In this document: piece after piece, positions 1 through 64,000 of the stretch
How positions within the stretch are numbered: position 1 is the stretch's first letter
How the letters are laid out: each line of letters starts with the position of its first letter
Source: Flavihumibacter soli
GTDB lineage: Bacteria > Bacteroidota > Bacteroidia > Sphingobacteriales > Sphingobacteriaceae
DNA: 64,000 nucleotides
NCBI RefSeq assembly: GCF_010692725.1
Contig: NZ_JAAFZB010000096.1
Location: forward strand, 1,240,001-1,304,000
Direction: 5' to 3'
Notes under the pieces: model-generated
What the model was told of the DNA's origin: nothing
Seen by the model: the letters and a program-made list of their open reading frames with translations, nothing else
Database searches by the model: none
Translations under genes and position numbers: made by a program

Positions 1-2536
1 CACTGCTACTGCAATCCTCCAGCCTTGCAGTCGGATAAACTGTTTTTAACGTAGTAAAACTTCTGACAAATCGTTCTAAGATGCGGTTATCAGGATCACT
101 TTCTAACCCAGCTTTTACACCTAATAACTTTTTATAAGCGACTTCGAATTCCTGTAGCTGCTGGTTATTTACCCAGCATATTTTAGGATATAAATGAGCG
201 GGTGTTTCCATACGAATAACCCGTTCGCAGTATGTTCTAAAATTCATATTTAAGAAGCGTTCTGAATAGGCCGGTAAAATAATACTAAGCCGGAATGAAT
301 ATGGATCGGTCATCTCGCAGTCGTCACAATTCTGATCAGCACAAACAGGCATGAACCCTCTGTCGTCATTGGTCTGTTCGTCGGGCGATCGTGGAGACGC
401 AACTCCCGGTGTATCCGGTAGTATCAATATGTTTTCCACGAGAAACATGCCCTCTACACTCTGATTTTTTGAGATCAGATGGTGCAAAGCTGCCAGTGCC
501 GAAACCGCTTCCTCATTGGTATCGTGTTGAGTCTGCCCGACAGCAATCGCTTTGCCGGCTCTATCTTTTAACTCAATGATAAACCGGCCGTTGCTTGTAT
601 TACTGAAACTATACCTGGAAAGGTCATGACCCAAATCAAGGGCATCCGTTAAACGTCTCTCAGCCACTTCGGCCGAAGTGAATTCTTCTGCCGAGGCCAT
701 TAAAATATTCCCGGTTCGGTTATCGACCAGCTCAAATCTAAACAGCTCTGTGCCGCTATCGCGATTGCTTTTTACCACTGAAAACAAATTCACAAGCGTC
801 CGCCGTTTAATATCAGCAAAACCCAGCAGGCTTTGCAGTCTTTTTTCCAGTCCGCTGATATTTTCGGTATCCCATTGATCGCTATCCGTACTGTTATATG
901 CCGCAAAACGCCGGCTACTGTATTCGGGATAATTTTTAAGAAAACGCACTTTGCTATTAATCAATCCCTGACGGTTAATATCAGGAAAAACGCTTTTGAG
1001 AATATTTGCATAGTCAAAAAATGATTCTGAAAATCTGGAAAGCAGATGATCGAGAAAAAGGTTTCTGCGCTGGTCAAATGTGTCGGGCATTTCGGCCGCC
1101 TGCTGAATGTGATGCCCGGCATCGGCAGAAGATCTTAACAGATCTGCATCAGAAACGAGTTCGAGAGGCTGTTTGGTAAAGTAAGTTTGCTTAATATCCT
1201 CATCTAAGGAAAATAACTGGCTGAGATTCGCAAGTTGGGCAGTGTAATTTGCCAGCTGCTGATCAAAGAAATACAAGTAAGCCTGAAACTGCCGGGCCTG
1301 CACCCGACGGGCAACAGGTGCATCGTCTGGCAAGCCCCAATGGCTAATGCCGTAGGTTTTTGGATAATGATGCTGTATGGAGTAATATTCGCCAATATCA
1401 CGGTAGGTGCCGGTCTCGTAGCTGATATCTTCGGAAGTGACACTTTCATTAGCGGCGATATATGCATCCATCAACCGGTCAAAATGCAGCTTAATATCCT
1501 GTGGCCGTGGACGGAAAGGCATACCATCTTTATACAACACTACCTTTGATCCCAAAATATTTATTACAGGCTGTCTGCCATCAGGTACATCAATTACCCA
1601 TCTATTGGCCATTTCCGTTGTTTGTGTACCGGCAACAAGAATGATATCGGGAATATTAAGCACCCCTGAAACCGACATTATTTGCTGCATAATATCACTG
1701 AGGTGGATCTCCGATTTCAGCTCAGAAGCAATTAACTCCTCATTTTTAATAAAGCCATGCTCAAGCAGGGGTCCTTCATAAATTGCATCGGATGTATAAT
1801 TTTTTGCAAACATCTCGGCCAGTCTGTAAAACTTAACCATAGGTGTCAGGTGTAGCTGAATATTGAAATAGACCTGCGCCATTAATTCAACCGGATTGGC
1901 ATTAGCCGCGATCTCAATCTCAGTGCACAGCCGAAATTTTTCTTCCTTTACTTCACTAACAGTCGTAAAGTCTTCGCAAAGATTACGATTGTTCACTAAT
2001 ACCGCCTTCGCTTTAAGCTTAATAAGCTCCTTTTCTACGTCGTTAACATTAGTGTCAAACTCAAGTAGTGCCTGATTAAAACCTTGAATCGTCACCTGCT
2101 CCCATATTCTGCTCCTGGGTACGGTATGAGATAACTTTTTATTAGTAATATCGGCATAGATAACTTTTGGATCCTTTTTGATCCAGGCATTTTTTATTCC
2201 TTCAATATCGATCAACAATTTGCGGTAATCATTTGCAGTGAGCGCTTTGTTGGGAAATATATTTTTCGCCGATATGAAATGCTGCTGGATATTTTTAACG
2301 GTATCAGTCTTTGTGGCCAGCAGATCCGGGATAGAAAAAGTGGTGCGATAGCTCAAGTCGGTTATGGCATAACACAAAATTTCAAGCGTGGTAATACCCG
2401 GATCATGAATGTTGTAATCCGTCCAGATGGCTGATGCTGTTTTTTCAATATATGCAATACCCAACCTTCTTAACTCCTGATAATCCAAACCCGGATCCTC
2501 AGGTTTTTGGGTTGATATGGTTAATGAATCAGGCAT
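1..2536 (-). CDS. eCIS giant baseplate protein (Afp11/Afp12-like), 3' end beyond window
   Basis: The minus frame from the ATG at 2536 stays open for 845 codons to the left edge, so the gene is partial at its 3' end. The N-terminus (residues 15-70) reads LDYQELRRLGIAYI, then WTDYNIHDPGITTLEILCYA, then LSYR; this 'W-x-DYN-x-HDPGIT-x-LE-x-LCYA' pattern is typical of large baseplate wedge proteins in Bacteroidota contractile injection systems. Near residues 795-815 an RMETPAHLYPKICWV-like segment matches the C-terminal motif seen in the same group. It starts 6 bp after the baseplate J gene stop and is the twelfth gene of the operon. Role by family: wedge plate around the spike that triggers sheath contraction. 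Exact assignment to Afp11 or Afp12 is not settled. I checked the whole frame for stops and found none. Confidence 0.8.
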   Translation of the reverse strand, partial: MPDSLTISTQKPEDPGLDYQELRRLGIAYIEKTASAIWTDYNIHDPGITTLEILCYAITDLSYRTTFSIPDLLATKTDTVKNIQQHFISAKNIFPNKALTANDYRKLLIDIEGIKNAWIKKDPKVIYADITNKKLSHTVPRSRIWEQVTIQGFNQALLEFDTNVNDVEKELIKLKAKAVLVNNRNLCEDFTTVSEVKEEKFRLCTEIEIAANANPVELMAQVYFNIQLHLTPMVKFYRLAEMFAKNYTSDAIYEGPLLEHGFIKNEELIASELKSEIHLSDIMQQIMSVSGVLNIPDIILVAGTQTTEMANRWVIDVPDGRQPVINILGSKVVLYKDGMPFRPRPQDIKLHFDRLMDAYIAANESVTSEDISYETGTYRDIGEYYSIQHHYPKTYGISHWGLPDDAPVARRVQARQFQAYLYFFDQQLANYTAQLANLSQLFSLDEDIKQTYFTKQPLELVSDADLLRSSADAGHHIQQAAEMPDTFDQRRNLFLDHLLSRFSESFFDYANILKSVFPDINRQGLINSKVRFLKNYPEYSSRRFAAYNSTDSDQWDTENISGLEKRLQSLLGFADIKRRTLVNLFSVVKSNRDSGTELFRFELVDNRTGNILMASAEEFTSAEVAERRLTDALDLGHDLSRYSFSNTSNGRFIIELKDRAGKAIAVGQTQHDTNEEAVSALAALHHLISKNQSVEGMFLVENILILPDTPGVASPRSPDEQTNDDRGFMPVCADQNCDDCEMTDPYSFRLSIILPAYSERFLNMNFRTYCERVIRMETPAHLYPKICWVNNQQLQEFEVAYKKLLGVKAGLESDPDNRILERFVRSFTTLKTVYPTARLEDCSSS

Positions 2537-2542
2537 AGCTGG

Positions 2543-5500
2543 CTAATAATTGCTAACAAGATGCTTAAAATGCGATACCAACACACTTGCCGGGTTAGAT
2601 GCCTCAACTACCTCCACTTTTTTAAAACTTAATCCTCCATCTAAAGAATGATATAACTTCAGGTCAACGATGAAATCCACAAACTCCATCTCTTCTAAAA
2701 ATTTGACGATCATCGAATGGGTAACCTTTCTTCCGAAATGAATGCTGCCTCCGTTAGAGCTTATCCATGGCGAGAAATACTCCTGCAATTTTTTGTCTAT
2801 AATATTTTGGTAGTAGTTAAACTCAAACCCCGTTTTCAGTTTTATAGCGGCAGAAATTTGAACTGGCTCGTAGTAAGGGTTTGTTATATGATGTGTAACC
2901 CAGTTGCTTGAATGTGCGGTTAAAAAAGTGTAGACCCTATCCAGCGTATTCTTATCCGCCCGGGGCTTCAACGGATCCACTGCATTCTGGTTGGTCAGAT
3001 CAGGCACCACAATAACCAGCACATGGCCGGGCGCATAGAAGGAGGTATCTGATGCATGATTTATGCACTTAACTTTATGCAGTGCGGGGAAATGCTGCAG
3101 GATCAAACGCTCATAATCCCAGTTCGAAATACTACGTTCTTTATGCCGCAGTCTTTCTGATACCCGGATATAATACGCATCATCGTTTTCCTCCATAAGA
3201 CCGCCAAAAGAAGCATAGGGTTGGCTGACTGCTTTAATGGTCCCGATCTCAGGATCAAGTTTGGTAATAGTATTCGCGGCCAGTGGAGCAGCCAGATGTG
3301 ATGGATCATTATCAGCGATCTCGAACTGTGTAACCGCAGCATTCGCCTTTACATCTATTATATTGCAAACAGCATCACTGTCAGCTTTGATCGATGCCCG
3401 TAACCAGAGGAGGCCGCCAGGCATTATCGTATTAACAGTGGTTGCTTCGCGGGGTATGACAATTTTTATCACACCGCTGGTGAGCAGGTCATTTGTGGTA
3501 TCGAAAATAAAATCTGCCTCACCAAGAGCCTTCCAATAATTATCGCACAGAACACTCCAGATAATATTTACCTTGGGCTTTTCAGGATTAGCGCTCCCTT
3601 CAGCCACCTGAAACAACACAGAGGCCGCATCTTCAGCGCCTAACCCGCTAAAGCCGATGAAGAATGAACCTTCGTATTCGGATTCAGGCAAGAGCGAAAC
3701 CTGGGTATTCGTAAGAAATTGTTGCTGGGTTTTCAGGTACGTATGCTCTCGTTTCTGGCCAAATGCGCCATAATGGAAAAACTCGATCTCTTCATCAAGA
3801 TAATCATTCAATGATGTTCCATCAAACCGGGTTTTAGTGGTGGTGGCAGTATAATTAAGTGTGATGGATAGAATCTCGGGCGCAAAAGGTTGGTTCGGCA
3901 AGGCTAGTGTACCTCCTAACCTGCTGTAACGCAAAACCTCTGCTGTATATTTGTCCTGGTACTCTCTAAACAGAAAGGTTTTATTGAGCCGCAGGCTAAA
4001 CCTTCCTTTCTGAAGCTCCTTATATGGAGATGCCATCTTATCAATAAACTGGGTAATATTAATTGCACTACGGTTAAAAGAATCGGCGCGCTTTACTAAA
4101 TTATTTGGTTTCGACGATCCTGCCGTTTCGAATAGTGCCCCCGGCTTTAATGGGGCGAATGATGGCATTAAAAATGCCATTTGGCTTCCAACTTTCTGCT
4201 GCAGAGGCTGTCCGGCATATTGGTATGATGCTTTTTTCAAGTGCGGGATCGCTACCAGAGAAGATTTTACGGGGGGAGTGGAACTTGTGAATGTCCATTT
4301 GCTATCAATCTGCGCATTATCAGCATTAAATAGGTCGACAGGTGTAGATTTCTCTTCCCATGCAAAGCCGTCTTTAAAACCTGCGATCGCTTCAAAATAC
4401 CCATTCGAAAATCCAGTACCGTACGCTGAGAAATACGTTGATAAGTCTGAGGCTGGAATATTTTTCCATTGCACATCAAACGAAAACTCTTTTAATCTTT
4501 TTGAAAACGCTTCCTCATATCCTACGGTGAAATTTGCGTTAATCTCAGGTGTGGAACCAAACGGGGCAAATGGTTTTTTAGCATCCAGGGAACCGAAATC
4601 ATTTTCGAGGACCAATTCTTTGATCCCTTTTGCTTCGACTTCTATTGTAGCATCTAACAGTTCACAACCTGCCAGGTCCTTGGATCCAAAATCTGCCTTC
4701 TGGTTGTTGATCAGGACCTGAAGTACGGGGTGCAACGTATCGAAATTGTTGCCGTGAAGGTCTGCAGCGTAAGCGGATACAGCAGGTTCATCCCTGGTTA
4801 GACGAAACACAAGCTGAAAATTATAGACTGAATTATTTACTTGTGTAACTGTTGGAGATACTGTTTTAGGGGCTAACCAACCTTTCGTCCCGGTAATGCT
4901 TATTATAAAAAGGCCTGCTGTTGATGCAGTATTTTTTGCACTTTCAGGAATATTATTCAGCGTGAGGTTCACAGTAATCGTGCGATCACCCTCTTTCATT
5001 TTAAGCACACTGCTTGCTAAGCAAAAACCTATTTGTGCCAATGGGCGGTCTTTACCGCCGAAAGCATTATATCCTGGGTTGCTCTTATCCAGTTCAGCTC
5101 CGAGCCCATCGGCAGAATTTGCAACAGGAGCAAAGTGAATGAAATTATTGTTTAAAGAATCCTTATAAAGTGATTTTAGCTCCGCTACGCTAGAGTTGTT
5201 AACCACGATATCATGCGTCAACTTATAAATGCGGTCTTTTTTGCTTTTGTCTTGACCGCCCAACAGCGATGTGCCGGTTTTGAGCAAAGTGTCGCTTGTA
5301 TTTTTTTTTAGTTCAAAAACAACATGGGCTTTGTCGGGCGATGGTGGTTTCTTTTTTAGACGCAGGACATCTCCGTAATAAAAATCAAGATGCCGTTTGG
5401 TGATTGCGTTCGCTAAGTCTTGAGGAAACTGATACAGACTGATAAACGTTTGCCATAGCGCAATATGAGGTGGAAGAGCCCCCTTCGCCGCTAAACTGCT

Positions 5501-5734
5501 TAACTCATCGGCAGTCAGATCAAAAAAATCCTGCCAGTCGCCATTTTCGTTTACTAAATCGGTATCGAAGAATTTAACCTGTTTTGAAATATTTTTGAGG
5601 TAATCAAAAAACTCTTCTTTGGTTCGGGCATCAACAGGCACCAAAGAGGGCTGCAACCATTGCGGCATACGCTGCTGCTGTGTTTGCCCGTCCCGTTTTA
5701 AAAGAATTCTGTAGTCTATAGCTTTATTGCTCAT
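2543..5734 (-). CDS. eCIS baseplate J-like wedge protein
   Basis: 1063 residues. The C-terminal third carries the baseplate J (gp6/gp47) signature of eCIS: PYASFGGLMEENDDAYYIRV, then SERLRHK, then WDYERLILQHFPALHKVKC, at roughly residues 840-905. The N-terminus (about 1-75), with a GDWQDFF motif, is the usual start of the large Afp11/Afp12 class. By family knowledge it forms the baseplate wedge linking the spike hub to the sheath. It overlaps the gp25-like gene by 4 bp (ATGA-type coupling) and is followed after 6 bp by another giant baseplate gene. The middle 500 residues are beta-rich and lineage-specific, with no motif I recognise. Predicted cytoplasmic, no signal peptide. Confidence 0.88.
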   Translation of the reverse strand: MSNKAIDYRILLKRDGQTQQQRMPQWLQPSLVPVDARTKEEFFDYLKNISKQVKFFDTDLVNENGDWQDFFDLTADELSSLAAKGALPPHIALWQTFISLYQFPQDLANAITKRHLDFYYGDVLRLKKKPPSPDKAHVVFELKKNTSDTLLKTGTSLLGGQDKSKKDRIYKLTHDIVVNNSSVAELKSLYKDSLNNNFIHFAPVANSADGLGAELDKSNPGYNAFGGKDRPLAQIGFCLASSVLKMKEGDRTITVNLTLNNIPESAKNTASTAGLFIISITGTKGWLAPKTVSPTVTQVNNSVYNFQLVFRLTRDEPAVSAYAADLHGNNFDTLHPVLQVLINNQKADFGSKDLAGCELLDATIEVEAKGIKELVLENDFGSLDAKKPFAPFGSTPEINANFTVGYEEAFSKRLKEFSFDVQWKNIPASDLSTYFSAYGTGFSNGYFEAIAGFKDGFAWEEKSTPVDLFNADNAQIDSKWTFTSSTPPVKSSLVAIPHLKKASYQYAGQPLQQKVGSQMAFLMPSFAPLKPGALFETAGSSKPNNLVKRADSFNRSAINITQFIDKMASPYKELQKGRFSLRLNKTFLFREYQDKYTAEVLRYSRLGGTLALPNQPFAPEILSITLNYTATTTKTRFDGTSLNDYLDEEIEFFHYGAFGQKREHTYLKTQQQFLTNTQVSLLPESEYEGSFFIGFSGLGAEDAASVLFQVAEGSANPEKPKVNIIWSVLCDNYWKALGEADFIFDTTNDLLTSGVIKIVIPREATTVNTIMPGGLLWLRASIKADSDAVCNIIDVKANAAVTQFEIADNDPSHLAAPLAANTITKLDPEIGTIKAVSQPYASFGGLMEENDDAYYIRVSERLRHKERSISNWDYERLILQHFPALHKVKCINHASDTSFYAPGHVLVIVVPDLTNQNAVDPLKPRADKNTLDRVYTFLTAHSSNWVTHHITNPYYEPVQISAAIKLKTGFEFNYYQNIIDKKLQEYFSPWISSNGGSIHFGRKVTHSMIVKFLEEMEFVDFIVDLKLYHSLDGGLSFKKVEVVEASNPASVLVSHFKHLVSNY

Positions 5735-6156
5735 GCCGATTTATTATTAGCTTCATTCATATAAAACGGATAGACCAGGTTAAAGCGGGAATTGGTAGTA
5801 ATTATCTCATACGCTATATGTATATCGACCCGCCCTTCGTTGATAAAAAATGTTGTATCCAGATTTACGCTTAACAAGTTAATTCGTGGTTCAAATAAGA
5901 GAATTGCGTTTTTTACGGTGATCTTTATTAAAGTTTGGATGGTGGCATTCATAGGCTCAAAAACATAATCCTCAAGGTTGCACCCATACTCGGGTTGCAG
6001 AAAGCGCTCTCCAACGGTGGTCGATAATAGTATCTCAAGACTCTTTTGAATATCCAGTTCATCAGATGTCATCTCCAACCCATTATTGATTTTTGAGAAT
6101 GTTGGCGGGAAACTCCAACCTCTGCCTAAAAATGAACGTTCAGTAGTATCAACCAT
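5731..6156 (-). CDS. eCIS gp25-like baseplate wedge protein (Afp9/Pvc9 type)
   Basis: 141 residues, the normal size for the T4 gp25/Afp9 family. The diagnostic start FLGRGWSFPPTF is at residues 9-20, and the central segment (about 40-75) has the family pattern: a helix, ERFLQPEYG, then a small-domain turn around YVFEPMN. gp25-like proteins sit in the inner baseplate and nucleate sheath polymerisation. The gene lies 18 bp after the 83-residue gene and overlaps the baseplate J gene by 4 bp, consistent with translational coupling of the two wedge subunits. There is no signal peptide or membrane segment. The assignment is firm on motif, size and context. Confidence 0.92.
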   Translation of the reverse strand: MVDTTERSFLGRGWSFPPTFSKINNGLEMTSDELDIQKSLEILLSTTVGERFLQPEYGCNLEDYVFEPMNATIQTLIKITVKNAILLFEPRINLLSVNLDTTFFINEGRVDIHIAYEIITTNSRFNLVYPFYMNEANNKSA

Positions 6157-6174
6157 AGCTGTAGTACTTTAGTC

Positions 6175-6426
6175 TTAACCGGTGATTTTTACGCTTGCCC
6201 TATACTCCTCACTGCCAATAGTGGTTCTTATTTCAAATGCTTCAGGGTGCTCTAAAAGATGCCTTACCACACCTTTTGCAATAGCAAGGTAGAGCAGCTT
6301 GGTTTGTGAATTAGCCGGAGGTGGGTCACCATCCATAAGGTTAGGCCACTCTTCTGTAAAAGCGTCTTCCATGGCTTTAGCCATGCTGGACTCAAAGTCT
6401 GAGGAAGTACCTGATTTAAGCGCCAT
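6175..6426 (-). CDS. Small conserved protein between eCIS spike and gp25 genes
   Basis: 83 residues, acidic N-terminal half, no signal peptide or membrane segment. The first half (residues 9-40) looks helical and ends in a DGDPPP loop; the second half has LLYLAIAKGVVRHLLEHPEAF followed by a short beta-rich tail (EYRASVKITG). I recall similar short proteins in phage tail modules but cannot name a family. It sits 10 bp after the VgrG-like gene and 18 bp before the gp25-like gene, so it is almost surely co-expressed with the baseplate. It is not a PAAR protein: no PAAR repeats or metal-ligand residues are visible. A baseplate or assembly role is inferred from position only. Confidence 0.7.
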   Translation of the reverse strand: MALKSGTSSDFESSMAKAMEDAFTEEWPNLMDGDPPPANSQTKLLYLAIAKGVVRHLLEHPEAFEIRTTIGSEEYRASVKITG

Positions 6427-6436
6427 ATCTTACAAT

Positions 6437-8326
6437 TTAACCTGTTTTTACTTTAGTCGAAAGCAACGCCGCTGTTGCGGGCGGCAGCGGGGGTACTGGC
6501 GGCGCGGGCGTAACGGGTAAAACCCCCAATGCCAGCTGGCCAGGATGTGTGTGTGTTTGATAAACCTGAACGATCTGGTTCAGATAACTTAACAACGAAT
6601 CGCCAAACACCAATGGGTGGGCGGCACCTTCTACCAGTGCAATTTGCGGGGCTTCAACCGTAACTTTCTGTTTTGCCTTTACTTTAATTGTGCCAGGCTT
6701 AATTTCGACCGTCATCAGGTTACTATCGTTCCCATCACTTATGTTGATCCCGCTTTCTGTCATTTCAATTTTGTTTTTATGCAGATCAACCAGTGTGATT
6801 GACTTCTTATCGTCGCTTATAGTTACTTTATTGCCTCCCGGCGTTTCAATTTTCAACTCCTTCTTTTCATCATCAAAGATCATTTTCAATTGTTCCCGGG
6901 ATGTGTAACCTTTCAGGTGATTATCGTTAGTCGGATCTAATGGCGATGGTAAAGCAGAACTATGCAGCATGCCGAGTATAACTGGCTGCCGGGGGTCGTC
7001 ATACAAAAATCCCAATATTACTTCATCCCCAACTTCGGGTCGAAAGAATAAACCACGGTTATTCCCGGCATCTGTTAAAGCGATGCGAGCCCAGACACCA
7101 TCGTCATCTGCATTGATATAAGGGAATTTTACCCTAACCCTCATTTCACCTTCAGGATCTTCATTATCGGTTACAATGCCGCTGTGCAAACCAATAACGC
7201 CTGGGAGTAACCCGCCGGCTTTTTGCCCAACTATGGCATTCTCATCAGAAAACCATTCGGGCGTGTGACCAAACTGAGCCTGTGTTTTCCAGCCATTTAC
7301 ACCATCGTAATCCTGACGGACGCCGCTAACAAATGCCTTTCCGTTAAAGCGGTCTCCTAATCCATTTAACTCAAGCACATCACCGGGGTTAATGGTTGCA
7401 ATGCCGCCAAATTTTACCCGTCCTCTTATTTTTGATAACCGGGATTTCAACAATTGAGCATTGCCCCATGCTTTTCGTTCTTCTGGCGTCAGTGCACCGG
7501 AATGGCTCAAGGTGAACTCATCCAAATCCATAACCGCCGCCAAATCGCTCGCCGCTAAATCTCCTTGTTCTTCAATATCTGAAGGTTCGCTTGCCTCTGA
7601 TTCCACGATGGTCTGGCTCGCCATATCCCAGGCCTTTGTTTTAACTTTAGGATATTGGTTGCGGCTGTCCATTTCTGCATCCAGTTCAATTATATCGTTC
7701 CCATATAAAAGAGAAAGTGCAGCATCACCCTTAACTGTTGGAGTTTTGATACTGATCTTTTCATCATTCGTCAGAATAATTTTGCTCGCCATTTCCGCAC
7801 GGTTCAAAATAAAATCCCAGTCCGTACAATTGTATTGCACCAGCTCTTTATGGACAAGTGTCGAAGATTGGATATCTATTTCGGGCGGTTTAAAACCGTA
7901 AGCTTTCAAGATTTTGTCAAACGCGCTGGTGTCAGTACTATTATGAAAACAAGCATTTTTTCTGCCAATAGTTGTCTTTACAACCTTGTGCTTACATTCT
8001 ACAATAAGTTGTGAAGCTCTGTCATTTCGTATTTTAAGGGATTGCTTCACAATAATTCCCGCAAAGATGAGGGAAGGAGCATTTAATTCTCCTGCGGAGA
8101 TCTGTATTTCATTTCCCTGTGTAAATAAATTGCCATCGCTCAATGGAAACTCCCCTGTTGACGGATTACCATCTTGTAAAACCAATAATGCAGACGATAT
8201 TCTATTCACCGTCTTCATTACATTTACCGAAACTATTGCAATAGTAAGCGGAAGTTCAGTTTCATTCACTGTAATAATGAACTCTGCTGTAGTCTGTACA
8301 GATGGTATAGTTTTATCTTCAGGCAT
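6437..8326 (-). CDS. eCIS spike protein, VgrG-like (Afp8/Pvc8 type)
   Basis: 629 residues. The N-terminal ~350 residues fit the gp27-like hub domain. At about 370-455 comes a gp5-like OB fold with the usual VgrG spacing: GLHSGIVTDNEDPEGEMRVR, KFPYI, then the GNNRGLFFRPEVGDEVILGF segment and PVILGMLHSS. After it a beta-helix stalk (DDEKKELKIETPGGNKVTIS and repeats) and a proline-rich end with HTHPGQL and TPAPPVPPLPP. By family it is the trimeric puncturing spike at the base of the tube. The start overlaps the LysM gene by 8 bp. No C-terminal effector extension is present, so it looks purely structural. The PAAR-type tip that normally caps it is not found in the window. Confidence 0.92.
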   Translation of the reverse strand: MPEDKTIPSVQTTAEFIITVNETELPLTIAIVSVNVMKTVNRISSALLVLQDGNPSTGEFPLSDGNLFTQGNEIQISAGELNAPSLIFAGIIVKQSLKIRNDRASQLIVECKHKVVKTTIGRKNACFHNSTDTSAFDKILKAYGFKPPEIDIQSSTLVHKELVQYNCTDWDFILNRAEMASKIILTNDEKISIKTPTVKGDAALSLLYGNDIIELDAEMDSRNQYPKVKTKAWDMASQTIVESEASEPSDIEEQGDLAASDLAAVMDLDEFTLSHSGALTPEERKAWGNAQLLKSRLSKIRGRVKFGGIATINPGDVLELNGLGDRFNGKAFVSGVRQDYDGVNGWKTQAQFGHTPEWFSDENAIVGQKAGGLLPGVIGLHSGIVTDNEDPEGEMRVRVKFPYINADDDGVWARIALTDAGNNRGLFFRPEVGDEVILGFLYDDPRQPVILGMLHSSALPSPLDPTNDNHLKGYTSREQLKMIFDDEKKELKIETPGGNKVTISDDKKSITLVDLHKNKIEMTESGINISDGNDSNLMTVEIKPGTIKVKAKQKVTVEAPQIALVEGAAHPLVFGDSLLSYLNQIVQVYQTHTHPGQLALGVLPVTPAPPVPPLPPATAALLSTKVKTG

Positions 8327-9080
8327 TGTTCTTTACTTTTCTATCGAAAGGGGGGAAAAAAAGCTTTTGTCCTGGTTGAAGATTTCTGAAATTCTTCATA
8401 TTGTTTGCTTTGGCAACTTCAAGATAATATTTAAAATCTCCGTAAATCTTGTATGCCATGGAAGGTAAGGTGTCGCCTTCCTGAACAATCCTCACATGGG
8501 TTAGATCTGGTGATTTCTTCTTATCTTCTGCCTGTGCGATCGGCGGACTTAATACTTCTATAAATGAGGCGTTAATAAGTACTCTCAATGGGGAACCCTG
8601 CTTATCAAATAATTTATACTGGAATGATGCAGACTTTAGGAGACAGTCAAAAGAATACTGATTCGTTCTTAGCCATGCCGCCTTTCCCCAAATCAGCTTT
8701 AGATACCTTGGCTTATGGACTTTCCCATCATAGCCGATTACCTCATGAAACTGACCTATTTTTAAAGGTACATCCAGTTTTCCGCCGGTTGCTTTATCAA
8801 CCACTACATTCGTCCCATCCAGGAAAAACTTTAAGGATACTTCTAAAGGTTGTATTTGAAGAAATGCGCTAAGATCATTGGAGTTTTTACCAGGCACATA
8901 AGTTTTATCAACAATCACATTATAGTTAAGCGTATATTCATCGGGATTAATAAAAGCTACAAAGCTTTTCAAATCTTGCGTACGTTCTTTATCACTGTAA
9001 GACTCTATCAAAAGCTTAACTACTTCCCCGCTATCTGTTAATCCTAAAGCACCGCTTACTGCACCAAGTATGTCAGCCAT
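8319..9080 (-). CDS. eCIS LysM-domain tube-baseplate adaptor (Afp7/Pvc7 type)
   Basis: 253 residues. The N-terminal ~190 residues are the gp53/hub-adaptor-like part, including KSFVAFINPDEYTLNYNV at 37-54, and the C-terminal ~50 residues form a LysM module: VQEGDTLPSMAYKIYGD, then NNMKNFRNLQPGQKLFFPP. This layout is that of Afp7/Pvc7, which joins the spike hub to the first tube ring and baseplate wedges. The start codon shares one base with the stop of the upstream DUF5908 gene (TAATG), and the end overlaps the VgrG-like gene by 8 bp, so the three genes are translationally coupled. LysM here is a structural module, not proof of peptidoglycan binding. Confidence 0.9.
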   Translation of the reverse strand: MADILGAVSGALGLTDSGEVVKLLIESYSDKERTQDLKSFVAFINPDEYTLNYNVIVDKTYVPGKNSNDLSAFLQIQPLEVSLKFFLDGTNVVVDKATGGKLDVPLKIGQFHEVIGYDGKVHKPRYLKLIWGKAAWLRTNQYSFDCLLKSASFQYKLFDKQGSPLRVLINASFIEVLSPPIAQAEDKKKSPDLTHVRIVQEGDTLPSMAYKIYGDFKYYLEVAKANNMKNFRNLQPGQKLFFPPFDRKVKNNA

Positions 9081-9247
9081 TACCGTTCGTTTTTCTGATT
9101 AATAATTTCCATTACCTTCTCCACACATTCTTTTATAATTGCTTCTCTAGAAGAAGCATTATCCGATGCTGCAGAAAAACCACCTTGCGAATTACTGTTT
9201 GGTGCTACCTGCACATTAACCTCTATTTCATTGATTACAATTGGCAT
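9080..9247 (-). CDS. DUF5908 small eCIS protein (position of Afp6/Pvc6)
   Basis: A 55-codon gene. It starts MPIVINEIEVNVQV, runs through a Ser/Asn/Gly-rich linker (residues 16-33) and ends in an amphipathic helix REAIIKECVEKVMEIINQK. The MPI-x-I-x-E-hydrophobic start plus short C-terminal helix fits the DUF5908 family, which recurs between the tube and LysM genes of eCIS loci. The start is 3 bp after the second tube gene stop, and its TAA shares an A with the ATG of the LysM gene. No biochemical function is established to my knowledge; a chaperone or minor baseplate part would fit. Small size makes it easy to miss in automated annotation. Confidence 0.85.
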   Translation of the reverse strand: MPIVINEIEVNVQVAPNSNSQGGFSAASDNASSREAIIKECVEKVMEIINQKNER

Positions 9248-9250
9248 AGC

Positions 9251-9796
9251 TTAAAAATTTACGGACCCCGAAATCTGACCGGAAACCGCGCTCGTAACTG
9301 CACCGACGGCGCCACCTATTACTGAATCCAACCCTATAATCTTAAAATACTGATAGGATAGTTCAAGCGTCTCTATGACCAGCGAATTCTGTTCGGCATT
9401 AAATTCAGATATATTCAGCTTTACCGGGTATGCATTGAAAACATGCCAGGTAGTAAGAGGTATATGCAGGTCATTTAGCAAGCTGATAATGATATTCTTA
9501 GGCTCGATCTTAAAATTTTGGATGGCATCGTCTACCCAGCCTGTTATAAATGAGCCAATAAACATTCCACGTTTTAAAACCAATTTGCCATATTGCGGCA
9601 CACCGGGCATCTGGTGTTTAAACCGGTTTTCTCCCCCTTCTGCGACTGCCTCCGTAGGGATATCCACGCTCAGGCCGCTCACACTCTGGAAGCGAAAATC
9701 CTGGGGCGTCTGTGGAAACATTTCGATAACCACGAGGAAATGAAATCCCGAAGGCGGATAAATCAATCCATCCATTATACCGTTGATCAGGCCCAT
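9251..9796 (-). CDS. eCIS second tube protein, tube-initiator type (Afp5/Pvc5-like)
   Basis: 181 residues of the T4 gp19 tail-tube fold. Key family segments: PPSGFHFLVVIEM near the start, FQSVSGLSVDI at about 37-47, KLVLKRGMF, and the paired strands ISLLNDLHIPLTTWHVFNAYPVK ending in IETLELSYQYF. It is longer than the main tube protein next door, with a glycine/serine-rich C-terminal tail of about 25 residues. In Afp and PVC the longer gp19-like paralogue forms the first tube ring on the baseplate, and this gene has the matching position before DUF5908 and LysM. Gap to the tube gene upstream is 48 bp and to DUF5908 3 bp. Confidence 0.88.
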   Translation of the reverse strand: MGLINGIMDGLIYPPSGFHFLVVIEMFPQTPQDFRFQSVSGLSVDIPTEAVAEGGENRFKHQMPGVPQYGKLVLKRGMFIGSFITGWVDDAIQNFKIEPKNIIISLLNDLHIPLTTWHVFNAYPVKLNISEFNAEQNSLVIETLELSYQYFKIIGLDSVIGGAVGAVTSAVSGQISGSVNF

Positions 9797-9844
9797 ACTT
9801 TTAATTTTGGAGTGTTGAATAGATTATAAGTGCGGTAAATCCGC

Positions 9845-10279
9845 CTAAACATATTCAATTGTTAAACCTTCATGAGCCACGTCCAGTTGCTCTATAGCTA
9901 CCTCACTACCGTCAGCCTTCAGGTCTGTACTCTGAATTTTTACCGGAAAGGCGTTCTTTATTTTCCAGGTAACTACCGGTTCATGGTTCTCGTTCAGCAA
10001 GCTGATGGTCAGATCCCTTCGTTCAACAGCGTTTAGTGAAATGGTATTCAGCCAGTTATAAAATTCGTTATCGCCTTTAAAAACTCCTCTTTTCAGAGTC
10101 AGGTTGCTGAACTCACGCATACCTGGCATTTTCAGCTTGCTATACTCGGGAGAAGCGCCATCCCGGTATTCGATCAGCTTATTTTCTATGTTAAGCCCGC
10201 TGACTTCGGAAAAGCCAATATTCGTTCCGCCCCAATCAACATTGAAATGAAACTTTGGTAGGGGATATCTATTTGCCAT
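9845..10279 (-). CDS. eCIS inner tube protein (Afp1/Pvc1, gp19-like)
   Basis: 144 residues, the standard length for the gp19/Hcp-like tube subunit of eCIS. The start MANRYPLPKFHFNVDWGG, FSEVSGLNIENKLIEYR, LTLKRGVFKGDNEF and the closing EVAIEQLDVAHEGLTIEY are classical for the family. Hexamers stack into the tube that carries the cargo inside the sheath. It directly follows the sheath gene (38 bp) and is expected, with the sheath, to be the most abundant product of the operon. The call rests on motif, size and position and is secure. Confidence 0.95.
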   Translation of the reverse strand: MANRYPLPKFHFNVDWGGTNIGFSEVSGLNIENKLIEYRDGASPEYSKLKMPGMREFSNLTLKRGVFKGDNEFYNWLNTISLNAVERRDLTISLLNENHEPVVTWKIKNAFPVKIQSTDLKADGSEVAIEQLDVAHEGLTIEYV

Positions 10280-10317
10280 GATTTTAAGTTTAATGTGAGG
10301 TTAAATACAGGTCGTAA

Positions 10318-11886
10318 TCAGGACTCCTGCAGTTTATGAGAAAACTTGAGTATTATAAATTCTGCAGGACGCACTACGGCCATCCCAATCTCGATATTCA
10401 TTCGGCCCTCCAGGATATCTAATGCTGTCATGGTAATACCTAAGCCAATCTTTACAAAAAAGGCATGCTCCGGTTTTGCACCCGCCAACGCCCCGGCTCG
10501 CCACTGCTTAATAAGGAAGTTTTCTATCATCGCTTTTGCCCGTATCCATGTATTGGCGTCATTGGGTTCAAATACCACCCATTCAGTACCTTTTTTTATA
10601 GACTCCTCTGCAAAATTGAAGAAGCGTCGAACCGGTATATAGCGCCATTCATTGTCATTACCTGCGAGCGTACGGGCGCCCCATATCATCACTCCCTTGC
10701 CCGTAAAGTACCGGATGGCGTTCACTGATTTCCCGGACGTAGGATCTACATTTAATGACATCTGGTCGTTATGAGAGATCTTTATTGTAGCGGCGATGGT
10801 ATAGGCGAGCGACACATTCGCCGGGGCTTTCCACACACCCCGTGAGCTGTCTACAGCCGCATAAACACCCGCAACCGCGGTAGACGGAGGCATTTTAACT
10901 GTCAACTTATTCAATTCCAGTTTTATCTGGTTATAGAGTTCAGTATTCCCAGCTACTTCTGGCGGATTTGGAGGTGATTCTAATGAGGAAGGTTTTTCCA
11001 TATTTAGCCCACTCTGTATTTGACGTTTAAGTTTAATATCTGCTGGTGGGTTCTTGATTGTCTCCAGACTAATCTTACCGGTCGTAGTTGGATCAGAAGT
11101 TTCATCTGTCTCGGTTTGGGGTGCACCATTCAAGATGTAGATCACATTTATATCTGCGTCGTTATAGCGGTAAGAAAGTGATGTCTCCAGGTCAGGGAAG
11201 TAGGCGGCACCATATTTCAGCTGATCGATATTGGCTCCCAGCGTAGCCGCATTTCTGAATCCTTCAACAGAACTATTGATCTCATTGGTCGTGCCGGTCA
11301 CATGCTGGACATCCATAATCGTAAACCGGTCCTGCAGAAGGAAGCACTGATTCAGCGCTAGATTCATCAGCGTATGATATTGACCTGAATTGAGTGTTAC
11401 CGCATCGGGAAATAACAAAAGAGTGGGTTCATCCACTTTGGCTATTTCTTCAAGACCGCTTCGTAGCGGTACGATGTCGATATTGGTATCCGAAGGATTT
11501 CCTCCTGGATATGGTCCGACAGAAACAATGTAGCAGGGACCGCCGCCATTGGCGAAGTACATCTGCAATCCATAGTACATCTTAAATCGGGAACGTGTTG
11601 CCGGATTTGTCGCCGCCGAGATAGTGCGCGTCGTAATCCCGCCAGCAATGGTATCAGCAATAGTGACCGATATGGCGATCTCCTTTTGAGCAAAACCGAA
11701 CAATTGTTCATATTCCAATAATGACGTGATCCTGATCGGTTGCATGGCCAGGCTTTTGCCGTTAAATTCAGCCTTCTCAGTATACCCAATAAAAGCCGGT
11801 ATTGCCGTTTCCACTTCTGCTACAGAGGGTGGAAATGTAGGAATCTCCTTGATGTAAACTCCCGGTGTTTTAAATACGTCTGCCAT
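10318..11886 (-). CDS. eCIS contractile sheath protein (Afp2-4/Pvc2 type)
   Basis: 522 residues. The start MADVFKTPGVYIKEIPTFPP is the hallmark of phage-tail sheath proteins, followed by VETAIPAFIGYT. The end (about 390-522) has the conserved C-terminal fold: GVMIWGARTL, WRYIPVRRFFNF, then MAVVRPAEFIILKFSHKL, the segment that forms the inter-subunit handshake. Residues about 235-335 form a Thr/Pro/Glu-rich stretch that resembles a surface insertion. Afp and PVC have several sheath paralogues; here only one is visible, as in some Bacteroidota and marine systems. It lies 20 bp after the sheath-adjacent unknown gene. Confidence 0.95.
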   Translation of the reverse strand: MADVFKTPGVYIKEIPTFPPSVAEVETAIPAFIGYTEKAEFNGKSLAMQPIRITSLLEYEQLFGFAQKEIAISVTIADTIAGGITTRTISAATNPATRSRFKMYYGLQMYFANGGGPCYIVSVGPYPGGNPSDTNIDIVPLRSGLEEIAKVDEPTLLLFPDAVTLNSGQYHTLMNLALNQCFLLQDRFTIMDVQHVTGTTNEINSSVEGFRNAATLGANIDQLKYGAAYFPDLETSLSYRYNDADINVIYILNGAPQTETDETSDPTTTGKISLETIKNPPADIKLKRQIQSGLNMEKPSSLESPPNPPEVAGNTELYNQIKLELNKLTVKMPPSTAVAGVYAAVDSSRGVWKAPANVSLAYTIAATIKISHNDQMSLNVDPTSGKSVNAIRYFTGKGVMIWGARTLAGNDNEWRYIPVRRFFNFAEESIKKGTEWVVFEPNDANTWIRAKAMIENFLIKQWRAGALAGAKPEHAFFVKIGLGITMTALDILEGRMNIEIGMAVVRPAEFIILKFSHKLQES

Positions 11887-11906
11887 TATGATTGATTTAA
11901 TGTTGC

Positions 11907-12959
11907 TTAAATGGTCACTAAAATATCAGAGAAGATATCGCCACCCTCCTGCTTAACCAGGTTCAGTGACGGATTAGGAAGGTTGGCGATAAGCACCTTA
12001 TCATCCTGATCACTTAATTTTATGCCGCTAACCGGCTCTTCCTTCAATGGTAAGAGGTTACCCGACGCCATGATAAAAACTCCCGCCGGCGCACCGCTTT
12101 GCGCCGTGAAGGTTATTGGTGTTCCGTTAGTCTTTGCCACCGACACCCCGGTAACTGACTGGCTGAACTTATTGACTATTATGTACCGCCATTTAGTTGC
12201 ACGGTTGGCAAAGGCCATTTTATAGAATTTCGTTTCTACTGAGTTGTCTGACTGTTGAAACTGGTAGGTCGCCGGGAGACTGCTCTTGTAGAAAATTTCA
12301 ACTACGCCAAACGTACCTGCGAACTCGTAGCTGTCGGCCACAAAGATTGATGCGCGCTGCACCCCCCCAATAAAAAATCTAGCCCTGCCTGAACTTCCTC
12401 TATCCAGGTCGTACGAGAAATTAAAAGTATCGTTATGGTTACTCAGCTCCTGGCTTAACGCTTCGCCGGTGTCGGTAAAACGCAGTTCGCTGGCGAGATT
12501 TGCCGCAGTGCTGGTTTCTGAAAATGAAAATGTGCCGCTCTCAAATGTTTTAAGATCACTGTCCGTAACAACCTTAGCTGCTGTGTCAGCAAGCAGCAGC
12601 GGCGAAGTATCAGCTGCGAGGTTGCTTACCAGGTTACTGAAGTAATAGCGTTGCTTCTTGCTTCGGGCAACATTCAGAATCGTATAATTTTCGAATGCCG
12701 GCCGCTTCAGTCTCAGCAGAAAAGTAAACCGGGTCCCTTCAGTTAAGGGGCTTTTCATAAAATCTTTTCCTGCCTCCGTAGTAACCTTTGCAAATATTTT
12801 ACCACCTGTTTCCGTAGGCAAAAATCTCAGGCCGTGACTGTTCAGCAACGCCTGGCAGGCGATAGTTGGAACTACCTGCAGATCTGTGCACTTGCCGGTG
12901 AGATAAAAGCTATGCCTTATCTCCAGATCAAACAGCTGTTTATACTTTATACTGATCAT
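11907..12959 (-). CDS. Sheath-adjacent eCIS protein of unknown function
   Basis: 350 residues from the preferred ATG at 12959; an upstream ATG at 13034 would add 25 residues but would overlap the terminator gene by 62 bp, and the conserved-looking sequence (MISIKYKQLFDLEIRHSFY) begins at 12959. The protein looks beta-rich, without signal peptide or membrane segment, and carries LRFLPTETGGKIFAKV at about 50-65 and a mid segment FETSTAANL-like with repeated Thr/Ser. I do not recognise a family. It lies between the DUF4255 terminator and the sheath genes, with gaps of 13 and 20 bp. That position, in a Bacteroidota system, makes a cap adaptor or tail-end component plausible (AlgoCIS is reported to have an extra cap part). 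This is inference. Confidence 0.75.
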   Translation of the reverse strand: MISIKYKQLFDLEIRHSFYLTGKCTDLQVVPTIACQALLNSHGLRFLPTETGGKIFAKVTTEAGKDFMKSPLTEGTRFTFLLRLKRPAFENYTILNVARSKKQRYYFSNLVSNLAADTSPLLLADTAAKVVTDSDLKTFESGTFSFSETSTAANLASELRFTDTGEALSQELSNHNDTFNFSYDLDRGSSGRARFFIGGVQRASIFVADSYEFAGTFGVVEIFYKSSLPATYQFQQSDNSVETKFYKMAFANRATKWRYIIVNKFSQSVTGVSVAKTNGTPITFTAQSGAPAGVFIMASGNLLPLKEEPVSGIKLSDQDDKVLIANLPNPSLNLVKQEGGDIFSDILVTI

Positions 12960-12972
12960 TTTATATGGCCCG

Positions 12973-13587
12973 TTAACTGTCGGAGATTGTAATCTCTGTG
13001 ATTGGTGGAGCTTCCATCTTAGGCTCAGAATCAATAAAGCTCATGGTTCGTACTTTGTATATTACGCTCGGCATATACTTAGCTCCAAGTGCAGCCCATA
13101 AATTATTTTGCTGCTCGAAAGTAGTTCCGTGGAGTGTAGTAACCAGCCGTCCTACCTTCAGCCAGGGCTTATCCGGAGCTGCCTTTGCATTCATCTGAGG
13201 ATATGTTTCATTATCAAAAACGGACTGGCTCTGAAAGAAGGAAATTACGTAGGAGAGCAGCCGGAGAGCCGTGGGATAGTTGCTGGCAAAAACTGAAAAT
13301 AAGATATATGCGTTGATGTTAACCGGCGGATTTACCACTAATAATCTGTCATTTAACTTTTGGTAATTATACTGAGATTCAGCTACGCGGTCTTCCTCCA
13401 GGTTAATGAGGGTAATGATCACTTTAAAATTGTCATTCGCCTGGTCGGTTGGCAGAGCGAATGTGCCGTCAGGTTTCATTAGATTAGATAAAACGACACA
13501 ATCAATATTTCCCAGGTTCTCAGGATCCTTCCGTTTAAAATAGGAATTCAACTCTTCTGACAGGAATTCTAAAGCAGTGCGTATCAT
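12973..13587 (-). CDS. eCIS tube/sheath terminator, DUF4255 (Pvc16/Afp16 type)
   Basis: 204 residues. The start IRTALEFLSEELNSYFK, the loop PVNINAYILFSVFASNYPTAL, the LLSYVISFFQSQSVF helix and LWAALGAKYMPSVIYKVRTM are the recurrent blocks of DUF4255, the family of the tube terminator that stops polymerisation and caps the distal end. It is the first gene of the minus-strand eCIS operon; 416 bp separate it from the divergent LuxR-type gene, so the operon promoter should lie there. In Afp and PVC this gene is last in the locus; in this lineage it comes first. No signal peptide. Confidence 0.92.
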   Translation of the reverse strand: MIRTALEFLSEELNSYFKRKDPENLGNIDCVVLSNLMKPDGTFALPTDQANDNFKVIITLINLEEDRVAESQYNYQKLNDRLLVVNPPVNINAYILFSVFASNYPTALRLLSYVISFFQSQSVFDNETYPQMNAKAAPDKPWLKVGRLVTTLHGTTFEQQNNLWAALGAKYMPSVIYKVRTMSFIDSEPKMEAPPITEITISDS

Positions 13588-14003
13588 TTAGTAATGATGA
13601 CTAAGGTTTCACCTGTTGGGCAACTGAAAGGTTTTCGCAGGATAAATCAAAGTGCCGAGATTGAATGTCACCGGCTGTTGTTACTTCTGTATTAGTAAAT
13701 TTATTGTTTGCCAAAAGTCCCGGCAATAGCTATTTCTAGTTATTTATGCAAGCAAAAAGGCGGCAGAATTGAGCGTTCTGAGTACTCCTGGTAGTTCAAA
13801 TATCTCATGCTGAGATCATACTTTCCTAAAGAAAGAATTTTTGCGTTTGCAGAGGATCTCAAGGAACTAAAAAGATTTATAAATATTTAAAAATTATTCC
13901 TTTTTACTACTTATTAACGTATCTTAAGGTAAAGTTAATGCCCCTACTCCCAGTTCTAAGCGCAGCCCATTAGTTAAGGTCATCAATCTCAGCGCCAGTA
14001 CCT
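13588..14003. other. Intergenic spacer between eCIS operon and divergent regulator
   Basis: 416 bp with no open frame that looks coding. It must contain the minus-strand promoter of the eCIS operon and the plus-strand promoter of the LuxR-type gene. I looked for the Bacteroidota consensus (TTTG, 19-21 bp, TANNTTTG) on both strands and saw no convincing full match. The right 140 bp (about 13860-13945) is very AT-rich, which fits a promoter region upstream of the plus-strand gene. Confidence 0.5.
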
Positions 14004-14789
14004 ATGAAAACAAATCCAGGGTTAACGTTCTGTGATTTTCTCGACAATGTCAAAAACTTATCGGGTGAGACTCATTCGAACGCTGTTGATTTAATGGGTG
14101 AATTTGCACAACGCCCTGACCATAATAATTTCTATCCCGACGAGGTTCTCCTGCTCATAGACTATGTAAAACACTGCTTCCTGATGATCTCAGGCATAAA
14201 CTCATTCCTCGGATATACCCGAACACAATTACTGGAAGCCGGTCCATCCTTTTTATATAGTATACGACATCCGGAAGATTTCAGAATATTCAATCAGAAG
14301 ATCTTTCCCACCAACATGTCATTCATCAAAGACCATTCTGCCGAAAATATCAGCGCTTTTACATTCACTACAAATTACCGGCTGAAGAGCCGTGCCGGTA
14401 CCTGGCTGTCAGTGAGTCACCGCTCCCGCTTTCTGAAATATTTACCAGACGGAACTCCCCTGGTATCACTTGACTTTTTATCTGATATATCGCATTTCAA
14501 GAAAGATGACCAGATAATTAATATTATCGAGAAAACTCAGGGGGGCCAGCGGAGCTCGAAGCAGCTGGTCAGCACCTTCCATCCGGGCGAAGATGAATCG
14601 CGAATAAGTAAACGCGAAATGATTGTACTACAGTGTATTTGCGATGGCTTTTCGAGCAAGCAGATCGCAGAAAAACTTCACATCAGCATCCATACAATTA
14701 ATAATCACCGTAAAAACATGCTCGGCAAAACAAAGTGTAAAAATTTGTCGGAGCTGGTAGCCCGTGCATCGAGGACCGGTATTTTATAG
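14004..14789 (+). CDS. PAS-LuxR family transcription regulator
   Basis: 261 residues, no signal peptide. Residues about 60-175 resemble a PAS sensor fold (a short FLGYT segment, SIRHPEDFRIFNQK, then YRLKSRAGTWLSVSHRSRFL and the strand PLVSLDFLSDISHF). Residues about 200-258 form a LuxR/GerE helix-turn-helix: SKREMIVLQCICDGFSSKQI, AEKLHISIHTINNHRKNML, KTKCKNLSELV. Such PAS-LuxR proteins are common one-component regulators in Bacteroidota. It stands alone on the plus strand, divergent from the eCIS operon over a 416 bp spacer, which suggests it may control that operon; no operator was identified. The ligand of the PAS domain is unknown. Confidence 0.85.
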   Translation: MKTNPGLTFCDFLDNVKNLSGETHSNAVDLMGEFAQRPDHNNFYPDEVLLLIDYVKHCFLMISGINSFLGYTRTQLLEAGPSFLYSIRHPEDFRIFNQKIFPTNMSFIKDHSAENISAFTFTTNYRLKSRAGTWLSVSHRSRFLKYLPDGTPLVSLDFLSDISHFKKDDQIINIIEKTQGGQRSSKQLVSTFHPGEDESRISKREMIVLQCICDGFSSKQIAEKLHISIHTINNHRKNMLGKTKCKNLSELVARASRTGIL

Positions 14790-14848
14790 ACCGGGCATGT
14801 CATCGTTGAATAACATATGATATAAACGTTTACCTTAATCATATCATC

Positions 14849-15907
14849 ATGAAACGACCTAAAGTCTGTTTTGACAGGATCCTTCCCAAGGACCTGCAAA
14901 AGCCTATTCCTGGCATCATTATCGACCTTCCCCAGGCCCGCGCTGCCGGCATAGAGCCGCGTACCCGAATGGCCTTTGTTAACAAAAAGAAATGGGTTAA
15001 CGGCACGGTGCTTCGGGTAAAATTTCTTGGCGGTACCAGTGGCCAGCAGGATACGGTAAAGAAATTTGCCGCAGAATGGTCCCAGTATGGTAATATCAGC
15101 TTTGACTTTGGAAACTCCCCTGAAGCTGAGATCCGGATAGCTTTCGAGGATGATGGCTCCTGGTCATACATTGGAACAGACTGCCTGAGCATCCCTCGTA
15201 ATACACATACAATGAACTTCGGATGGCTCGACCAGGGTGTGGTACTTCATGAGTTTGGACATGCCCTGGGAATGATCCATGAGCATCAGAATCCCCTGGG
15301 CGGAATAAAATGGAATAAGGCCAAAGTTTATGAGGACCTGGGTGGTTCTCCAAACTTCTGGGATAAAGCGACCGTCGACAATAACATGTTTAAAACGTAT
15401 GATAAGAACCAGATCAACGGAACCAAGCTTGATAAAGAGTCGATTATGCTGTATGCCATACCAAGGGAGTGGACCTTAGACGGTTTTTCTTCGACGGAAA
15501 ACGATGACCTGTCGCCTGTTGATAAGACTTTCATAGGCGACACCTCCAACTATCCGTTAACCGACAAAACCAAAGGCCCTGTTGAACTGCCTTTGTCAAG
15601 CAAATCCACGATGGCCAATATTGGAAAACCTGGCGAGGAAGACCTTTATACATTTACCGTTGCTAAGCAAGGCAAATATCTGGCAAAAACTACAGGATCA
15701 ACAGACGTCCTGATGAATCTGTATGGCCCGGACAGCCAGACCCGGCTTATTGACCAGGACAATGATAGTGGCTACATGCTGAACGCAAAAATTGTTACCG
15801 AATTGCTGCCGGGAAAATACTTCATCCAAATCCGGCATTTTAACCGGCTTAATGGGACAGGAAAGTATGGCATTTCTGTTTATAAGAAGAGATCGCTATT
15901 CGGTTAG
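14849..15907 (+). CDS. Metzincin-type zinc metalloprotease with C-terminal PPC-like domain
   Basis: 352 residues. Residues 134-145 read HEFGHALGMIHE, the HExxHxxGxxHE zinc motif of astacin/matrixin-like metzincins, with catalytic Glu135 and ligands His134, His138 and His144. A Met-turn SIMLY follows at 198-202. The last ~110 residues (AFTER PLSSKSTMANIG, GEEDLYTFTV, GKYLAKTTGSTDVLMNLY, DNDSGYMLNAK, GKYFIQIRHF) fit a PPC (bacterial prepeptidase C-terminal) beta domain, usual in secreted proteases. The N-terminus MKRPKVCFDRILPKDLQKP has no hydrophobic signal peptide, and no upstream in-frame start supplies one. The gene lies between the PAS-LuxR gene and the M14 peptidase. Export by another route, including loading into the eCIS, is a possibility, not shown. 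Confidence 0.87.
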   Translation: MKRPKVCFDRILPKDLQKPIPGIIIDLPQARAAGIEPRTRMAFVNKKKWVNGTVLRVKFLGGTSGQQDTVKKFAAEWSQYGNISFDFGNSPEAEIRIAFEDDGSWSYIGTDCLSIPRNTHTMNFGWLDQGVVLHEFGHALGMIHEHQNPLGGIKWNKAKVYEDLGGSPNFWDKATVDNNMFKTYDKNQINGTKLDKESIMLYAIPREWTLDGFSSTENDDLSPVDKTFIGDTSNYPLTDKTKGPVELPLSSKSTMANIGKPGEEDLYTFTVAKQGKYLAKTTGSTDVLMNLYGPDSQTRLIDQDNDSGYMLNAKIVTELLPGKYFIQIRHFNRLNGTGKYGISVYKKRSLFG

Positions 15908-15913
15908 CCTTTA

Positions 15914-15949
15914 AGATCCTGTAAAGCTTTGTCAAGCTTTACAGGATCT
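15914..15949. terminator. Perfect hairpin between convergent protease genes
   Basis: Two 16-base arms (15914-15929 and 15934-15949, starting AGATCCTGTAAAGC) are perfect inverted repeats around a 4-base loop TGTC. It lies 7 bp after the metalloprotease stop and 12 bp before the end of the convergent M14 gene. There is no long T-run on either side, so it is a weak classical terminator but well placed to block read-through from both genes. Confidence 0.7.
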
Positions 15950-15960
15950 GCAAACTCCTT

Positions 15961-18531
15961 TTATTCATCTTCGGCGGACATACCACCAATGGTGTTTCCG
16001 AAGAAAATAGCGTTCATAAATAGTTTACTGGTACCGAACCAGAAAGCCCGGAAGTTTGGATTATCTGAAAATGATATCACCTGTCCGCGGCCATAGCTGC
16101 TGCAGATAACCGACGCTGAGCCCTTCAAGGCATTTTCATTGTCTTTGGAAATATAGCCGGCCAGCAGCGGCTTATCCGTGTAAGCCACAGGAGTGGCAAA
16201 AGGGTTTCTGGGTTTCTCGAACATGCCGGTTCCTTCCCTGAATACCGGAACTGTATTTTCCCTGATGCCATAACCGATCGGGTGGGTTTTGTCAAGACGT
16301 GTTTTGAAGATAGCTCCCGGGATATAACGTGCTCCCGCCACTTCCTGCTGTGTATTATAATCCCGGAAGGCTGTAGTGTCCTTGTTTTTAATCTCTTTAT
16401 ATTTTATTGAGTTCAATCCCGCAGTGGTAGTCCAACGATTCGCATTTCCCTGCGCGATAAGTACACCCCCGTTCTTAAGCCAGCGCTTGAGTTCTTCCTT
16501 GCCAGTTTCCGTGATAGTTGAATAATTCCCGTCTGCCATGATGATCACATTGTACTTATCCAGGCTGATCCGGTTCAGGAGGCTCTGCTCCAGTAAGGTG
16601 GGTGGCATCTTAAAACGCTGATCCAGAAGATGCCATATCTCGCCGGCGTCGTTATTGTTTATTCCCGTTCCGGTTAGCAGGGCTATCTTCGGAGTTTTAA
16701 CATTTTTAAAGGCGCTGCTGCCCAGGTTAACACCCTCCGTCATGCCGGTATTGACGGCATAAATATCCACGGCATTCGCGGCAGCTAACTTGCTCAGCAT
16801 GTCGTAAAGTTCGTCGGAGCTTACCGGCTGATCTGCCCTATGAATTAAGATCGTACCATAATCAAATTGCTTTTTTGTCCCGTTCAGGTTCATAGTAAAG
16901 CTGCTTTGAGAAACCTTGGCCCGTACTCCTGCTTTAAACAGCTCGTTAAGAACCCGCGGTGCATAAAACTCGTTCCATTCAAGCAGGTAAGCATATTCAC
17001 TTTTATTGCCCACCATTCTCCCGCGCGGGAATTCAGCCTTCTCAATACGGGTACCCGCCAGGTTATTCGCAGAAGACAACTCGGCGTAAGGCAGGTTGAA
17101 GGCAAGAGGAAATGTCCATGCGGAAATGTCGTAGAACAGGCTGTCTCTGAATGTTGTCTGTTTTGTAAAAATGGCCTTGATCGTGGTGTATTGAGACTGG
17201 GCAAGCGGAACGAGGAACGATTCACCTTTCCTGAATGTAATACCATTCTTACTCACATCAGCCGCCAGCTGATAAACTTCTATCTGGTGGCGACGCAGAA
17301 TATCAAGCAGGTGCCAGGACGTCGCCTTGTTATCATTGGTTCCGAAAACATACGCCTTAACCGGATCACTCTTCGCCTGGGCCAAGGCGTTCTTGTAAAA
17401 ATTACGCTGATTATTAAGCAGCTCCACCCGCATCTCCTGTGCGGCCTTCAGGGTTGAGAACGATGTAACCACCTGGTTGCGGATAGTAAACGGGAAGGTG
17501 AGTACGCCGTTCACGCTCTCCTGGGCATGACCCCGGGAACTTGCCTGTTCAAAAAGAATTCCTATCGCACCGTTTATATCAGGGTAAGTCGAACCCTTTC
17601 CGTAGTAAAAATCATCGTAAGCTTCCTTCGTGAAATAAAGCGAGCCGATCTTATCCAGCGCCTCCGCATGGTAAGCCCCCATTTTAGCGGTCAGGTCCTG
17701 GTTGATTTGCGGCGTTAAAGGATTCGTTCTGGACGGGATGCCGGGCTGGAAAAAGAAAGTAGCATTGGTACCCTGCTCATGGTGATCGGTCAGGATAAGC
17801 GGTTTCCATTCATGGAATTTCTGCAAGCGGCCCTTTGATTCATTATGCTGAAGCGGAAGCCAGTCGCGATTAAGGTCAAACCAATAGTGATTGGTGCGCC
17901 CGTTCGGCCAGGGTTCAGAAAATTCCCTCGAATTATTATCGCTAACCAGGGTATTACTTTTATTGGCATTCGCCCAGGTAGAAAACCGCTGTATACCGTC
18001 CGGATTGATTGCCGGGTCGATAAGGATAACTGTATTCTTCAGCATTTTATCTACTTCAGCCCCCTGCGCCGCAGCAAGAAAGTAGGAAACCATTAGGTTG
18101 GCATTAGCTCCGCTGGGTTCGTTACCATGGACGCTATAGCCCATCCAAACTACTGCAGGCATATTTTCAACGGCCATTGCTGCTGACTGTGATGGATCGC
18201 TCAATCTTAAATGCTCTTTCCGGATATTTTCAATATTCTTCTGATTTTCAGAGGAGGTAATTGTTAACAGGAGGCAGGGACGATTTTCGTAGGTTCGTGC
18301 ATATTCCTGTAAACTGACCCGGTCGGAACTGCGGTCAAGTTCTTTCATATAGGCCACTATCTGGTCATGGCTGGCATGCTGCTCACCCACCTGGAATCCC
18401 AGGAACTCTTCAGGACTGGGAACCTTTTTATCATAGGTGACATTTTGAGGCAGGTAATAACTTAAAGGAACCTGGCCAAAACTGGTATTTCCGATTAAAC
18501 AGAGAAATAGAAAGAAGAAAAGTTTGCGCAT
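15961..18531 (-). CDS. M14-family zinc carboxypeptidase-like protein, secreted
   Basis: 856 residues. A signal peptide is visible (MRKLFFFLFLCLIGNTSFGQ). The M14 zinc site is suggested by SVHGNEPSG (His-Gly-Asn-Glu ligands) at about 134-142, ILIDPAINPDGIQRF, and the third-ligand region LILTDHHEQGTNATF at about 250-264. The C-terminal half (about 600-760) reads like a glutamine-amidotransferase-like (class I GATase) fold: KIALLTGTGINNND, YNVIIMADGNYS, LKNGGVLIAQGNANRW. This two-part layout is common in Bacteroidota M14 proteins. Probably a periplasmic or surface peptidase, substrate unknown. The gene is convergent with the metalloprotease gene and divergent from the acetyltransferase. Confidence 0.87.
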   Translation of the reverse strand: MRKLFFFLFLCLIGNTSFGQVPLSYYLPQNVTYDKKVPSPEEFLGFQVGEQHASHDQIVAYMKELDRSSDRVSLQEYARTYENRPCLLLTITSSENQKNIENIRKEHLRLSDPSQSAAMAVENMPAVVWMGYSVHGNEPSGANANLMVSYFLAAAQGAEVDKMLKNTVILIDPAINPDGIQRFSTWANANKSNTLVSDNNSREFSEPWPNGRTNHYWFDLNRDWLPLQHNESKGRLQKFHEWKPLILTDHHEQGTNATFFFQPGIPSRTNPLTPQINQDLTAKMGAYHAEALDKIGSLYFTKEAYDDFYYGKGSTYPDINGAIGILFEQASSRGHAQESVNGVLTFPFTIRNQVVTSFSTLKAAQEMRVELLNNQRNFYKNALAQAKSDPVKAYVFGTNDNKATSWHLLDILRRHQIEVYQLAADVSKNGITFRKGESFLVPLAQSQYTTIKAIFTKQTTFRDSLFYDISAWTFPLAFNLPYAELSSANNLAGTRIEKAEFPRGRMVGNKSEYAYLLEWNEFYAPRVLNELFKAGVRAKVSQSSFTMNLNGTKKQFDYGTILIHRADQPVSSDELYDMLSKLAAANAVDIYAVNTGMTEGVNLGSSAFKNVKTPKIALLTGTGINNNDAGEIWHLLDQRFKMPPTLLEQSLLNRISLDKYNVIIMADGNYSTITETGKEELKRWLKNGGVLIAQGNANRWTTTAGLNSIKYKEIKNKDTTAFRDYNTQQEVAGARYIPGAIFKTRLDKTHPIGYGIRENTVPVFREGTGMFEKPRNPFATPVAYTDKPLLAGYISKDNENALKGSASVICSSYGRGQVISFSDNPNFRAFWFGTSKLFMNAIFFGNTIGGMSAEDE

Positions 18532-18659
18532 GCCTGAGATTTTATCCTTGCAAGTTAAAAAGATTCTCTATTTTACTTTATCGGGATTAATTATTCATAT
18601 GCGAATAGGTATATCTGCCAAGCTCTGGGATATACAGTCTCCAAATGCTATTTTTAATG

Positions 18660-19190
18660 ATGATCTCATTATCAAAATGCAGACTCCGGAGCTTTCGGTT
18701 TGGTGATGAAATTTCATTGCAGGGCCATGCGGACAATATCTCTGTCTGGATGAACCTAAGGAATTCTTTCCCTCATCCTTTTACTGTCAATGATGCTATT
18801 AGTTGGATTAGTCTGAATCGAAACAATCCTAAGCCTTGTAACCTGGCCATCACTGTTAACGACGATGTGATCGGTGGCATCGGGATCTCCCAGCAAACAG
18901 ATATTTACCAGTTAAATGCCGAGATCGGCTATTGGCTCGGCGAGCCTTACTGGAATAAAGGGATCATGACAGAAGTTGTCATGGCAATGGTTGATTATAC
19001 TTTTGCTAATTTCAACGTTATCCGGATCTATGCCGGGGTTTTTGATCATAACATCGCATCAATGCGTGTTTTGGAGAAGGCCGGATTTCACCGGGAAGCA
19101 ATACACCGAAAAGCGATTTATAAATACGGAGAGATACTTGATGAACATCTATACGCAATTCTGAAGCCCGGCGCAGACAAAACACTCTAA
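18660..19190 (+). CDS. GNAT-family N-acetyltransferase (RimJ/RimL-like)
   Basis: About 176 residues. ATGs at 18645, 18657 and 18660 are in frame; I chose 18660 (MISLSKCRLRSFRFGDEISL) because similar proteins begin with the 'xLRxxxxxD' strand close to the start. Acetyl-CoA-binding features of the GNAT fold are seen: IGYWLGEPYWNKGIMTEVV (the Q/RxxGxG/A-like loop) and the C-terminal NIASMRVLEKAGFHREA, typical of the Acetyltransf_3 group that acetylates protein N-termini or small amines. Substrate unknown. It is followed after 15 bp by the EcsC-family gene, so the two may share a transcript. Confidence 0.85.
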   Translation: MISLSKCRLRSFRFGDEISLQGHADNISVWMNLRNSFPHPFTVNDAISWISLNRNNPKPCNLAITVNDDVIGGIGISQQTDIYQLNAEIGYWLGEPYWNKGIMTEVVMAMVDYTFANFNVIRIYAGVFDHNIASMRVLEKAGFHREAIHRKAIYKYGEILDEHLYAILKPGADKTL

Positions 19191-19205
19191 AATTGTTATT
19201 CTACT

Positions 19206-19946
19206 ATGACCCATTACGAACAGATCGCATATAACGAATTAGTACTGTGGCAGCATAAAGTCCAGAAAAAGCCTACGCTTGTAAATCGCCTGGCTAAGAA
19301 TGTGCAGAACCGCATTAATAATTTTATCCCGGAAAAAGTTCATAAGGCCATTACGGTCACCATTCAGAAAATGGTGGAGGCAGTGTTGTTCGGGGCTAAG
19401 TATACGAATCCCACACCCAGGACAGAGGGATCTTTACAGATCCGGGAAGCTCATGTGAGAGAGCGGATTGAATTCTACAGGAAAACGGCAACTGCCGAAG
19501 GAGCCATTACGGGAGCGGGAGGAATACTTTTAGGGCTGGCAGATTTCCCCTTGCTGATAGGAATCAAATTAAAGCTGCTCTTTGAAATTGCCGCCCTCTA
19601 CGGTTATGATGTACGCAATTACAAGGAGCGGGTCTACCTGCTCTATATTTTCCAGCTTGCCTTTTCAAGCCAGCAGGGAAGGAATGAAGTCTACAAGCAT
19701 ATACTGAACTGGCAGGGATACAGTAACTCACTGCCGGATGATATAGCCGAGTTCGACTGGCGTTCTTTCCAGCAGGAGTACCGGGATTATATTGACCTTG
19801 CTAAGATGGCACAGCTGATCCCGGTTATCGGTGCCGCTGTTGGTGCCGTAGTGAATTATAAGCTGATCAACCAGCTGGGGGAAACAGCCATCAACTGCTA
19901 TAGGATGCGGAAGATAAGTGCCTTAAAAATTTTGAAAAAGGAATAA
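19206..19946 (+). CDS. EcsC family protein
   Basis: 246 residues. The core EGAITGAGGILLGLADFPLL followed by IGIKLKLLFEIAALYGYDVR and RVYLLYIFQLAFS is the EcsC family signature, with further hydrophobic glycine-rich segment at about 205-225 (AQLIPVIGAAVGAVVNYKL). EcsC proteins are associated with membranes and, in Bacillus, with the Ecs ABC transporter, but the molecular role is unsettled and many Bacteroidota copies are stand-alone, as here. No signal peptide. Lies 15 bp after the acetyltransferase gene. A strong hairpin follows the stop. Confidence 0.85.
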   Translation: MTHYEQIAYNELVLWQHKVQKKPTLVNRLAKNVQNRINNFIPEKVHKAITVTIQKMVEAVLFGAKYTNPTPRTEGSLQIREAHVRERIEFYRKTATAEGAITGAGGILLGLADFPLLIGIKLKLLFEIAALYGYDVRNYKERVYLLYIFQLAFSSQQGRNEVYKHILNWQGYSNSLPDDIAEFDWRSFQQEYRDYIDLAKMAQLIPVIGAAVGAVVNYKLINQLGETAINCYRMRKISALKILKKE

Positions 19947-19986
19947 TGATCAGACTTACCTGAACATGTTTGTAGGTCTGATCATT
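19945..19986. terminator. Hairpin terminator between convergent genes
   Basis: Arms AATGATCAGAC (19945-19955) and GTCTGATCATT (19976-19986) are perfect inverted repeats, and inner bases extend the pairing with small mismatches. It overlaps the EcsC stop codon and ends 9 bp before the end of the convergent DinB gene, so it can serve as a shared terminator. Confidence 0.65.
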
Positions 19987-19994
19987 TACAGCGA

Positions 19995-20543
19995 CTAAAA
20001 TAACTTTTCAGGTGGCGGAGTTACACCCATTAGTCTTAGGTAAACGGTGCATTGGCCGCGGTGGTGGGTCTGATGCTCAAAGCCCTTGATAAGCCATTCG
20101 AACTGACTTGCAGTGAGCTTGAAGCTTTCCATGGTCACCTTATTCGTCAGCTTTGATTCATCCATGTTTTTAATGCTGTTAATGGCAAAATCATAGCTTT
20201 CCATCACGGTTTTGGTAAGTACCGCTTTAGTTTTCAATTCATCGCTTTTCTCCAGGTTCTTGTCGGCGAAGATGGGCTTTACTCCGGTCCCGTTTGCCGT
20301 GAACATCACATTGGCTTGCGCCAGGTGCAGCATCTGCTCAGCAAAGGTTCGAACTTCAGGGGTTGGCTTAAAGGACATACCTTTTTCGGGCATGGCATCC
20401 AGGTATTCCTTCGTATAAGCCTTCGCTCTCTCCCAGTCTTTCAGCGACTGGGCCTTCAGATCTGCGTTGCTCAGACTCTGAGCAAAGCTGCCGGCAGATA
20501 TAAGTAATGCCAGAAATGTCAGGGTTAACTTTAATACTTTCAT
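19995..20543 (-). CDS. Secreted DinB-family protein
   Basis: 182 residues with a clear signal peptide (MKVLKLTLTFLALLISAGSFAQ). The mature part has the DinB four-helix pattern: FAEQMLHLAQANVMFT with a first His ligand at about residue 72, and the closing FEHQTHHRGQCTVYLRLMGV with the paired His residues of the metal site. DinB/YfiT-like proteins are metal-dependent and some are thiol transferases or hydrolases; a periplasmic version is common in Bacteroidota but unassigned. An ATG at 20550 lies in another frame and is ignored. Gene stands alone between two hairpins. Confidence 0.87.
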   Translation of the reverse strand: MKVLKLTLTFLALLISAGSFAQSLSNADLKAQSLKDWERAKAYTKEYLDAMPEKGMSFKPTPEVRTFAEQMLHLAQANVMFTANGTGVKPIFADKNLEKSDELKTKAVLTKTVMESYDFAINSIKNMDESKLTNKVTMESFKLTASQFEWLIKGFEHQTHHRGQCTVYLRLMGVTPPPEKLF

Positions 20544-20592
20544 AATGCATTGATTAATCGGGTGAGTAATAAAGTTAACTATTTAAAAAGAA

Positions 20593-21852
20593 TCAATTGA
20601 GTAGCCTGCCGTTAAAATCAATACGAATATTGAAGGGTTGCAGGTAACGGTTGGTCAATACTGCAAATTCGCGTCGATTGATCGCCCGTTTCGGTTCGTA
20701 CTTGCTGCTGAATCTAAAACTCTTTTTCCAGCCCTCCTCTATCTCGCGGCGGAGTTCCTCGCCCCTTGTGGCAGTAAACATCAGCAGGTTGATGGCGTCC
20801 TCAATGCTCAGGCTGTCTGTTTTATGATCGGCGAACCAAATCTGGCTCCTTGAATAATATTCTTTCATGGGGAGCCTTAGCTCTTCTGATGTAATAGTTC
20901 CCAACGTATCGAACACGAATACCTCATTACTATCTTTTAAGGCTGTTTTCCATTTAAGGATACCGCTAAGTCCCGTGTGCTGCAAGGCTAAAGCATGGCG
21001 ATCATTGAATGCAATATCAGTGTACGGAATTATCCGGGCATCATAGGCCAGCATTTCTCCCTGGGTGAGGCGAATATTCAGATTTCTGGAGGTAGTCTTG
21101 AAAAACGCACAGAAAGCTGCTGAAGCACCTGCCGCCTGTCCTGCGAGCATTGGCTGAGGCTGCAAATCGTCTGAAACAGGGGAAATCACGAAGATATTTT
21201 CTGTGCCTGCCGGCATCAGGGTAGCAACAGGGATCAGGTATGTGGCCTTCGTTTTTTCGGCCTGGCTGATTCCCCATCCCACTGAAGATCGAAAAAGCTT
21301 CGGTGCCAGGATTGGCGATTTAAGCCAGATAGCCGTCTGAATGATAGTTTTCACCGGATCAATCTTCAGCATTGAAGAAATTACCGACACGGTTGACGCA
21401 TCTATGACAACATCCGTTTTAACTGACCGGCCATTCTGCAATTTTATTTCCCAGCCCTTGCCATCTTTTTTTATATCCCGAAGACCTGTATTGAGCATCA
21501 CCGTCATGTTCTTCACTGTATCAGTGATACTTTTAAGAATAAGGACAGCATTTTCTGAAGTTATTGCCTGCCGTGCTAAGGAATCCACTTTCCCTCCTTC
21601 CGCTTCACGTTTATAGATGTAGTGATCCCGGATCCTTTCCAGTACTACCAGGTCGTCTTTCCCGAACCTGGGATTGAGTGAAGGACCCGGCTCAATGAGC
21701 ATAGATTTAACTCCCGACCGTGCGGCCTGTATGGCCGCTGAAATCCCGGCTGCAGTTCCGCCAATGACGGTTACATCCGTGCGAATAGTCTGAGCGGACA
21801 AGCTGAAGGAACCAAGAACGAATATGAAGGGTAGTATTAATTTTCTGATCAT
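20593..21852 (-). CDS. FAD-dependent oxidoreductase, secreted
   Basis: 419 residues. A signal peptide (MIRKLILPFIFVLGSFSLSAQ) is followed at once by a dinucleotide-binding fold: TVIGGTAAGISAAIQAARSG (GxxxxG motif) at about 29-48 and MLIEPG for the ribose-binding strand. GQAAGASAAFCAFF near 240 is the second typical FAD motif of the FAD_oxidored family (fumarate-reductase or glycoside-linked type). The product is probably periplasmic; FAD-dependent periplasmic oxidoreductases of this class occur with polysaccharide or steroid degradation, but no such neighbours are clustered here. Substrate unknown. Divergent from the amidase gene over 73 bp, which probably holds both promoters. Confidence 0.8.
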   Translation of the reverse strand: MIRKLILPFIFVLGSFSLSAQTIRTDVTVIGGTAAGISAAIQAARSGVKSMLIEPGPSLNPRFGKDDLVVLERIRDHYIYKREAEGGKVDSLARQAITSENAVLILKSITDTVKNMTVMLNTGLRDIKKDGKGWEIKLQNGRSVKTDVVIDASTVSVISSMLKIDPVKTIIQTAIWLKSPILAPKLFRSSVGWGISQAEKTKATYLIPVATLMPAGTENIFVISPVSDDLQPQPMLAGQAAGASAAFCAFFKTTSRNLNIRLTQGEMLAYDARIIPYTDIAFNDRHALALQHTGLSGILKWKTALKDSNEVFVFDTLGTITSEELRLPMKEYYSRSQIWFADHKTDSLSIEDAINLLMFTATRGEELRREIEEGWKKSFRFSSKYEPKRAINRREFAVLTNRYLQPFNIRIDFNGRLLN

Positions 21853-21925
21853 AGGGGTAAATTCGTTGAGGCTGAAATTACGGTTTCTTTCATTAAATTT
21901 AATGCCTTTGTCAACCTAAACGCAC

Positions 21926-23590
21926 ATGAAACTACTTACTACTAAAAATATTGTAGTGGCTGCCGCCTGTATTCTGAGTTTTATCCTGGGCAGTTTTATT
22001 TCTGAAAAAGCAGATGAACTAAAGATTACCACGGCAATGGTTAAGCAGGTACAGGCTCTCCTGGGCCTGGAGTTCACTGATGCTGAAACGGATTCGATGC
22101 TGAACGACCTGACTGACCAGCGGAAGAACCTTGCAGAGATCCGCAAGCTTGATATTCCGAATTCTATTTCACCAGCGCTTGACTTCAACCCGATGCCAGT
22201 CGGCTATAGGTTTCCTGATAAAGCCAACTACTTCAAGCCGGGAACAATTAACGGTGTACCACTGTCAGCAGATAAACAGGAACTGGCCTTCTATAATATC
22301 CGGGAGCTTGCATGGCTCTTAAAAACCCGAAAGATTACGTCAGTGGAACTGACGCGCTATTTCATTGATCGCTTAAAGAAATATGATTCCACCCTGCTCA
22401 ATGTCATTTCGTTTACGGAAGAAAGGGCGTTGAAACAGGCAGCTAAAGCCGATGCTGAGATAAAGGCGGGAAAGTACCGTGGCCTGTTGCACGGCATTCC
22501 TTTCGGAGCGAAAGATCTTCTTTCTGCTAAAGGCAGGAAAACCACCTGGGGATCGGTAGCCTACAAAGATCAGCAGATCGAGCTGGATGCTACCGTCATT
22601 ACCCGGCTAGAGAACGAAGGTGCAGTATTGATTGCCAAGACGACCCTGGGCGAATTAGCAATGGGAGATGTCTGGTTTGGAGGAAAGACCAAAAACCCAT
22701 GGAATATTAAACGCGGTTCGAGCGGCTCATCGGCAGGATCTGCATCGGCGGTGGCTGCGGGTTGCCTGCCCTTTGCCATTGGCTCAGAAACGCTCGGATC
22801 CATTGTATCTCCATCTACTGAATGCGGCACAACCGGCTTACGTCCCACGTTTGGCCGGGTAAGTAAATATGGAGCAATGGCCCTGAGCTGGAGTATGGAC
22901 AAGTTAGGCCCGATAGCCCGCAGCGCGGAAGACTGTGCAATTGTCTTTAATGCTATAATGGGACCTGATGGAAAGGACCAGAGTGTAATAGAGGCACCCT
23001 TTAACTACATCTCTCCGGGCGGAACGTTGCAGGGAATGCGCATCGGCTATATAAAATCAGCCTTCTCCGCGAAGGGAGTTAATGACAGCCTGACACTGAT
23101 GAAACTAAAAGAACTGGGTGCGGAACTCATCCCTATTGAAATCCCCAAAATGCCTTATGGTGATATGCTTATCGTATTATCAGCAGAGGCCGGGGCTGCC
23201 TTTAGTGATCTGACACTAAGTAATCGTGATGACCTGCTGGTTCAGCAGGGACGGAGTGCATGGCCGAATACCTTTCGATCAGCCCGCTTTATTCCCGCGG
23301 TGGAATATATTCAGGCTAACCGCGCCCGAACAATGCTTATCCAGAAGCTTCATGAAACAATTAAAGATCTTGATCTCTACGTAGCGCCTTCCTTCAGTAA
23401 TAACCTGTTGGCAACCAACCTGAGCGGTCACCCGGCTGTTGTATTGCCCAATGGCTTTAATAAGGATGGCCTGCCAACCAGTATCACTTTCACCGGTCAG
23501 CTTTTTGGTGAGGGAAAGCTGTTGCAAGCTGCGGAGGTCTATCAAAAGGCTACGACATTTAATCAGAAACACCCGCAAATGAATTTTTAA
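21926..23590 (+). CDS. Amidase-signature family enzyme with N-terminal membrane anchor
   Basis: 554 residues. A short hydrophobic N-terminus (KNIVVAAACILSFILGSFIS) acts as anchor or signal peptide, followed by a ~90-residue helical linker. The amidase signature region is clear: HGIPFGAKDLLS supplies the catalytic Lys (about residue 197), and GSSGSSAGSASAVAAG with IGSETLGSI supplies the Ser-cisSer-Lys triad partners. These enzymes hydrolyse amides (GatA-like, fatty acid amide or peptide amides). Ends GGTSI-like as PTSITFTGQLFGEGKLL, normal for the family. A GatA role is unlikely since the protein is exported and has no gatB/gatC neighbours. Substrate unknown. Confidence 0.88.
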   Translation: MKLLTTKNIVVAAACILSFILGSFISEKADELKITTAMVKQVQALLGLEFTDAETDSMLNDLTDQRKNLAEIRKLDIPNSISPALDFNPMPVGYRFPDKANYFKPGTINGVPLSADKQELAFYNIRELAWLLKTRKITSVELTRYFIDRLKKYDSTLLNVISFTEERALKQAAKADAEIKAGKYRGLLHGIPFGAKDLLSAKGRKTTWGSVAYKDQQIELDATVITRLENEGAVLIAKTTLGELAMGDVWFGGKTKNPWNIKRGSSGSSAGSASAVAAGCLPFAIGSETLGSIVSPSTECGTTGLRPTFGRVSKYGAMALSWSMDKLGPIARSAEDCAIVFNAIMGPDGKDQSVIEAPFNYISPGGTLQGMRIGYIKSAFSAKGVNDSLTLMKLKELGAELIPIEIPKMPYGDMLIVLSAEAGAAFSDLTLSNRDDLLVQQGRSAWPNTFRSARFIPAVEYIQANRARTMLIQKLHETIKDLDLYVAPSFSNNLLATNLSGHPAVVLPNGFNKDGLPTSITFTGQLFGEGKLLQAAEVYQKATTFNQKHPQMNF

Positions 23591-23700
23591 ATAAGGGTCA
23601 TATTTTAACTAAACAGTACACGATAAGCGAATTAAGTGTTAACTTTTAAAATCAAATCACCTAAGTAGATCTGACTGCTGAACTAAATAGTACTGAGGAG

Positions 23701-24780
23701 ATGGAAAGTAAAGGCTTATTGTTTATCCCGGATATCAGCGGCTTCACCCGGTTTGTGAACCAGACGGAGATTGAGCATACCAGGCTGATCATCCAGGAAC
23801 TGCTGGAGTCAATTATCAATTCAAACCAGATTGGCCTGGAGGTCTCGGAAATTGAAGGCGACGCTATTCTTTTCTATAAATTTGGAGAACCACCGGCATT
23901 AGAGGAATTATATCAACAGGTCGAAAAGATGTTCTGCGAGTTTCATACGCGCCTGATCGCTTATGACCGCCGCCGTTTTTGCTATTGTGCCGCGTGCAAT
24001 TCTGCCATTGACCTGACTTTGAAAGTGATCACTCACTACGGTGAATTCACAGAGTATCATGTTGGGAATTTCGATAAGCTGATTGGCAAAGACATTATTA
24101 TCGCACACCAGCTTTTAAAGAACGATATCGAACAACATGAATACTGGCTGGTAACCAAAGACCTGGTTCCCGGTAGCGAGCCTTCTGATATGAAACAATG
24201 GATGAAGTGGAGCAGCAGTGCCAAGCAAACTGACAGTGGTGAGGTCACATTCCATTACACGCAGCTGAGCGCTTTGAAAGAACAGCTGGGCATCAGCGTT
24301 GAATCAAATGTAGACCTCTCAGGCATGGTAAAAATGGTCTCGCTTAGTAAAGAATATGAAGTGGATATCATTACCCTATTTCACACAACGGGCGACTTTA
24401 ATTACCGCAGCCGCTGGCATGAAGGCGTAAAAGCGGTCGAAGAGATAGAACATCTGCTTCCTCGTGTTGGCATGCGTTGCCGCTGTATCAGGGAAGACGG
24501 CGAAGCGGTAATCTATGCGAGCAGTTATGCGTATAATCCCCACAAAATTGAATTCACTGAAACAGAGGAAAAGAGTAAAAATGTGGTACATTACCTGCTG
24601 GAAAAAACCGGTCCGAATAAAACAAGGCTGACGATTGATCTTTATATTCAGAAAAATTTCACAGGCGAATTGAAGTATAAGCTTCTGAAGCGAAACCGGA
24701 CGGAAGCTGAACTTCGCCGGTCGATGGAAAATATTGCAACCCTCGTGAAAGAGATTAACCTACCCGCTCTTGCGGGCTGA
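23701..24780 (+). CDS. DUF2652 protein with C-terminal SRPBCC-like domain
   Basis: 359 residues. Residues 1-140 have the DUF2652 pattern, an adenylate/guanylate-cyclase-like fold: FIPDISGFTRFVNQTEIEHT, VSEIEGDAILFYKFG, then a Cys pair FCYCAACNSAIDL and HYGEFTEYHVGNFDKLIGKD. The FIPDISGFT and EIEGDAIL blocks mirror the metal- and substrate-binding strands of class III cyclases, but catalytic residues are not complete, so catalysis is doubtful. Residues about 215-345 look like a SRPBCC (START-like) ligand-binding domain (TTGDFNYRSRWHEGVKAVEE and LEKTGPNKTRLTIDL). Function unknown; the fusion is seen in other Bacteroidota. An ATG at 23701 is preceded by GAGGAG. Confidence 0.83.
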   Translation: MESKGLLFIPDISGFTRFVNQTEIEHTRLIIQELLESIINSNQIGLEVSEIEGDAILFYKFGEPPALEELYQQVEKMFCEFHTRLIAYDRRRFCYCAACNSAIDLTLKVITHYGEFTEYHVGNFDKLIGKDIIIAHQLLKNDIEQHEYWLVTKDLVPGSEPSDMKQWMKWSSSAKQTDSGEVTFHYTQLSALKEQLGISVESNVDLSGMVKMVSLSKEYEVDIITLFHTTGDFNYRSRWHEGVKAVEEIEHLLPRVGMRCRCIREDGEAVIYASSYAYNPHKIEFTETEEKSKNVVHYLLEKTGPNKTRLTIDLYIQKNFTGELKYKLLKRNRTEAELRRSMENIATLVKEINLPALAG

Positions 24781-24806
24781 GCCCTAACTGATTTAAACTA
24801 CCAAAC

Positions 24807-26204
24807 TTGAAGCAAACCATAAAGGAGATCTTTGACCTTCAAAAAGCCCACAGCCCCCATCTTAGAACTACCGGATCATCTGAAAGAAAGGATAAACTTC
24901 GTAAGTTAAAAAGCATAATTGAATCGAGCGAGACGGATATCTTTGAAGCTCTGTACCAGGATTTGGGGAAGTCAGAATTTGAAGCCGCCTTATCCGAACT
25001 TTATATAGTTTACTCGGAGATTGATTTCGCTATAAAAAACCTGGACCGCTGGATGAAACCCCGGAAAGTCAGGGTGACACTCTCAAGCCTCCTTAGCAAA
25101 AACCGTATTTACTATGAGCCGAAGGGCGTTTGCCTGATAATTGCTCCGTGGAACTATCCCTTCCAGTTGTTGATAAGTCCGCTGATCTCTGCAATTGCGG
25201 CCGGCAACTGCGCCATGCTTAAACCATCCGAGCTCAGCTGCAGCACAAGCCATGTGCTCACAAGGATGATCAATGCAAATTTCGAAAGCAGTGAGATCGC
25301 TTGTTTCGAAGGCGATGCCACTTGTGCAGAGGAGCTGCTTAGTCTACCATTCGATCACATTTTCTTCACAGGCAGCACCGACGTAGGTAAGAAGGTAATG
25401 GCCGCAGCAGCGAAGAACCTCAGTCCTGTTACACTTGAACTAGGCGGAAAATCACCGGTGATTATTGACGAAAATGTCAGCCTCGAGAAAGTTGTTGATA
25501 AGATCATGTGGGGAAAGTTTATCAACGCCGGGCAAACATGCATTGCTCCGGATTATGTCCTGATCAGGGCAGAACAGCAGGACAAATTCCTTGAACTGTC
25601 TCGCAGCGTTTTGAAGAAAATGTACTATGCGGAAGGTGTCCTTGATGAGAACAGTTATGGTAAGATCATCAGCCAGCGACATTTCGAGCGCCTGAACGGT
25701 CTGCTTAGACAGGCTGTCGATGAGGGTGCGATAATTGATATTGGCGGCGCATCTAATGAAGAGAAACAGATAATTGAACCGACAGTGGTTTCGAATGTTG
25801 ATCCGCAATCAGGCCTTATGCAGGAAGAGATCTTCGGGCCGCTCTTGCCCATTATAAACTACAAATCGCTGGAGGAAGCAATAAGGTTTATCAACGATCG
25901 GCCTAAGCCACTGGCACTTTATATCTTTTCAGATACTGATAGCTCCGCAGAAACGATCATTAAGCAAACCTCCGCCGGCGGCACGACCGTCAATGACATT
26001 GCGATACACTTCGCTAATTCATCCCTTCCATTTGGTGGTGTGGGCACAAGTGGCATGGGGAGTTCCCATGGCTTTTACGGTTTCCGGGCATTTTCCCACG
26101 AGCGTGCAGTGACTTTCCAGTCGAAAGTAGATTTCAACCGCTTAGCTTACCCTCCTTACGGTAATAAGAAAGGCTTGCTGAAATGGCTTAAGAAAGTGAT
26201 ATAA
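24807..26204 (+). CDS. NAD(P)-dependent aldehyde dehydrogenase
   Basis: 465 residues from a TTG start at 24807 (26 bp after the DUF2652 stop); no ATG gives a full-length product. The fold is the ALDH superfamily, class 3-like by its short length. Active-site blocks: APWNYPFQL, LKPSELSCSTS, FFTGSTDVGKK, VTLELGGKSPVII (catalytic base Glu at about 212) and AGQTCIAPDYVLI (catalytic Cys at about 246), and EEIFGPLLPI. Enzymes of this group oxidise aliphatic or aromatic aldehydes. A C-terminal hydrophobic stretch and the KKGLLKWLKKVI tail are usual. Probably co-transcribed with the upstream gene; substrate not predictable. Confidence 0.93.
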   Translation: MKQTIKEIFDLQKAHSPHLRTTGSSERKDKLRKLKSIIESSETDIFEALYQDLGKSEFEAALSELYIVYSEIDFAIKNLDRWMKPRKVRVTLSSLLSKNRIYYEPKGVCLIIAPWNYPFQLLISPLISAIAAGNCAMLKPSELSCSTSHVLTRMINANFESSEIACFEGDATCAEELLSLPFDHIFFTGSTDVGKKVMAAAAKNLSPVTLELGGKSPVIIDENVSLEKVVDKIMWGKFINAGQTCIAPDYVLIRAEQQDKFLELSRSVLKKMYYAEGVLDENSYGKIISQRHFERLNGLLRQAVDEGAIIDIGGASNEEKQIIEPTVVSNVDPQSGLMQEEIFGPLLPIINYKSLEEAIRFINDRPKPLALYIFSDTDSSAETIIKQTSAGGTTVNDIAIHFANSSLPFGGVGTSGMGSSHGFYGFRAFSHERAVTFQSKVDFNRLAYPPYGNKKGLLKWLKKVI

Positions 26205-26233
26205 GATCGTCGATCAATGAAGGAAATTCGGAC

Positions 26234-26626
26234 TTAGTTCTTTGAACTGTGTACCGCCATCCTGTTGCCTTCGGAGTCAGTGAAAAATCCGCAGTAGCCA
26301 ATCTCAGGCGTGATGAGGTATGTTGGTCCTGTTATTTTTCCGCCACTCTCTTCAACCCGTTTAAGGAAGGCATCACAACCGCCGGTTTCATTAGCATTCA
26401 GATAGACCAGTGTATTGCTTTCACCAGGAGTATACCCGGCGCCTTTAATCAGGGCACCACCCACATCCTTCATATCCATATTCTCCGTGTAGATCATCCC
26501 CATCTTTAAACCGGGAGCCGTCTCCTCATCAATTTTTATATCGGCCTGCAGAACAGCAGAGTAGAATTTCTTTGCCCGTTCCATGTCTGATACAGGGATC
26601 TCGAGCCAGTTGATAAGATTTGCCAT
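26234..26626 (-). CDS. VOC-family (glyoxalase/bleomycin resistance-like) protein
   Basis: 130 residues. It starts NLINWLEIPVSDMERAKKFYSAVLQADI, the standard first beta-alpha-beta-beta unit of the vicinal-oxygen-chelate fold, and ends with YCGFFTDSEGNRMAVHS, where a Glu and His supply potential metal ligands. The family includes glyoxalase I, dioxygenases and fosfomycin/bleomycin resistance proteins; this short single-domain type is usually unassigned. Gene ends 30 bp from the convergent aldehyde dehydrogenase stop. The 172 bp upstream contain inverted ATTAGCAAATT repeats. Confidence 0.85.
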   Translation of the reverse strand: MANLINWLEIPVSDMERAKKFYSAVLQADIKIDEETAPGLKMGMIYTENMDMKDVGGALIKGAGYTPGESNTLVYLNANETGGCDAFLKRVEESGGKITGPTYLITPEIGYCGFFTDSEGNRMAVHSSKN

Positions 26627-26631
26627 GATTT

Positions 26632-26803
26632 CAATTTGCTAATGTGACAATTTGTTAATTTGCTAATGAAGGCTGAATCAATTAAATCACTATTAAGAAC
26701 GCAATAGTGATAGTTTTAAAGTTATAAATAAGTATTCGTTCGTATCTGTGAAAACGTTATACATTTCAATGGCAGATACACATTAGCAAATTGCCAAATT
26801 ATC
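26632..26803. repeat. Intergenic repeat unit with inverted ATTAGCAAATT ends
   Basis: AATTTGCTAATG at 26634-26668 (two copies) and CATTAGCAAATT at 26781-26792 are perfect inverted repeats flanking about 110 bp. Inside is a small hairpin (TCACTATT/AATAGTGA). The same motif recurs at 32401-32450 and 55532-55604. The layout suggests a mobile or structural repeat family; nothing coding is seen. Confidence 0.6.
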
Positions 26804-27401
26804 CGTGGATGGTTTCTTTTTTGCCGTAATTCTGGATAACCTTCGCTTCGTACTCCAGGAACTCTTTCCAGCGCTTCTCTACGTCTATTTCACCTGCATA
26901 CTTCCTTGCCAGGGTAATAAACATGGTATAATGTCCCGCCTCGCTGACCATCAGTTCATAATAGAAATCAGACAACTGCTTATCATTTATATTCTCCGAC
27001 ATCACCTTAAAACGTTCGCAACTGCGGGCTTCTATCATGGCTGAAAGAAGAAGGCGATCTATCAGATTTTGCTGCCGGCTTCCGCCTTTCACCATGAACT
27101 GCATCAGTTCATTCACATAATTATCCTTTCGTTCTCTGCCAAGGATGTAGCCGCGTTCGAGGATGATATCGTGAACCCGTTTAAAATGATCCATCTCTTC
27201 CTGAACCAGCATTGCCATCTGTTGAACAAGGTCAGATAAGTTTGGGTTTTGAACAATCAGGGTGATCGCATTACTGGCTGCCTTTTGTTCGCAGAAAGCA
27301 TGGTCCGTAAGGATCTCCTCAATATTGCTTTCCACAATGTTCTTTACCCAGTTGGGATCAGTGGGAAGCTGAAGCTTTAAAATGGTCTTTTCGTTACTCA
27401 C
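26799..27401 (-). CDS. miaE: tRNA-(ms[2]io[6]A)-hydroxylase (MiaE family)
   Basis: 200 residues, ferritin-like diiron fold. Ligand helices: SNAITLIVQN with EQKAAS (first helix), LVQEEMDHFKRVHDII (second pair, ExxH), MIEARSCERFKVM (third) and MVSEAGHYTMFI (fourth ExxH) give the four-helix diiron site expected of MiaE. It hydroxylates the isopentenyl group of ms2i6A37 in tRNA using O2. The gene is on the minus strand, divergent from ppc by 95 bp, with no apparent operon partner. The gene symbol follows the family match. Confidence 0.87.
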   Translation of the reverse strand: MSNEKTILKLQLPTDPNWVKNIVESNIEEILTDHAFCEQKAASNAITLIVQNPNLSDLVQQMAMLVQEEMDHFKRVHDIILERGYILGRERKDNYVNELMQFMVKGGSRQQNLIDRLLLSAMIEARSCERFKVMSENINDKQLSDFYYELMVSEAGHYTMFITLARKYAGEIDVEKRWKEFLEYEAKVIQNYGKKETIHG

Positions 27402-27496
27402 AGAGCAAAGTTACTGTTCATAAATTAAAGACAGACAGTTTTTATCAATAGTAAAAGCTTAGATGCGACATAAAGATTTCGTATTTTTCCCTGACT

Positions 27497-30085
27497 ATGT
27501 CAAAACTGATCTCCAAAACTGGGTCGAAGCAGACGGTGTTTAAAGATGAAGTCACTACGAAGTTTGAACTTTATAACAGTTTATTCCTTACCCTGCCTTT
27601 TTACACAGTCAAAAATACCGGCCTGGCACTCCCTTACTTTTTTAATCATTGTGAGGAAGGTGCAAACCAGCATATAAGCCCGGATAAGATAATTTCCACT
27701 TTTTTCACAGCGCAAAAAGGTATTACAGACGAGACGAAGACCGTCGAACTTCTGTTTCGTTTTATTCAATATATCGAGCGGCAGGTCGTTCTGTTTGATG
27801 CGGTAGAGGATGCTGCATTTTCCAAAATAAAGGAAGTTGAAGACACGGTCTCTTTCAACAGTTTAATGAAACAGGCATCAGGAGATGAAAATCTGTATCA
27901 ACGCATTGTTGAATCATTAAGAGAATTTAAGCTTCGTCTCGTACTTACTGCTCACCCGACTCAATTCTATCCGGGCCCGGTGTTAGGTATAATGACAGAC
28001 CTCACGAATGCCATTAAGGAGAACGATATCAAAACCATCAGCTTGCTCTTACAGCAGTTGGGGAAAACTCCCTTCTTTAAAAAGGAAAAACCAAGCCCCG
28101 TCGACGAAGCTACCAGCCTGACCTGGTACCTGGAGAACATTTTATATCAAACTGCTTCAGATATACATAACAACCTGGAAGAGGTGCTTGATCTCAGTTT
28201 TAGCAACCATAGCCTGATAGAACTGGGTTTCTGGCCGGGAGGTGACCGGGATGGAAATCCGTATGTAACAGCTGAAACGACCGAACAGGTCTCATTGTTG
28301 CTAAGGAAAGCTTTGTTCAGGTGTTATTACCGGGATTTCAGGGATATGAAACGCCGCATCACATTTCGGGGTGTGGAGAAGTTTATGGATAACCTGGAGG
28401 TTTTGATCTACTCAAATGCCTTTGACTCCCATCCCAGCCAGGACAATATAAAAGAGGAGCTCTTAACCAATTTCCGATCCATTAAGGCCGTACTCAGCCT
28501 CTATCATGATAACCTGTTTGCCAGCCTCGTCGATGATATGATCTGGAAGGTGCGGCTCTTCGGCTGTTATTTTGCCTCCCTGGATATCCGGCAGGATAGC
28601 CGTATCCTGAGAAAGCTTTTTGAGGAATGCACCGCTTCTCCGGAGCTCAATGATGAACTCCCGGCTAATTATTCCGATTTCGCTGAAGCGGAAAAGATCG
28701 CTGCCATCGGCATGACCACATCGGATTTTTCATCTGACGAGTCGTTTTCGGAATTAAGCAGAGATGGACTGCAGGTTATACGCCTTATCCGGGAAATGCA
28801 AAATAATAATGGCAAGCGTGCATGCCACCGGTTTATAATCAGTAACTGCCAGAAAGCATCAGACATACTCCAGCTAATGCAGCTGTTCCTCTGGAGCGAC
28901 TGGGAAATGGATTCCCTCGACATTGATTTTGTACCGCTGTTCGAAACCATAGATGATTTGAAAGCCGCCGATAAGGTTATGGAAAGTCTTTACCGGCATC
29001 CGATTTACAGAAAGCATCTTAAAAGAAGGAAGAACCGGCAGACCATCATGCTGGGCTACTCAGATAGTACCAAAGATGGCGGTTATTTGATGGCTAACTG
29101 GTCTATTTATGCTTCTAAAGCCAGCCTGACAAAAACGTCGCGTGAGAATGGTATCGACCTTGCCTTTTTTGACGGCCGTGGGGGGCCGCCGGCCAGGGGC
29201 GGTGGTAAAACGCATAATTTCTATGCTTCCTTCGGGCGAGATGTCGCTAATAAACAGATCCAGATCACCGTACAAGGTCAGACTATCAGTTCACAGTTCG
29301 GCACTTTAGAGAGTTCGTTCAGTAATATGGAGCAGCTTGTTCATGCCGGAATAAGCTCCGCTTTATATAAGCAGGGCTCTGATACGATGACGAAAAATGA
29401 AAGCGATCTTTTTGCACGAATGGCTGAAGTGAGCTATGATTGCTTCATCTCATTAAGAAAGCATCCGCTGTTCCTGAAATTCCTGGAAATTCAAAGCCCT
29501 TTGAGGATGTTATCCCAGATCAACATCAGCAGCCGCCCGGTTAAAAGAAATGGTGATACCGAACTAAAACTTGAGGATCTAAGGGCCATCAGCTTCGTGA
29601 CCGCATGGAGCCAGCTGAAACAAAACGTTCCCGGATTTTATGGCGTAGGATCGGCACTCCAATTCGTCAAGGATAACGATGACTGGGAAACCGCAAAAAG
29701 GTTCTACAAGGAGAACGGCTTCTTCAAAACGGCCATAGACAATTGTATGATGTCCATGAGTAAGTCTGATTTTAGACTGACGGCTTACCTGGAAAAGGAT
29801 GCAACTTTCGGCGTCTTCTGGAAAATGTTAAAGGAAGAATTTGAACTGACAAAAAAATTAGTTCTTGAGCTTACTGGCACAAAGGTGCTCATGGAGAAAT
29901 ATCCTGTGGCAAGGCAGTCTATCTCCGTTCGGGAAAAAATAACGCTGCCGCTGGTAATCATTCAGCGCTACGCTATTATCAAAGGGCTGGATCCTCAAAC
30001 TACCGAAGAACAGAAAACAGTCTTCGACAAGTTAATACTAAGAACCTTATACGGGATAGTAAATGCAGCGAGAAATTCAGTGTAG
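27497..30085 (+). CDS. ppc: Phosphoenolpyruvate carboxylase
   Basis: 862 residues, the normal length. The catalytic blocks are present: LVLTAHPTQFYPG (His-containing active site, about 155-167), GFWPGGDRDGNPYVTAETT, GYSDSTKDGGYLMANW (about 520-535) and FFDGRGGPPARGGGKTHNF (about 557-575). The enzyme adds bicarbonate to PEP to form oxaloacetate, an anaplerotic reaction of the TCA cycle. The C-terminus ends RTLYGIVNAARNSV; typical PEPCs end with a TG-hydrophobic tail, and here the last residues diverge from the QNTG form. Sequence identity to plant-type PEPC is low, as in many Bacteroidota. Confidence 0.95.
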   Translation: MSKLISKTGSKQTVFKDEVTTKFELYNSLFLTLPFYTVKNTGLALPYFFNHCEEGANQHISPDKIISTFFTAQKGITDETKTVELLFRFIQYIERQVVLFDAVEDAAFSKIKEVEDTVSFNSLMKQASGDENLYQRIVESLREFKLRLVLTAHPTQFYPGPVLGIMTDLTNAIKENDIKTISLLLQQLGKTPFFKKEKPSPVDEATSLTWYLENILYQTASDIHNNLEEVLDLSFSNHSLIELGFWPGGDRDGNPYVTAETTEQVSLLLRKALFRCYYRDFRDMKRRITFRGVEKFMDNLEVLIYSNAFDSHPSQDNIKEELLTNFRSIKAVLSLYHDNLFASLVDDMIWKVRLFGCYFASLDIRQDSRILRKLFEECTASPELNDELPANYSDFAEAEKIAAIGMTTSDFSSDESFSELSRDGLQVIRLIREMQNNNGKRACHRFIISNCQKASDILQLMQLFLWSDWEMDSLDIDFVPLFETIDDLKAADKVMESLYRHPIYRKHLKRRKNRQTIMLGYSDSTKDGGYLMANWSIYASKASLTKTSRENGIDLAFFDGRGGPPARGGGKTHNFYASFGRDVANKQIQITVQGQTISSQFGTLESSFSNMEQLVHAGISSALYKQGSDTMTKNESDLFARMAEVSYDCFISLRKHPLFLKFLEIQSPLRMLSQINISSRPVKRNGDTELKLEDLRAISFVTAWSQLKQNVPGFYGVGSALQFVKDNDDWETAKRFYKENGFFKTAIDNCMMSMSKSDFRLTAYLEKDATFGVFWKMLKEEFELTKKLVLELTGTKVLMEKYPVARQSISVREKITLPLVIIQRYAIIKGLDPQTTEEQKTVFDKLILRTLYGIVNAARNSV

Positions 30086-30180
30086 CTGTCAGGTATCAGG
30101 CATGAGGTTTCAGGGTTTGGCTATCAGGTTTCAGGTATCAGCTGTCAGGTATCAGGTATCAGCTTTTTAGATTAGATTAG
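30084..30180. repeat. Tandem and direct repeats of AGCTGTCAGGTATCAGG
   Basis: A 17-base unit AGCTGTCAGGTATCAGG occurs at 30084-30100 and 30140-30156, with several partial CAGGTATCAG/CAGGTTTCAG copies between and after, then a GATTAGATT run. Sits just after the ppc stop. Confidence 0.7.
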
Positions 30181-30234
30181 ATTTTTTTTCCAACCTCCCT
30201 AAACCCATAAACCTATAATCCCATAAACCTTTCC

Positions 30235-31047
30235 TTACATCTTCAGGTACGGATCAGCTCCTTCTGCCGGAAGATCTGCACTGTAATGAAATTTCAGTTT
30301 TTCAGCGGTAATCTGGGTGATATCCAGGATGACTGAGGTACCGCTTTTACTGTTAGGAGCTGGGACAGCCAATTCGCCATGCTCAGGAATATTATAGAGG
30401 GTCACGTATTCCGTTTTGAAGGTCTGGCCCCGTTTAATATACCTGACCGATACCTTGACCGTATCAAGAGGAAAGCCGGTTTGATTCTTAACAATCGCCT
30501 GCAAGTGGCGAATGCCACCAAACTTGCTATAGTATCTGAAGGCGTTATGGCTCACTTTAATGAACTCGGACCAGCGGTTTCTAATGTGGGTATTCGCTGT
30601 ATCGACTTTGGAAGCCGGGGATTCCGCCGCCTGTTGCACAATCTTTTTCACAGGTGCAGATGCCAGCTTTACTGGTGCAGGCGCGGGTTCTGAGGATTGC
30701 TGCTTGTGAACAACCATCTTGCCGTCCTGCTTGTAATAATACAGGGCACCGTTTAAAATCAGGAGTACCACAGCTGCACACTGCATAAATGTGATCCGCT
30801 TACGCGTCTTTGGCTCGGAGATGGCATCGGCGGAGAAAACATACTTTGGACCGACATGCTTTTTAAAGTGCAAAGGTACACCCGTTTCATTCAGTAAAGA
30901 TTTGAGCTCCTCAATCTTACAGGCAGGTATCCATCTTCCTCCTTCCGTGCGAAGTAATGTTTCCGGATTGACGCCTTTTTTTCTTAATTCCTCAATTGAA
31001 AAAGGGCCTTCTTTGCCACCCGGTGTTTGAATGTAATATGTGATCAT
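30235..31047 (-). CDS. GYF_2-domain membrane protein
   Basis: 270 residues. Residues 1-55 form a GYF_2 domain (ITYYIQTPGGKEGPFSIEEL, then KGVNPETLLRTEGGRWIPA with the Trp-containing strand), which usually faces the cytoplasm and is proposed to bind proline-rich or other ligands. A membrane segment lies at about 87-106 (FMQCAAVVLLILNGALYYY). The outer part is Ala/Pro-rich to about 155 and ends with a beta domain (FPLDTVKVSVRYIKRGQTFK). Such proteins are of unknown role and are frequent in Bacteroidota. Gene is flanked by the ppc repeat region and a GH43 gene on the other strand. Confidence 0.8.
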   Translation of the reverse strand: MITYYIQTPGGKEGPFSIEELRKKGVNPETLLRTEGGRWIPACKIEELKSLLNETGVPLHFKKHVGPKYVFSADAISEPKTRKRITFMQCAAVVLLILNGALYYYKQDGKMVVHKQQSSEPAPAPVKLASAPVKKIVQQAAESPASKVDTANTHIRNRWSEFIKVSHNAFRYYSKFGGIRHLQAIVKNQTGFPLDTVKVSVRYIKRGQTFKTEYVTLYNIPEHGELAVPAPNSKSGTSVILDITQITAEKLKFHYSADLPAEGADPYLKM

Positions 31048-31164
31048 TCCTAGTAGCTAACAGAGCCTGAGCCTTTATACGCAATTAAAAGCATTTAGGT
31101 TATAGGTAAATTACTTTCCAGATTTATGGTAAATTAGCAAAATTAAATAAAGATTACCGTCATT

Positions 31165-32148
31165 ATGAATCTCAGAAACCTGGCAATTGTGCTCCTGTTC
31201 AGTTCAACTCTAAGCGGCTGTTTTAGCCAGCGCGCCAGCAACGTGGTCAGATCGGGAAACCCGGTGTTTGAAGGCTGGTACGCTGACCCCGAAGCTGTCG
31301 TATTCAGGGAGAAGTACTATATATATCCCACCTATTCGGCACCTTATGAGAAACAGGTTTTCCTCGACGCTTTTTCCTCGAAGGATTTGGTTAACTGGGA
31401 AAAACACAGCCGTATTGTCGATACTGCCTCGATACGCTGGGCAAAAAAAGCGGTATGGGCACCATCAATTACTGAAAAGGACGGGCGGTATTACCTGTTC
31501 TTCGGTGCGAATGATATCCAGAACGATCAGGAGCATGGAGGAATCGGTGTTGCCGTATCCGATAATCCGGAAGGACCTTTTAAAGACCACCTTGGTAAGC
31601 CGCTTATTGATAAATTCCATAATGGCGCCCAGCCTATAGACCAGTTTGTGTTTAAGGACAAGGACGGGCAATACTATCTTATTTATGGCGGTTGGCGGCA
31701 CTGTAATATTGCCCGTCTCAATAGCGATTTCACTGGATTTCTACCCTTCTCCGATGGTACTGTCTTCAAGGAGATCACCCCCGACAAGTATGTGGAGGGT
31801 CCCTTTATGTTCATCAGAAATGGAAAATATTATTTTATGTGGTCTGAAGGGGGCTGGACAGGACCGGACTATTCGGTTGCCTATGCCATAGCAGACTCAC
31901 CGCTCGGCCCCTTTAAGAGGGCAGGTAAGATCCTTCAGCAAAATAGCACGGTAGCGACCGGCGCAGGCCATCATTCGGTAATTCATCATTCCGCAAAAGA
32001 CCGCTGGTATATGGTGTATCACCGCAGACCGCTCGGGCAAACAGACAGAAATCACCGGGTAACCTGTATTGATGAAATGAAGTTCAAAGGTGATTCCATT
32101 CTTCCTGTAAAGATCACTTTTGAAGGGGTGGAGAAGGATAAGTTATGA
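31165..32148 (+). CDS. Glycoside hydrolase family 43 lipoprotein
   Basis: 327 residues. A lipobox (STLSGC) at residues 18-23 predicts a lipoprotein. The five-bladed beta-propeller of GH43 is indicated by GWYADPEAVVF (catalytic-base Asp at about 39), VWAPSITEKDGRYYLFF with the pKa-modulating Asp region, and the acid Glu in DKYVEGPFMFI (about 213). Typical activities are arabinofuranosidase, xylosidase or arabinanase. It is isolated, with no SusC/SusD or regulator nearby, so not part of a visible polysaccharide utilisation locus. Substrate unknown. Confidence 0.88.
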   Translation: MNLRNLAIVLLFSSTLSGCFSQRASNVVRSGNPVFEGWYADPEAVVFREKYYIYPTYSAPYEKQVFLDAFSSKDLVNWEKHSRIVDTASIRWAKKAVWAPSITEKDGRYYLFFGANDIQNDQEHGGIGVAVSDNPEGPFKDHLGKPLIDKFHNGAQPIDQFVFKDKDGQYYLIYGGWRHCNIARLNSDFTGFLPFSDGTVFKEITPDKYVEGPFMFIRNGKYYFMWSEGGWTGPDYSVAYAIADSPLGPFKRAGKILQQNSTVATGAGHHSVIHHSAKDRWYMVYHRRPLGQTDRNHRVTCIDEMKFKGDSILPVKITFEGVEKDKL

Positions 32149-32446
32149 GTTGGTGTTATTAGCTGGGAGTTGGGAGTTGGGAGTTATGAGTATTAAGTAA
32201 TAAGTGGTAAGTAATAAGTGGTAAGTAATAGGAAGGCCCTTCCTTAGGTCTGGTAAGGGATTGGTTAAGGTCAAGTCCATTAAAACATGGACTTGAGTCG
32301 AAGATGGTATGAAGGAGAATGCTGGAAGGAATAGTCAAATCATGTTCCTTAACTCAAATGATCATGCGAGGGCATAATGCCAGGCACTGACATTTACATC
32401 CACCAATTAGCAAATTGCCGAATTAGCATATTAGCACATTACCGAA
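32149..32446. repeat. Repeat-rich intergenic region after GH43 gene
   Basis: About 300 bp without a gene. It holds three 7-base GGGAGTT repeats (32165-32185), then a 14-base unit TAAGTAATAAGTGG repeated 2.7 times (32194-32230). Near the right end (32401-32450) is a copy of the ATTAGCAAATTGCCGAATTAGC repeat family. It probably contains the promoter region for the epimerase gene on the right only in the minus orientation ahead of 33121, so here it is its 3' side. Confidence 0.75.
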
Positions 32447-33121
32447 TTAACCTGCCAGTTCAATAATATCCCGGCCTTCAACAGTGCTTTTCCGGAACCC
32501 CTTTTTTGTAACGGTAATCATGGCCAGACCCAATTCTTTCAAGGTGCAGAAGCCATTGGGATAAAGAGCCCGCCCTATGGGATAAAGCCAGGTGATATAG
32601 CGATAAAAGGATTTCGCATTCTTCAGGCCTTCGGTTGGCCTCATAAAGCCCGGACGAAAATTATACACCTGTCTGAAAGGTAGTTCCATCAGATCGTTTT
32701 CAGTTTTACCCTTCACTCTTGCCCATGTCTGCCGTTCCCTCTCCGTGCTGTCAGTTCCGGCACCGGAAACATAGCAGAATGTCATAGCGGGATTCAGCCT
32801 GCTCAATGTTTGGGCTACATGCATCGTCAGGGTATAGGTCAGTTCGTAATAGGTCTCTGGTTTAACGCCTATCGAGGATACTCCCAAGCAAAAAAAGCAG
32901 GCATTATAACCTTCGATCCTATCTTCAATCAATGAAAGATCAAAAAAATTACTGTGAATGATCTCTGTGAGCTTTGGATGATTTACACCTCCTGGTTTCC
33001 GATTGATCACCAGCACTGACTCAACATCAGGATGCAGAAGGCATTCATGCATGACACCTTCTCCTACCATTCCTGTGGCACCGGTTATTATGACTCTGAT
33101 CTTCGTTTCCAATTCGCTCAT
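32447..33121 (-). CDS. NAD(P)-binding epimerase/dehydratase-like protein
   Basis: 224 residues. The Rossmann start IRVIITGATGMVGEGVMHEC has the GxxGxxG dinucleotide motif, and the next strand SVLVINRK fits an NADPH-binding arginine. The short-chain-like middle (YNACFFCLGVSSIG, YETYELTYTL region) includes a YVSGAGTDST strand. Family: NAD-dependent epimerase/dehydratase or atypical SDR of the NmrA-like type, unknown substrate. It is monocistronic and divergent from the hybrid kinase gene. Confidence 0.8.
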   Translation of the reverse strand: MSELETKIRVIITGATGMVGEGVMHECLLHPDVESVLVINRKPGGVNHPKLTEIIHSNFFDLSLIEDRIEGYNACFFCLGVSSIGVKPETYYELTYTLTMHVAQTLSRLNPAMTFCYVSGAGTDSTERERQTWARVKGKTENDLMELPFRQVYNFRPGFMRPTEGLKNAKSFYRYITWLYPIGRALYPNGFCTLKELGLAMITVTKKGFRKSTVEGRDIIELAG

Positions 33122-33235
33122 TATTCCTCGTGAAATTACTAATAATCAAGGAGATGTTCCATCAGCATATTGCCCTGCGGTTTCGTAAGGTTATTGTAAA
33201 CTAAACTAATAGTGGTGTTTTATTTCACTATGGCG

Positions 33236-33243
33236 TATCTTTG
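33236..33243 (+). promoter_or_regulatory. Candidate -7 element TATCTTTG upstream of hybrid kinase
   Basis: TATCTTTG matches the Bacteroidota -7 consensus TANNTTTG and lies 63 bp upstream of the chosen kinase start. No clear TTTG is found at the -33 position, so it is only a candidate. Confidence 0.35.
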
Positions 33244-33305
33244 CCCCCCGAAAATACGTATGGCTCTATCAGTAAACTCATCTGTTTTTGGGTTTTAACA
33301 TTTAC

Positions 33306-35672
33306 ATGAGGTTCGAAAAACGATTTTATATTCTTCTGCTAATACTCTGCTGTAATCTAAGTTTCAGCTTTGCATCCGTAAAGGATTTGCCTCTTGCTAA
33401 AGAAGGGATCCTGGATCTCAGAAATCGATCCTTCGAAAATAAGGTCGCTCTCGATGGCGAATGGGAATTTTACTGGAAACAGCTTTTAAACCCCGGGGAT
33501 AAAGCTCTTGCGGGTCGGGAAATTGTCAGATTTCCGTTCAGATGGGATGGCCAGGTTATTAATGGCGAAAAGCTTCCCTCATTCGGTTATGCAACTTACA
33601 AGCTCAGGATATTTTTACCTTCGAAAAGCGAATCTTTACTTCTTGCCCTTCCTGATGTTTATTCTGCAAGCAGCCTGTTCATAAATGGTAAACTGGTGGC
33701 AACAAATGGCAGGGTGGCAACAAATGAAAAGGATTTTGTTCCACACTGGGAATATAAAATGGTTGCGTTGCCGGAAGGAAAAGATACTTTGGACGTTATT
33801 CTCCAGATCTCCAATTTCACTCACAGTAAAGGGGGCATAAAAAAGTCGGTCGAGATAGGCAGTCAGAAAATGATGGAGTTGAGCCGGAAGCGTGATGAGG
33901 CAATTGACTTGATACTTACGGGCTGCTTGTTTATGGGCGGCTTCTTCTTTTTGGGTCTCTACCTCCTTGGTAACCGGGATAACGCCATCCTTTACTTTGC
34001 CTTGTTTTCAATGATCTACAGTTACCGCGTCGCGGGAATAGATAATTATGTATTACACTCCATCATGCCTGATATCCCCTGGTCCATCACCGTCCACATG
34101 GAGTATATCAGCCTGTTTATGGGAATCTGTTTTTTTGCCAGGTATTCCTTGTCTTTGTACCCGCAGGTAGTTAGCAAACGGATTATAGACATCATCAGCA
34201 TCGTTTGTATAACTTTTGCAGTAGTAACCCTGCTACTGCCGCCGATATTTTTCACCCGCCTGGTCAATCCCTTTTTATTTGTTGCTATTTTTTGCCTGGT
34301 TTACACGCCCTACGTTTATATTCTTGCTTATCGTAGAAAGAGTCCGGGATCTTTCTATTCTTTACTCAGTTCCTTCGCGTTAATTGCCGTTTTTGCTGTT
34401 TCCTTATTTTATTACTGGGGGATTCTTGCTCCTTACCGGATCTCTACATTTATAGCATATGTCGGGTTCTTCTTCCTGCAGTCACTGGTATTGTCACACA
34501 GAGTCTCATTTGTATTGAACAGAGCCAGAGAAGAAGCCGAACAGGGTCTGATTGCCAAGAGCGACTTTTTAAGCACCATGAGTCATGAGATCCGGACACC
34601 ACTGAACTCGGTGATCGGCATGAGCCATCTGCTACTAAAAAACAATCCCCGTCCCGACCAGATAGAGAAGCTGGAAGTGATGCTGTTTTCGGCAAATAAC
34701 CTGCTTTCAATCGTTAACGACGTATTGGATTACAACAAGATTGAGGCGGGAAAAATCACGTTTGAAAAGATTGAGATGGATCTTGCTTCCATCACGAGAA
34801 ATATCGTTAAAGCCTTACAGATATCTGCGGAAGATAAAGGCATCGATCTGAAATTGCAGGTGGATACTGCCTTGAAGAACAAGGTTTTGGGTGATCCGAC
34901 CCGCGTTTCCCAGGTTATCACGAACCTGGTACACAACGCAATCAAATTCACCCAGGCAGGTTACGTACAGGTAGGTATTGAAGTAACGGGACAAACCGAT
35001 CAGCATATCACAGCGCGGATCGAAGTAAAAGATACCGGTATAGGGATTTCGGCAGATAAGCAAAAGATCATTTTCGAACGCTTTACACAGGCAGATTCGT
35101 CTACTTCCCGCGGGTTTGGGGGTACAGGCTTAGGCCTTGCGATAAGCAAAAAGATACTGGAACTGCAGAATTCAGCCTTATGTCTTGATAGTGAAGAAGG
35201 AACCGGCTCCACCTTCTATTTCATTCAAACGTTTGAGAAAAGCATTAAAACGATCGAGCAGAAAGAACATGAGGACAGCCTGCCAAAAGAAGAAAATAAA
35301 CCACTCACGGGCATTTCGGTTCTTCTGGTTGAAGATAATGCCATGAATGTGATGGTGGCCCAGTCATTCCTGCAGCGATGGGGCGCCACTATTGACGTTG
35401 CCGTAAACGGGCAGGAAGCGCTGGACAAAATTGACACATCCCGGCATAGGTTAGTGTTGATGGATCTGCACATGCCGGTAATGGATGGTTATGAGGCCAC
35501 CCGCCAGATGCGTGCAAATAACGTCACTATACCCATTGTGGCGCTCACCGCTGATCTGCCCAGGGAAATAGAAGCTGAAGTCAGGGAAACCGGGATAGAT
35601 GATATCGTTGTAAAACCATTTTTACCGGACGAGCTGTACCGTAAGGTGCTTCATCACGTTAATTCGAAATAA
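33306..35672 (+). CDS. Hybrid histidine kinase with 7TMR-DISM sensor and receiver domain
   Basis: 788 residues from ATG 33306; a TTG at 33288 would add six residues before the signal peptide, so ATG is preferred (MRFEKRFYILLLILCCNLSF). Domains: signal peptide 1-24; extracellular beta domain about 25-190 (DISMED2-like, with LDGEWEFYWKQLLNP); seven membrane segments about 200-400 (7TMR-DISM); HisKA with SDFLSTMSHEIRTPLNSVIG (phospho-acceptor His); HATPase with NLVHNAIKFT, DTGIGIS, FGGTGLGLAIS; receiver about 670-788 with VLLVEDNAMN and VLMDLHMPVMDGYEA (phospho-acceptor Asp). No output domain, so signalling passes through a phosphorelay to an unknown partner. Confidence 0.94.
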   Translation: MRFEKRFYILLLILCCNLSFSFASVKDLPLAKEGILDLRNRSFENKVALDGEWEFYWKQLLNPGDKALAGREIVRFPFRWDGQVINGEKLPSFGYATYKLRIFLPSKSESLLLALPDVYSASSLFINGKLVATNGRVATNEKDFVPHWEYKMVALPEGKDTLDVILQISNFTHSKGGIKKSVEIGSQKMMELSRKRDEAIDLILTGCLFMGGFFFLGLYLLGNRDNAILYFALFSMIYSYRVAGIDNYVLHSIMPDIPWSITVHMEYISLFMGICFFARYSLSLYPQVVSKRIIDIISIVCITFAVVTLLLPPIFFTRLVNPFLFVAIFCLVYTPYVYILAYRRKSPGSFYSLLSSFALIAVFAVSLFYYWGILAPYRISTFIAYVGFFFLQSLVLSHRVSFVLNRAREEAEQGLIAKSDFLSTMSHEIRTPLNSVIGMSHLLLKNNPRPDQIEKLEVMLFSANNLLSIVNDVLDYNKIEAGKITFEKIEMDLASITRNIVKALQISAEDKGIDLKLQVDTALKNKVLGDPTRVSQVITNLVHNAIKFTQAGYVQVGIEVTGQTDQHITARIEVKDTGIGISADKQKIIFERFTQADSSTSRGFGGTGLGLAISKKILELQNSALCLDSEEGTGSTFYFIQTFEKSIKTIEQKEHEDSLPKEENKPLTGISVLLVEDNAMNVMVAQSFLQRWGATIDVAVNGQEALDKIDTSRHRLVLMDLHMPVMDGYEATRQMRANNVTIPIVALTADLPREIEAEVRETGIDDIVVKPFLPDELYRKVLHHVNSK

Positions 35673-35773
35673 CAGTATTGCACTGTCTGTCCGGCCAGGC
35701 AGCAGACCGGATTATCATTCGGGTGTTTTCTTATATTTATGGCTGTTCCAATAAATATATTCAAGCTCCGTGT

Positions 35774-36865
35774 ATGAAAATCATCTTTAGCACACTTTTA
35801 GTTCTATTGACTTTTACCCAGGCATTTGCGCAGCAACCCGTCCGGATAGCCATTGCCGGCCTGAGCCATGGCCATGTTGACTGGATATTCAATCGCAGGG
35901 ATAAAAAAGATGTTATTCTGGCCGGAATCTATGAACCCAACAAGGCACTGGCTGAGAAATACGCTGCAAGATACAAAGTGGATAAAGCCCTTTTCTTTAC
36001 AGACCTGGGCAGGATGCTGGAAGAGGTCAAGCCGCAGGCGGTTTCTGCCTTCGGACCTACAAACGAACATATTAATATTGTAAGGGCCTGCGCCCCGCTT
36101 AAGATTCATGTCATGGTCGAAAAGCCATTGGCGACGACTTTTGCTGATGCCCGGGAGATCCAATCACTTGCAGCAAAACACGGAACGCAGGTATTAACAA
36201 ATTTTGAAACGTCCTGGTATGCGAGTAATCAGCATTTGAATGACTTGTCTAAAACGGGCAGGCTTGGTGAAATTCGAAAAGTGCTGGTTAACGATGGACA
36301 TCAGGGGCCGAAGGAGATCGGTGTGAGCAGTGAATTCCTGGAGATCCTTACTGATCCCGTAAAAAATGGGGGCGGAGCCTTAACGGATTTCGGATGTTAT
36401 GGAGCTAACCTCATGACCTGGCTTATGAATGGTGAAAGACCCCTTTCTGTCACCGCAGTGACCCATCAAAATAAGCCCGCTATTTATAAGCGGGTCGATG
36501 ATGAGACGACCATCATCCTTCAATATTCCAAAGCACAGTGTATAATCCAGGCGTCTTGGAACTGGACCTTTTCGCGCAAGGACATGGAAGTGTATGGAAC
36601 GAAGGGTTACGCAATAGCAGCAGACGGAACGACGGTGCGTCAGCGTCTGGAAGAAAGATCCCCTGAACAGCTCGTTAAGCTTGATCCGAGATCTGAACCC
36701 TATAACGATCCCTTCTCATACCTCGCCGCGGTTATAAGCGGCAGAGTTCGGCCTGAGCAGAACGATCAATATGGACTACCAGTAAATGTGCTTGTCGTCG
36801 AAATTCTTGAAGCCGCGAGGGAATCGGCAAAACAAAACAAGACAATATTTTTGCAGGGATCGTAA
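35774..36865 (+). CDS. Gfo/Idh/MocA-family oxidoreductase, secreted
   Basis: 363 residues from ATG 35774; an upstream ATG at 35678 would add 32 residues without a signal peptide, whereas 35774 gives MKIIFSTLLVLLTFTQAFAQ. The Rossmann N-half starts VRIAIAGLSHGHVDWIF, and a central EKPLATTFADA (EKP motif, catalytic Lys) is typical. Residues about 210-260 match the C-terminal GFO_IDH_MocA_C fold (GGALTDFGCYGANLMTWL). These enzymes act as NAD(P)-dependent dehydrogenases on sugars; exported members are common in Bacteroidota polysaccharide metabolism. Monocistronic here. Confidence 0.88.
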   Translation: MKIIFSTLLVLLTFTQAFAQQPVRIAIAGLSHGHVDWIFNRRDKKDVILAGIYEPNKALAEKYAARYKVDKALFFTDLGRMLEEVKPQAVSAFGPTNEHINIVRACAPLKIHVMVEKPLATTFADAREIQSLAAKHGTQVLTNFETSWYASNQHLNDLSKTGRLGEIRKVLVNDGHQGPKEIGVSSEFLEILTDPVKNGGGALTDFGCYGANLMTWLMNGERPLSVTAVTHQNKPAIYKRVDDETTIILQYSKAQCIIQASWNWTFSRKDMEVYGTKGYAIAADGTTVRQRLEERSPEQLVKLDPRSEPYNDPFSYLAAVISGRVRPEQNDQYGLPVNVLVVEILEAARESAKQNKTIFLQGS

Positions 36866-36892
36866 CATGTGATAATTTTAGCTGGTTGACAG

Positions 36893-37270
36893 TTAAAACA
36901 TTGTATTATCATTCATCGAGTGTTTCGGAATCACCTGCAGCACATCCCAGTGCTCAATGATCTTCCCATTCTCATCGAACCGGAATATATCAATTCCTGC
37001 ATAATCCTTATCTCCCGGCCAGTGCTGAAAACAATGTAATACAACTAAATCCCTTTCCCCTATTACTTTTTTAAACTCCACTTTTTTGCCAGGGTATTCT
37101 TCAGCCATCCTGTTAAAGTAGTCTATAAAGGCCTGCTTTCCATCGCCGACATGGGGATTATGCTGCGTGTAGTTGATCCCTGTATACAGGTCGATGGCTT
37201 CAGTGGGCTTACATTGATTAAACATTAGATCATAGAATGCTACTGCATTCTGTTTGTTCAGGGCTACCAT
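36893..37270 (-). CDS. SnoaL-like/NTF2-fold protein
   Basis: 125 residues. [25 protein letters not shown] and [20 protein letters not shown] are the SnoaL-like (NTF2 cone) motifs, and the end [20 protein letters not shown] and EHWDVLQ form the second half of the barrel. Such proteins are polyketide-cyclase-like or ester-cleaving enzymes of unknown role in many bacteria. No signal peptide. Located between the GFO oxidoreductase (opposite strand) and a GNAT gene. Confidence 0.8.
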
Positions 37271-37497
37271 TCGCTATTGTTTAAGTACAGTCAAATTATT
37301 CAATAAAAACTGCATGAACAAGTACCTTAGGGTCCCAACAGGACAATAAACGAAACCTGATGTTGAATTAAGCAGTAAAACAGGCAAAACCTAAGGGAGC
37401 TGCGATATATTTCCATTGCTTGCTCCCGGAATTATACTAGATTCAATTAATAATTTGCGTTGTTTTTAATCCTCGAACCGAACAGCATACTCCCTAT

Positions 37498-38076
37498 ATG
37501 ATCAAATTAGAATATTTCACTGCGGATGATTTCCCAAAACTGATAGAATGGATAAGTGATGAAGAATTATTGCTGAACTGGGCGGGCTCCGCTTTTCGTT
37601 TCCCCCTGACTGATGATAAGTTAAACTGGTACATAAAAGGGGCAAATAACTTCGATGAGTCCGACACGTTGATCTATAAGGCAGTGGATACAAGTACCGG
37701 CCTGACGGTAGGGCATATCTCTTTGACGGCTGTAAACCGGTCGAACCGATCAGCCCGTATCACAAGGGTGATCGTAGGTAATCCGGCCGAGCGGGGAAAG
37801 AAAATTGGCGAGCAGATGATCAAGGCAATCATGCATACCGGTTTTAAGGAACTTAAGCTGCATCGTATGAGTCTCGGTGTTTATGATTTCAACGAGCCTG
37901 CTATTCGTTGCTATAAAAAGTGCGGGTTTAATGTGGATGGGATACTAAGAGATATCAGCCGGCATGGCGATTCATTTTGGAGCATCATGGAAATGAGCAT
38001 ACTGGAAAATGAGTGGTTTGAGAAGTATTCCGGGCAGCAGAGTTTAGCCCCGGTTTCGGAGATAAGCAGCGATTAG
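37498..38076 (+). CDS. GNAT-family N-acetyltransferase
   Basis: 192 residues. The acetyl-CoA pyrophosphate-binding motif appears as RVIVGNPAERGKKIGEQMIK (R-x-x-G-x-G/A like, at about 95-115), followed by LHRMSLGVYDFNEPAIRCY and KKCGFNVDGILRD, the classical C-terminal part of Acetyltransf_1/3 proteins. Substrate unknown. Start at ATG 37498 gives MIKLEYFTADDFPKLIEWI, the normal N-terminus of the family. The 227 bp upstream contain nothing I recognise. Confidence 0.87.
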   Translation: MIKLEYFTADDFPKLIEWISDEELLLNWAGSAFRFPLTDDKLNWYIKGANNFDESDTLIYKAVDTSTGLTVGHISLTAVNRSNRSARITRVIVGNPAERGKKIGEQMIKAIMHTGFKELKLHRMSLGVYDFNEPAIRCYKKCGFNVDGILRDISRHGDSFWSIMEMSILENEWFEKYSGQQSLAPVSEISSD

Positions 38077-38112
38077 TCGCAAAGAAGAATCAACTAACTC
38101 ATCTGCCGCTAA

Positions 38113-39183
38113 TTAATTAGCTTTTTTCGCGCGCTCGTACTGAACAGGCCATTGAATATCATCTCCTAACTGGCTTGCCGCATGCAGCGGAAAATAAGGA
38201 TCACGCAATAGTTGCCGTGCAAGGATAATGACATCGGCTTTCTGTGACTGCAGGATGGACTCCGCATGCATTGCATTTGTGATCAGTCCAACCGCGCCGG
38301 TTAGTATTCCTGCATCGTGCTTAATACGCTCGGAGAACTCTACCTGGTAACCAGGACCGGTGCTGATCTTCGCATAAGAAACCAGGCCTCCGGAGGAGCA
38401 GTCAATCAGGTCAACACCCGTATGCTTTAATAGCCTGCAAAGTTCAATAGATTGTTTAATATCCCAGCCTCCTTCTGCCCAGTCAGTTGCAGAGATCCGC
38501 ACAAAAAGCGGCAGGTCCTGCGGCCAAACATTCTGAACTGCTTCCAACACTTCCATTAAGAAACGGATCCTGTTCTCAAACGAACCTCCGTAATGATCCT
38601 CCCGCTTGTTGCTTAGAGGCGACAGGAACTGATGAATGAGATATCCATGGGCTGCGTGAATTTCAAGAACTTTAAAACCTGCCTCCAATGCTCTTTCGGT
38701 AGCTGCTGCAAAGTCAATTGCCATCTGGCGAATCTGTGTATCTGTTAATGCGATGGGAGCTTCATCGTCTTCGCGAAACGGGATAGCACTGGGAGCCAGG
38801 GTTTGCCAGCCACCGTCGCTTTTCTTTACAAACTTACCGCCTGACCATGGTGGCAGGGTGCTTGCCTTCCGGCCTGCGTGAGCCAGTTGTATTCCAGCCA
38901 CGGAGCCGTTCTGATGAATAAATTCCGTTATCCGTTTTAAGCCTGGGATATGCTCGTCTGTCCATAATCCGAGGTCAGAAGCGGAGATCCGCCCCTCCGG
39001 CGACACGGCAGTGGCCTCCGCGATGATCAGGGCAGCCCCGCCTATTGCCCGGCTTCCGAGGTGTACCATGTGCCAGTCGTTCGCAAAGCCCTCTTCGCTG
39101 GAATATTGACACATCGGCGAAACAACGATGCGGTTCTTTAAATGGAGGCTTTTTATAATGAGGGGCGAGAAGAGTGCAGACAT
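38113..39183 (-). CDS. NADH:flavin oxidoreductase, old yellow enzyme (YqjM/NamA type)
   Basis: 356 residues, TIM-barrel flavoprotein. MSALFSPLIIKSLHLKNRIV and VSPMCQYSSEEGFANDWHMV are the YqjM-group start, with Cys of the CQYS motif modulating FMN potential. IQLAHAGRKAS carries the substrate-binding His pair, HAAHGYLIHQFLSPLSNKR the catalytic region, and GAVGLI with AVARQLL-like ARQLLRDP ends the FMN phosphate site. It reduces activated alkenes using NADPH. Located 139 bp before (on the minus strand after) the MFS gene; not obviously in an operon. Confidence 0.93.
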   Translation of the reverse strand: MSALFSPLIIKSLHLKNRIVVSPMCQYSSEEGFANDWHMVHLGSRAIGGAALIIAEATAVSPEGRISASDLGLWTDEHIPGLKRITEFIHQNGSVAGIQLAHAGRKASTLPPWSGGKFVKKSDGGWQTLAPSAIPFREDDEAPIALTDTQIRQMAIDFAAATERALEAGFKVLEIHAAHGYLIHQFLSPLSNKREDHYGGSFENRIRFLMEVLEAVQNVWPQDLPLFVRISATDWAEGGWDIKQSIELCRLLKHTGVDLIDCSSGGLVSYAKISTGPGYQVEFSERIKHDAGILTGAVGLITNAMHAESILQSQKADVIILARQLLRDPYFPLHAASQLGDDIQWPVQYERAKKAN

Positions 39184-39322
39184 AATCCGGAGCTTGGTCT
39201 TTTATAACAGGTACACTCAGCCTATGTTTACAATTTCGGCAGGCGAACCATCAAATGGACACACCTCGGTCATAAATGTGGTAATACTTTTCCTAACACC
39301 GATCAGGAGATTAACGTATCAA

Positions 39323-40513
39323 TTAGCAGGTGACTAGTTCTTCCTCCGAAGCTACGACGAGTTCCTTCGGAGCCCTTTGATATCTGATTAATATTAGGGC
39401 CAGCGCGGCTCCCGTCACCGCCATTAAAGCGCCAACCAGCTGCGGAGAAGCGTAGCCAAAGCCCATGATAATCGGCAGACCGCCAAGGAAGGCCCCCAGC
39501 GCATTGCCGATATTAAAAGCTGCCTGTGTCGCTGCAGCACCCAGCATCTCTGAACCTTCGGCCGTTTTAATCATCAGTACCTGTATAGGTGAGCCGATAG
39601 CCATTGAAAGGCTACCCGCAACAAATGTCATTACAAGGGAAAGTATCTGGTTCCCGGAGATGAAATAGATGGTGATCAGGGCTCCTGTCATGCAAAGTAA
39701 AAGTATCATACAAGCTTTCACCGGCTGTACCCTGTCAGCAAGCCGCCCGCCAGCGAAGTTTCCGGCAACCATACCCAGACCCGCAAGGATCATGATATAA
39801 GGAACCCGGTTAGCGGAGAAGCCTGACACCTCGGTCATTAACGGTGCTATATAACTGATCCAGGCAAATAATCCCCCTGTGCCGATCGCGGTGATAGACA
39901 GGATAAGCCACGCCTCCCTGCGTTTAAAGAAACCCAGTTCGGAACGGATATTCCCCGACCGCTTCACCGGCAGTGCTGGAAGCCAAAAATGGATAAATAA
40001 CAAGGTCACCACGCCTATCAATGCAATAAGTCCGAATGTAAACCGCCACGAAAATTCATGACCGATATAAGTACCGATAGGTACAGAAACTAGGTTTGCA
40101 ACAGTAAGTCCGGCGAACATTAGGGAGATGGTCTGCGCCACTTTTCCTTTCTCAGCCAGTCTGCTTGCCACAACGGAACCTACACCGAAGAATGCTCCAT
40201 GCGGCAGTCCGGATAGAAAGCGTGAAATAAGAAGCGTGATATTGTCAGGTGCGAATGCGGAAAATGCATTAAAGACGGTGAACATGACCATCAACGTCCA
40301 TAATATTTTCTTAGGTGCAAAGTTACTGCTGAAGGCTACCAGCAAAGGCGCTCCGATAACAACCCCGAGTGCATAAGCTGAGATTAGGTATCCGGCTTCC
40401 GGAATACTGATATTGAAGTCCCGGGCCACATCCGGAAGCATGCCCATCATCACAAATTCTGTGGTTCCTATACCAAGTCCTCCTAGTGTAAGAGGAAGAA
40501 TGTTCTTTTTCAC
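39323..40513 (-). CDS. MFS transporter, DHA1 drug-efflux/arabinose-efflux-like
   Basis: 396 residues with twelve predicted membrane segments. Start PLTLGGLGIGTTEFVMMGML, motif A-like loop, SRFLSGLPHGAFFGVGSVVA and GRLADRVQPVKA (motif A between helices 2-3 in the second half) are typical of AraJ/YdhP-type DHA1 carriers. It likely exports a drug or sugar with proton exchange; substrate unknown. A palindromic operator-like site lies about 85 bp upstream (40598-40618). No regulator gene is beside it. Confidence 0.88.
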   Translation of the reverse strand: MKKNILPLTLGGLGIGTTEFVMMGMLPDVARDFNISIPEAGYLISAYALGVVIGAPLLVAFSSNFAPKKILWTLMVMFTVFNAFSAFAPDNITLLISRFLSGLPHGAFFGVGSVVASRLAEKGKVAQTISLMFAGLTVANLVSVPIGTYIGHEFSWRFTFGLIALIGVVTLLFIHFWLPALPVKRSGNIRSELGFFKRREAWLILSITAIGTGGLFAWISYIAPLMTEVSGFSANRVPYIMILAGLGMVAGNFAGGRLADRVQPVKACMILLLCMTGALITIYFISGNQILSLVMTFVAGSLSMAIGSPIQVLMIKTAEGSEMLGAAATQAAFNIGNALGAFLGGLPIIMGFGYASPQLVGALMAVTGAALALILIRYQRAPKELVVASEEELVTC

Positions 40514-40832
40514 CGCTGTCCTTTCTTTTAGAAAAAAGCATTCCCGTAGGTTAAGAGGGAGATGATTTATGTGAATTACTAAAACTCACGAACAAAGATA
40601 GTGTATTTTGTACACTATTGGTAAATGCCCTAAAGAAATTAGATTCAAAGTACAGAGGGTAAGTCTAAAGGCCTCGATATCAGGGAATACTTGCGGTCCC
40701 TGACCTATTGTCTTTTCACTCCGGCAATGAATTTGGATTGCGTGTGCTGACTGTGAAGTCACACCAAAAGATGAAAAGAACCTGGCCGTCCTGGTAAGTA
40801 AAATCCCCGGGAGTGGAAGCTACTACCTCAGC
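40514..40832. other. Intergenic region between MFS and nadD genes
   Basis: 319 bp. It contains a palindrome at 40598-40618 (listed) and a weak 7-base hairpin (TCAGGGA 40680-40686, TCCCTGA 40697-40703). No credible gene of more than about 30 codons is seen. Confidence 0.6.
40598..40618. promoter_or_regulatory. Palindromic operator-like site upstream of MFS gene
   Basis: ATAGTGTA (40598-40605), spacer TTTTG, TACACTAT (40611-40618): perfect 8-base arms with a 5-base spacer, the shape of a winged-helix (HxlR/MarR-type) repressor site. It lies 85 bp upstream of the MFS start on its promoter side. Confidence 0.5.
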
Positions 40833-41408
40833 TCAGGCTTTGTACAAGTTTTTACTTTCTATAAACTTCAACACTTCATCCTGAACAAAGAACTTGATAT
40901 TCTTTCCTTCTTTTACAGACTTGCGAATAAAGGTGGCAGACAATTCCATCAAAGGTGTTTGCGTGAACGATATGGATGGATGATCTTTGAACTCCGGACT
41001 ATCATATCCAGGGCGCGGGTAGATATGTACGTGGTAATCCCGTAGAATCAGTTCGTAATTTTTCCATTTCTTTAATGAAACGAGATTGTCTGAACCCATG
41101 ATCAGGCTGAACTGGTGCTCTGGGTACCGTTCGTGAAGGAAAGCCAGGGTGTCTATTGTATAGGAAGGCTGCGGCAGTTTCAATTCCACATCACTCACCC
41201 GGAGGTTCTGAGCATCTTCAATAGCCAGCTTAGCCATCTCCAGCCGGTCGTACATGTTGATCAGGTCGCCCTTCTCTTTAAGCGGATTCTGAGGGGAAAC
41301 TACCAGCCACACCTGGTCCAGATCTGTATGATTAGCCATGTAATTGGCTATGATCAGGTGACCGATATGAACGGGGTTAAAAGAGCCGAAGAATAAACCA
41401 ATTTTCAT
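40833..41408 (-). CDS. nadD: Nicotinate-nucleotide adenylyltransferase
   Basis: 191 residues. GLFFGSFNPVHIGHLIIANY is the nucleotidyltransferase signature (G-x-F/G-P-x-H-x-GH), and the ISFTQTPLMELSATFIRKS end carries the ISxTxIR motif. NadD joins ATP and nicotinate mononucleotide to make deamido-NAD. It is followed upstream on the same strand by gmk after 23 bp and then yicC; the three form a conserved Bacteroidota cluster. Confidence 0.94.
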   Translation of the reverse strand: MKIGLFFGSFNPVHIGHLIIANYMANHTDLDQVWLVVSPQNPLKEKGDLINMYDRLEMAKLAIEDAQNLRVSDVELKLPQPSYTIDTLAFLHERYPEHQFSLIMGSDNLVSLKKWKNYELILRDYHVHIYPRPGYDSPEFKDHPSISFTQTPLMELSATFIRKSVKEGKNIKFFVQDEVLKFIESKNLYKA

Positions 41409-41431
41409 TAATTCCGAAATCGGGTAAAAAT

Positions 41432-42001
41432 TTAATTTTTAACAAAGTTCTCGATCATTTCTTCCGCTTCGGCACAAGCTACCGATAAGTCGTAATTCTT
41501 CAGGATGATGTCAAACTGGTCTGCGTACTTAAGCTCCTTGTCAGCTTTCTTAAAACGTTCGGCCAGTTTTTCCGCACTATCCGTTCCGCGACCGGTAAGG
41601 CGTTCGATCAGTACCTCCAGGGAGGGCGGCTGAACAAAGATTGCCAAAGCCTGGTCGCCAAATTTTTTCTTGAGGTGCAGGCCACCGATTACATCAATAT
41701 CAAATATTACATGTTTGCCCTGGGACCAGATGCGTTCAATTTCTGAACGAAGCGTACCGTAAAAGGTACCGCTATACACTTCTTCAAATTCTACAAAATC
41801 TTTCTGTGCAATCTTGTGTAGGAATTCTTCTTTCGTAATGAAATAGTAGTCCTGTCCATGCACCTCGTCACCACGTTTTTGCCTTGTTGTTGCCGAAATG
41901 GAAAATGACAGCTCGGGGAACTTGCGAAGCAGGTGATGTACGATGGTGGTTTTCCCGGCACCCGAAGGAGCTGAAAAGATAATGAGTTTGCCGTCTGCCA
42001 T
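41432..42001 (-). CDS. gmk: Guanylate kinase
   Basis: 189 residues. LIIFSAPSGAGKTTIVHHLL (P-loop) at residues 5-24, ATTRQKRGDEVHGQDYYFI (GMP-binding region with the Thr-Arg motif) and FVEFEEVYSGTFYGT follow the guanylate kinase pattern, and DIDVIGGLHLKK is the third core block. It converts GMP to GDP. Sits between yicC and nadD on the minus strand. Confidence 0.96.
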   Translation of the reverse strand: MADGKLIIFSAPSGAGKTTIVHHLLRKFPELSFSISATTRQKRGDEVHGQDYYFITKEEFLHKIAQKDFVEFEEVYSGTFYGTLRSEIERIWSQGKHVIFDIDVIGGLHLKKKFGDQALAIFVQPPSLEVLIERLTGRGTDSAEKLAERFKKADKELKYADQFDIILKNYDLSVACAEAEEMIENFVKN

Positions 42002-42070
42002 GTTTGTTTCTCAATGTAAGTTGTTCATGGCAATAGCCTTCGCTTACCTGCAACTATACCTGGTAAATAC

Positions 42071-42946
42071 CTATAATACGTTTAATAACTGTTCTTTGAT
42101 CTTCTCGAGTTCTTCCTTCATGCCGACAACGATCTGTTGTATTTTGGCGTCGTTGGCCTTGGAACCCATCGTATTTATCTCCCGGCCTATTTCCTGGGAA
42201 ATGAAACCAAGCTTCTTTCCATTGGCATCGGTACCCTTCAACGCTTCAATAAAATAATCACAATGACTCTTCAGACGGATCTTCTCCTCAGTTATATCGA
42301 GTTTATCAATATAAAAGATGAGTTCCTGCTCAAAGCGATTGTAATCAACATTGTCTTTACCCACAGCTTCTTCCAGGAAATGATTGAGACGTTCCCGGAT
42401 CTGGGGTATGCGGTTAGGCTCCTGTTCTTCCACCAGTTTCATGCCTTCCAGGATGTTATTAATCCTGAATATCAGGTCCTGCTTTAGAACATTACCCTCA
42501 TCGATACGAAAGTTCTGAAAGTTCTGAAGCGCTTCCTCAAACGTTTTATAGAGTATCTTCCACTCATCTTCACTCACTGCGTCCGACTCGTATTGTATGA
42601 CCTCGGGGAAATTTAAGGCCATCTGCAGCAGATTACTCGCGTTATCGCCCAATTCCGAAGCAGCGGACTTTAATTGCTGGTAATACGCTTTCAGAAGATC
42701 CTGGTTTATGGTAGCGGTTTTCGCCATCACTTCCGAATGCTCCACATAGATACTAATGTTGACTTTACCACGTTCAATCTGCTTGCTGCAGTCATTGCGA
42801 AGTAGAAACTCTTTATCAGAGAAAGCTTTGGGAAGCTTTAAGGCAAGTTCCAGAAACTTGCTGTTTAATGATTTGATCTCAACTGTATATTTTGCCTGTG
42901 CAAAATCGTTTGCAGCCAGGCCATAGCCGGTCATTGATTTTATCAT
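42071..42946 (-). CDS. YicC family protein (stress-linked endoribonuclease family)
   Basis: 291 residues. The start MIKSMTGYGLAANDF is a hallmark of YicC, followed by VEIKSLNSKFLEL; the end has the conserved LGFISQEIGREINTMGSKAND-like block (DUF1732). YicC proteins are ribonucleases affecting small-RNA or mRNA turnover in E. coli. It begins the nadD cluster and is separated from gmk by 69 bp, so gmk and nadD may also have an own promoter. The gene is divergent from a carboxypeptidase-regulatory-domain gene. Confidence 0.9.
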   Translation of the reverse strand: MIKSMTGYGLAANDFAQAKYTVEIKSLNSKFLELALKLPKAFSDKEFLLRNDCSKQIERGKVNISIYVEHSEVMAKTATINQDLLKAYYQQLKSAASELGDNASNLLQMALNFPEVIQYESDAVSEDEWKILYKTFEEALQNFQNFRIDEGNVLKQDLIFRINNILEGMKLVEEQEPNRIPQIRERLNHFLEEAVGKDNVDYNRFEQELIFYIDKLDITEEKIRLKSHCDYFIEALKGTDANGKKLGFISQEIGREINTMGSKANDAKIQQIVVGMKEELEKIKEQLLNVL

Positions 42947-43077
42947 CGGGCAAAGATAAGATTTATTGGCAAAACGTCCGGATATGTCTGACGGTCTGAT
43001 TTAACATATTTTAGCATTTGGTACAAATCGCTTTCCTTAAGTTTGGTCTCTCCCGCGCGACAAATTATTTTTATTGA

Positions 43078-43833
43078 ATGAAACCTGTTCTGACAGCCTT
43101 ACTGTTTATATCCATCACTTTCCAGGTAAAAGCCCAAGACATGATCAGGGGGGTTCTCTTTGAAAAAGGTTCATCACTACGTGTGGCCAATGCAACAATA
43201 ACGAATTTAAAGAAAAAGGTTTTTTCCCAGACCGACGGCCTGGGCGCATTCAGTATCAATGCTTCCACAGGTGACACGCTGAAGATCACAAAGGCGGGTT
43301 TCATGGAACAAACCGTTGTTATTTCCTCATTTACAGATCTGATCATTCACTTAGCCAGACCTGTCCAATTGTCGGAAGTCAGGGTGACGGGACAGTCCAA
43401 AAAACAGGAACTGGATGAGGTTAAAAGGCAATACCGTCGGAAAGGATCCTATTATGCTGGCAAACCGCCTCTCCTTTCCTACATCTTTACCCCCCTGACT
43501 GCTTTATACGAGCTGGTCGGCAAAACTCCCGGACAGGCGAGACGCTTTAACAGGTATTATTCAAGAGAAATACAGGAGTCAGAAATTGACCGCCGCTTCA
43601 ACCCATACACTGTTAAGATCCTGACGGGTTACGAAGGAGCAGACCTGCAGAACTTTGTGCAAACTTACCGCCCGAACTTTGAGCAGGTAATAACCTGGGC
43701 AGATTACGATCTTGTAAATTATATTAAAAGGTCTGTTCTAACTTTTGAATCAGCCGGCCGGCCGGCTGCAAGAGCTTTACCTCCTCTTCCCAGGGCCCCC
43801 GACCTGCGTGAGAAGATCGTCATTAAGGACTGA
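43078..43833 (+). CDS. Secreted protein with carboxypeptidase-regulatory-like domain
   Basis: 251 residues. Signal peptide MKPVLTALLFISITFQVKAQ, then a CarboxypepD_reg-like beta domain: RGVLFEKGSSLRVANATITN, SQTDGLGAFSINASTGDTLK (residues about 25-85), ending with VRVTGQSKKQELDEV. The rest (about 110-251), with RRFNRYYSREIQESEIDRRF, is basic and unassigned. In Bacteroidota this fold often sits at the N-terminus of outer-membrane and secreted proteins. Its 3' end overlaps the convergent acyltransferase gene by 57 bp. Confidence 0.78.
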   Translation: MKPVLTALLFISITFQVKAQDMIRGVLFEKGSSLRVANATITNLKKKVFSQTDGLGAFSINASTGDTLKITKAGFMEQTVVISSFTDLIIHLARPVQLSEVRVTGQSKKQELDEVKRQYRRKGSYYAGKPPLLSYIFTPLTALYELVGKTPGQARRFNRYYSREIQESEIDRRFNPYTVKILTGYEGADLQNFVQTYRPNFEQVITWADYDLVNYIKRSVLTFESAGRPAARALPPLPRAPDLREKIVIKD

Positions 43834-44580
43834 TCCTTCGTTCTGCAGGATCAGCTTTTCCATAATCTTGTAAACATCCTGCTTCAATACCGGGAGGTCA
43901 TCCATTGTTAAGCCTTTCACTTGTACCGGTTGAGAAAATATACAGGATATTATACCCGGCCGCAGATCCAATGGCTTGTCGCGCGGAAAAAGCTTACGGG
44001 CATTCAAAATGACCATCGGAGCTATGGGCGTTTGTGTATCTATCGCCAGCCTGAACGCGCCATCGTAAAACTCGGTCAGAGGCTGTTCACTGCGGTTCAT
44101 TGATCCTTCAGGAAAGATGAGAATAGACTGCCCCTGCTTCAGTTGATTGCTAAGCTCAGCTTCGCCCTGCTGACGACTCTCCGGTGATTTGCGGTCGATC
44201 ATGATCACCAGCCGCCGGTAGATCATTCCAAAGATCGGTACGCGGTTCATCTCTATCTTTCCGAGCGGTTTAAAAGGCAACGGTACCGATACGACCACGG
44301 CAACCGAATCGAGGTAGGAATTATGATTACTGACGAAAATATAGGCTTTCTTTTTATCGTAAATATTGCGATTCCTGCTGCGAACGGGCAGAAGTCCCAG
44401 TAATGACACCGCCCAACCCCATAGCCTGAGAAAAGCGAATGCGGAAGAATGGCCAGCCTTACTTTTTGAAATATAGCTAATGATCAATATAAAGGGCAGG
44501 ATGAAGATCATCACCGCCACGAAAACAAATAAACACCAGATCAAATGCAGAACAGCGGCAATTCGTTTGATTGATCTCAT
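43777..44580 (-). CDS. 1-acyl-sn-glycerol-3-phosphate acyltransferase (PlsC family)
   Basis: 267 residues. An N-terminal membrane segment (VLHLIWCLFVFVAVMIFILP) precedes the catalytic motif SNHNSYLDSVAV (NHxxxxD at about 95-100) and the glycerol-phosphate-binding IFPEGSMNRSEQ (about 167-175). The family transfers a second acyl chain to lysophosphatidic acid in phospholipid synthesis. It lies 23 bp from rnc in the same direction. Its 3' end overlaps the convergent gene by 57 bp. Confidence 0.92.
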   Translation of the reverse strand: MRSIKRIAAVLHLIWCLFVFVAVMIFILPFILIISYISKSKAGHSSAFAFLRLWGWAVSLLGLLPVRSRNRNIYDKKKAYIFVSNHNSYLDSVAVVVSVPLPFKPLGKIEMNRVPIFGMIYRRLVIMIDRKSPESRQQGEAELSNQLKQGQSILIFPEGSMNRSEQPLTEFYDGAFRLAIDTQTPIAPMVILNARKLFPRDKPLDLRPGIISCIFSQPVQVKGLTMDDLPVLKQDVYKIMEKLILQNEGSVLNDDLLTQVGGPGKRR

Positions 44581-44603
44581 CCAGGCTGCAGGAATAAGGC
44601 CGG

Positions 44604-45332
44604 TCAGATGCTTAAAGCTTCGCAGGCCTTTTCGGCAGCAAGCTTTTCGGCGTTCTTTTTATTGTAATCGCGGCCAACGCCACAGATGTCACCATCTACA
44701 TTCACCTGGATAGTAAAGAGCTTGGCATTCTCTCCTTCTGAGTTCGCTATCACTTCAAACGATACATCCTTACCGTGTCGCTGGCACCATTCAATAAGCT
44801 TGCTCTTGAAATTGGTTTCCGTCAGCTCCAGTTGATGGATATCAACGTGCGGTCTTATAATGTGGTTGATAAGGAATTCGCGGGTAAAGTTGTAACCCCG
44901 GTCCAGGAACACAGCGCCGATTAGTGCTTCGAAGGCATCACCTAAAAGAGACCCCTGTTTATTCGGGAAGTGAATCATCCTATTGTCAAACTCGATCAGC
45001 TCATCCAGGCCCAGGCGCTTTGAGAGCTGGTTGAGATTCGACCGGCTCACTATTTTCGATCGCATCTCAGTTAAAAAGCCTTCCTCGCGATAAGGATAGC
45101 GCTTAAAAAGCACCTCAGCCACTACCGATCCTAAAATGGCATCACCCAGGAATTCGAGGCGCTCATTACTGTTCTTCGAACCGTTTTTTGTTTGTGTGGC
45201 TATCGACCGATGTCTGAAAGCCATGCGATACAAACTCAGATTCCCCGGAACGAAGCCTAACAGATTTTTTAATGATTTTATATAGGCCCGGTGCGGCGAT
45301 AAATACAGCTTATACAGTCTCGAGACGGGCAT
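44604..45332 (-). CDS. rnc: Ribonuclease III
   Basis: 242 residues. The RNase III domain has the signature NERLEFLGDAILGSVVAEV (about 57-75) with catalytic Glu/Asp, and DAFEALIGAVFLDRG. A dsRNA-binding domain follows at about 170-240 (SKLIEWCQRHGKDVSFEVIA, AEKLAAEKACEAL). It processes rRNA precursors and structured RNAs. It begins 73 bp after fabF on the minus strand, and the fabF-rnc order is a conserved cluster in Bacteroidota. Confidence 0.95.
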   Translation of the reverse strand: MPVSRLYKLYLSPHRAYIKSLKNLLGFVPGNLSLYRMAFRHRSIATQTKNGSKNSNERLEFLGDAILGSVVAEVLFKRYPYREEGFLTEMRSKIVSRSNLNQLSKRLGLDELIEFDNRMIHFPNKQGSLLGDAFEALIGAVFLDRGYNFTREFLINHIIRPHVDIHQLELTETNFKSKLIEWCQRHGKDVSFEVIANSEGENAKLFTIQVNVDGDICGVGRDYNKKNAEKLAAEKACEALSI

Positions 45333-45404
45333 ATGGGTTTTTGGAGGACAGTTTTAACTAAGATAGCTTTTCATCAATCCAAAAACAAGAGGGCATTCCG
45401 GGGA

Positions 45405-46658
45405 TTATTCTTCGTATTTCTTGAAAATAACAGAGGCATTGTGCCCGCCGAAACCAAATGTATTACTCTGCGCCGCTCTTACCACGCGTTTCTGAGCCTT
45501 GTTAAAAGTCAGATTCAGCCTAGGATCTACCTTAGGATCGTCCGTGAAGTGGTTGATGGTCGGAGGGATAATATCATTCTGAACCGCAAGTATCGATGCG
45601 ATAGCTTCAATCGCGCCGGCAGCACCCAGCAGGTGGCCAGTCATTGATTTGGTAGAGCTGATATTCAGGCGGTAAGCATCTTCGCCATAAAGCTCTACGA
45701 TCGCTTTCGACTCACTGATATCTCCGAGCGGAGTCGAAGTTCCGTGCACGTTGATGTAGTCAATGTCAGCAGTGGTCATGTTCGCATCTCTCAATGCATT
45801 GGTCATAACCAGGCGGGCGCCCAGTCCTTCCGGATGTGGTGCTGTAATGTGATTGGCATCCGCGCTCATCCCACCGCCGATAAGTTCAGCATAAATCTTT
45901 GCGCCGCGGGCCTTTGCATGTTCAAGTTCTTCCAGGATAATGGTACCGGCTCCTTCTCCTGCAACAAAACCATCGCGGTCATTGTCGAACGGGCGTGAAG
46001 CAGTTTTCGGATCATCATTACGGGTTGACAGGGCATGCATCGCATTAAATCCGCCCATTCCGGCTTCATTAATGATCGCTTCGGAACCTCCCGACACGAT
46101 AATGTCCGCCATACCCAAACGGATATAGTTGAACGAATCGATCAGGGCGTTGGTTGAAGAAGCGCAGGCTGAAACGGTTGAAAAGTTGGGACCCCTTAAA
46201 CCGTATTTGATTGAGATATGACCCGGAGCGATGTCCAGGATCATTTTAGGTATGAAGAACGGGTTAAAACGTGGTGTGCCATCGCCTTTAGCGTAATTGG
46301 TTACCTCGTCAAGGAAAGTTTTTAAACCTCCGATACCCGAACCCCAGATAACACCAATCCTGTTGGTGTCAAATTTTTCGAAATCAAGGCCGGCATCCTT
46401 TACTGCCTCATCGGTTGATGCCAGTGCATAATGTACAAACGGATCTAACTTGCGGGCCTCCTTCTTATCCATGAATTCTTCAGGATCGAAGTTCTTTACC
46501 TCGCAAGCAAACTTCGTCTTGAAGTTTGTCGTGTCATACTTTGTGATAGGAGCAGCGCCGCTTACCCCGTTGATTAAGCTATCCCAGAATTCAGGGACAG
46601 TATTTCCAATCGGAGTAAGCGCACCTAGTCCCGTTACAACAACTCTTTTTAGCTCCAT
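45405..46658 (-). CDS. fabF: 3-oxoacyl-ACP synthase II
   Basis: 417 residues. Ketosynthase core: VVTGLGALTPIGNTVPEFWD at the start, the catalytic Cys in VSACASSTNALID (about residue 164), and the catalytic His residues in INVHGTSTPLGD and KSMTGHLLGAAGAIEA. FabF condenses malonyl-ACP with acyl-ACP in fatty-acid elongation. It is followed on the same strand by rnc and preceded by acpP (19 bp), giving acpP-fabF-rnc. Confidence 0.97.
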   Translation of the reverse strand: MELKRVVVTGLGALTPIGNTVPEFWDSLINGVSGAAPITKYDTTNFKTKFACEVKNFDPEEFMDKKEARKLDPFVHYALASTDEAVKDAGLDFEKFDTNRIGVIWGSGIGGLKTFLDEVTNYAKGDGTPRFNPFFIPKMILDIAPGHISIKYGLRGPNFSTVSACASSTNALIDSFNYIRLGMADIIVSGGSEAIINEAGMGGFNAMHALSTRNDDPKTASRPFDNDRDGFVAGEGAGTIILEELEHAKARGAKIYAELIGGGMSADANHITAPHPEGLGARLVMTNALRDANMTTADIDYINVHGTSTPLGDISESKAIVELYGEDAYRLNISSTKSMTGHLLGAAGAIEAIASILAVQNDIIPPTINHFTDDPKVDPRLNLTFNKAQKRVVRAAQSNTFGFGGHNASVIFKKYEE

Positions 46659-46677
46659 TTATTTGAGGTGACGTAAA

Positions 46678-46914
46678 TTATTTTACGTTTTTTTCTAAAT
46701 AAGCAATAGCTTGACCAACTGTACCGATGGTTTCGGCCTGGTCATCAGGAATGGCTACGTTAAATTCCTTTTCAAACTCCATGATTAACTCCACGGTGTC
46801 TAATGAATCAGCACCAAGATCATTTGTGAAAGATGCCTCCGGTGTAACTTCGCTCTCGTCTACACCTAATTTTTCAACGATAATTGCTTTAACTCTTGAA
46901 GCGATATCAGACAT
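46678..46914 (-). CDS. acpP: Acyl carrier protein
   Basis: 78 residues, acidic. The phosphopantetheine attachment site is [12 protein letters not shown] (Ser at about residue 38). It carries the growing fatty acid for FabF and the other Fab enzymes. It is the first gene of the acpP-fabF-rnc cluster. A candidate promoter lies just upstream. Confidence 0.97.
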
Positions 46915-46948
46915 GGTTTTATGTTTTTAATGTTTAAATAATTCGTTG

Positions 46949-46979
46949 CAAAGAAAAATAAATTCTGGCAATATTCAAA
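46949..46979 (-). promoter_or_regulatory. acpP: Candidate acpP promoter
   Basis: On the minus strand TTTG (46976-46979) is followed after about 19 bases by TTTCTTTG (46949-46956), a near match to the Bacteroidota TTTG / TANNTTTG pattern, 35 bp upstream of acpP. Confidence 0.4.
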
Positions 46980-47059
46980 CCTTTTTGTTTGATGCCGTAG
47001 ATATCATACAATTTACATCGGAAAGCGTTTTACTTTTGTAATTTTACTTTTAATTTATT

Positions 47060-47479
47060 TTGAATCGGACGACTCTAAAATACGAATTAGACCTTGATTT
47101 TGTGCTGATTGCCATTACATCACCACTCAAGGACTATCGCCTGTGTTTCAAGATCAACAAAGAATTGCAGATTGATCTAAACCGTCTGGACGATTTAGAG
47201 TTAATCTTACATGCCGGATCTCAACCCGGGTATTTTAGCAGGTATTGGTTTACCGACCCCCATAATGAGATCGAGTTTAACCTTCTGGCCAATAAGGGCA
47301 CAGAGGGCTTCCTGATCCCGGAAATGAAAAAGGTGGATTTCTTTTTACTTATCCGCAATTATATCGACAGCGACGAGCTGAAGGCGCTTATTGCAGGCTT
47401 AAACCGGATACCGGAAGTATTGGTGGCCGCAGAAGTTGACCCCCGCAAGCTGAAATCTAAAGAAAATCTTATAATTTAG
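47060..47479 (+). CDS. IPExxxVDY family protein
   Basis: 139 residues from a TTG start at 47060; no good ATG lies near the conserved N-terminus (NRTTLKYELDLDFVLIAI). The C-terminal RIPEVLVAAEVDPRKLKSK is the family name motif. The family is restricted to Bacteroidota, is of unknown function and is usually next to pyruvate kinase, as here (65 bp). No signal peptide, no membrane segment. A shared regulatory role with pyk is plausible but unproven. Confidence 0.9.
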   Translation: MNRTTLKYELDLDFVLIAITSPLKDYRLCFKINKELQIDLNRLDDLELILHAGSQPGYFSRYWFTDPHNEIEFNLLANKGTEGFLIPEMKKVDFFLLIRNYIDSDELKALIAGLNRIPEVLVAAEVDPRKLKSKENLII

Positions 47480-47544
47480 CCACTTGGTGTAACTTATACA
47501 CCGATTATGTTCGTTAAACAATTTCATTAAAAGATAAAAACAAT

Positions 47545-48969
47545 ATGGTTCACAACAGAACTAAGATCGTAGCTACTCTCGGTCCGGCATCCTCCAAGAA
47601 AGAAGTTCTCCTTGCCATGATCAAGGCTGGTGTAGATGTTTGCAGGTTAAATTTCTCACACGGCAGCCAGGCCGATCATCAGCAGGTCATAGACGTAATT
47701 CGCGAGATCAATAAAAAGTATAAGACTAATGTGGGCATCCTGGCAGATTTGCAGGGTCCGAAAATCCGTATAGGCCTGGTTAAGGACGGCGGGATCAATC
47801 TTGTTAGCGGTCATAGAATAGAGATAACGACGCATGAGCTTATCGGCGACGAAAAGCAGATCTATATTACTTACCAAAGTTTTCCTAAAGATGTCAGGGC
47901 TGGCGAGATCATTCTCCTCGATGATGGTAAGATCCAGATGCGGGTGCTGGAAACCAATAACAACGATACCGTACTTTGCGAAGTGATATACGGAGGTATT
48001 CTTACTTCCCGCAAAGGGGTAAACCTTCCGAACACAAAAGTTTCTATCCCCAGCCTTACCGAAGAAGATCTGACCAACCTGGAGTTTGCCCTTCATAATG
48101 ATGTTGAATGGATCGGACTATCATTCGTTCGTTCAGCTGAAGATATTATAGAGCTGAAGCGTATCATCGGTCGCAGCGAAAAATCTGCCCGTGTGATTGC
48201 CAAGATTGAAAAACCTGAAGCGATCGACAATATCGATGCTATTATTAATGTAAGTGATGCGGTAATGGTTGCCCGTGGTGATCTTGGGGTGGAAATGCCA
48301 ATGGAGCAGGTTCCTATGCTGCAGAAGATGATCATTAAAAAATGTACCGCAGCTTCAAAGCCGGTGATTGTTGCAACCCAGATGCTTGAAAGCATGATCA
48401 CATCCGCACGTCCTACAAGGGCTGAGGTAAATGACGTAGCCAACTCCGTACTGGACGGTGCCGACGCGGTGATGCTAAGCGGGGAGACCTCTGTTGGCGA
48501 GTATCCTACTATCGTGATCGAGACAATGCAGAAGATCGTTCGCAACGTAGAAGAGAACGAGTATCCATTCAACATACCGAAACAGCTGAATCCGGCTTCC
48601 CCGACCTATATGGGCGATGCCGTTTGTGGCTCGGCGGTTTACCTTGCCGAAAAGACCAATGCAGTCGGTGTTATCTCAATGACATCATCGGGTTACACAG
48701 CGTTTGAGATCTCCAGTCACCGTCCGAAGGCAAGCACCTTTATCTTTACCAGTAACCGTAACCTGTTAAATACGCTGAGTCTTATTTGGGGAGTACGCGG
48801 ATTCTTCTATGATAAATTCGAGAGTACAGATAAATCGATCAGCGAGGTTAACAAGATCCTGAAAGCGGAACGTCTTATTCAGCCCGGCGATGTGGTGATT
48901 AACACCGCTGCTATCCCGATCGAGAAAAAAGGTAAAACCAATATGATCAAAGTAACCTTGGTCGAGTAA
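47545..48969 (+). CDS. pyk: Pyruvate kinase
   Basis: 474 residues. NRTKIVATLGPASSKKEVLL is the standard start, the catalytic domain includes CRLNFSHGSQADH, VNLPNTKVSIP, IAKIEKPEAIDNIDAII (catalytic Lys and metal ligand Glu) and MVARGDLGVEMP (metal-binding Asp). C-terminal allosteric domain from about 355 (CGSAVYLAEKTNAVGVI). It converts PEP and ADP to pyruvate and ATP. It forms a unit with the IPExxxVDY gene and ends in a strong terminator. Confidence 0.97.
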   Translation: MVHNRTKIVATLGPASSKKEVLLAMIKAGVDVCRLNFSHGSQADHQQVIDVIREINKKYKTNVGILADLQGPKIRIGLVKDGGINLVSGHRIEITTHELIGDEKQIYITYQSFPKDVRAGEIILLDDGKIQMRVLETNNNDTVLCEVIYGGILTSRKGVNLPNTKVSIPSLTEEDLTNLEFALHNDVEWIGLSFVRSAEDIIELKRIIGRSEKSARVIAKIEKPEAIDNIDAIINVSDAVMVARGDLGVEMPMEQVPMLQKMIIKKCTAASKPVIVATQMLESMITSARPTRAEVNDVANSVLDGADAVMLSGETSVGEYPTIVIETMQKIVRNVEENEYPFNIPKQLNPASPTYMGDAVCGSAVYLAEKTNAVGVISMTSSGYTAFEISSHRPKASTFIFTSNRNLLNTLSLIWGVRGFFYDKFESTDKSISEVNKILKAERLIQPGDVVINTAAIPIEKKGKTNMIKVTLVE

Positions 48970-48989
48970 CAAATAATCGCCCAGGTTGC

Positions 48990-49047
48990 AACCCTTATTT
49001 ATTCCAGGGATCGAAGAGATCCTGATGAATAGATAAGGGTTTTTTTA
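48990..49047 (+). terminator. pyk: Rho-independent terminator of pyk
   Basis: AACCCTTA (from 48990) pairs with TAAGGGTT (to 49041), with an inner stem CAGGGATC/GATCCTG around GAAGA, followed by a run of T after 49040. It lies 21 bp after the stop codon. Confidence 0.8.
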
Positions 49048-49129
49048 TTTTAAATAAGACCAGCCGGAAGCGGTTCTATGATTTATCAGATGGCAGACGT
49101 TTTTTAATTATAGGTAATCCAACACACAA

Positions 49130-49328
49130 AGCGTTCCTATGGAACGCTGTATCGCTTTGCAATTATTCTACTGACAAAATGTTTCTACGGAACATTTTTT
49201 AATATTTTAATTCTTGCTTGTCCTGCCTCGATTTCTAAAGCATTAAGTCAAGCCTGGGATAACGTTCCATAGGAACGTCTCGTAGGTAGAACTGATTCCT
49301 TCGCCAGCTATCTCGTTCCATAGGAACG
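49130..49328. repeat. Four copies of the GTTCC-TAT-GGAAC palindrome
   Basis: Short palindromes with arms around a 3-base centre: AGCGTTCC/GGAACGCT at 49130-49148, AAATGTTTC/GGAACATTT (one wobble) at 49177-49197, ACGTTCC/GGAACGT at 49262-49278 and CGTTCC/GGAACG at 49314-49328. The family resembles known short intergenic palindromes of Bacteroidota. The second copy is followed by a T run and could also act as a terminator. Confidence 0.75.
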
Positions 49329-49492
49329 TCTTGTGATTGGCCGCGGTTTCTAGCAACCGATCAAGAACATAATATTGAAAACACCCGTTAGTAACATCCA
49401 AATTCACTTAATCCAATAGCTTAATCTTCATTCCTACTGTAAACTAATTTCAGTACAGGACAGTCACAATTTTGCAGCCTTCGAATCGAGAT

Positions 49493-49532
49493 AACTATAT
49501 GCTAACTATATACTAACTATATGCTAACTATG
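49493..49532. repeat. 11-base tandem repeat AACTATATGCT
   Basis: Units at 49493-49503, 49504-49514 (one variant, ACT for GCT), 49515-49525 and a partial unit at 49526-49532. Lies in the long spacer ahead of nrdJ. No open frame. Confidence 0.8.
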
Positions 49533-49896
49533 TCATCACCCGTTCAGAATATAGCTATGACCCTGCTAACATATAGCCAGTATCAGGAATGCCTCATGCC
49601 AGTGTCATCTGAATGAATTTTTTACGTTAAAAACGGCCTCCTCGGCAGGTTCTAAAGTATCTTTGTAAAGAGTGATATGTCAGACCGAAATGGCATCATT
49701 TTTAAGTTATCCACAGTGTAAAACACTTGTATTGAAACGTTTCGCTAAACAGAAACACTGTAAGGCGACTTTGGAGAAAATAGTGTGGAAAACATAAATT
49801 GAGTGGCGATACCTGATGAACTAAATTTGGTTAAAAACCCCCTAATTTTTTCAGGGATCATAAAGAACTTATACTGAATAACATAATATCGAACTA
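49533..49896. other. Intergenic spacer upstream of the ribonucleotide reductase gene
   Basis: 364 bp without a gene. It contains a perfect DnaA box TTATCCACA (49707-49715) overlapping by one base an inverted repeat AGTGT/ACACT (49715-49727, spacer AAA). Either could help regulate the ribonucleotide reductase. I saw no B12 riboswitch box. Confidence 0.55.
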
Positions 49897-52800
49897 ATGG
49901 CTAAATCTTCTGCAAACCCCGCGTCAAAAGCTTCCGGAAAAGGTCTGGGCTTTGAGCGCTACTTCACAAAACCCAATGTGAATGTGTACGACCTCTTTAA
50001 ATATGAAAAGAGAAGTTCAATAATTCGTAACCCTGCGGGCGACGCGGTGTTCGAAATGAACGATGTAGAAGTACCCGCAACATGGAGCCAGGTGGCTACC
50101 GATATTTTAGCACAAAAATATTTCCGTAAAGCCGGCGTTCCGAAACCCGACGGTACAACAGGTTCCGAAACCAGCATCAAACAGGTGGCGCACCGTATGG
50201 CTGACTGCTGGAGAAAATGGGGAGAGCGTTACAATTATTTCACTACGCCGGAAGATGCGCAGGTATTTTACGATGAGCTTGTTTACACCATTGTTGGACA
50301 GCTGGCAGCGCCAAACTCGCCGCAGTGGTTCAATACAGGTCTTCACTCTGCTTACGGCATCACCGGTAAACCACAGGGACACTACTTTGTAAACCCTGAT
50401 ACTGAAAAACTCGAGAAATCAACTTCCGCTTACGAGCGTCCGCAACCGCATGCCTGCTTTATCTTATCCGTGTCTGATGACCTGGTAAATGACGGCGGTA
50501 TCATGGACCTATGGGTTCGCGAAGCAAGGATCTTCAAATATGGTTCCGGTGTTGGAACAAATTACTCTGCTATCCGCGGCGAGAACGAAAAACTTTCTGG
50601 CGGCGGTTACTCTTCCGGCCTGATGTCTTTCCTTAAGATCGGTGACCGGGCTGCCGGTGCAATTAAATCCGGTGGTACCACCCGTCGTGCTGCCAAGATG
50701 GTATGCCTGGATATGGACCACCCGGAGATCGACAACTTCGTGAACTGGAAAGTAGAAGAAGAAAAGAAAGTGGCTGCGTTAATTGCTGCCGGTTATTCTT
50801 CCGATTACGAAGGCGAGGCTTACCGTACCGTATCTGGTCAGAACTCCAATAACTCCGTGCGTATTCCTAACTCTTTCTTCCATGCGCTCGAGCAGGGTAA
50901 GAACTGGGACCTGATAGGCCGTATCAGCGGTAAAGTGGTTAAGTCGATCTCTTCAGAAAAACTTTGGCAGGATATCGCCTTTGCTGCATGGGCTTGTGCC
51001 GATCCGGGCGTTCAGTACGATACAACCATCAACGAGTGGCATACATGCCCTGAAGGCGGACGTATCAACGCATCCAACCCATGTTCAGAATATATGTTCC
51101 TGGACAATACCGCATGTAACCTTGCCTCTATAAACCTGGCGCATTTCTTCGATCCTCAGACGCTTGTGTTTGACGTAAAAGGATTCGAGCATGCCTGCCG
51201 TATCTGGACTGTCGTACTTGAGATCTCTGTATTGATGGCCCAGTTCCCTTCAAAAGAAGTGGCCCAGTTATCATATGACTACCGCACCTTAGGTTTAGGT
51301 TATGCTAACTTAGGCTCTATGCTGATGGTTGCCGGTATCCCTTACGACAGTGAGAAAGCCCGCGCTATCGGGGGTTCTATCACCGCCATCATGACCGGTA
51401 CTGCTTATGCTACTTCTGCGGAAATGGCTAAGGAACTCGGCACATTCAGCGAGTACGAGAAAAATAAGGAACATATGCTGCGTGTAATGCGGAACCACCG
51501 TTATGCAGCCTACAATACTGATTCATACGAAGGACTGGAGATCAACCCTCAGGGAATCGACCAGAACAGATGTCCTGACTATTTACTTTCTGCGGCCTGC
51601 AATTCATGGGATAAAGCAGTGGAGTTAGGTGAGAAATATGGTTACCGTAATGCTCAGACTACCGTTATTGCTCCAACAGGAACTATCGGCCTGGTAATGG
51701 ATTGCGATACAACCGGTATCGAGCCAGACTTCGCTTTAGTAAAATTCAAGAAACTTTCAGGTGGTGGCTACTTCAAGATCATCAACCAGGGAGTTCCTTC
51801 CGCATTGCGTAACCAGGGTTACAAAGAGCACGAAATAGAAGCTATTGTAAACTACGCGAAGGGTGCCGCAACCTTAAACAAGGCGCCTCATATCAATTTC
51901 GACAGCCTTGCTGCGAAAGGATTCACACAGGATGAACTTGAAAAGATCGACAAGTCATTATTGGCTGCCTTCGAGATCGGTTTCGTATTCAACCAGTGGA
52001 CACTTGGCGAAGATTGCCTGAAACGCTTAGGCTTCAAGCCGGAGCAATACAATTCCCAGGATTTCAACTTCCTGCGTGCTATCGGCTTTACCCGTCAGCA
52101 GATCGCGGAAGCAAACGAATATATCTGTGGTACAATGACCATCGAAGGTGCACCTTACTTAAAAGAAGAGCACTACCCGATATTCGACTGTGCCAACAAA
52201 TGTGGTAACAAAGGCCAACGCTATATCCATGCTACCGGTCACATCCGCATGATGGCTGCTGCTCAGCCTTTCCTTTCAGGAGCTATCTCTAAAACGATCA
52301 ACCTTCCTAACGAAGCAACAGTTGAAGAGATCAAGGAATGCTATGAATTATCATGGAAACTGGCGTTAAAAGCCAATGCACTTTACCGTGACGGTTGTAA
52401 ACTGTCTCAGCCACTGTCAACCAAGTCTTCAGATTCTAAAGAGGACAAACTGGATACGGTTGAGGAAGTTTTAGGCGAAGCGGCTAATGTGAAGCTTAGC
52501 GACCTGACCCCTGAGCAGGTATTAGAGGCTGCGAGAGCGATCCTGGCCCGTTCAACAGATACTCACTTCAAACGCCAGCTTTCATCTGTTGTTGAGAAGA
52601 AAAGCCTGCCTCATCGCAGAGCCGGCTTTACGCAGAAAGCATCTGTGGGCGGACAGACGATCTTCGTACGCACCGGAGAATATGAAGACGGAACATTGGG
52701 CGAGATCTTCGTGGATATGCACAAAGAAGGCGCAACGTTCCGCTCGTTGATGAACTGCTTCTCTATTGCAATATCAGTAGGCTTGCAGTACGGTGTTCCA

Positions 52801-53208
52801 TTGGAAGAGTTTGTAGACAAGTTTACATTCACCCGTTTCGAGCCAAGCGGAATGGTTAGTGGTCATAATAACATCAAGAGTGCTACTTCCATCATCGATT
52901 ATATCTTCCGTATGCTGGGTTATGAGTATTTAGGTCGCGAAGATCTGGTACACGTGATCACGGAACAGAAAGCCGTATTGGGTAACCCACAGATGGCTGA
53001 TGAAGATGTGAACACCGACGAGAACAACTTTGCGCCTGCTTCTAAAGAGCCTAAGACAGCCGCTGATAAGAAGCTGAAACCAGTATTGGATATTTCAGGC
53101 GGCGGTCAGAGTGACGCTCCTGCCTGCGGTAACTGCGGACATATCATGGTACGTTCCGGTACTTGTTACAAATGTCTGAACTGCGGTACGCAGGGTGGAT
53201 GCTCTTAA
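49897..53208 (+). CDS. nrdJ: Adenosylcobalamin-dependent (class II) ribonucleotide reductase
   Basis: 1103 residues, the length of the NrdJ_Z form. The barrel has [55 protein letters not shown] and a distal segment [15 protein letters not shown]; the C-terminal tail carries the Cys cluster [20 protein letters not shown] (about 1075-1095), a zinc finger-type region. It reduces ribonucleotides to deoxyribonucleotides with a B12-derived radical and works with or without oxygen. No NrdAB or NrdD is in view. Strong codon bias and high identity suggest high expression. Preceded by a long repeat-rich spacer and followed by a terminator. Confidence 0.95.
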
Positions 53209-53216
53209 GGAGATTT

Positions 53217-53244
53217 GAGATATTAGATAAGAGATATTAGATAA
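53217..53244. repeat. 14-base tandem repeat GAGATATTAGATAA
   Basis: Two perfect tandem copies (53217-53230, 53231-53244) between the nrdJ stop and its terminator. Confidence 0.8.
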
Positions 53245-53272
53245 GCCCTGCCGGAAACGGCGGGGCTTTTTT
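53244..53272 (+). terminator. nrdJ: Rho-independent terminator of nrdJ
   Basis: AGCCCTGCCG (from 53244) pairs with CGGCGGGGCT around GAAA, then a run of six T. It lies 35 bp after the stop. Confidence 0.85.
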
Positions 53273-53361
53273 ATTCTACACACTGCAGAGATCATCTGAG
53301 ATTTCTTTAAGACTCGTATCAGATAAGCGTAGTATCTTGCCGATCTAAATTCTTTAAATCA

Positions 53362-53820
53362 ATGGCCCTTCCTAATATTTTCTCAAAAGAGGTTTCCGAA
53401 CAAATAATCGACAGGATCAATGCACTCACACCCGATACGCCACGCCTTTGGGGTAAGATGAACGTATCCCAGATGCTGGCCCACTGTAATGTAGCATATG
53501 AATTGGTCTATGAGAACAGGCACCCGAAGCCGAATTTCTTTATGAAGTTTATCCTCAAAACGCTGGTAAAAAGCAAGGCGACGAATGACGTTCCATACAA
53601 GCCGAGCATGCCGACCGGCCCTGCTTTTATTATTAAGGATGCGAAAGATTTCGAAGCTGAAAAAGCCCGTTTGATCAGCCATATTCTCAAAACCCGGGAA
53701 CTGGGCGAAACACATTTCGATAAAAAGGAATCCCCTGGATTCGGGAGATTAACGACAGCGGAATGGAATAATATGTTCTACAAGCACCTGGATCATCACC
53801 TGAGGCAGTTCGGCGCCTGA
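53362..53820 (+). CDS. DUF1569 (DinB-like) protein
   Basis: 152 residues. LTPDTPRLWGKMNVSQMLAH with CNVAYELVY, and the closing TTAEWNNMFYKHLDHHLRQF match DUF1569, a DinB-like four-helix metal-binding family. His residues in QMLAHC and KHLDHHL supply a plausible metal site. No signal peptide. Function unknown. It ends 6 bp from the end of the convergent lipoprotein gene, with no hairpin visible between them. Confidence 0.83.
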   Translation: MALPNIFSKEVSEQIIDRINALTPDTPRLWGKMNVSQMLAHCNVAYELVYENRHPKPNFFMKFILKTLVKSKATNDVPYKPSMPTGPAFIIKDAKDFEAEKARLISHILKTRELGETHFDKKESPGFGRLTTAEWNNMFYKHLDHHLRQFGA

Positions 53821-53825
53821 TATTT

Positions 53826-54323
53826 CTATTTCACCAGGGAATAAATGATTCCATAGGCTTGCGGCAGACTTGTTTCAACCGGGTTGTCAATTCCGTTAAT
53901 TGTGACTTTTCCCACTTGATTTGTCGTGGTATTCATCTTGATCCGGAGCGTTTCAGGTGTTTCCGAGCCCGAAAGTTTGAGATAGTAAAGATCGTCCGGA
54001 GACCTGTTTATACTTGCGAGGTTAGCAATACTGATCTGGTGAAAGTTAAACTTAGCGCCGTCATTGCCATAACCAAATGGTGGACGGATAAAAAATTCTA
54101 CTTGCTTTTCCGTTCCATTTCCCTCCCGGTAAAATAACCTGATGTCGTTACGCTGATAGGCACCAGCAACAGCCGCATCAAGTAGGTCAGCGCCGTTCGC
54201 AGATCGAATAACGAGACTTAGCAAAGGTGGTGCAGGGCTGCATCCGCAAAGAATGGGGGCTGTCTCTTTTGTGCAGCTCAGGCCGATAAAAATAAATAGG
54301 AAGCAAGCGATAAATTTCTTCAT
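53826..54323 (-). CDS. Hypothetical lipoprotein
   Basis: 165 residues from ATG 54323; the upstream ATG at 54341 gives a weaker signal, and 54323 gives MKKFIACFLFIFIGLSC with a lipobox ending at Cys17. The mature part (about 20-165) is beta-rich with many small residues (GYGNDGAKFNFHQIS, YYLKLSGSETPETL, VTINGIDNPVETSLP). No family recognised. Outer-membrane or periplasmic lipoprotein. It ends 6 bp from the convergent DUF1569 gene. Confidence 0.75.
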   Translation of the reverse strand: MKKFIACFLFIFIGLSCTKETAPILCGCSPAPPLLSLVIRSANGADLLDAAVAGAYQRNDIRLFYREGNGTEKQVEFFIRPPFGYGNDGAKFNFHQISIANLASINRSPDDLYYLKLSGSETPETLRIKMNTTTNQVGKVTINGIDNPVETSLPQAYGIIYSLVK

Positions 54324-54565
54324 AGCGGGAAATTGGAGCATAACAAACTTAACCTTTTTTACTACCGGATAAAAGATTTGTCCGATTCGTTTGACGAGGC
54401 GGTTTGCACCTAAACAGGCACATCATCATACTTAAGACTTTCAACCAATTATTCGACGGGGTAGTAAATGTTTGTATAATAGACATTTATTTCAAACGCA
54501 TTCAAATTTTCATTTGATGAAACTTATTATCGCGCTTCTGGTATAAGTTCATTCAAAATGATCAT

Positions 54566-55351
54566 ATGCAAAAATTCTTTACACGAACCCTCCTGTGTTC
54601 TTCGCTGCTATTCCTTTTGGGAGGAACTACAGCTTCATACGCCCAGCTAATAGCAGATTCTGTTAAAACAGGTGGCTCACGCAATTATTTGGTGAAGGTC
54701 AATCTGCTTGGACTGCCGCTGAACAATTTCTCATTCCAGTTTGAACGGGCGATCGGCGGGAAGACAGCCGTCGGACTGGGTATCCGCTATATGGCTAAAT
54801 CCGGGATCCCACTTTCAGGAACTGTTGAAGGTTTGGTCGATGATCCGGAAGCATGGAATAACCTGCAGCAATTCAAGACGGGAAATATCGCTTTCACACC
54901 GGAAGTCCGGTTCTATATGGGAAAAAGTGTTTTCCGCGGCTTTTATGTTGCTCCTTTCGCCCGCTACTCTAAATATTCAGCCGAACTTCCCGTAAGCTTC
55001 GACGTCGGGGACGACGCGGGGAATACGGTAACACAAACGCTTCCCCTGCGAGGTGACATGACCACGATCACAGGCGGTCTCCTTCTAGGCGCGCAGTGGA
55101 AATTAAGCAAACTGGTTTATCTCGACTGGAGTATGCTGGGCCCGCAGTACGGAAAATCAAGCGGAAACATTAAAGGTACAAGGAGCCTCTCCGCGGACGA
55201 ACAAACAGCTTTACGCGAGGAACTGGAGGATCTTGATGACCTTCCCATATTGAATACGTCATCCACTGTCGACAACAACGGGGCTAAGGTAGATTTCAAA
55301 GGCCCATGGGCTGGTGTTCGCTCCAGCTTTAGTATTGGCTTCCGGTTCTAA
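54566..55351 (+). CDS. Outer-membrane beta-barrel protein (DUF3575-like)
   Basis: 261 residues. Signal peptide MQKFFTRTLLCSSLLFLLGG with cleavage near AQ. The mature part alternates beta strands: YLVKVNLLGLPLNNFSFQFE, AVGLGIRYMAKSG, NIAFTPEVRFYMG, GFYVAPFARYSKY, and ends SFSIGFRF, with terminal aromatic Phe typical of outer-membrane barrels (C-terminal beta-signal). DUF3575-like; function unknown. An excellent terminator follows. Confidence 0.82.
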   Translation: MQKFFTRTLLCSSLLFLLGGTTASYAQLIADSVKTGGSRNYLVKVNLLGLPLNNFSFQFERAIGGKTAVGLGIRYMAKSGIPLSGTVEGLVDDPEAWNNLQQFKTGNIAFTPEVRFYMGKSVFRGFYVAPFARYSKYSAELPVSFDVGDDAGNTVTQTLPLRGDMTTITGGLLLGAQWKLSKLVYLDWSMLGPQYGKSSGNIKGTRSLSADEQTALREELEDLDDLPILNTSSTVDNNGAKVDFKGPWAGVRSSFSIGFRF

Positions 55352-55372
55352 ACCGAAGCAGTCCATAATAAT

Positions 55373-55406
55373 AAAAAGTCCGGGTCGCTCTCAGCCCGGA
55401 CTTTTT
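55373..55406 (+). terminator. Rho-independent terminator
   Basis: AGTCCGGG (55377-55384) pairs with CCCGGACT (55395-55402), preceded by AAAA and followed by TTTT. It lies 22 bp after the beta-barrel stop. Confidence 0.88.
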
Positions 55407-55531
55407 ATGTTGTGAAGCTTTTTCCCTATAGGCGGATGTCATGCACCTACGGCGCATCGGAAATCTTGGGCCATTTCTACCAACCCTAAGCCTACGTGGC
55501 TGTGAAGGTTTCACCTGTTTGAGTCTTACAT

Positions 55532-55604
55532 CATTAGCAAATTGCCAAATCAGCAAACTGACAAATTACCACATTAGCAAATTGCCGAATTAGCAAATTA
55601 TCTA
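55532..55604. repeat. ATTAGCAAATTGCC repeat family
   Basis: A run of related units CATTAGCAAATTGCCAAAT, CAGCAAACTGACAAATT, CATTAGCAAATTGCCGAAT and TAGCAAATT. Near-identical units occur at 26781-26803 and 32401-32450 and inverted at 26634-26668. Confidence 0.75.
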
Positions 55605-55632
55605 GTAACTTAAATACCTAAATTCCAATGTT

Positions 55633-56025
55633 ATGAGCAACAGAGTAGTTCATTTTGAGATTCCCTGCGATGATCCGGAAAAGAACATGAAGTTCTTTAG
55701 CAAAGTGTTTGGCTGGACTTTCGAGCAATTCGGGAATGAGCCCTATTGGTCCGTAACGACCGGTGACGAAAGTAAGCCGGGCATAAACGGCGGACTTATG
55801 AAAAAGCGTGATCCGCAGCAACCAGTAGCTAATTCCATCGAGGTCAGAGATATCGACCGGGCGATGGGGCAAGTGGCAGCGGCAGGCGGAACAATCGTGG
55901 TAGAGAAAATGGCCGTACCCTCAATTGGCTGGCTAGCCTATTTCAAGGATCCGGACGGCAATATTCACGGCTTATTCCAGGATGATCCCTCAGCGATTTA
56001 TGAACCCGGAGTGCAGGCATCTTAA
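55633..56025 (+). CDS. VOC-family protein (glyoxalase-like)
   Basis: 130 residues. RVVHFEIPCDDPEKNMKFFS, KVFGWTFEQFG and the closing GWLAYFKDPDGNIHGLFQDD are the vicinal-oxygen-chelate pattern, with a His (HFEIP) and Glu/His ligands in the last strand. Function unknown; the family includes lactoylglutathione lyase-like enzymes. It follows a dispersed repeat and is closed by a long palindrome. Confidence 0.87.
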   Translation: MSNRVVHFEIPCDDPEKNMKFFSKVFGWTFEQFGNEPYWSVTTGDESKPGINGGLMKKRDPQQPVANSIEVRDIDRAMGQVAAAGGTIVVEKMAVPSIGWLAYFKDPDGNIHGLFQDDPSAIYEPGVQAS

Positions 56026-56028
56026 ATT

Positions 56029-56068
56029 GTTGTTGTAGAGACAAGGCATACCTTGTCTCTACAACAAC
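56029..56068. repeat. Long palindrome GTTGTAGAGACAAGG
   Basis: Arms of 18 bases (56029-56046 and 56051-56068) pair perfectly around the 4-base loop CATA. It sits between the VOC gene and the convergent stress-protein gene and could terminate both. The GTAGAGACAAGG unit resembles widespread intergenic REP/MITE-like palindromes. Confidence 0.8.
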
Positions 56069-56074
56069 CACCTA

Positions 56075-56776
56075 TCAGATGATGCCGGGGCGCTGACTGT
56101 GAAAATCATCACCATGTATATGACGTTCTTTTTCATCGTCGCGGTCCTTCCGGTCACCAGATGATGTCAGATCCTCCCTGTTGACTTCTGTAGTCCTTAA
56201 GGATTCCCGAACGGCTTTCTGCTTTTCGTCGACTTCTTTGAACCCGTTGGCATCTTCAATGCGGACCTGCTCACGGAGACGGTTATGCTCTTCAACCTGC
56301 CGCTTGACGATACGGCTTCGGGATCTCTCTTCGCCGGTATTCATTTCTGTGCCGCTCGCACCGCTCATTCGGTTAACTTCATTTTCAACCGGGCCAGTAT
56401 TTAACGAGCCCGCCGGGTTGCTATGGTCAGCAGCGGCATATTCATCGATATCGACGGCGCCGTGATCGTCCAATATGAGGGCGGCAGCATCGGCTTCCTC
56501 TTCAGTCAGCGCATGTACCGTTACGACCGTTCCCCTGGACGCTGCTTTGCTGTAACGTGCAACTTCATGCTCATCACTGAACAGGGTCCGGAAAAACCGT
56601 TGGATGCGCTCACCAAGGCCCATATGTTTTTCTGACAGGCTCTCGTCACCGTAGTAACTTTCCGATTGGATGGCGATATCTATATGTTCGTGACTGAAGC
56701 CATTATTCAGCAGGTGCTGCCTGGCATTTTGAGCATCTGCCGAATTTCTAAAAATTCCAATTACTGTTTGTGCCAT
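56075..56776 (-). CDS. General stress protein with YflT-like domain
   Basis: 233 residues from ATG 56776 (an upstream ATG at 56809 only extends the start). The first half (about 1-100) resembles the heat-induced YflT domain: MAQTVIGIFRNSADAQNARQ, HLLNNGFSHEHIDIAIQSE, and TVVTVHALTEEEADAAALIL, DDHGAVDIDEYA. The second half is charged and probably coiled (RLREQVRIEDANGFKEVDEK), ending with KDRDDEKERHIHGDDF. Likely cytoplasmic stress protein, role unknown. Gene is closed by a long palindrome. Confidence 0.78.
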   Translation of the reverse strand: MAQTVIGIFRNSADAQNARQHLLNNGFSHEHIDIAIQSESYYGDESLSEKHMGLGERIQRFFRTLFSDEHEVARYSKAASRGTVVTVHALTEEEADAAALILDDHGAVDIDEYAAADHSNPAGSLNTGPVENEVNRMSGASGTEMNTGEERSRSRIVKRQVEEHNRLREQVRIEDANGFKEVDEKQKAVRESLRTTEVNREDLTSSGDRKDRDDEKERHIHGDDFHSQRPGII

Positions 56777-57093
56777 GATCCTTTGATTAATTGGTAATAA
56801 TTGATTCAAAATCCGGTATCTCCCGGATCCGTTTCAGTGTACATTCCTGTTGCTTGCTTCTCTTTCGACAGCATCCGGGCTAGCCGAATTTGTTTAAGAA
56901 TTCAAGGCGGTATTGGCGGGCGTACACACCATCTGATCTCATTAAAATTGCCTTTCTGACCGACCTGATGAAACAATTAGCCGCTTGTACACTTAAATAA
57001 AAGAACTCGCTTCAAAGATTTGTTTTGATTTTTATAAGATTAAACCTGAGGTTTATTGATCCAACCAAACAGACAAAAACTATTAATGACAAA
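56777..57093. other. Intergenic spacer ahead of the aminopeptidase gene
   Basis: 317 bp holding the divergent promoters for the stress-protein and aminopeptidase genes. No clear consensus promoter or repeat seen. Confidence 0.5.
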
Positions 57094-59604
57094 ATGAAAC
57101 GTACCTTAGTCACATTATCCTTTTTCTTCTTTTTCTTAACAGTCCTGGCGGTGAAGACACATGCCCAGGTAAGTACAGGTGCCAGTTCGGCCGAAAAAAT
57201 ATACAAGGAGACAGCCCCTAAGATAAACGCACTCGTTCACACAAAGCTGGATGTCCGCTTTGATTATGCCAAACAGTTCATGTATGGCAAAGCATGGATC
57301 ACTCTGCAGCCTCATGCCTATGCCAGCGACTCCCTGAGACTGGATGCCAAAGGCATGGATATTAAGAATGTATCCGTTGTTGCGGGAGGCACGTTGAAGC
57401 CGTTGAAATTTACATACGACAGTTTGCAGCTGCGTATCATGCTTGACAAGACTTATAAACCTGCTGAAAAGTACGTGGTATTTATTGACTACACGTCCAA
57501 GCCTAACCTTTTAAAAGCGAAAGGCAGCGAGGCTATTAATTCAGCCAAAGGCTTGTATTTTATTAATCCGGATAGTGCCGTTGCGGGCAAGCCCGTACAG
57601 ATCTGGACGCAAGGCGAAACTGAGTCTTCCTCTGCATGGTTCCCGACCATCGATAAGCCTAATCAAAAGACCACTTCGGAGATCAGCATGACGGTTCCGT
57701 CCAAATATGTGACACTTTCAAATGGCCGTCTCATCTCGCAGAAAGCCAATGGTAACGCCACACGTACAGATACCTGGAAAATGGAACTTCCGCATGCGCC
57801 TTACCTTTTCATGATGGCCGTGGGCGATTTCAGGATCACCCGCGACAAGTGGAAAGACAAAGAAGTAAGCTACTACCTGGAACCGGCCTATGCTCCCTAC
57901 GCCAGGCAGATCTTCGGTAAGACACCGGAGATGATCGACTTCTTCTCGAAGAAGCTGGGTGTCGATTATCCATGGAATAAATATTCACAGATCGTGGTGC
58001 GCGATTATGTAAGCGGGGCGATGGAAAATACGACCGCCACTGTTCATGGCGATTTTGTGCAGCAGACACCCAATGAACTGATCGATGAAAGTGCGGGTGA
58101 AGATGTGATTGCGCATGAACTTTTTCATCAATGGTTCGGTGATTATGTAACTGCGGAGAGCTGGAGTAACCTGACGGTAAACGAGTCCTTTGCCAATATA
58201 AGCCAGGTGTTGTGGAACGAATATAAGTATGGTAAGGACGCCGGCGATTACGCTAATTATAAGGACCTTCAAAGTTATCTGCAGGTTCCGGGGGAGGCGC
58301 AGAAACAACTTGTTCGTTTCAATTACGGCGACAAAGAAGAAATGTTCGATCTTGTTAGTTACCAAAAAGGCGGACGCATTCTGAACATGCTGCGCAATTA
58401 CCTAACGGATGAAATATTCTACAAGGGCCTGAACATTTACCTGAAGCAGAATGCTTTTAAATCCGGAGAGGCTCATCAGGTGCGCCTGGCAATGGAAGAG
58501 GCAAGCGGCAAGGACCTGACCTGGTTCTTCAACCAATGGTATTTCAACAGCGGTCACCCGCAACTTAAGATCGACTATAAATGGGATGCGCAGCAGAAGA
58601 AACAAACAGTTTACGTGCAGCAAACCCAGCCGGGGGAGGCATTCAGATTACCGATTGCGATAGATTATTATGCCGGTGGCAAAATGGAACGTCATAATGT
58701 ATGGATGAACAGCAAGACCGATAGTTTTACTTATGCGTTTGCGCTTAAACCTGACCTGGTGAATGTCGATGGGGATAAGATCCTGCTGGCACAAAAAACT
58801 GATGCTAAAACCTTAAATGAATATGTCTTTCAGTACTTCAATGCGCCATTGTACGTAGATCGCACGGAAGCCATTTCAGCTGCGGCAAAGTCCCAGAGCG
58901 ATGCCGGTGCCCGAAAGGTACTGATCGCGGCTTTGAGAGATAAATATTTCCGTCTGCGGGTAAAGGCAATCAGTGAATTGGACATGAGCAATCCTGAAGT
59001 ATTGAAGGAAGCAGTACCCGTTCTTTCGGATCTGGCGAAGTCTGACAAATATACACTGGTACAGGCAGCAGCTATCAACGGCCTGGCACAACTTAAGCAA
59101 AAGGCAAACCTTCCTGTTTACCAGGCAGCTCTGAAAAGCCCATCTTACGCCGTACAAAGCGCAGCTTTAAGAGCGGTAGCTTTTATAAATCCTTCGGAAG
59201 GACTACAACTGGCTAAATCACTGGAAAAGGATAGTAAAGGAGCGTTAAGAAATACCGTTGTAGAGGTTTACAGTGCATTTGGTACTCCAGATGAGACTCA
59301 ATTCGTGGTCGAACAGTTTGACAACGCATCGGTTTCAGGCAAGTTTCAGATGATGGAAAGCTTTATTGTGTTGTTGGGAAACATGAACGACACCCCTGCA
59401 TTCAAGACAAATTTTGCGAAGGTCACCAGCCTGATCGATGAATATAAATCGTATGGAATAGGCAAGCAGATGCTTCCGCTGCTAACTATGCTGAAAGATC
59501 AGAAGCTGGCAAAAGCGAAGGAAGTACCGGGCATGAAAACCGAGCTGACGGCGCAGAGCGAAATCGTCAGGAAAGTAATTGTCGACATACAGCAGGGTAA
59601 ATAG
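57094..59604 (+). CDS. M1-family aminopeptidase with C-terminal HEAT-like repeats
   Basis: 836 residues from ATG 57094; the upstream start at 57025 adds 23 non-signal residues, whereas 57094 gives MKRTLVTLSFFFFFLTVLAV and a cleavage site near AQ. M1 core: the substrate-binding GAMENTTATV, the zinc motif HELFHQWFGDYVT, and the third ligand Glu in NLTVNESFAN. C-terminal region about 600-830 has repeated helices (LIAALRDKYFRLRVKAISEL, VLSDLAKSDKYTLVQAAAIN) of HEAT-like type. Periplasmic aminopeptidase, probably for oligopeptides. A terminator follows. Confidence 0.95.
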   Translation: MKRTLVTLSFFFFFLTVLAVKTHAQVSTGASSAEKIYKETAPKINALVHTKLDVRFDYAKQFMYGKAWITLQPHAYASDSLRLDAKGMDIKNVSVVAGGTLKPLKFTYDSLQLRIMLDKTYKPAEKYVVFIDYTSKPNLLKAKGSEAINSAKGLYFINPDSAVAGKPVQIWTQGETESSSAWFPTIDKPNQKTTSEISMTVPSKYVTLSNGRLISQKANGNATRTDTWKMELPHAPYLFMMAVGDFRITRDKWKDKEVSYYLEPAYAPYARQIFGKTPEMIDFFSKKLGVDYPWNKYSQIVVRDYVSGAMENTTATVHGDFVQQTPNELIDESAGEDVIAHELFHQWFGDYVTAESWSNLTVNESFANISQVLWNEYKYGKDAGDYANYKDLQSYLQVPGEAQKQLVRFNYGDKEEMFDLVSYQKGGRILNMLRNYLTDEIFYKGLNIYLKQNAFKSGEAHQVRLAMEEASGKDLTWFFNQWYFNSGHPQLKIDYKWDAQQKKQTVYVQQTQPGEAFRLPIAIDYYAGGKMERHNVWMNSKTDSFTYAFALKPDLVNVDGDKILLAQKTDAKTLNEYVFQYFNAPLYVDRTEAISAAAKSQSDAGARKVLIAALRDKYFRLRVKAISELDMSNPEVLKEAVPVLSDLAKSDKYTLVQAAAINGLAQLKQKANLPVYQAALKSPSYAVQSAALRAVAFINPSEGLQLAKSLEKDSKGALRNTVVEVYSAFGTPDETQFVVEQFDNASVSGKFQMMESFIVLLGNMNDTPAFKTNFAKVTSLIDEYKSYGIGKQMLPLLTMLKDQKLAKAKEVPGMKTELTAQSEIVRKVIVDIQQGK

Positions 59605-59626
59605 TGAGAACTAAATCTTGTTAAAG

Positions 59627-59659
59627 CAGCCCCGGCAGGTAAAACTGTCGGGGCTGTTT
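59627..59659 (+). terminator. Rho-independent terminator of the aminopeptidase gene
   Basis: CAGCCCCGGCAG (59627-59638) pairs with CTGTCGGGGCTG (59645-59656) with one wobble pair, then TTT. It lies 22 bp after the stop. Confidence 0.75.
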
Positions 59660-59716
59660 CGTGTTATGTTAATTTGATTACTACTTGTTAATTATCAGTC
59701 ACTTAACACTCACGAG

Positions 59717-61027
59717 ATGGACTTAGTTAAAAAATTAGAGGATGAGGTGAGCGACAATTCCGTCAATTTGATCAGTCAACAGACAGGGGAAAGTGAAGAA
59801 AAGACAAGGGCCGGAATTTTTGCTGCCATACCTGCAGTATTAGCAGGCATCATGAAAAGCGGTGCAGCCGGGGACTCCGGCCTGTTAAGCAGCCTCATAC
59901 CGGGCAGGCTGACCGGGGACGCCGATATAACCGCCGGCAATTATCCCGACAGCGACTCACTGCTTGAACACGGCGGGTCGATGATGGGAACCTTATTCGG
60001 CGAGGATTTAGATTCTGTAGCGAATGCGGTGTCCGACTCGAGCGGCATCAGCCATCAGAAGTCAGAAACCCTGCTGGCTATGGCCGTTCCGGTGATCATG
60101 GGGACCATAACCCGCATGATGAGCAGCAGCGGCTGGAGTTTTTCTGACCTGATACGGAAACTCTTTGAAAATAAATCGGCTATAGCCTCGGCTTTGCCGG
60201 GCAATCTGAGTTCGACATTTGGACTGGCCTTTTTGCATCCTCCGGAAACGCCGCACGTAACACATACGCATCTTCCTCCACCCGGAAGTCATGCACATCC
60301 AGAAATTCCTCCTGTAAGAAACCACGTTACTCCGGCGAAGGAGCTGGACCGCCCTGAGCCTGCGGGTTCCGGTTCGGGATTTCTGAAGTGGCTCTTTCTG
60401 CTCATACTGCTGGCCCTGGTGGCCTGGTGGCTTTTGGGCCGCCAGGAAAGCAGGGAATCTTTGGATAAGGTGGGCATAGGTGACTCTGTAAATACCAGCG
60501 ATACATCTCTAATGGATGATACAGCAGCTGGATCACTGAACGCTGCAGGCGACTGGATCTATGATCTGGGACCTACGATCGACAAGAAACTTCCGGACGG
60601 TACAGTGATCAATATCGGGGAGAACTCGGTGGAGAACCGCCTGATCAGTTTTATTGAAGACGACAGCCGCCAGGTGGACAAGACTACGTGGTTTTCTTTC
60701 GACCGCCTGTATTTCGAAACAGGAAAAAGTTCATTAAAGCCGGAATCTAAACAGCAGTTGGAGAATATCGTCGCTATTATGAAAGCCTACCCGCAGGTAA
60801 AGATCAAGCTGGGCGGCTATACTGACAGCACAGGTGATCCCGCGGCTAATAAGCGTCTTTCCACCGACAGGGCTGTTAACGCAATGAAGGAGCTGAACAC
60901 CCTTGGCGTGCCTGCCGACCGGATGGAAGCTGAAGGTTATGGTACTGAGCACCCGGTCGCACCGAATGATACACCGGAAGGCCGCGCACAGAATAGGAGG
61001 ATTGATGTGCGGGTGACTGCGAAGTAG
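59717..61027 (+). CDS. DUF937-OmpA fusion protein
   Basis: 436 residues. N-half (about 1-160) is DUF937-like: MDLVKKLEDEVSDNSVNLIS, GESEEKTRAGIFAAIPAVLA, LLAMAVPVIMGTITRMM. A His/Pro-rich linker, then a membrane segment FLKWLFLLILLALVAWWLLG (about 222-241), and a C-terminal OmpA peptidoglycan-binding domain (about 320-434): YFETGKSSLKPESKQQL, GGYTDSTGDPAANKRLSTDR, NRRIDVRV. No signal peptide. It probably spans the inner membrane and binds peptidoglycan; role of the DUF937 part unknown. Confidence 0.87.
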   Translation: MDLVKKLEDEVSDNSVNLISQQTGESEEKTRAGIFAAIPAVLAGIMKSGAAGDSGLLSSLIPGRLTGDADITAGNYPDSDSLLEHGGSMMGTLFGEDLDSVANAVSDSSGISHQKSETLLAMAVPVIMGTITRMMSSSGWSFSDLIRKLFENKSAIASALPGNLSSTFGLAFLHPPETPHVTHTHLPPPGSHAHPEIPPVRNHVTPAKELDRPEPAGSGSGFLKWLFLLILLALVAWWLLGRQESRESLDKVGIGDSVNTSDTSLMDDTAAGSLNAAGDWIYDLGPTIDKKLPDGTVINIGENSVENRLISFIEDDSRQVDKTTWFSFDRLYFETGKSSLKPESKQQLENIVAIMKAYPQVKIKLGGYTDSTGDPAANKRLSTDRAVNAMKELNTLGVPADRMEAEGYGTEHPVAPNDTPEGRAQNRRIDVRVTAK

Positions 61028-61041
61028 CAGCTTAACAGGTC

Positions 61042-61282
61042 TTTTACTATTTGAATTTCTTAATTGGCGACCTGTCGGTCTCATATTTTGGCGACGGGTA
61101 AGTCGTATAGGCGAATTTGAAATTTCCTACTTCAGTGGCAGGATCGACAAAATCGATACTCAGTCAATACTTTCACCAGAGCCGGTGAAACAGAGATTAG
61201 CTATGCGCTGGACAGCCAGGTTAATTCTATCAATAGTGAAAGCCCTTTAAGTCTTACACGATCAGGAGTATGGACAAATTAA
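61042..61282 (+). pseudogene. Degraded fragment of a repeat protein, two frameshifts
   Basis: Three short pieces in different frames: LIGDLSVSYFGDG ending in a stop at 61099, then RIGEFEISYFSGRIDKIDT at 61104-61160, then AGETEISYALDSQVNSINSE with LSLTRSGVWTN ending in TAA at 61280-61282. The shared I-x-SY-x(2-4)-GRI-like pattern suggests a tandem beta-repeat protein whose frame was broken twice. No start codon is seen. It is a tentative call. Confidence 0.45.
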
Positions 61283-61317
61283 GGATCCCCGGAAAGTTTA
61301 CTATCTTTAAGATCAAT

Positions 61318-61710
61318 ATGACTACCCCGTCCACATATTGGAGACCCGCATTTAATTGGTTATTGTCAGTAATACTCCTGACGGGGATATTTTCTTTCTC
61401 CGGTTATTCGGGTAATTCGCAAATCTTTACCTCCCGGCCATTTCAGACTGAACTTGTATTTACCGGCAATCCCGGGCAAACCAAACGTGCAGTATCGTTA
61501 CCAAGAACCCTGGTTTCTACCAGGTCGAAGGCTTCTCCAACAAACTTTGACCAGGTAAGCGCAGCTCTGAATTACAACAGGCGTATAAAAATGGAATTTG
61601 ATAATCTGTCAGAACAGTTCCGTTTTATTAACACTACTTTTAGCTTCTGCGCGGCACAAAGAACTCCCCATAAGTCAGACGAAGACGACTCTTTTTTAAT
61701 GGCAGTCTAG
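61318..61710 (+). CDS. Hypothetical protein with N-terminal membrane segment
   Basis: 131 residues from ATG 61318; an ATG at 61270 lies inside the upstream pseudogene and adds 16 residues. A hydrophobic stretch (WLLSVILLTGIFSFSGYSG) at about 14-32 suggests a signal or anchor; the rest is Thr/Ser-rich, with no recognised domain and no cysteine lipobox. No family recognised. It may form a small gene pair with the 65-codon gene downstream. Confidence 0.55.
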   Translation: MTTPSTYWRPAFNWLLSVILLTGIFSFSGYSGNSQIFTSRPFQTELVFTGNPGQTKRAVSLPRTLVSTRSKASPTNFDQVSAALNYNRRIKMEFDNLSEQFRFINTTFSFCAAQRTPHKSDEDDSFLMAV

Positions 61711-61794
61711 TACCTGCATGAAGCCAGACCTGGCTTCTTTAAAGAGTTTAGTATTCGCGGACGCCTTCCAGGCGAAGCATCATTTATTTTATTT

Positions 61795-61992
61795 ATGAAA
61801 AGTTTCAAAAAATTATTGAGACTATCCGGGCTTGTGCTCCTGATAGCTCTGGCATGTTTTGGCATAGGCATTATCGGCGGCACCCCAGTCCCTCCTAGAA
61901 ATAAAAGGGAAGACACCATTGAAATTGTAGTAGAGCTGGTGGAACCAGCTGATACCGAAGACATGGAATTAGTACTGTTTGACAAAACATAA
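61795..61992 (+). CDS. Small membrane protein
   Basis: 65 residues. Basic start MKSFKKLLRLSG, one hydrophobic segment (LVLLIALACFGIGIIGG, about 13-29), then PVPPRNKREDTIEIVVELVE and an acidic end. Probable single-pass protein. No family recognised. Upstream ribosome-binding context is weak; the reading frame and hydrophobic pattern support it moderately. Confidence 0.6.
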   Translation: MKSFKKLLRLSGLVLLIALACFGIGIIGGTPVPPRNKREDTIEIVVELVEPADTEDMELVLFDKT

Positions 61993-62072
61993 CAAAGGAA
62001 GCGATATGGTCGGTGTCCCGAAATCCTTATATTAGTGTTTACGGGATCAGTCATCCCACAAAAAAATACAGG

Positions 62073-62378
62073 ATGAGTAAACATATCTATGCCGTTCATC
62101 TACTCCCATTAAGACCTGACTTTGCGACAAGCATGACCGATGAGGAGAAGGGTATTATGGGCGAACACATCAGCTATTGGACAGAAAAAATGAACCAGGG
62201 TAAGGTCTATGCTTTCGGACCCGTAATGGATCCCAAAGGGGTCTATGGACTGGGTATCATTGCTGCGGATAGTGAAGATGAACTAAAGGAATTTATTGCA
62301 AATGACCCGGCCGGCAGAATCAACAGGTATGAATATTTCCAGATGCTGGCGGTTGTGCCGAATATTACACATGGCTAG
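62073..62378 (+). CDS. YCII-related protein
   Basis: 101 residues from ATG 62073 (MSKHIYAVHLLPLRPDFATS); a start at 62013 adds 20 unrelated residues. YCII domain: EEKGIMGEHISYWTEKMNQG and KVYAFGPVMDPKGVYGLGII, with DPAGRINRYEYFQML. Small ferredoxin-like fold of unknown activity; some members are dehydrogenase-like. It is the first of three short plus-strand genes. Confidence 0.82.
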   Translation: MSKHIYAVHLLPLRPDFATSMTDEEKGIMGEHISYWTEKMNQGKVYAFGPVMDPKGVYGLGIIAADSEDELKEFIANDPAGRINRYEYFQMLAVVPNITHG

Positions 62379-62390
62379 TCTCATACTCAG

Positions 62391-62807
62391 ATGTCAAAAT
62401 TGAACGGAACTGTTAAAGACGATAAGGTCACCGGCTTTATCCGGAAACTTGAACCCGGATTTGCGACACTTATTGAGGAGATCCGGCAAGCAATACTGGA
62501 GTCTGACGCTGAAATTAGCGAGCAGATAAAATGGAACTCCCCGAGTTTCTTTTACACCGGTGATATGGTGGCTTTCGATCCGAAGGAATATAAACGCGAC
62601 ATCGTGGTGGTCAATGTCCGGAAGAACGAAGCTTTACTCGTATTCCCGACAGGTATTGTGATCGAAGACGAAAACGGCTTACTGGAGGGAAATTACGCCG
62701 ACGGACGCAGGATCGTAAAGTTTAAAACGCTGGAAGATTTCCGAAACAGGAAAGATGATCTAAAGGCCGTTATCCGAAACTGGCTGGATAAGGTCGAAAA
62801 AAGATAA
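62391..62807 (+). CDS. DUF1801 protein
   Basis: 138 residues. FATLIEEIRQAILESDAEIS, EQIKWNSPSFFYTGDMVAFD match the DUF1801 (YdhG-like) fold, and the end KDDLKAVIRNWLDKVEKR is typical. The family is of unknown function. It follows the YCII gene by 12 bp and probably shares its transcript. Confidence 0.87.
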   Translation: MSKLNGTVKDDKVTGFIRKLEPGFATLIEEIRQAILESDAEISEQIKWNSPSFFYTGDMVAFDPKEYKRDIVVVNVRKNEALLVFPTGIVIEDENGLLEGNYADGRRIVKFKTLEDFRNRKDDLKAVIRNWLDKVEKR

Positions 62808-62871
62808 TCTATATCAGGATACCAGTCAAAAGCACAAAGAACTTAAAGGAAACAGACTTACCCAATTTAAT

Positions 62872-63330
62872 ATGGAAAACCTAAACGGCGGATTCAAATT
62901 GATCGGGCTTCAACTGGATAAAAAAACATCCAACGAAGCAGGTCAATCAAGTCATGACTGCGGATCTTTATGGCAGAAATTCGAATCGGAGGATTATTTT
63001 AAAAGAGTTCCCGGTAAGTTAACCGATGAGATCTTCGCCGTCTACTTCGATTATGAAGGCGACCATACCAGACCGTTCTCCTATTTCATTGGTTGCCAGG
63101 TTGAAGATTCAACAGAAGTTCCTGAAGGCATGAGCAGTTTGAACATCCCGCGAGGTAATTATACCCGGCTTACCACGAACGGCCCAATGCCTGATTGCGT
63201 AGCAGATGCATGGGAGGAGATCTGGAAATCGCGAATCGAACGGCGATACAGTTACGACTTCGAGGTCTACGGCGACAAAAGCCGGGACTGGAGCAATGCG
63301 GAGGTAGAAATATACTTATCGGTTCGTTAA
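62872..63330 (+). CDS. GyrI-like/AraC effector-binding domain protein
   Basis: 152 residues, a stand-alone AraC_E_bind (GyrI-like) fold: SHDCGSLWQKFESEDYFKRV, IFAVYFDYEGDHTRPFSYFI, NIPRGNYTRLTTNGPMP and WEEIWKSRIERRYSYDFEVY with the conserved Glu near the ligand pocket. There is no DNA-binding domain. These proteins bind small molecules or neutralise toxins; this one is unassigned. No signal peptide. Confidence 0.84.
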   Translation: MENLNGGFKLIGLQLDKKTSNEAGQSSHDCGSLWQKFESEDYFKRVPGKLTDEIFAVYFDYEGDHTRPFSYFIGCQVEDSTEVPEGMSSLNIPRGNYTRLTTNGPMPDCVADAWEEIWKSRIERRYSYDFEVYGDKSRDWSNAEVEIYLSVR

Positions 63331-63467
63331 ACGGAAAGCCTTTATTTCGTCCAGAGACTCTTTTTCCTGGAAGTATTCACTCTAATCGTTATATTTATAT
63401 ACAACCTTTTGCCTTCCTATATCTATTCTTTTATTTCTGATAGTGCTGTGATCATTTTCCGGTTAAC

Positions 63468-63821
63468 ATGAAGAAACAAAATTACTGGATCCCGCTTTAC
63501 CATATTTTTCTTCTGGCTGCTATAGCCTTGCTTCCATCATGTTATTCGGTTCGGTTGATCAGCAGGGATGGTATCCCCGAGCCTGATTATACCAACAACT
63601 CCCAGGATTTCTATAAGAACAAGCAGGTTCATGTACTGGATACAACCATTCGGCTGAAAGGCCCGGAAGGAGATTTTACAATGATTCAGAACTGCGGTTC
63701 CGGCGGGTTTTATTCACTCGAATACCGCAGCACTCTAGGTGGTGTGCTACTCAGCGCAATCACCTTCGGAAAAGTGCGAAAGGTGAAAGTGAAATATGTG
63801 TGTCTTAAAGAAGGGAGTTGA
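63468..63821 (+). CDS. Hypothetical lipoprotein
   Basis: 117 residues. MKKQNYWIPLYHIFLLAAIA with LLPSC predicts a lipobox (Cys25). The mature part, beginning YSVRLISRDGIPEPDYTNNS, is short and beta-rich with a glycine-rich end (SGGFYSLEYRSTLGGVLLSA). No family recognised; the context gives no function. Close spacing (2 bp) to the next gene suggests an operon. Confidence 0.72.
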   Translation: MKKQNYWIPLYHIFLLAAIALLPSCYSVRLISRDGIPEPDYTNNSQDFYKNKQVHVLDTTIRLKGPEGDFTMIQNCGSGGFYSLEYRSTLGGVLLSAITFGKVRKVKVKYVCLKEGS

Positions 63822-63823
63822 AT

Positions 63824-64000
63824 ATGGCTACTACCATTAAACAAAGCATCGGCACCTGGGATACTCTTCACGAAAACGGGCCGTTCCCCACCAAAAACCT
63901 ATTTATCACCAGCCTTGAGTCTGAAGGCAATATTCCGTCGGTGACAGATCGTTATAACGATGCAGCTGAGGAAATACAAAGACTGCTCAGGGAGGCACTG
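63824..64000 (+). CDS. Partial gene cut by the right edge, product not recognised
   Basis: 59 codons from ATG 63824 to the window end, no stop. It begins MATTIKQSIGTWDTLHENGP and runs through FPTKNLFITSLESE with a helix RYNDAAEEIQRLLREAL. No signal peptide. I do not recognise a family from this much; it starts 2 bp after the lipoprotein stop, so the two are probably co-transcribed. Confidence 0.6.
   Translation, partial: MATTIKQSIGTWDTLHENGPFPTKNLFITSLESEGNIPSVTDRYNDAAEEIQRLLREAL

What the first reader, a model, noticed from the sequence alone, without database searches (positions are those of the whole stretch)
1..13587. Extracellular contractile injection system (eCIS) locus in a Bacteroidota genome
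Twelve adjacent minus-strand genes include sheath, two tubes, DUF5908, LysM adaptor, VgrG-like spike, gp25, two giant baseplate proteins and a DUF4255 terminator. DUF4255, DUF5908 and LysM together separate eCIS from prophage tails and from T6SS, and no capsid, terminase or integrase is near. The gene order puts the terminator first, unlike Afp/PVC where it is near the end. The truncated left edge hides ATPase, tape measure, fibre and cargo genes. Families are established knowledge; completeness and function are inference.
Basis: partly seen in the sequence, partly recalled or inferred. Interest (0 to 1): 0.85.

Follow-up and report, generated by a model that had tools for sequence, protein, structure and literature searches.

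The report
Injection machine with sugar-writing genes
A bacterium related to Pedobacter and Mucilaginibacter carries a complete phage-tail-like molecular syringe with, beside it, genes that look able to build a small methylated sugar chain, which suggests that some of these syringes may be sugar-coated.

Summary
Window 1-13587 holds twelve adjacent genes of an extracellular contractile injection system (eCIS). Extending the contig left completes it: fibre, tape measure, AAA ATPase, muramidase and three DUF4157 probable cargo proteins. By its parts it is of the AlgoCIS / thylakoid-CIS kind (clade Ib). "Terminator first" is normal there (11 of 11 loci). That part is ordinary.

Past the cargo lies something my paper searches did not turn up: a 742-residue protein with two glycosyltransferase domains and a sugar-O-methyltransferase-like domain, plus two smaller genes. 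In 28 of 28 database loci with a close relative of it, eCIS genes lie within 10 kb; in 23 they share a putative operon. Of 51 more distant or rearranged relatives none does. It occurs with two eCIS types and has switched between them at least twice.

The window's genome also lacks PAAR; p83 and an HxH-ended spike stand in its place. One cassette-bearing relative keeps PAAR, so this is a separate tip swap.

Most likely the cassette glycosylates the particle in the cytoplasm. The association is shown; acceptor and chemistry are inferred.

The parts
12973..13587 (-). cap / tail terminator (Alg16A-like, DUF4255 = Pvc16_N)
   Evidence: Pfam PF14065 E=5e-32
11907..12956 (-). cap adaptor (Alg16B / All3326-like); ATG start used instead of the upstream TTG
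   Evidence: PDB phmmer E=8e-13 and 4e-5
10318..11886 (-). sheath (Alg2-like)
   Evidence: Pfam PF17482; PDB E=1.6e-159
9845..10279 (-). inner tube protein
   Evidence: Pfam PF06841 E=7e-47
9251..9796 (-). second tube / tube-initiator protein (Alg5-like by position)
   Evidence: Pfam PF06841 E=4e-38
9080..9247 (-). DUF5908 small protein (plug, Alg6-like by position)
   Evidence: Pfam PF19265 E=1e-15
8319..9080 (-). tube initiator with LysM (Alg7-like)
   Evidence: Pfam PF19266 E=1e-35; LysM below cut-off
6437..8326 (-). spike (Alg8-like) with a C-terminal THTHPG (HxH) motif
   Evidence: Pfam PF04717 E=2e-24; C-termini compared
6175..6426 (-). p83: 83-aa protein in the place of PAAR; found together with the HxH-ended spike in 10 distinct loci; function unknown
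   Evidence: no family hit
5731..6156 (-). gp25 baseplate wedge (Alg9-like)
   Evidence: Pfam PF04965 E=7e-22
2543..5734 (-). baseplate wedge Alg11-like
   Evidence: PDB E=5e-141
1..2536 (-). baseplate wedge Alg12-like, 863 aa in all, runs 56 bases past the left edge of the window
   Evidence: PDB E=6e-142; full frame
1..1 (-). Marker for the parts left of the window (L002 position minus 19000 = window position): minus strand: fibre L002:16157-18940 (927 aa, Alg19/All3314-like N-terminus, no receptor-binding domain recognised); tape measure 14693-16153; AAA ATPase 13326-14699; N-acetylmuramidase 12488-13312; DUF4157/eCIS_core probable cargo 11181-12482 (433 aa), 9558-11033 (491 aa), 5388-9545 (1385 aa); cassette methyltransferase 4029-5219 (396 aa). 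Plus strand: cassette 220-aa protein 3281-3943 (GT-like by eye only) and GT-GT-MT protein 1041-3269 (742 aa)
   Evidence: fibre; the others Pfam (PF19268 E=5e-101, PF00004 E=7e-26, PF11860 E=2e-61, PF13699 E=3e-30 or better, Methyltransf_24, Glycos_transf_2); 220-aa protein; GT-GT-MT
14004..14789 (+). LuxR (GerE) regulator with a weak PAS match; counting this one, near the eCIS in 6 of 7 family genomes of this branch

Best explanation
A complete clade-Ib eCIS (AlgoCIS / tCIS kind): particles assemble in the cytoplasm, are released, bind a target, contract, and push a tube loaded with DUF4157 proteins through its envelope (by analogy with AlgoCIS; not shown here). Three things set it apart from the cassette-free relatives compared: a linked cassette of soluble glycosyltransferases and methyltransferases, no PAAR tip, and a shorter fibre without PKD domains. 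My explanation for the cassette is that the GT-GT-MT enzyme, helped by variable smaller enzymes, writes a short O-methylated oligosaccharide onto an outer part of the particle (fibre, cap or sheath) in the cytoplasm before release, as flagellin glycosylation islands do for flagella. The sugar would protect the particle or change what it sticks to. Shown: gene content, linkage, predicted folds, distribution. Inferred: that the acceptor is the particle, the sugar chemistry, and the benefit.
For: eCIS. Linkage: 10 of 10 high-scoring GT-GT-MT genes (over 700 bits; one, G239, lacks the MT domain) among 399 family genomes lie beside eCIS genes; so do 28 of 28 high-scoring loci in the genome collection (27 with two or more kinds of eCIS gene; 3 of the 28 lack the MT domain), against 0 of 4 domain-permuted and 0 of 47 more distant relatives. 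In 23 of 28 the gene is in a same-strand run with eCIS genes at gaps under 200 bp. Two eCIS types carry it: clade-I loci, mostly just before the cap gene, and the DUF6519 type, just after the fibre region; with the two untyped rows left out the gene tree needs 4 type changes, and well-supported branches force at least 2. Fold (Hufsiella homologue): two GT-A domains and a SAM methyltransferase at pLDDT 86.9; best PDB matches include heparosan synthase 2 (two GT-A domains) and the sugar O-methyltransferases MeT1, NovP, SpnH and MycF. The DDDD and DSD motifs are kept in the window's copy. None of the 13 enzymes scanned from four cassettes has a hydrophobic 19-residue window over 1.6, and no flippase is among the cassette genes named by Pfam, which suits cytoplasmic protein glycosylation. 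In the family sample only this Ib branch has the gene: 7 of 7 against 0 of 36 other fibre-bearing genomes.
Against: No acceptor was identified: no eCIS protein has an outstanding Ser/Thr tract. In the window's own genome the GT-GT-MT gene is not in the eCIS operon but on the opposite strand beyond the cargo. Such a cassette could equally act on a cell-surface glycan. The PAAR loss is not tied to the cassette: L120, in the same branch of the gene tree, has the cassette with a PAAR gene and a plain spike end, and the cassette-bearing DUF6519-type G404 has a PAAR-like DUF4280 protein. The short fibre is not universal either: the cassette-bearing L129 has a fibre of 1465 aa, though without a Pfam domain. 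No particle or sugar has been seen.
Confidence: 0.5

Rival explanations
1. Self-protection: the cassette modifies the producer's own surface sugar so that its particles do not bind or fire on sister cells.
For: The smaller enzymes vary between loci (Caps_synth + FkbM, GT258 + MT208, a five-gene set, or none), as receptor-modifying genes would. AlgoCIS binds bacteria through its fibre (PMC13314943, section 8 read).
Against: No lipid-carrier transferase or flippase among the cassette genes named by Pfam; the core enzyme is constant while fibre types differ (eBAP4-type and DUF6519-type); the fibres of this branch have no recognised receptor-binding domain.
Confidence: 0.2
2. The GT-GT-MT protein and its partners are injected effectors.
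For: Glycosyltransferase effectors of eCIS are known (Afp18-type; passage seen in PMC10598620). In DUF6519-type loci the gene sits between structural and cargo genes.
Against: No DUF4157 domain. The catalytic fold starts at about residue 7 with no disordered leader, whereas the three cargo proteins have 116-289 residues before DUF4157. In nine Ib loci it lies at the 5' end before the cap gene, and effectors tend to lie at the 3' end (PMC8213781, passages). Identity among 28 members is 47-66% to the first one.
Confidence: 0.12
3. The cassette modifies the cargo proteins, not the outer particle.
For: DUF4157 genes are the other neighbour in many loci, and the only eCIS genes near it in L145.
Against: In nine Ib loci the cassette is joined to the structural end of the operon, about 20 kb from the cargo where that end was read (G014, G020, G039, G385, G322).
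Confidence: 0.1
4. Hitch-hiking: the cassette travels with eCIS islands without a functional link.
For: The loci are patchy (7 of 399 and 10 of 399 family genomes) and probably horizontally moved; in the window's genome the GT-GT-MT gene is on the opposite strand.
Against: 28 of 28 linkage, two eCIS types, at least two partner switches, different places in the cluster.
Confidence: 0.07
5. A prophage tail or R-type tailocin rather than an eCIS.
For: Sheath, tube, gp25 and spike are shared with phages; weaker PDB sheath matches include phages and pyocin.
Against: DUF4255, DUF5908, CIS_TMP, AAA ATPase and eCIS_core together; the top PDB matches are eCIS; no head or lysogeny family among 27 genes scanned.
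Confidence: 0.01

Closest known systems
AlgoCIS of Algoriphagus machipongonensis (clade Ib eCIS)
   Same: Homologous sheath, cap adaptor, Alg11, Alg12 and Alg19-type fibre N-terminus; the other parts by family and position; DUF4157 cargo genes (two there, three here; PMC8894135, passages).
   Different: AlgoCIS has a PAAR-like Alg10 and a PKD-type fibre of 1443 aa; here no PAAR, an HxH-ended spike plus p83, a 927-aa fibre without PKD, and a linked GT/MT cassette. I did not inspect the Algoriphagus genome for such a cassette or a muramidase gene.
Thylakoid-anchored CIS of Anabaena (All3314-All3326)
   Same: Sheath, cap adaptor, Alg11/12-type wedges and crown (All3314) are relatives.
   Different: Anchoring was not tested here; I did not look for a cassette in Anabaena.
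GerE/LuxR regulator genes beside eCIS (Geller et al. 2021, PMC8213781, passages seen)
   Same: A LuxR-type gene lies next to the locus, as beside 25.8% of eCIS loci in that paper.
   Different: Weak PAS match (below cut-off); in this branch it is found near 6 of 7 family loci.
Flagellin glycosylation islands (recalled; FlmG and Aeromonas Fgi-1 papers seen only as a search listing)
   Same: Soluble glycosyltransferases and methyltransferases encoded beside a surface filament that they decorate in the cytoplasm.
   Different: The filament here would be an injection machine; no acceptor has been shown.
Heparosan synthase 2 (PDB 8vh7/8vh8/8viw)
   Same: Two GT-A domains in one chain.
   Different: A third, methyltransferase domain; about 15% identity, whole-chain superposition poor (rmsd about 20), so only the single folds agree; not a polymerase on this evidence.

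Membership tests
eCIS | sheath, tube, gp25, spike, Alg11/12 wedges in one cluster | tested here: met
eCIS | DUF4255 cap protein | tested here: met
eCIS | AAA ATPase in the cluster | tested here: met
eCIS | CIS tape measure protein | tested here: met
   PF19268 E=5e-101
eCIS | DUF4157/eCIS_core proteins beside the cluster | tested here: met
   three
eCIS | PAAR spike tip (listed among core domains in PMC8213781) | tested here: not met
   PF05488 gives no match in the window's genome or in 7 of 7 family genomes of this branch (one, G014, only 68% complete); present in 6 of 6 cassette-free genomes tried. DUF4280/DUF4150-type PAAR relatives were not searched. Relatives with PAAR or p83 at the same place show a tip swap, so the claim is 'an eCIS that lacks PAAR', not 'no eCIS'.
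eCIS | no head, terminase or integrase genes | tested here: met
   none among 27 genes scanned around the locus; not searched genome-wide
eCIS | free extracellular particles | not testable with these tools
   needs electron microscopy
clade Ib (AlgoCIS/tCIS) | cap adaptor Alg16B | tested here: met
clade Ib (AlgoCIS/tCIS) | Alg19/All3314-type (eBAP4) fibre | tested here: met
   N-terminal 326 residues to Alg19, whole-sequence E=3e-55
clade Ib (AlgoCIS/tCIS) | sheath phylogeny inside Ib | not tested
   only best-hit order was seen
T6SS | TssJLM membrane complex, ClpV | not tested
   none among the 27 genes scanned; no genome-wide search made
protein glycosylation island | GT genes linked to a surface structure | tested here: met
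protein glycosylation island | glycan present on that structure | not testable with these tools
   needs mass spectrometry

The most novel reading that the evidence does not exclude
Glycan-displaying eCIS: in this branch the particle has given up the protein receptor-binding domains of its fibre and carries instead a genetically encoded, O-methylated oligosaccharide that is recognised by, or hides it from, lectins and predators in its surroundings. The GT-GT-MT gene is a movable module that different eCIS lineages have picked up for this purpose.
Probability: 0.1. Interest if true: 0.88.

Novelty: new variant of a known kind. Interest (0 to 1): 0.6.

Why it matters
eCIS are being developed as protein delivery tools, and I found no report on whether natural particles carry sugars. 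If a dedicated enzyme set glycosylates them, that would affect their stability and target choice, and it would be missed in structures of particles from strains without the cassette. The gene is also a marker by which strains with named records (Hufsiella arboris, Pedobacter panaciterrae, Mucilaginibacter aquariorum) can be picked to test this directly.

Tried and rejected
Gene order as a novelty: rejected, 11 of 11 loci alike. A defence-system reading: PADLOC gives nothing for the seven proteins tried. A phage reading of the nameless genes: PHROGs gives nothing for p83 or the cap adaptor. p83 as a PAAR relative: not supported; its predicted fold (pLDDT 71.9) has no PDB match better than E=0.19, so its role is open. 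The signal-less astacin at 14849-15907 as a conserved cargo: no homologue in the ten other loci, so not claimed. Fibre shortening as an independent test in the DUF6519 type: too few cassette-free members (1 of 395 and 2 of 291 genomes have DUF6519 at all; of the latter two, G317 has the full gene and G197 a divergent GT gene), so the fibre claim rests on one branch, with L129 (1465 aa) against it on length. G039's fibre, which lay across two fetched stretches, was left out of the Pfam count (6 of 7 scanned); 20 of 36 cassette-free fibres were scanned. Viral contigs hold only distant relatives of the enzyme (16 loci, best 38% identity, mostly in the first domain); their surroundings were not read. 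Seven of the 28 linked loci are genomes already in the query alignment A1 and an eighth (G239) was known (equal contig lengths), so 20 are new; the pattern search also favours close relatives.

Literature: 'not in print' rests on paper searches (open-licence PMC papers only; two searches were on side questions) and on term searches inside PMC8213781, PMC12923769, PMC12210884 and PMC13314943 (no 'glycosyl') and PMC10598620 and PMC8894135 (only an effector or its reference). PMC8894135, PMC11297309 and PMC7394362 were seen as passages only; PMC13314943 as abstract, outline, passages and one section. The HxH motif as the metal-bound tip of P2/Mu-type spikes, flagellin islands, the methyltransferase motifs, and the reading of tCIS locus tags as gene order are recalled or inferred, not tested.
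Full report
What was claimed and what is there. All twelve are there. Pfam recognises nine of them as eCIS or tail families, and PDB sequence search names two more: the cap adaptor and Alg12. Only the 83-residue gene at 6175-6426 (p83) has no hit in the Pfam, PHROGs and NCBIfam searches. The window lies at 1240001-1304000 of a 1.32 Mb contig, so the left end could be read: the rest of Alg12, a 927-residue fibre, the tape measure, an AAA ATPase, a muramidase and three DUF4157 (eCIS_core) proteins follow on the same strand. All parts of such a system except PAAR are there.

What it is. Top PDB matches of sheath, cap adaptor, both wedges and fibre are AlgoCIS, Anabaena tCIS and other eCIS. It is a clade Ib eCIS by parts; I did not make a sheath tree. 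The cap-first order occurs in 11 of 11 Bacteroidota loci laid side by side, the window's included, so it is the rule there. A LuxR-type regulator gene with a weak PAS match starts divergently beside the operon (14004-14789); homologues of 150-220 bits lie near the eCIS in five of the six other family genomes of this branch (not in the 40 kb read of G014), in line with the GerE regulators reported beside eCIS (PMC8213781, passages).

The odd part. Just beyond the cargo, at L002:1041-5219, lie three genes: a 742-residue protein with a Glycos_transf_2 domain and a Methyltransf_24 domain, a 220-residue protein without family hits, and a second methyltransferase. In three close relatives (G014, G020, G039) the counterpart of the 742-residue gene and two smaller GT or MT genes stand directly before the cap gene on the same strand, the last about 25-65 bp from it. 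Of 399 genomes of the family, 43 have an eBAP4-type fibre match; 7 of these match the window's fibre closely (over 830 bits), the other 36 at 155 bits or less. Ten genomes have a high-scoring relative of the 742-residue protein (over 700 bits; G239's lacks the methyltransferase part), and they include all 7 and none of the 36 (Fisher p = 3e-8). The remaining three (G404, G423, G317) carry it inside a different, DUF6519-type eCIS; in G404 Pfam confirms sheath, tube, gp25 and a PAAR-like DUF4280 protein upstream.

How general the link is. One scan of about 85,000 species genomes (118 stretches encoded a relative, the best 80 were kept) gave 79 loci. I sorted them by score against the window's protein: 28 over 650 bits, 4 of 584-612 bits with the domains in another order, 47 weaker. 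All 28 have eCIS genes within the held flanks (27 with two or more kinds; the other, L145, has two DUF4157 genes); 0 of 4 and 0 of 47 do. Three of the 28 (L144, L145, L149) lack the methyltransferase part. In 23 of 28 the gene is in a same-strand run with eCIS genes at gaps under 200 bp; the other five (L136, L137, L139, L141, L145) are near but not in such a run, like the window's own copy. The 28 include Sphingobacteriaceae, Chitinophagaceae, a Saprospiraceae MAG, an Aquimarina MAG and a Nitrosospira (a betaproteobacterium). Eight of the 28 genomes were known before the scan. A gene that changes its machine type and its place in the cluster, yet is always beside an eCIS, most likely works for the eCIS. 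It is rare: in 395 genomes sampled from the class only the window's genome has it (E up to 1e-60).

What the enzyme does. AlphaFold on the Hufsiella homologue (28 sequences, pLDDT 86.9, pTM 0.58, so domain packing is unsure) gives three domains: GT-A fold 1-225, a second GT-A-like domain 250-520, and a SAM methyltransferase 540-730. Foldseek's best PDB hits include heparosan synthase 2 and chondroitin polymerase, which have two GT-A domains, then MeT1, SpsA, NovP, SpnH and MycF, that is, sugar polymerase and sugar O-methyltransferase folds. The DDDD and DSD motifs and the presumed methyltransferase motifs are invariant in nine sequences, the window's copy included. In the Flavobacteriia relative L147 the order is second GT, MT, GT2, and the next gene upstream is a Phage Tail Collar protein, as it is in L150. 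The helper genes differ between loci (Caps_synth plus FkbM, MT208 plus GT258, a five-gene set, or none). None of 13 cassette enzymes scanned from the window, G014, G020 and L130 has a membrane-like stretch. Two sugars and a methyl cap, made by soluble enzymes, is my inference.

Two more peculiarities, neither strictly tied to the cassette. (a) Tip: cassette-free relatives have a small PAAR protein between spike and gp25 (6 of 7 loci inspected; G061 has another gene). In 10 of 11 distinct cassette-bearing Ib loci p83 stands there and the spike ends with THxH near a proline-rich tail; the eleventh, L120, has a PAAR protein (PF05488 E=2e-18) and a spike without the motif. None of seven cassette-free spikes has it. 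So p83 plus HxH spike and PAAR plus plain spike look like exchangeable tips. PF05488 gives no match in 7 of 7 family genomes of the branch and one in each of 6 cassette-free ones. An HxH tip suggests a metal-bound apex as in P2/Mu spikes (recalled). (b) Fibre: open frames are 931-971 residues in the seven and 1045-1724 in the 36 others. PKD domains are found in 11 of 20 cassette-free fibres scanned and 0 of 6 cassette ones. Against this, the cassette-bearing Saprospiraceae locus L129 has a 1465-residue fibre, without Pfam hits. [quoted passage not shown] The seven are one branch, so these are correlated facts, not repeated events.

Most likely working. Shown: parts, linkage, predicted folds, distribution. 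Inferred: particles assemble in the cytoplasm, the cassette decorates an exposed protein with a short methylated glycan, particles are released (perhaps with the muramidase's help) and inject DUF4157 cargo. Rivals are surface self-protection, injected enzymes, cargo modification and hitch-hiking; none is excluded, but linkage, position and the lack of a leader weigh against the last and against injection. The acceptor is the missing piece: Ser/Thr content points to no protein clearly (highest in the cap adaptor, 18.6%).

Verdict. The eCIS itself is a known kind, well supported. The cassette, with the swapped tip and the short fibre, makes this a new variant. I found no report of glycosylated eCIS particles or of this gene in the searches named under Tried and rejected.

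Noticed in passing
window 14849-15907: Astacin/M12-like metalloprotease with a weak PPC match and no obvious signal peptide beside the eCIS; NCBIfam's nearest model is AbsR1, well below its cut-off. Possible non-DUF4157 cargo, no homologue in the ten other loci.
   Followed up: partly
window 6175-8326 and L120:17440-19477: Exchangeable spike tips: p83 with a THxH-ended spike, or PAAR with a plain spike, in otherwise close eCIS loci.
   Followed up: partly
L146, L147, L150, L153 around 10000-12200: Relatives with another domain order (second GT - MT - GT2 in L147) in Flavobacteriia within a conserved gene row (about 206, 150-200, 965 and 202 aa, the last a Phage Tail Collar protein in L147 and L150); an undescribed cluster that may also be a glycosylated surface structure.
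   Followed up: partly
L151, L152, L155, L157: More distant clusters with the same ~206-aa, ~950-aa and collar-like gene row followed by a GT2 gene, in a Desulfobacteraceae MAG, a Polarisedimenticolaceae MAG and Bacteroidota.
   Followed up: no
L235:14397-14903, L138, L133, L134, L148, L112:5601-6119, L114:5190-5708: NusG/RfaH-like (named by eye) antiterminator gene just upstream of several cassette-bearing eCIS operons of both types; no such homologue was seen near the window's own locus, where it was not searched for specially.
   Followed up: no
L141: Nitrosospira multiformis (betaproteobacterium) carries the GT-GT-MT gene beside an AAA ATPase and a DUF4157 protein; long branch, perhaps an old horizontal transfer.
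   Followed up: partly
L108, L109: Two family genomes (G373, G432; one search names the latter's contig Pedobacter cryoconitis) have GT2 genes about 16 kb apart flanking other genes; no eCIS genes between.
   Followed up: partly
L012-L016: Other same-genus genomes carry a different eCIS kind with tape measure proteins of about 1245 aa instead of 486, hence presumably longer particles.
   Followed up: no
L143: Record titled Williamsia (Actinomycetota) groups with Bacteroidota sequences; probably a mislabelled or mixed MAG.
   Followed up: no
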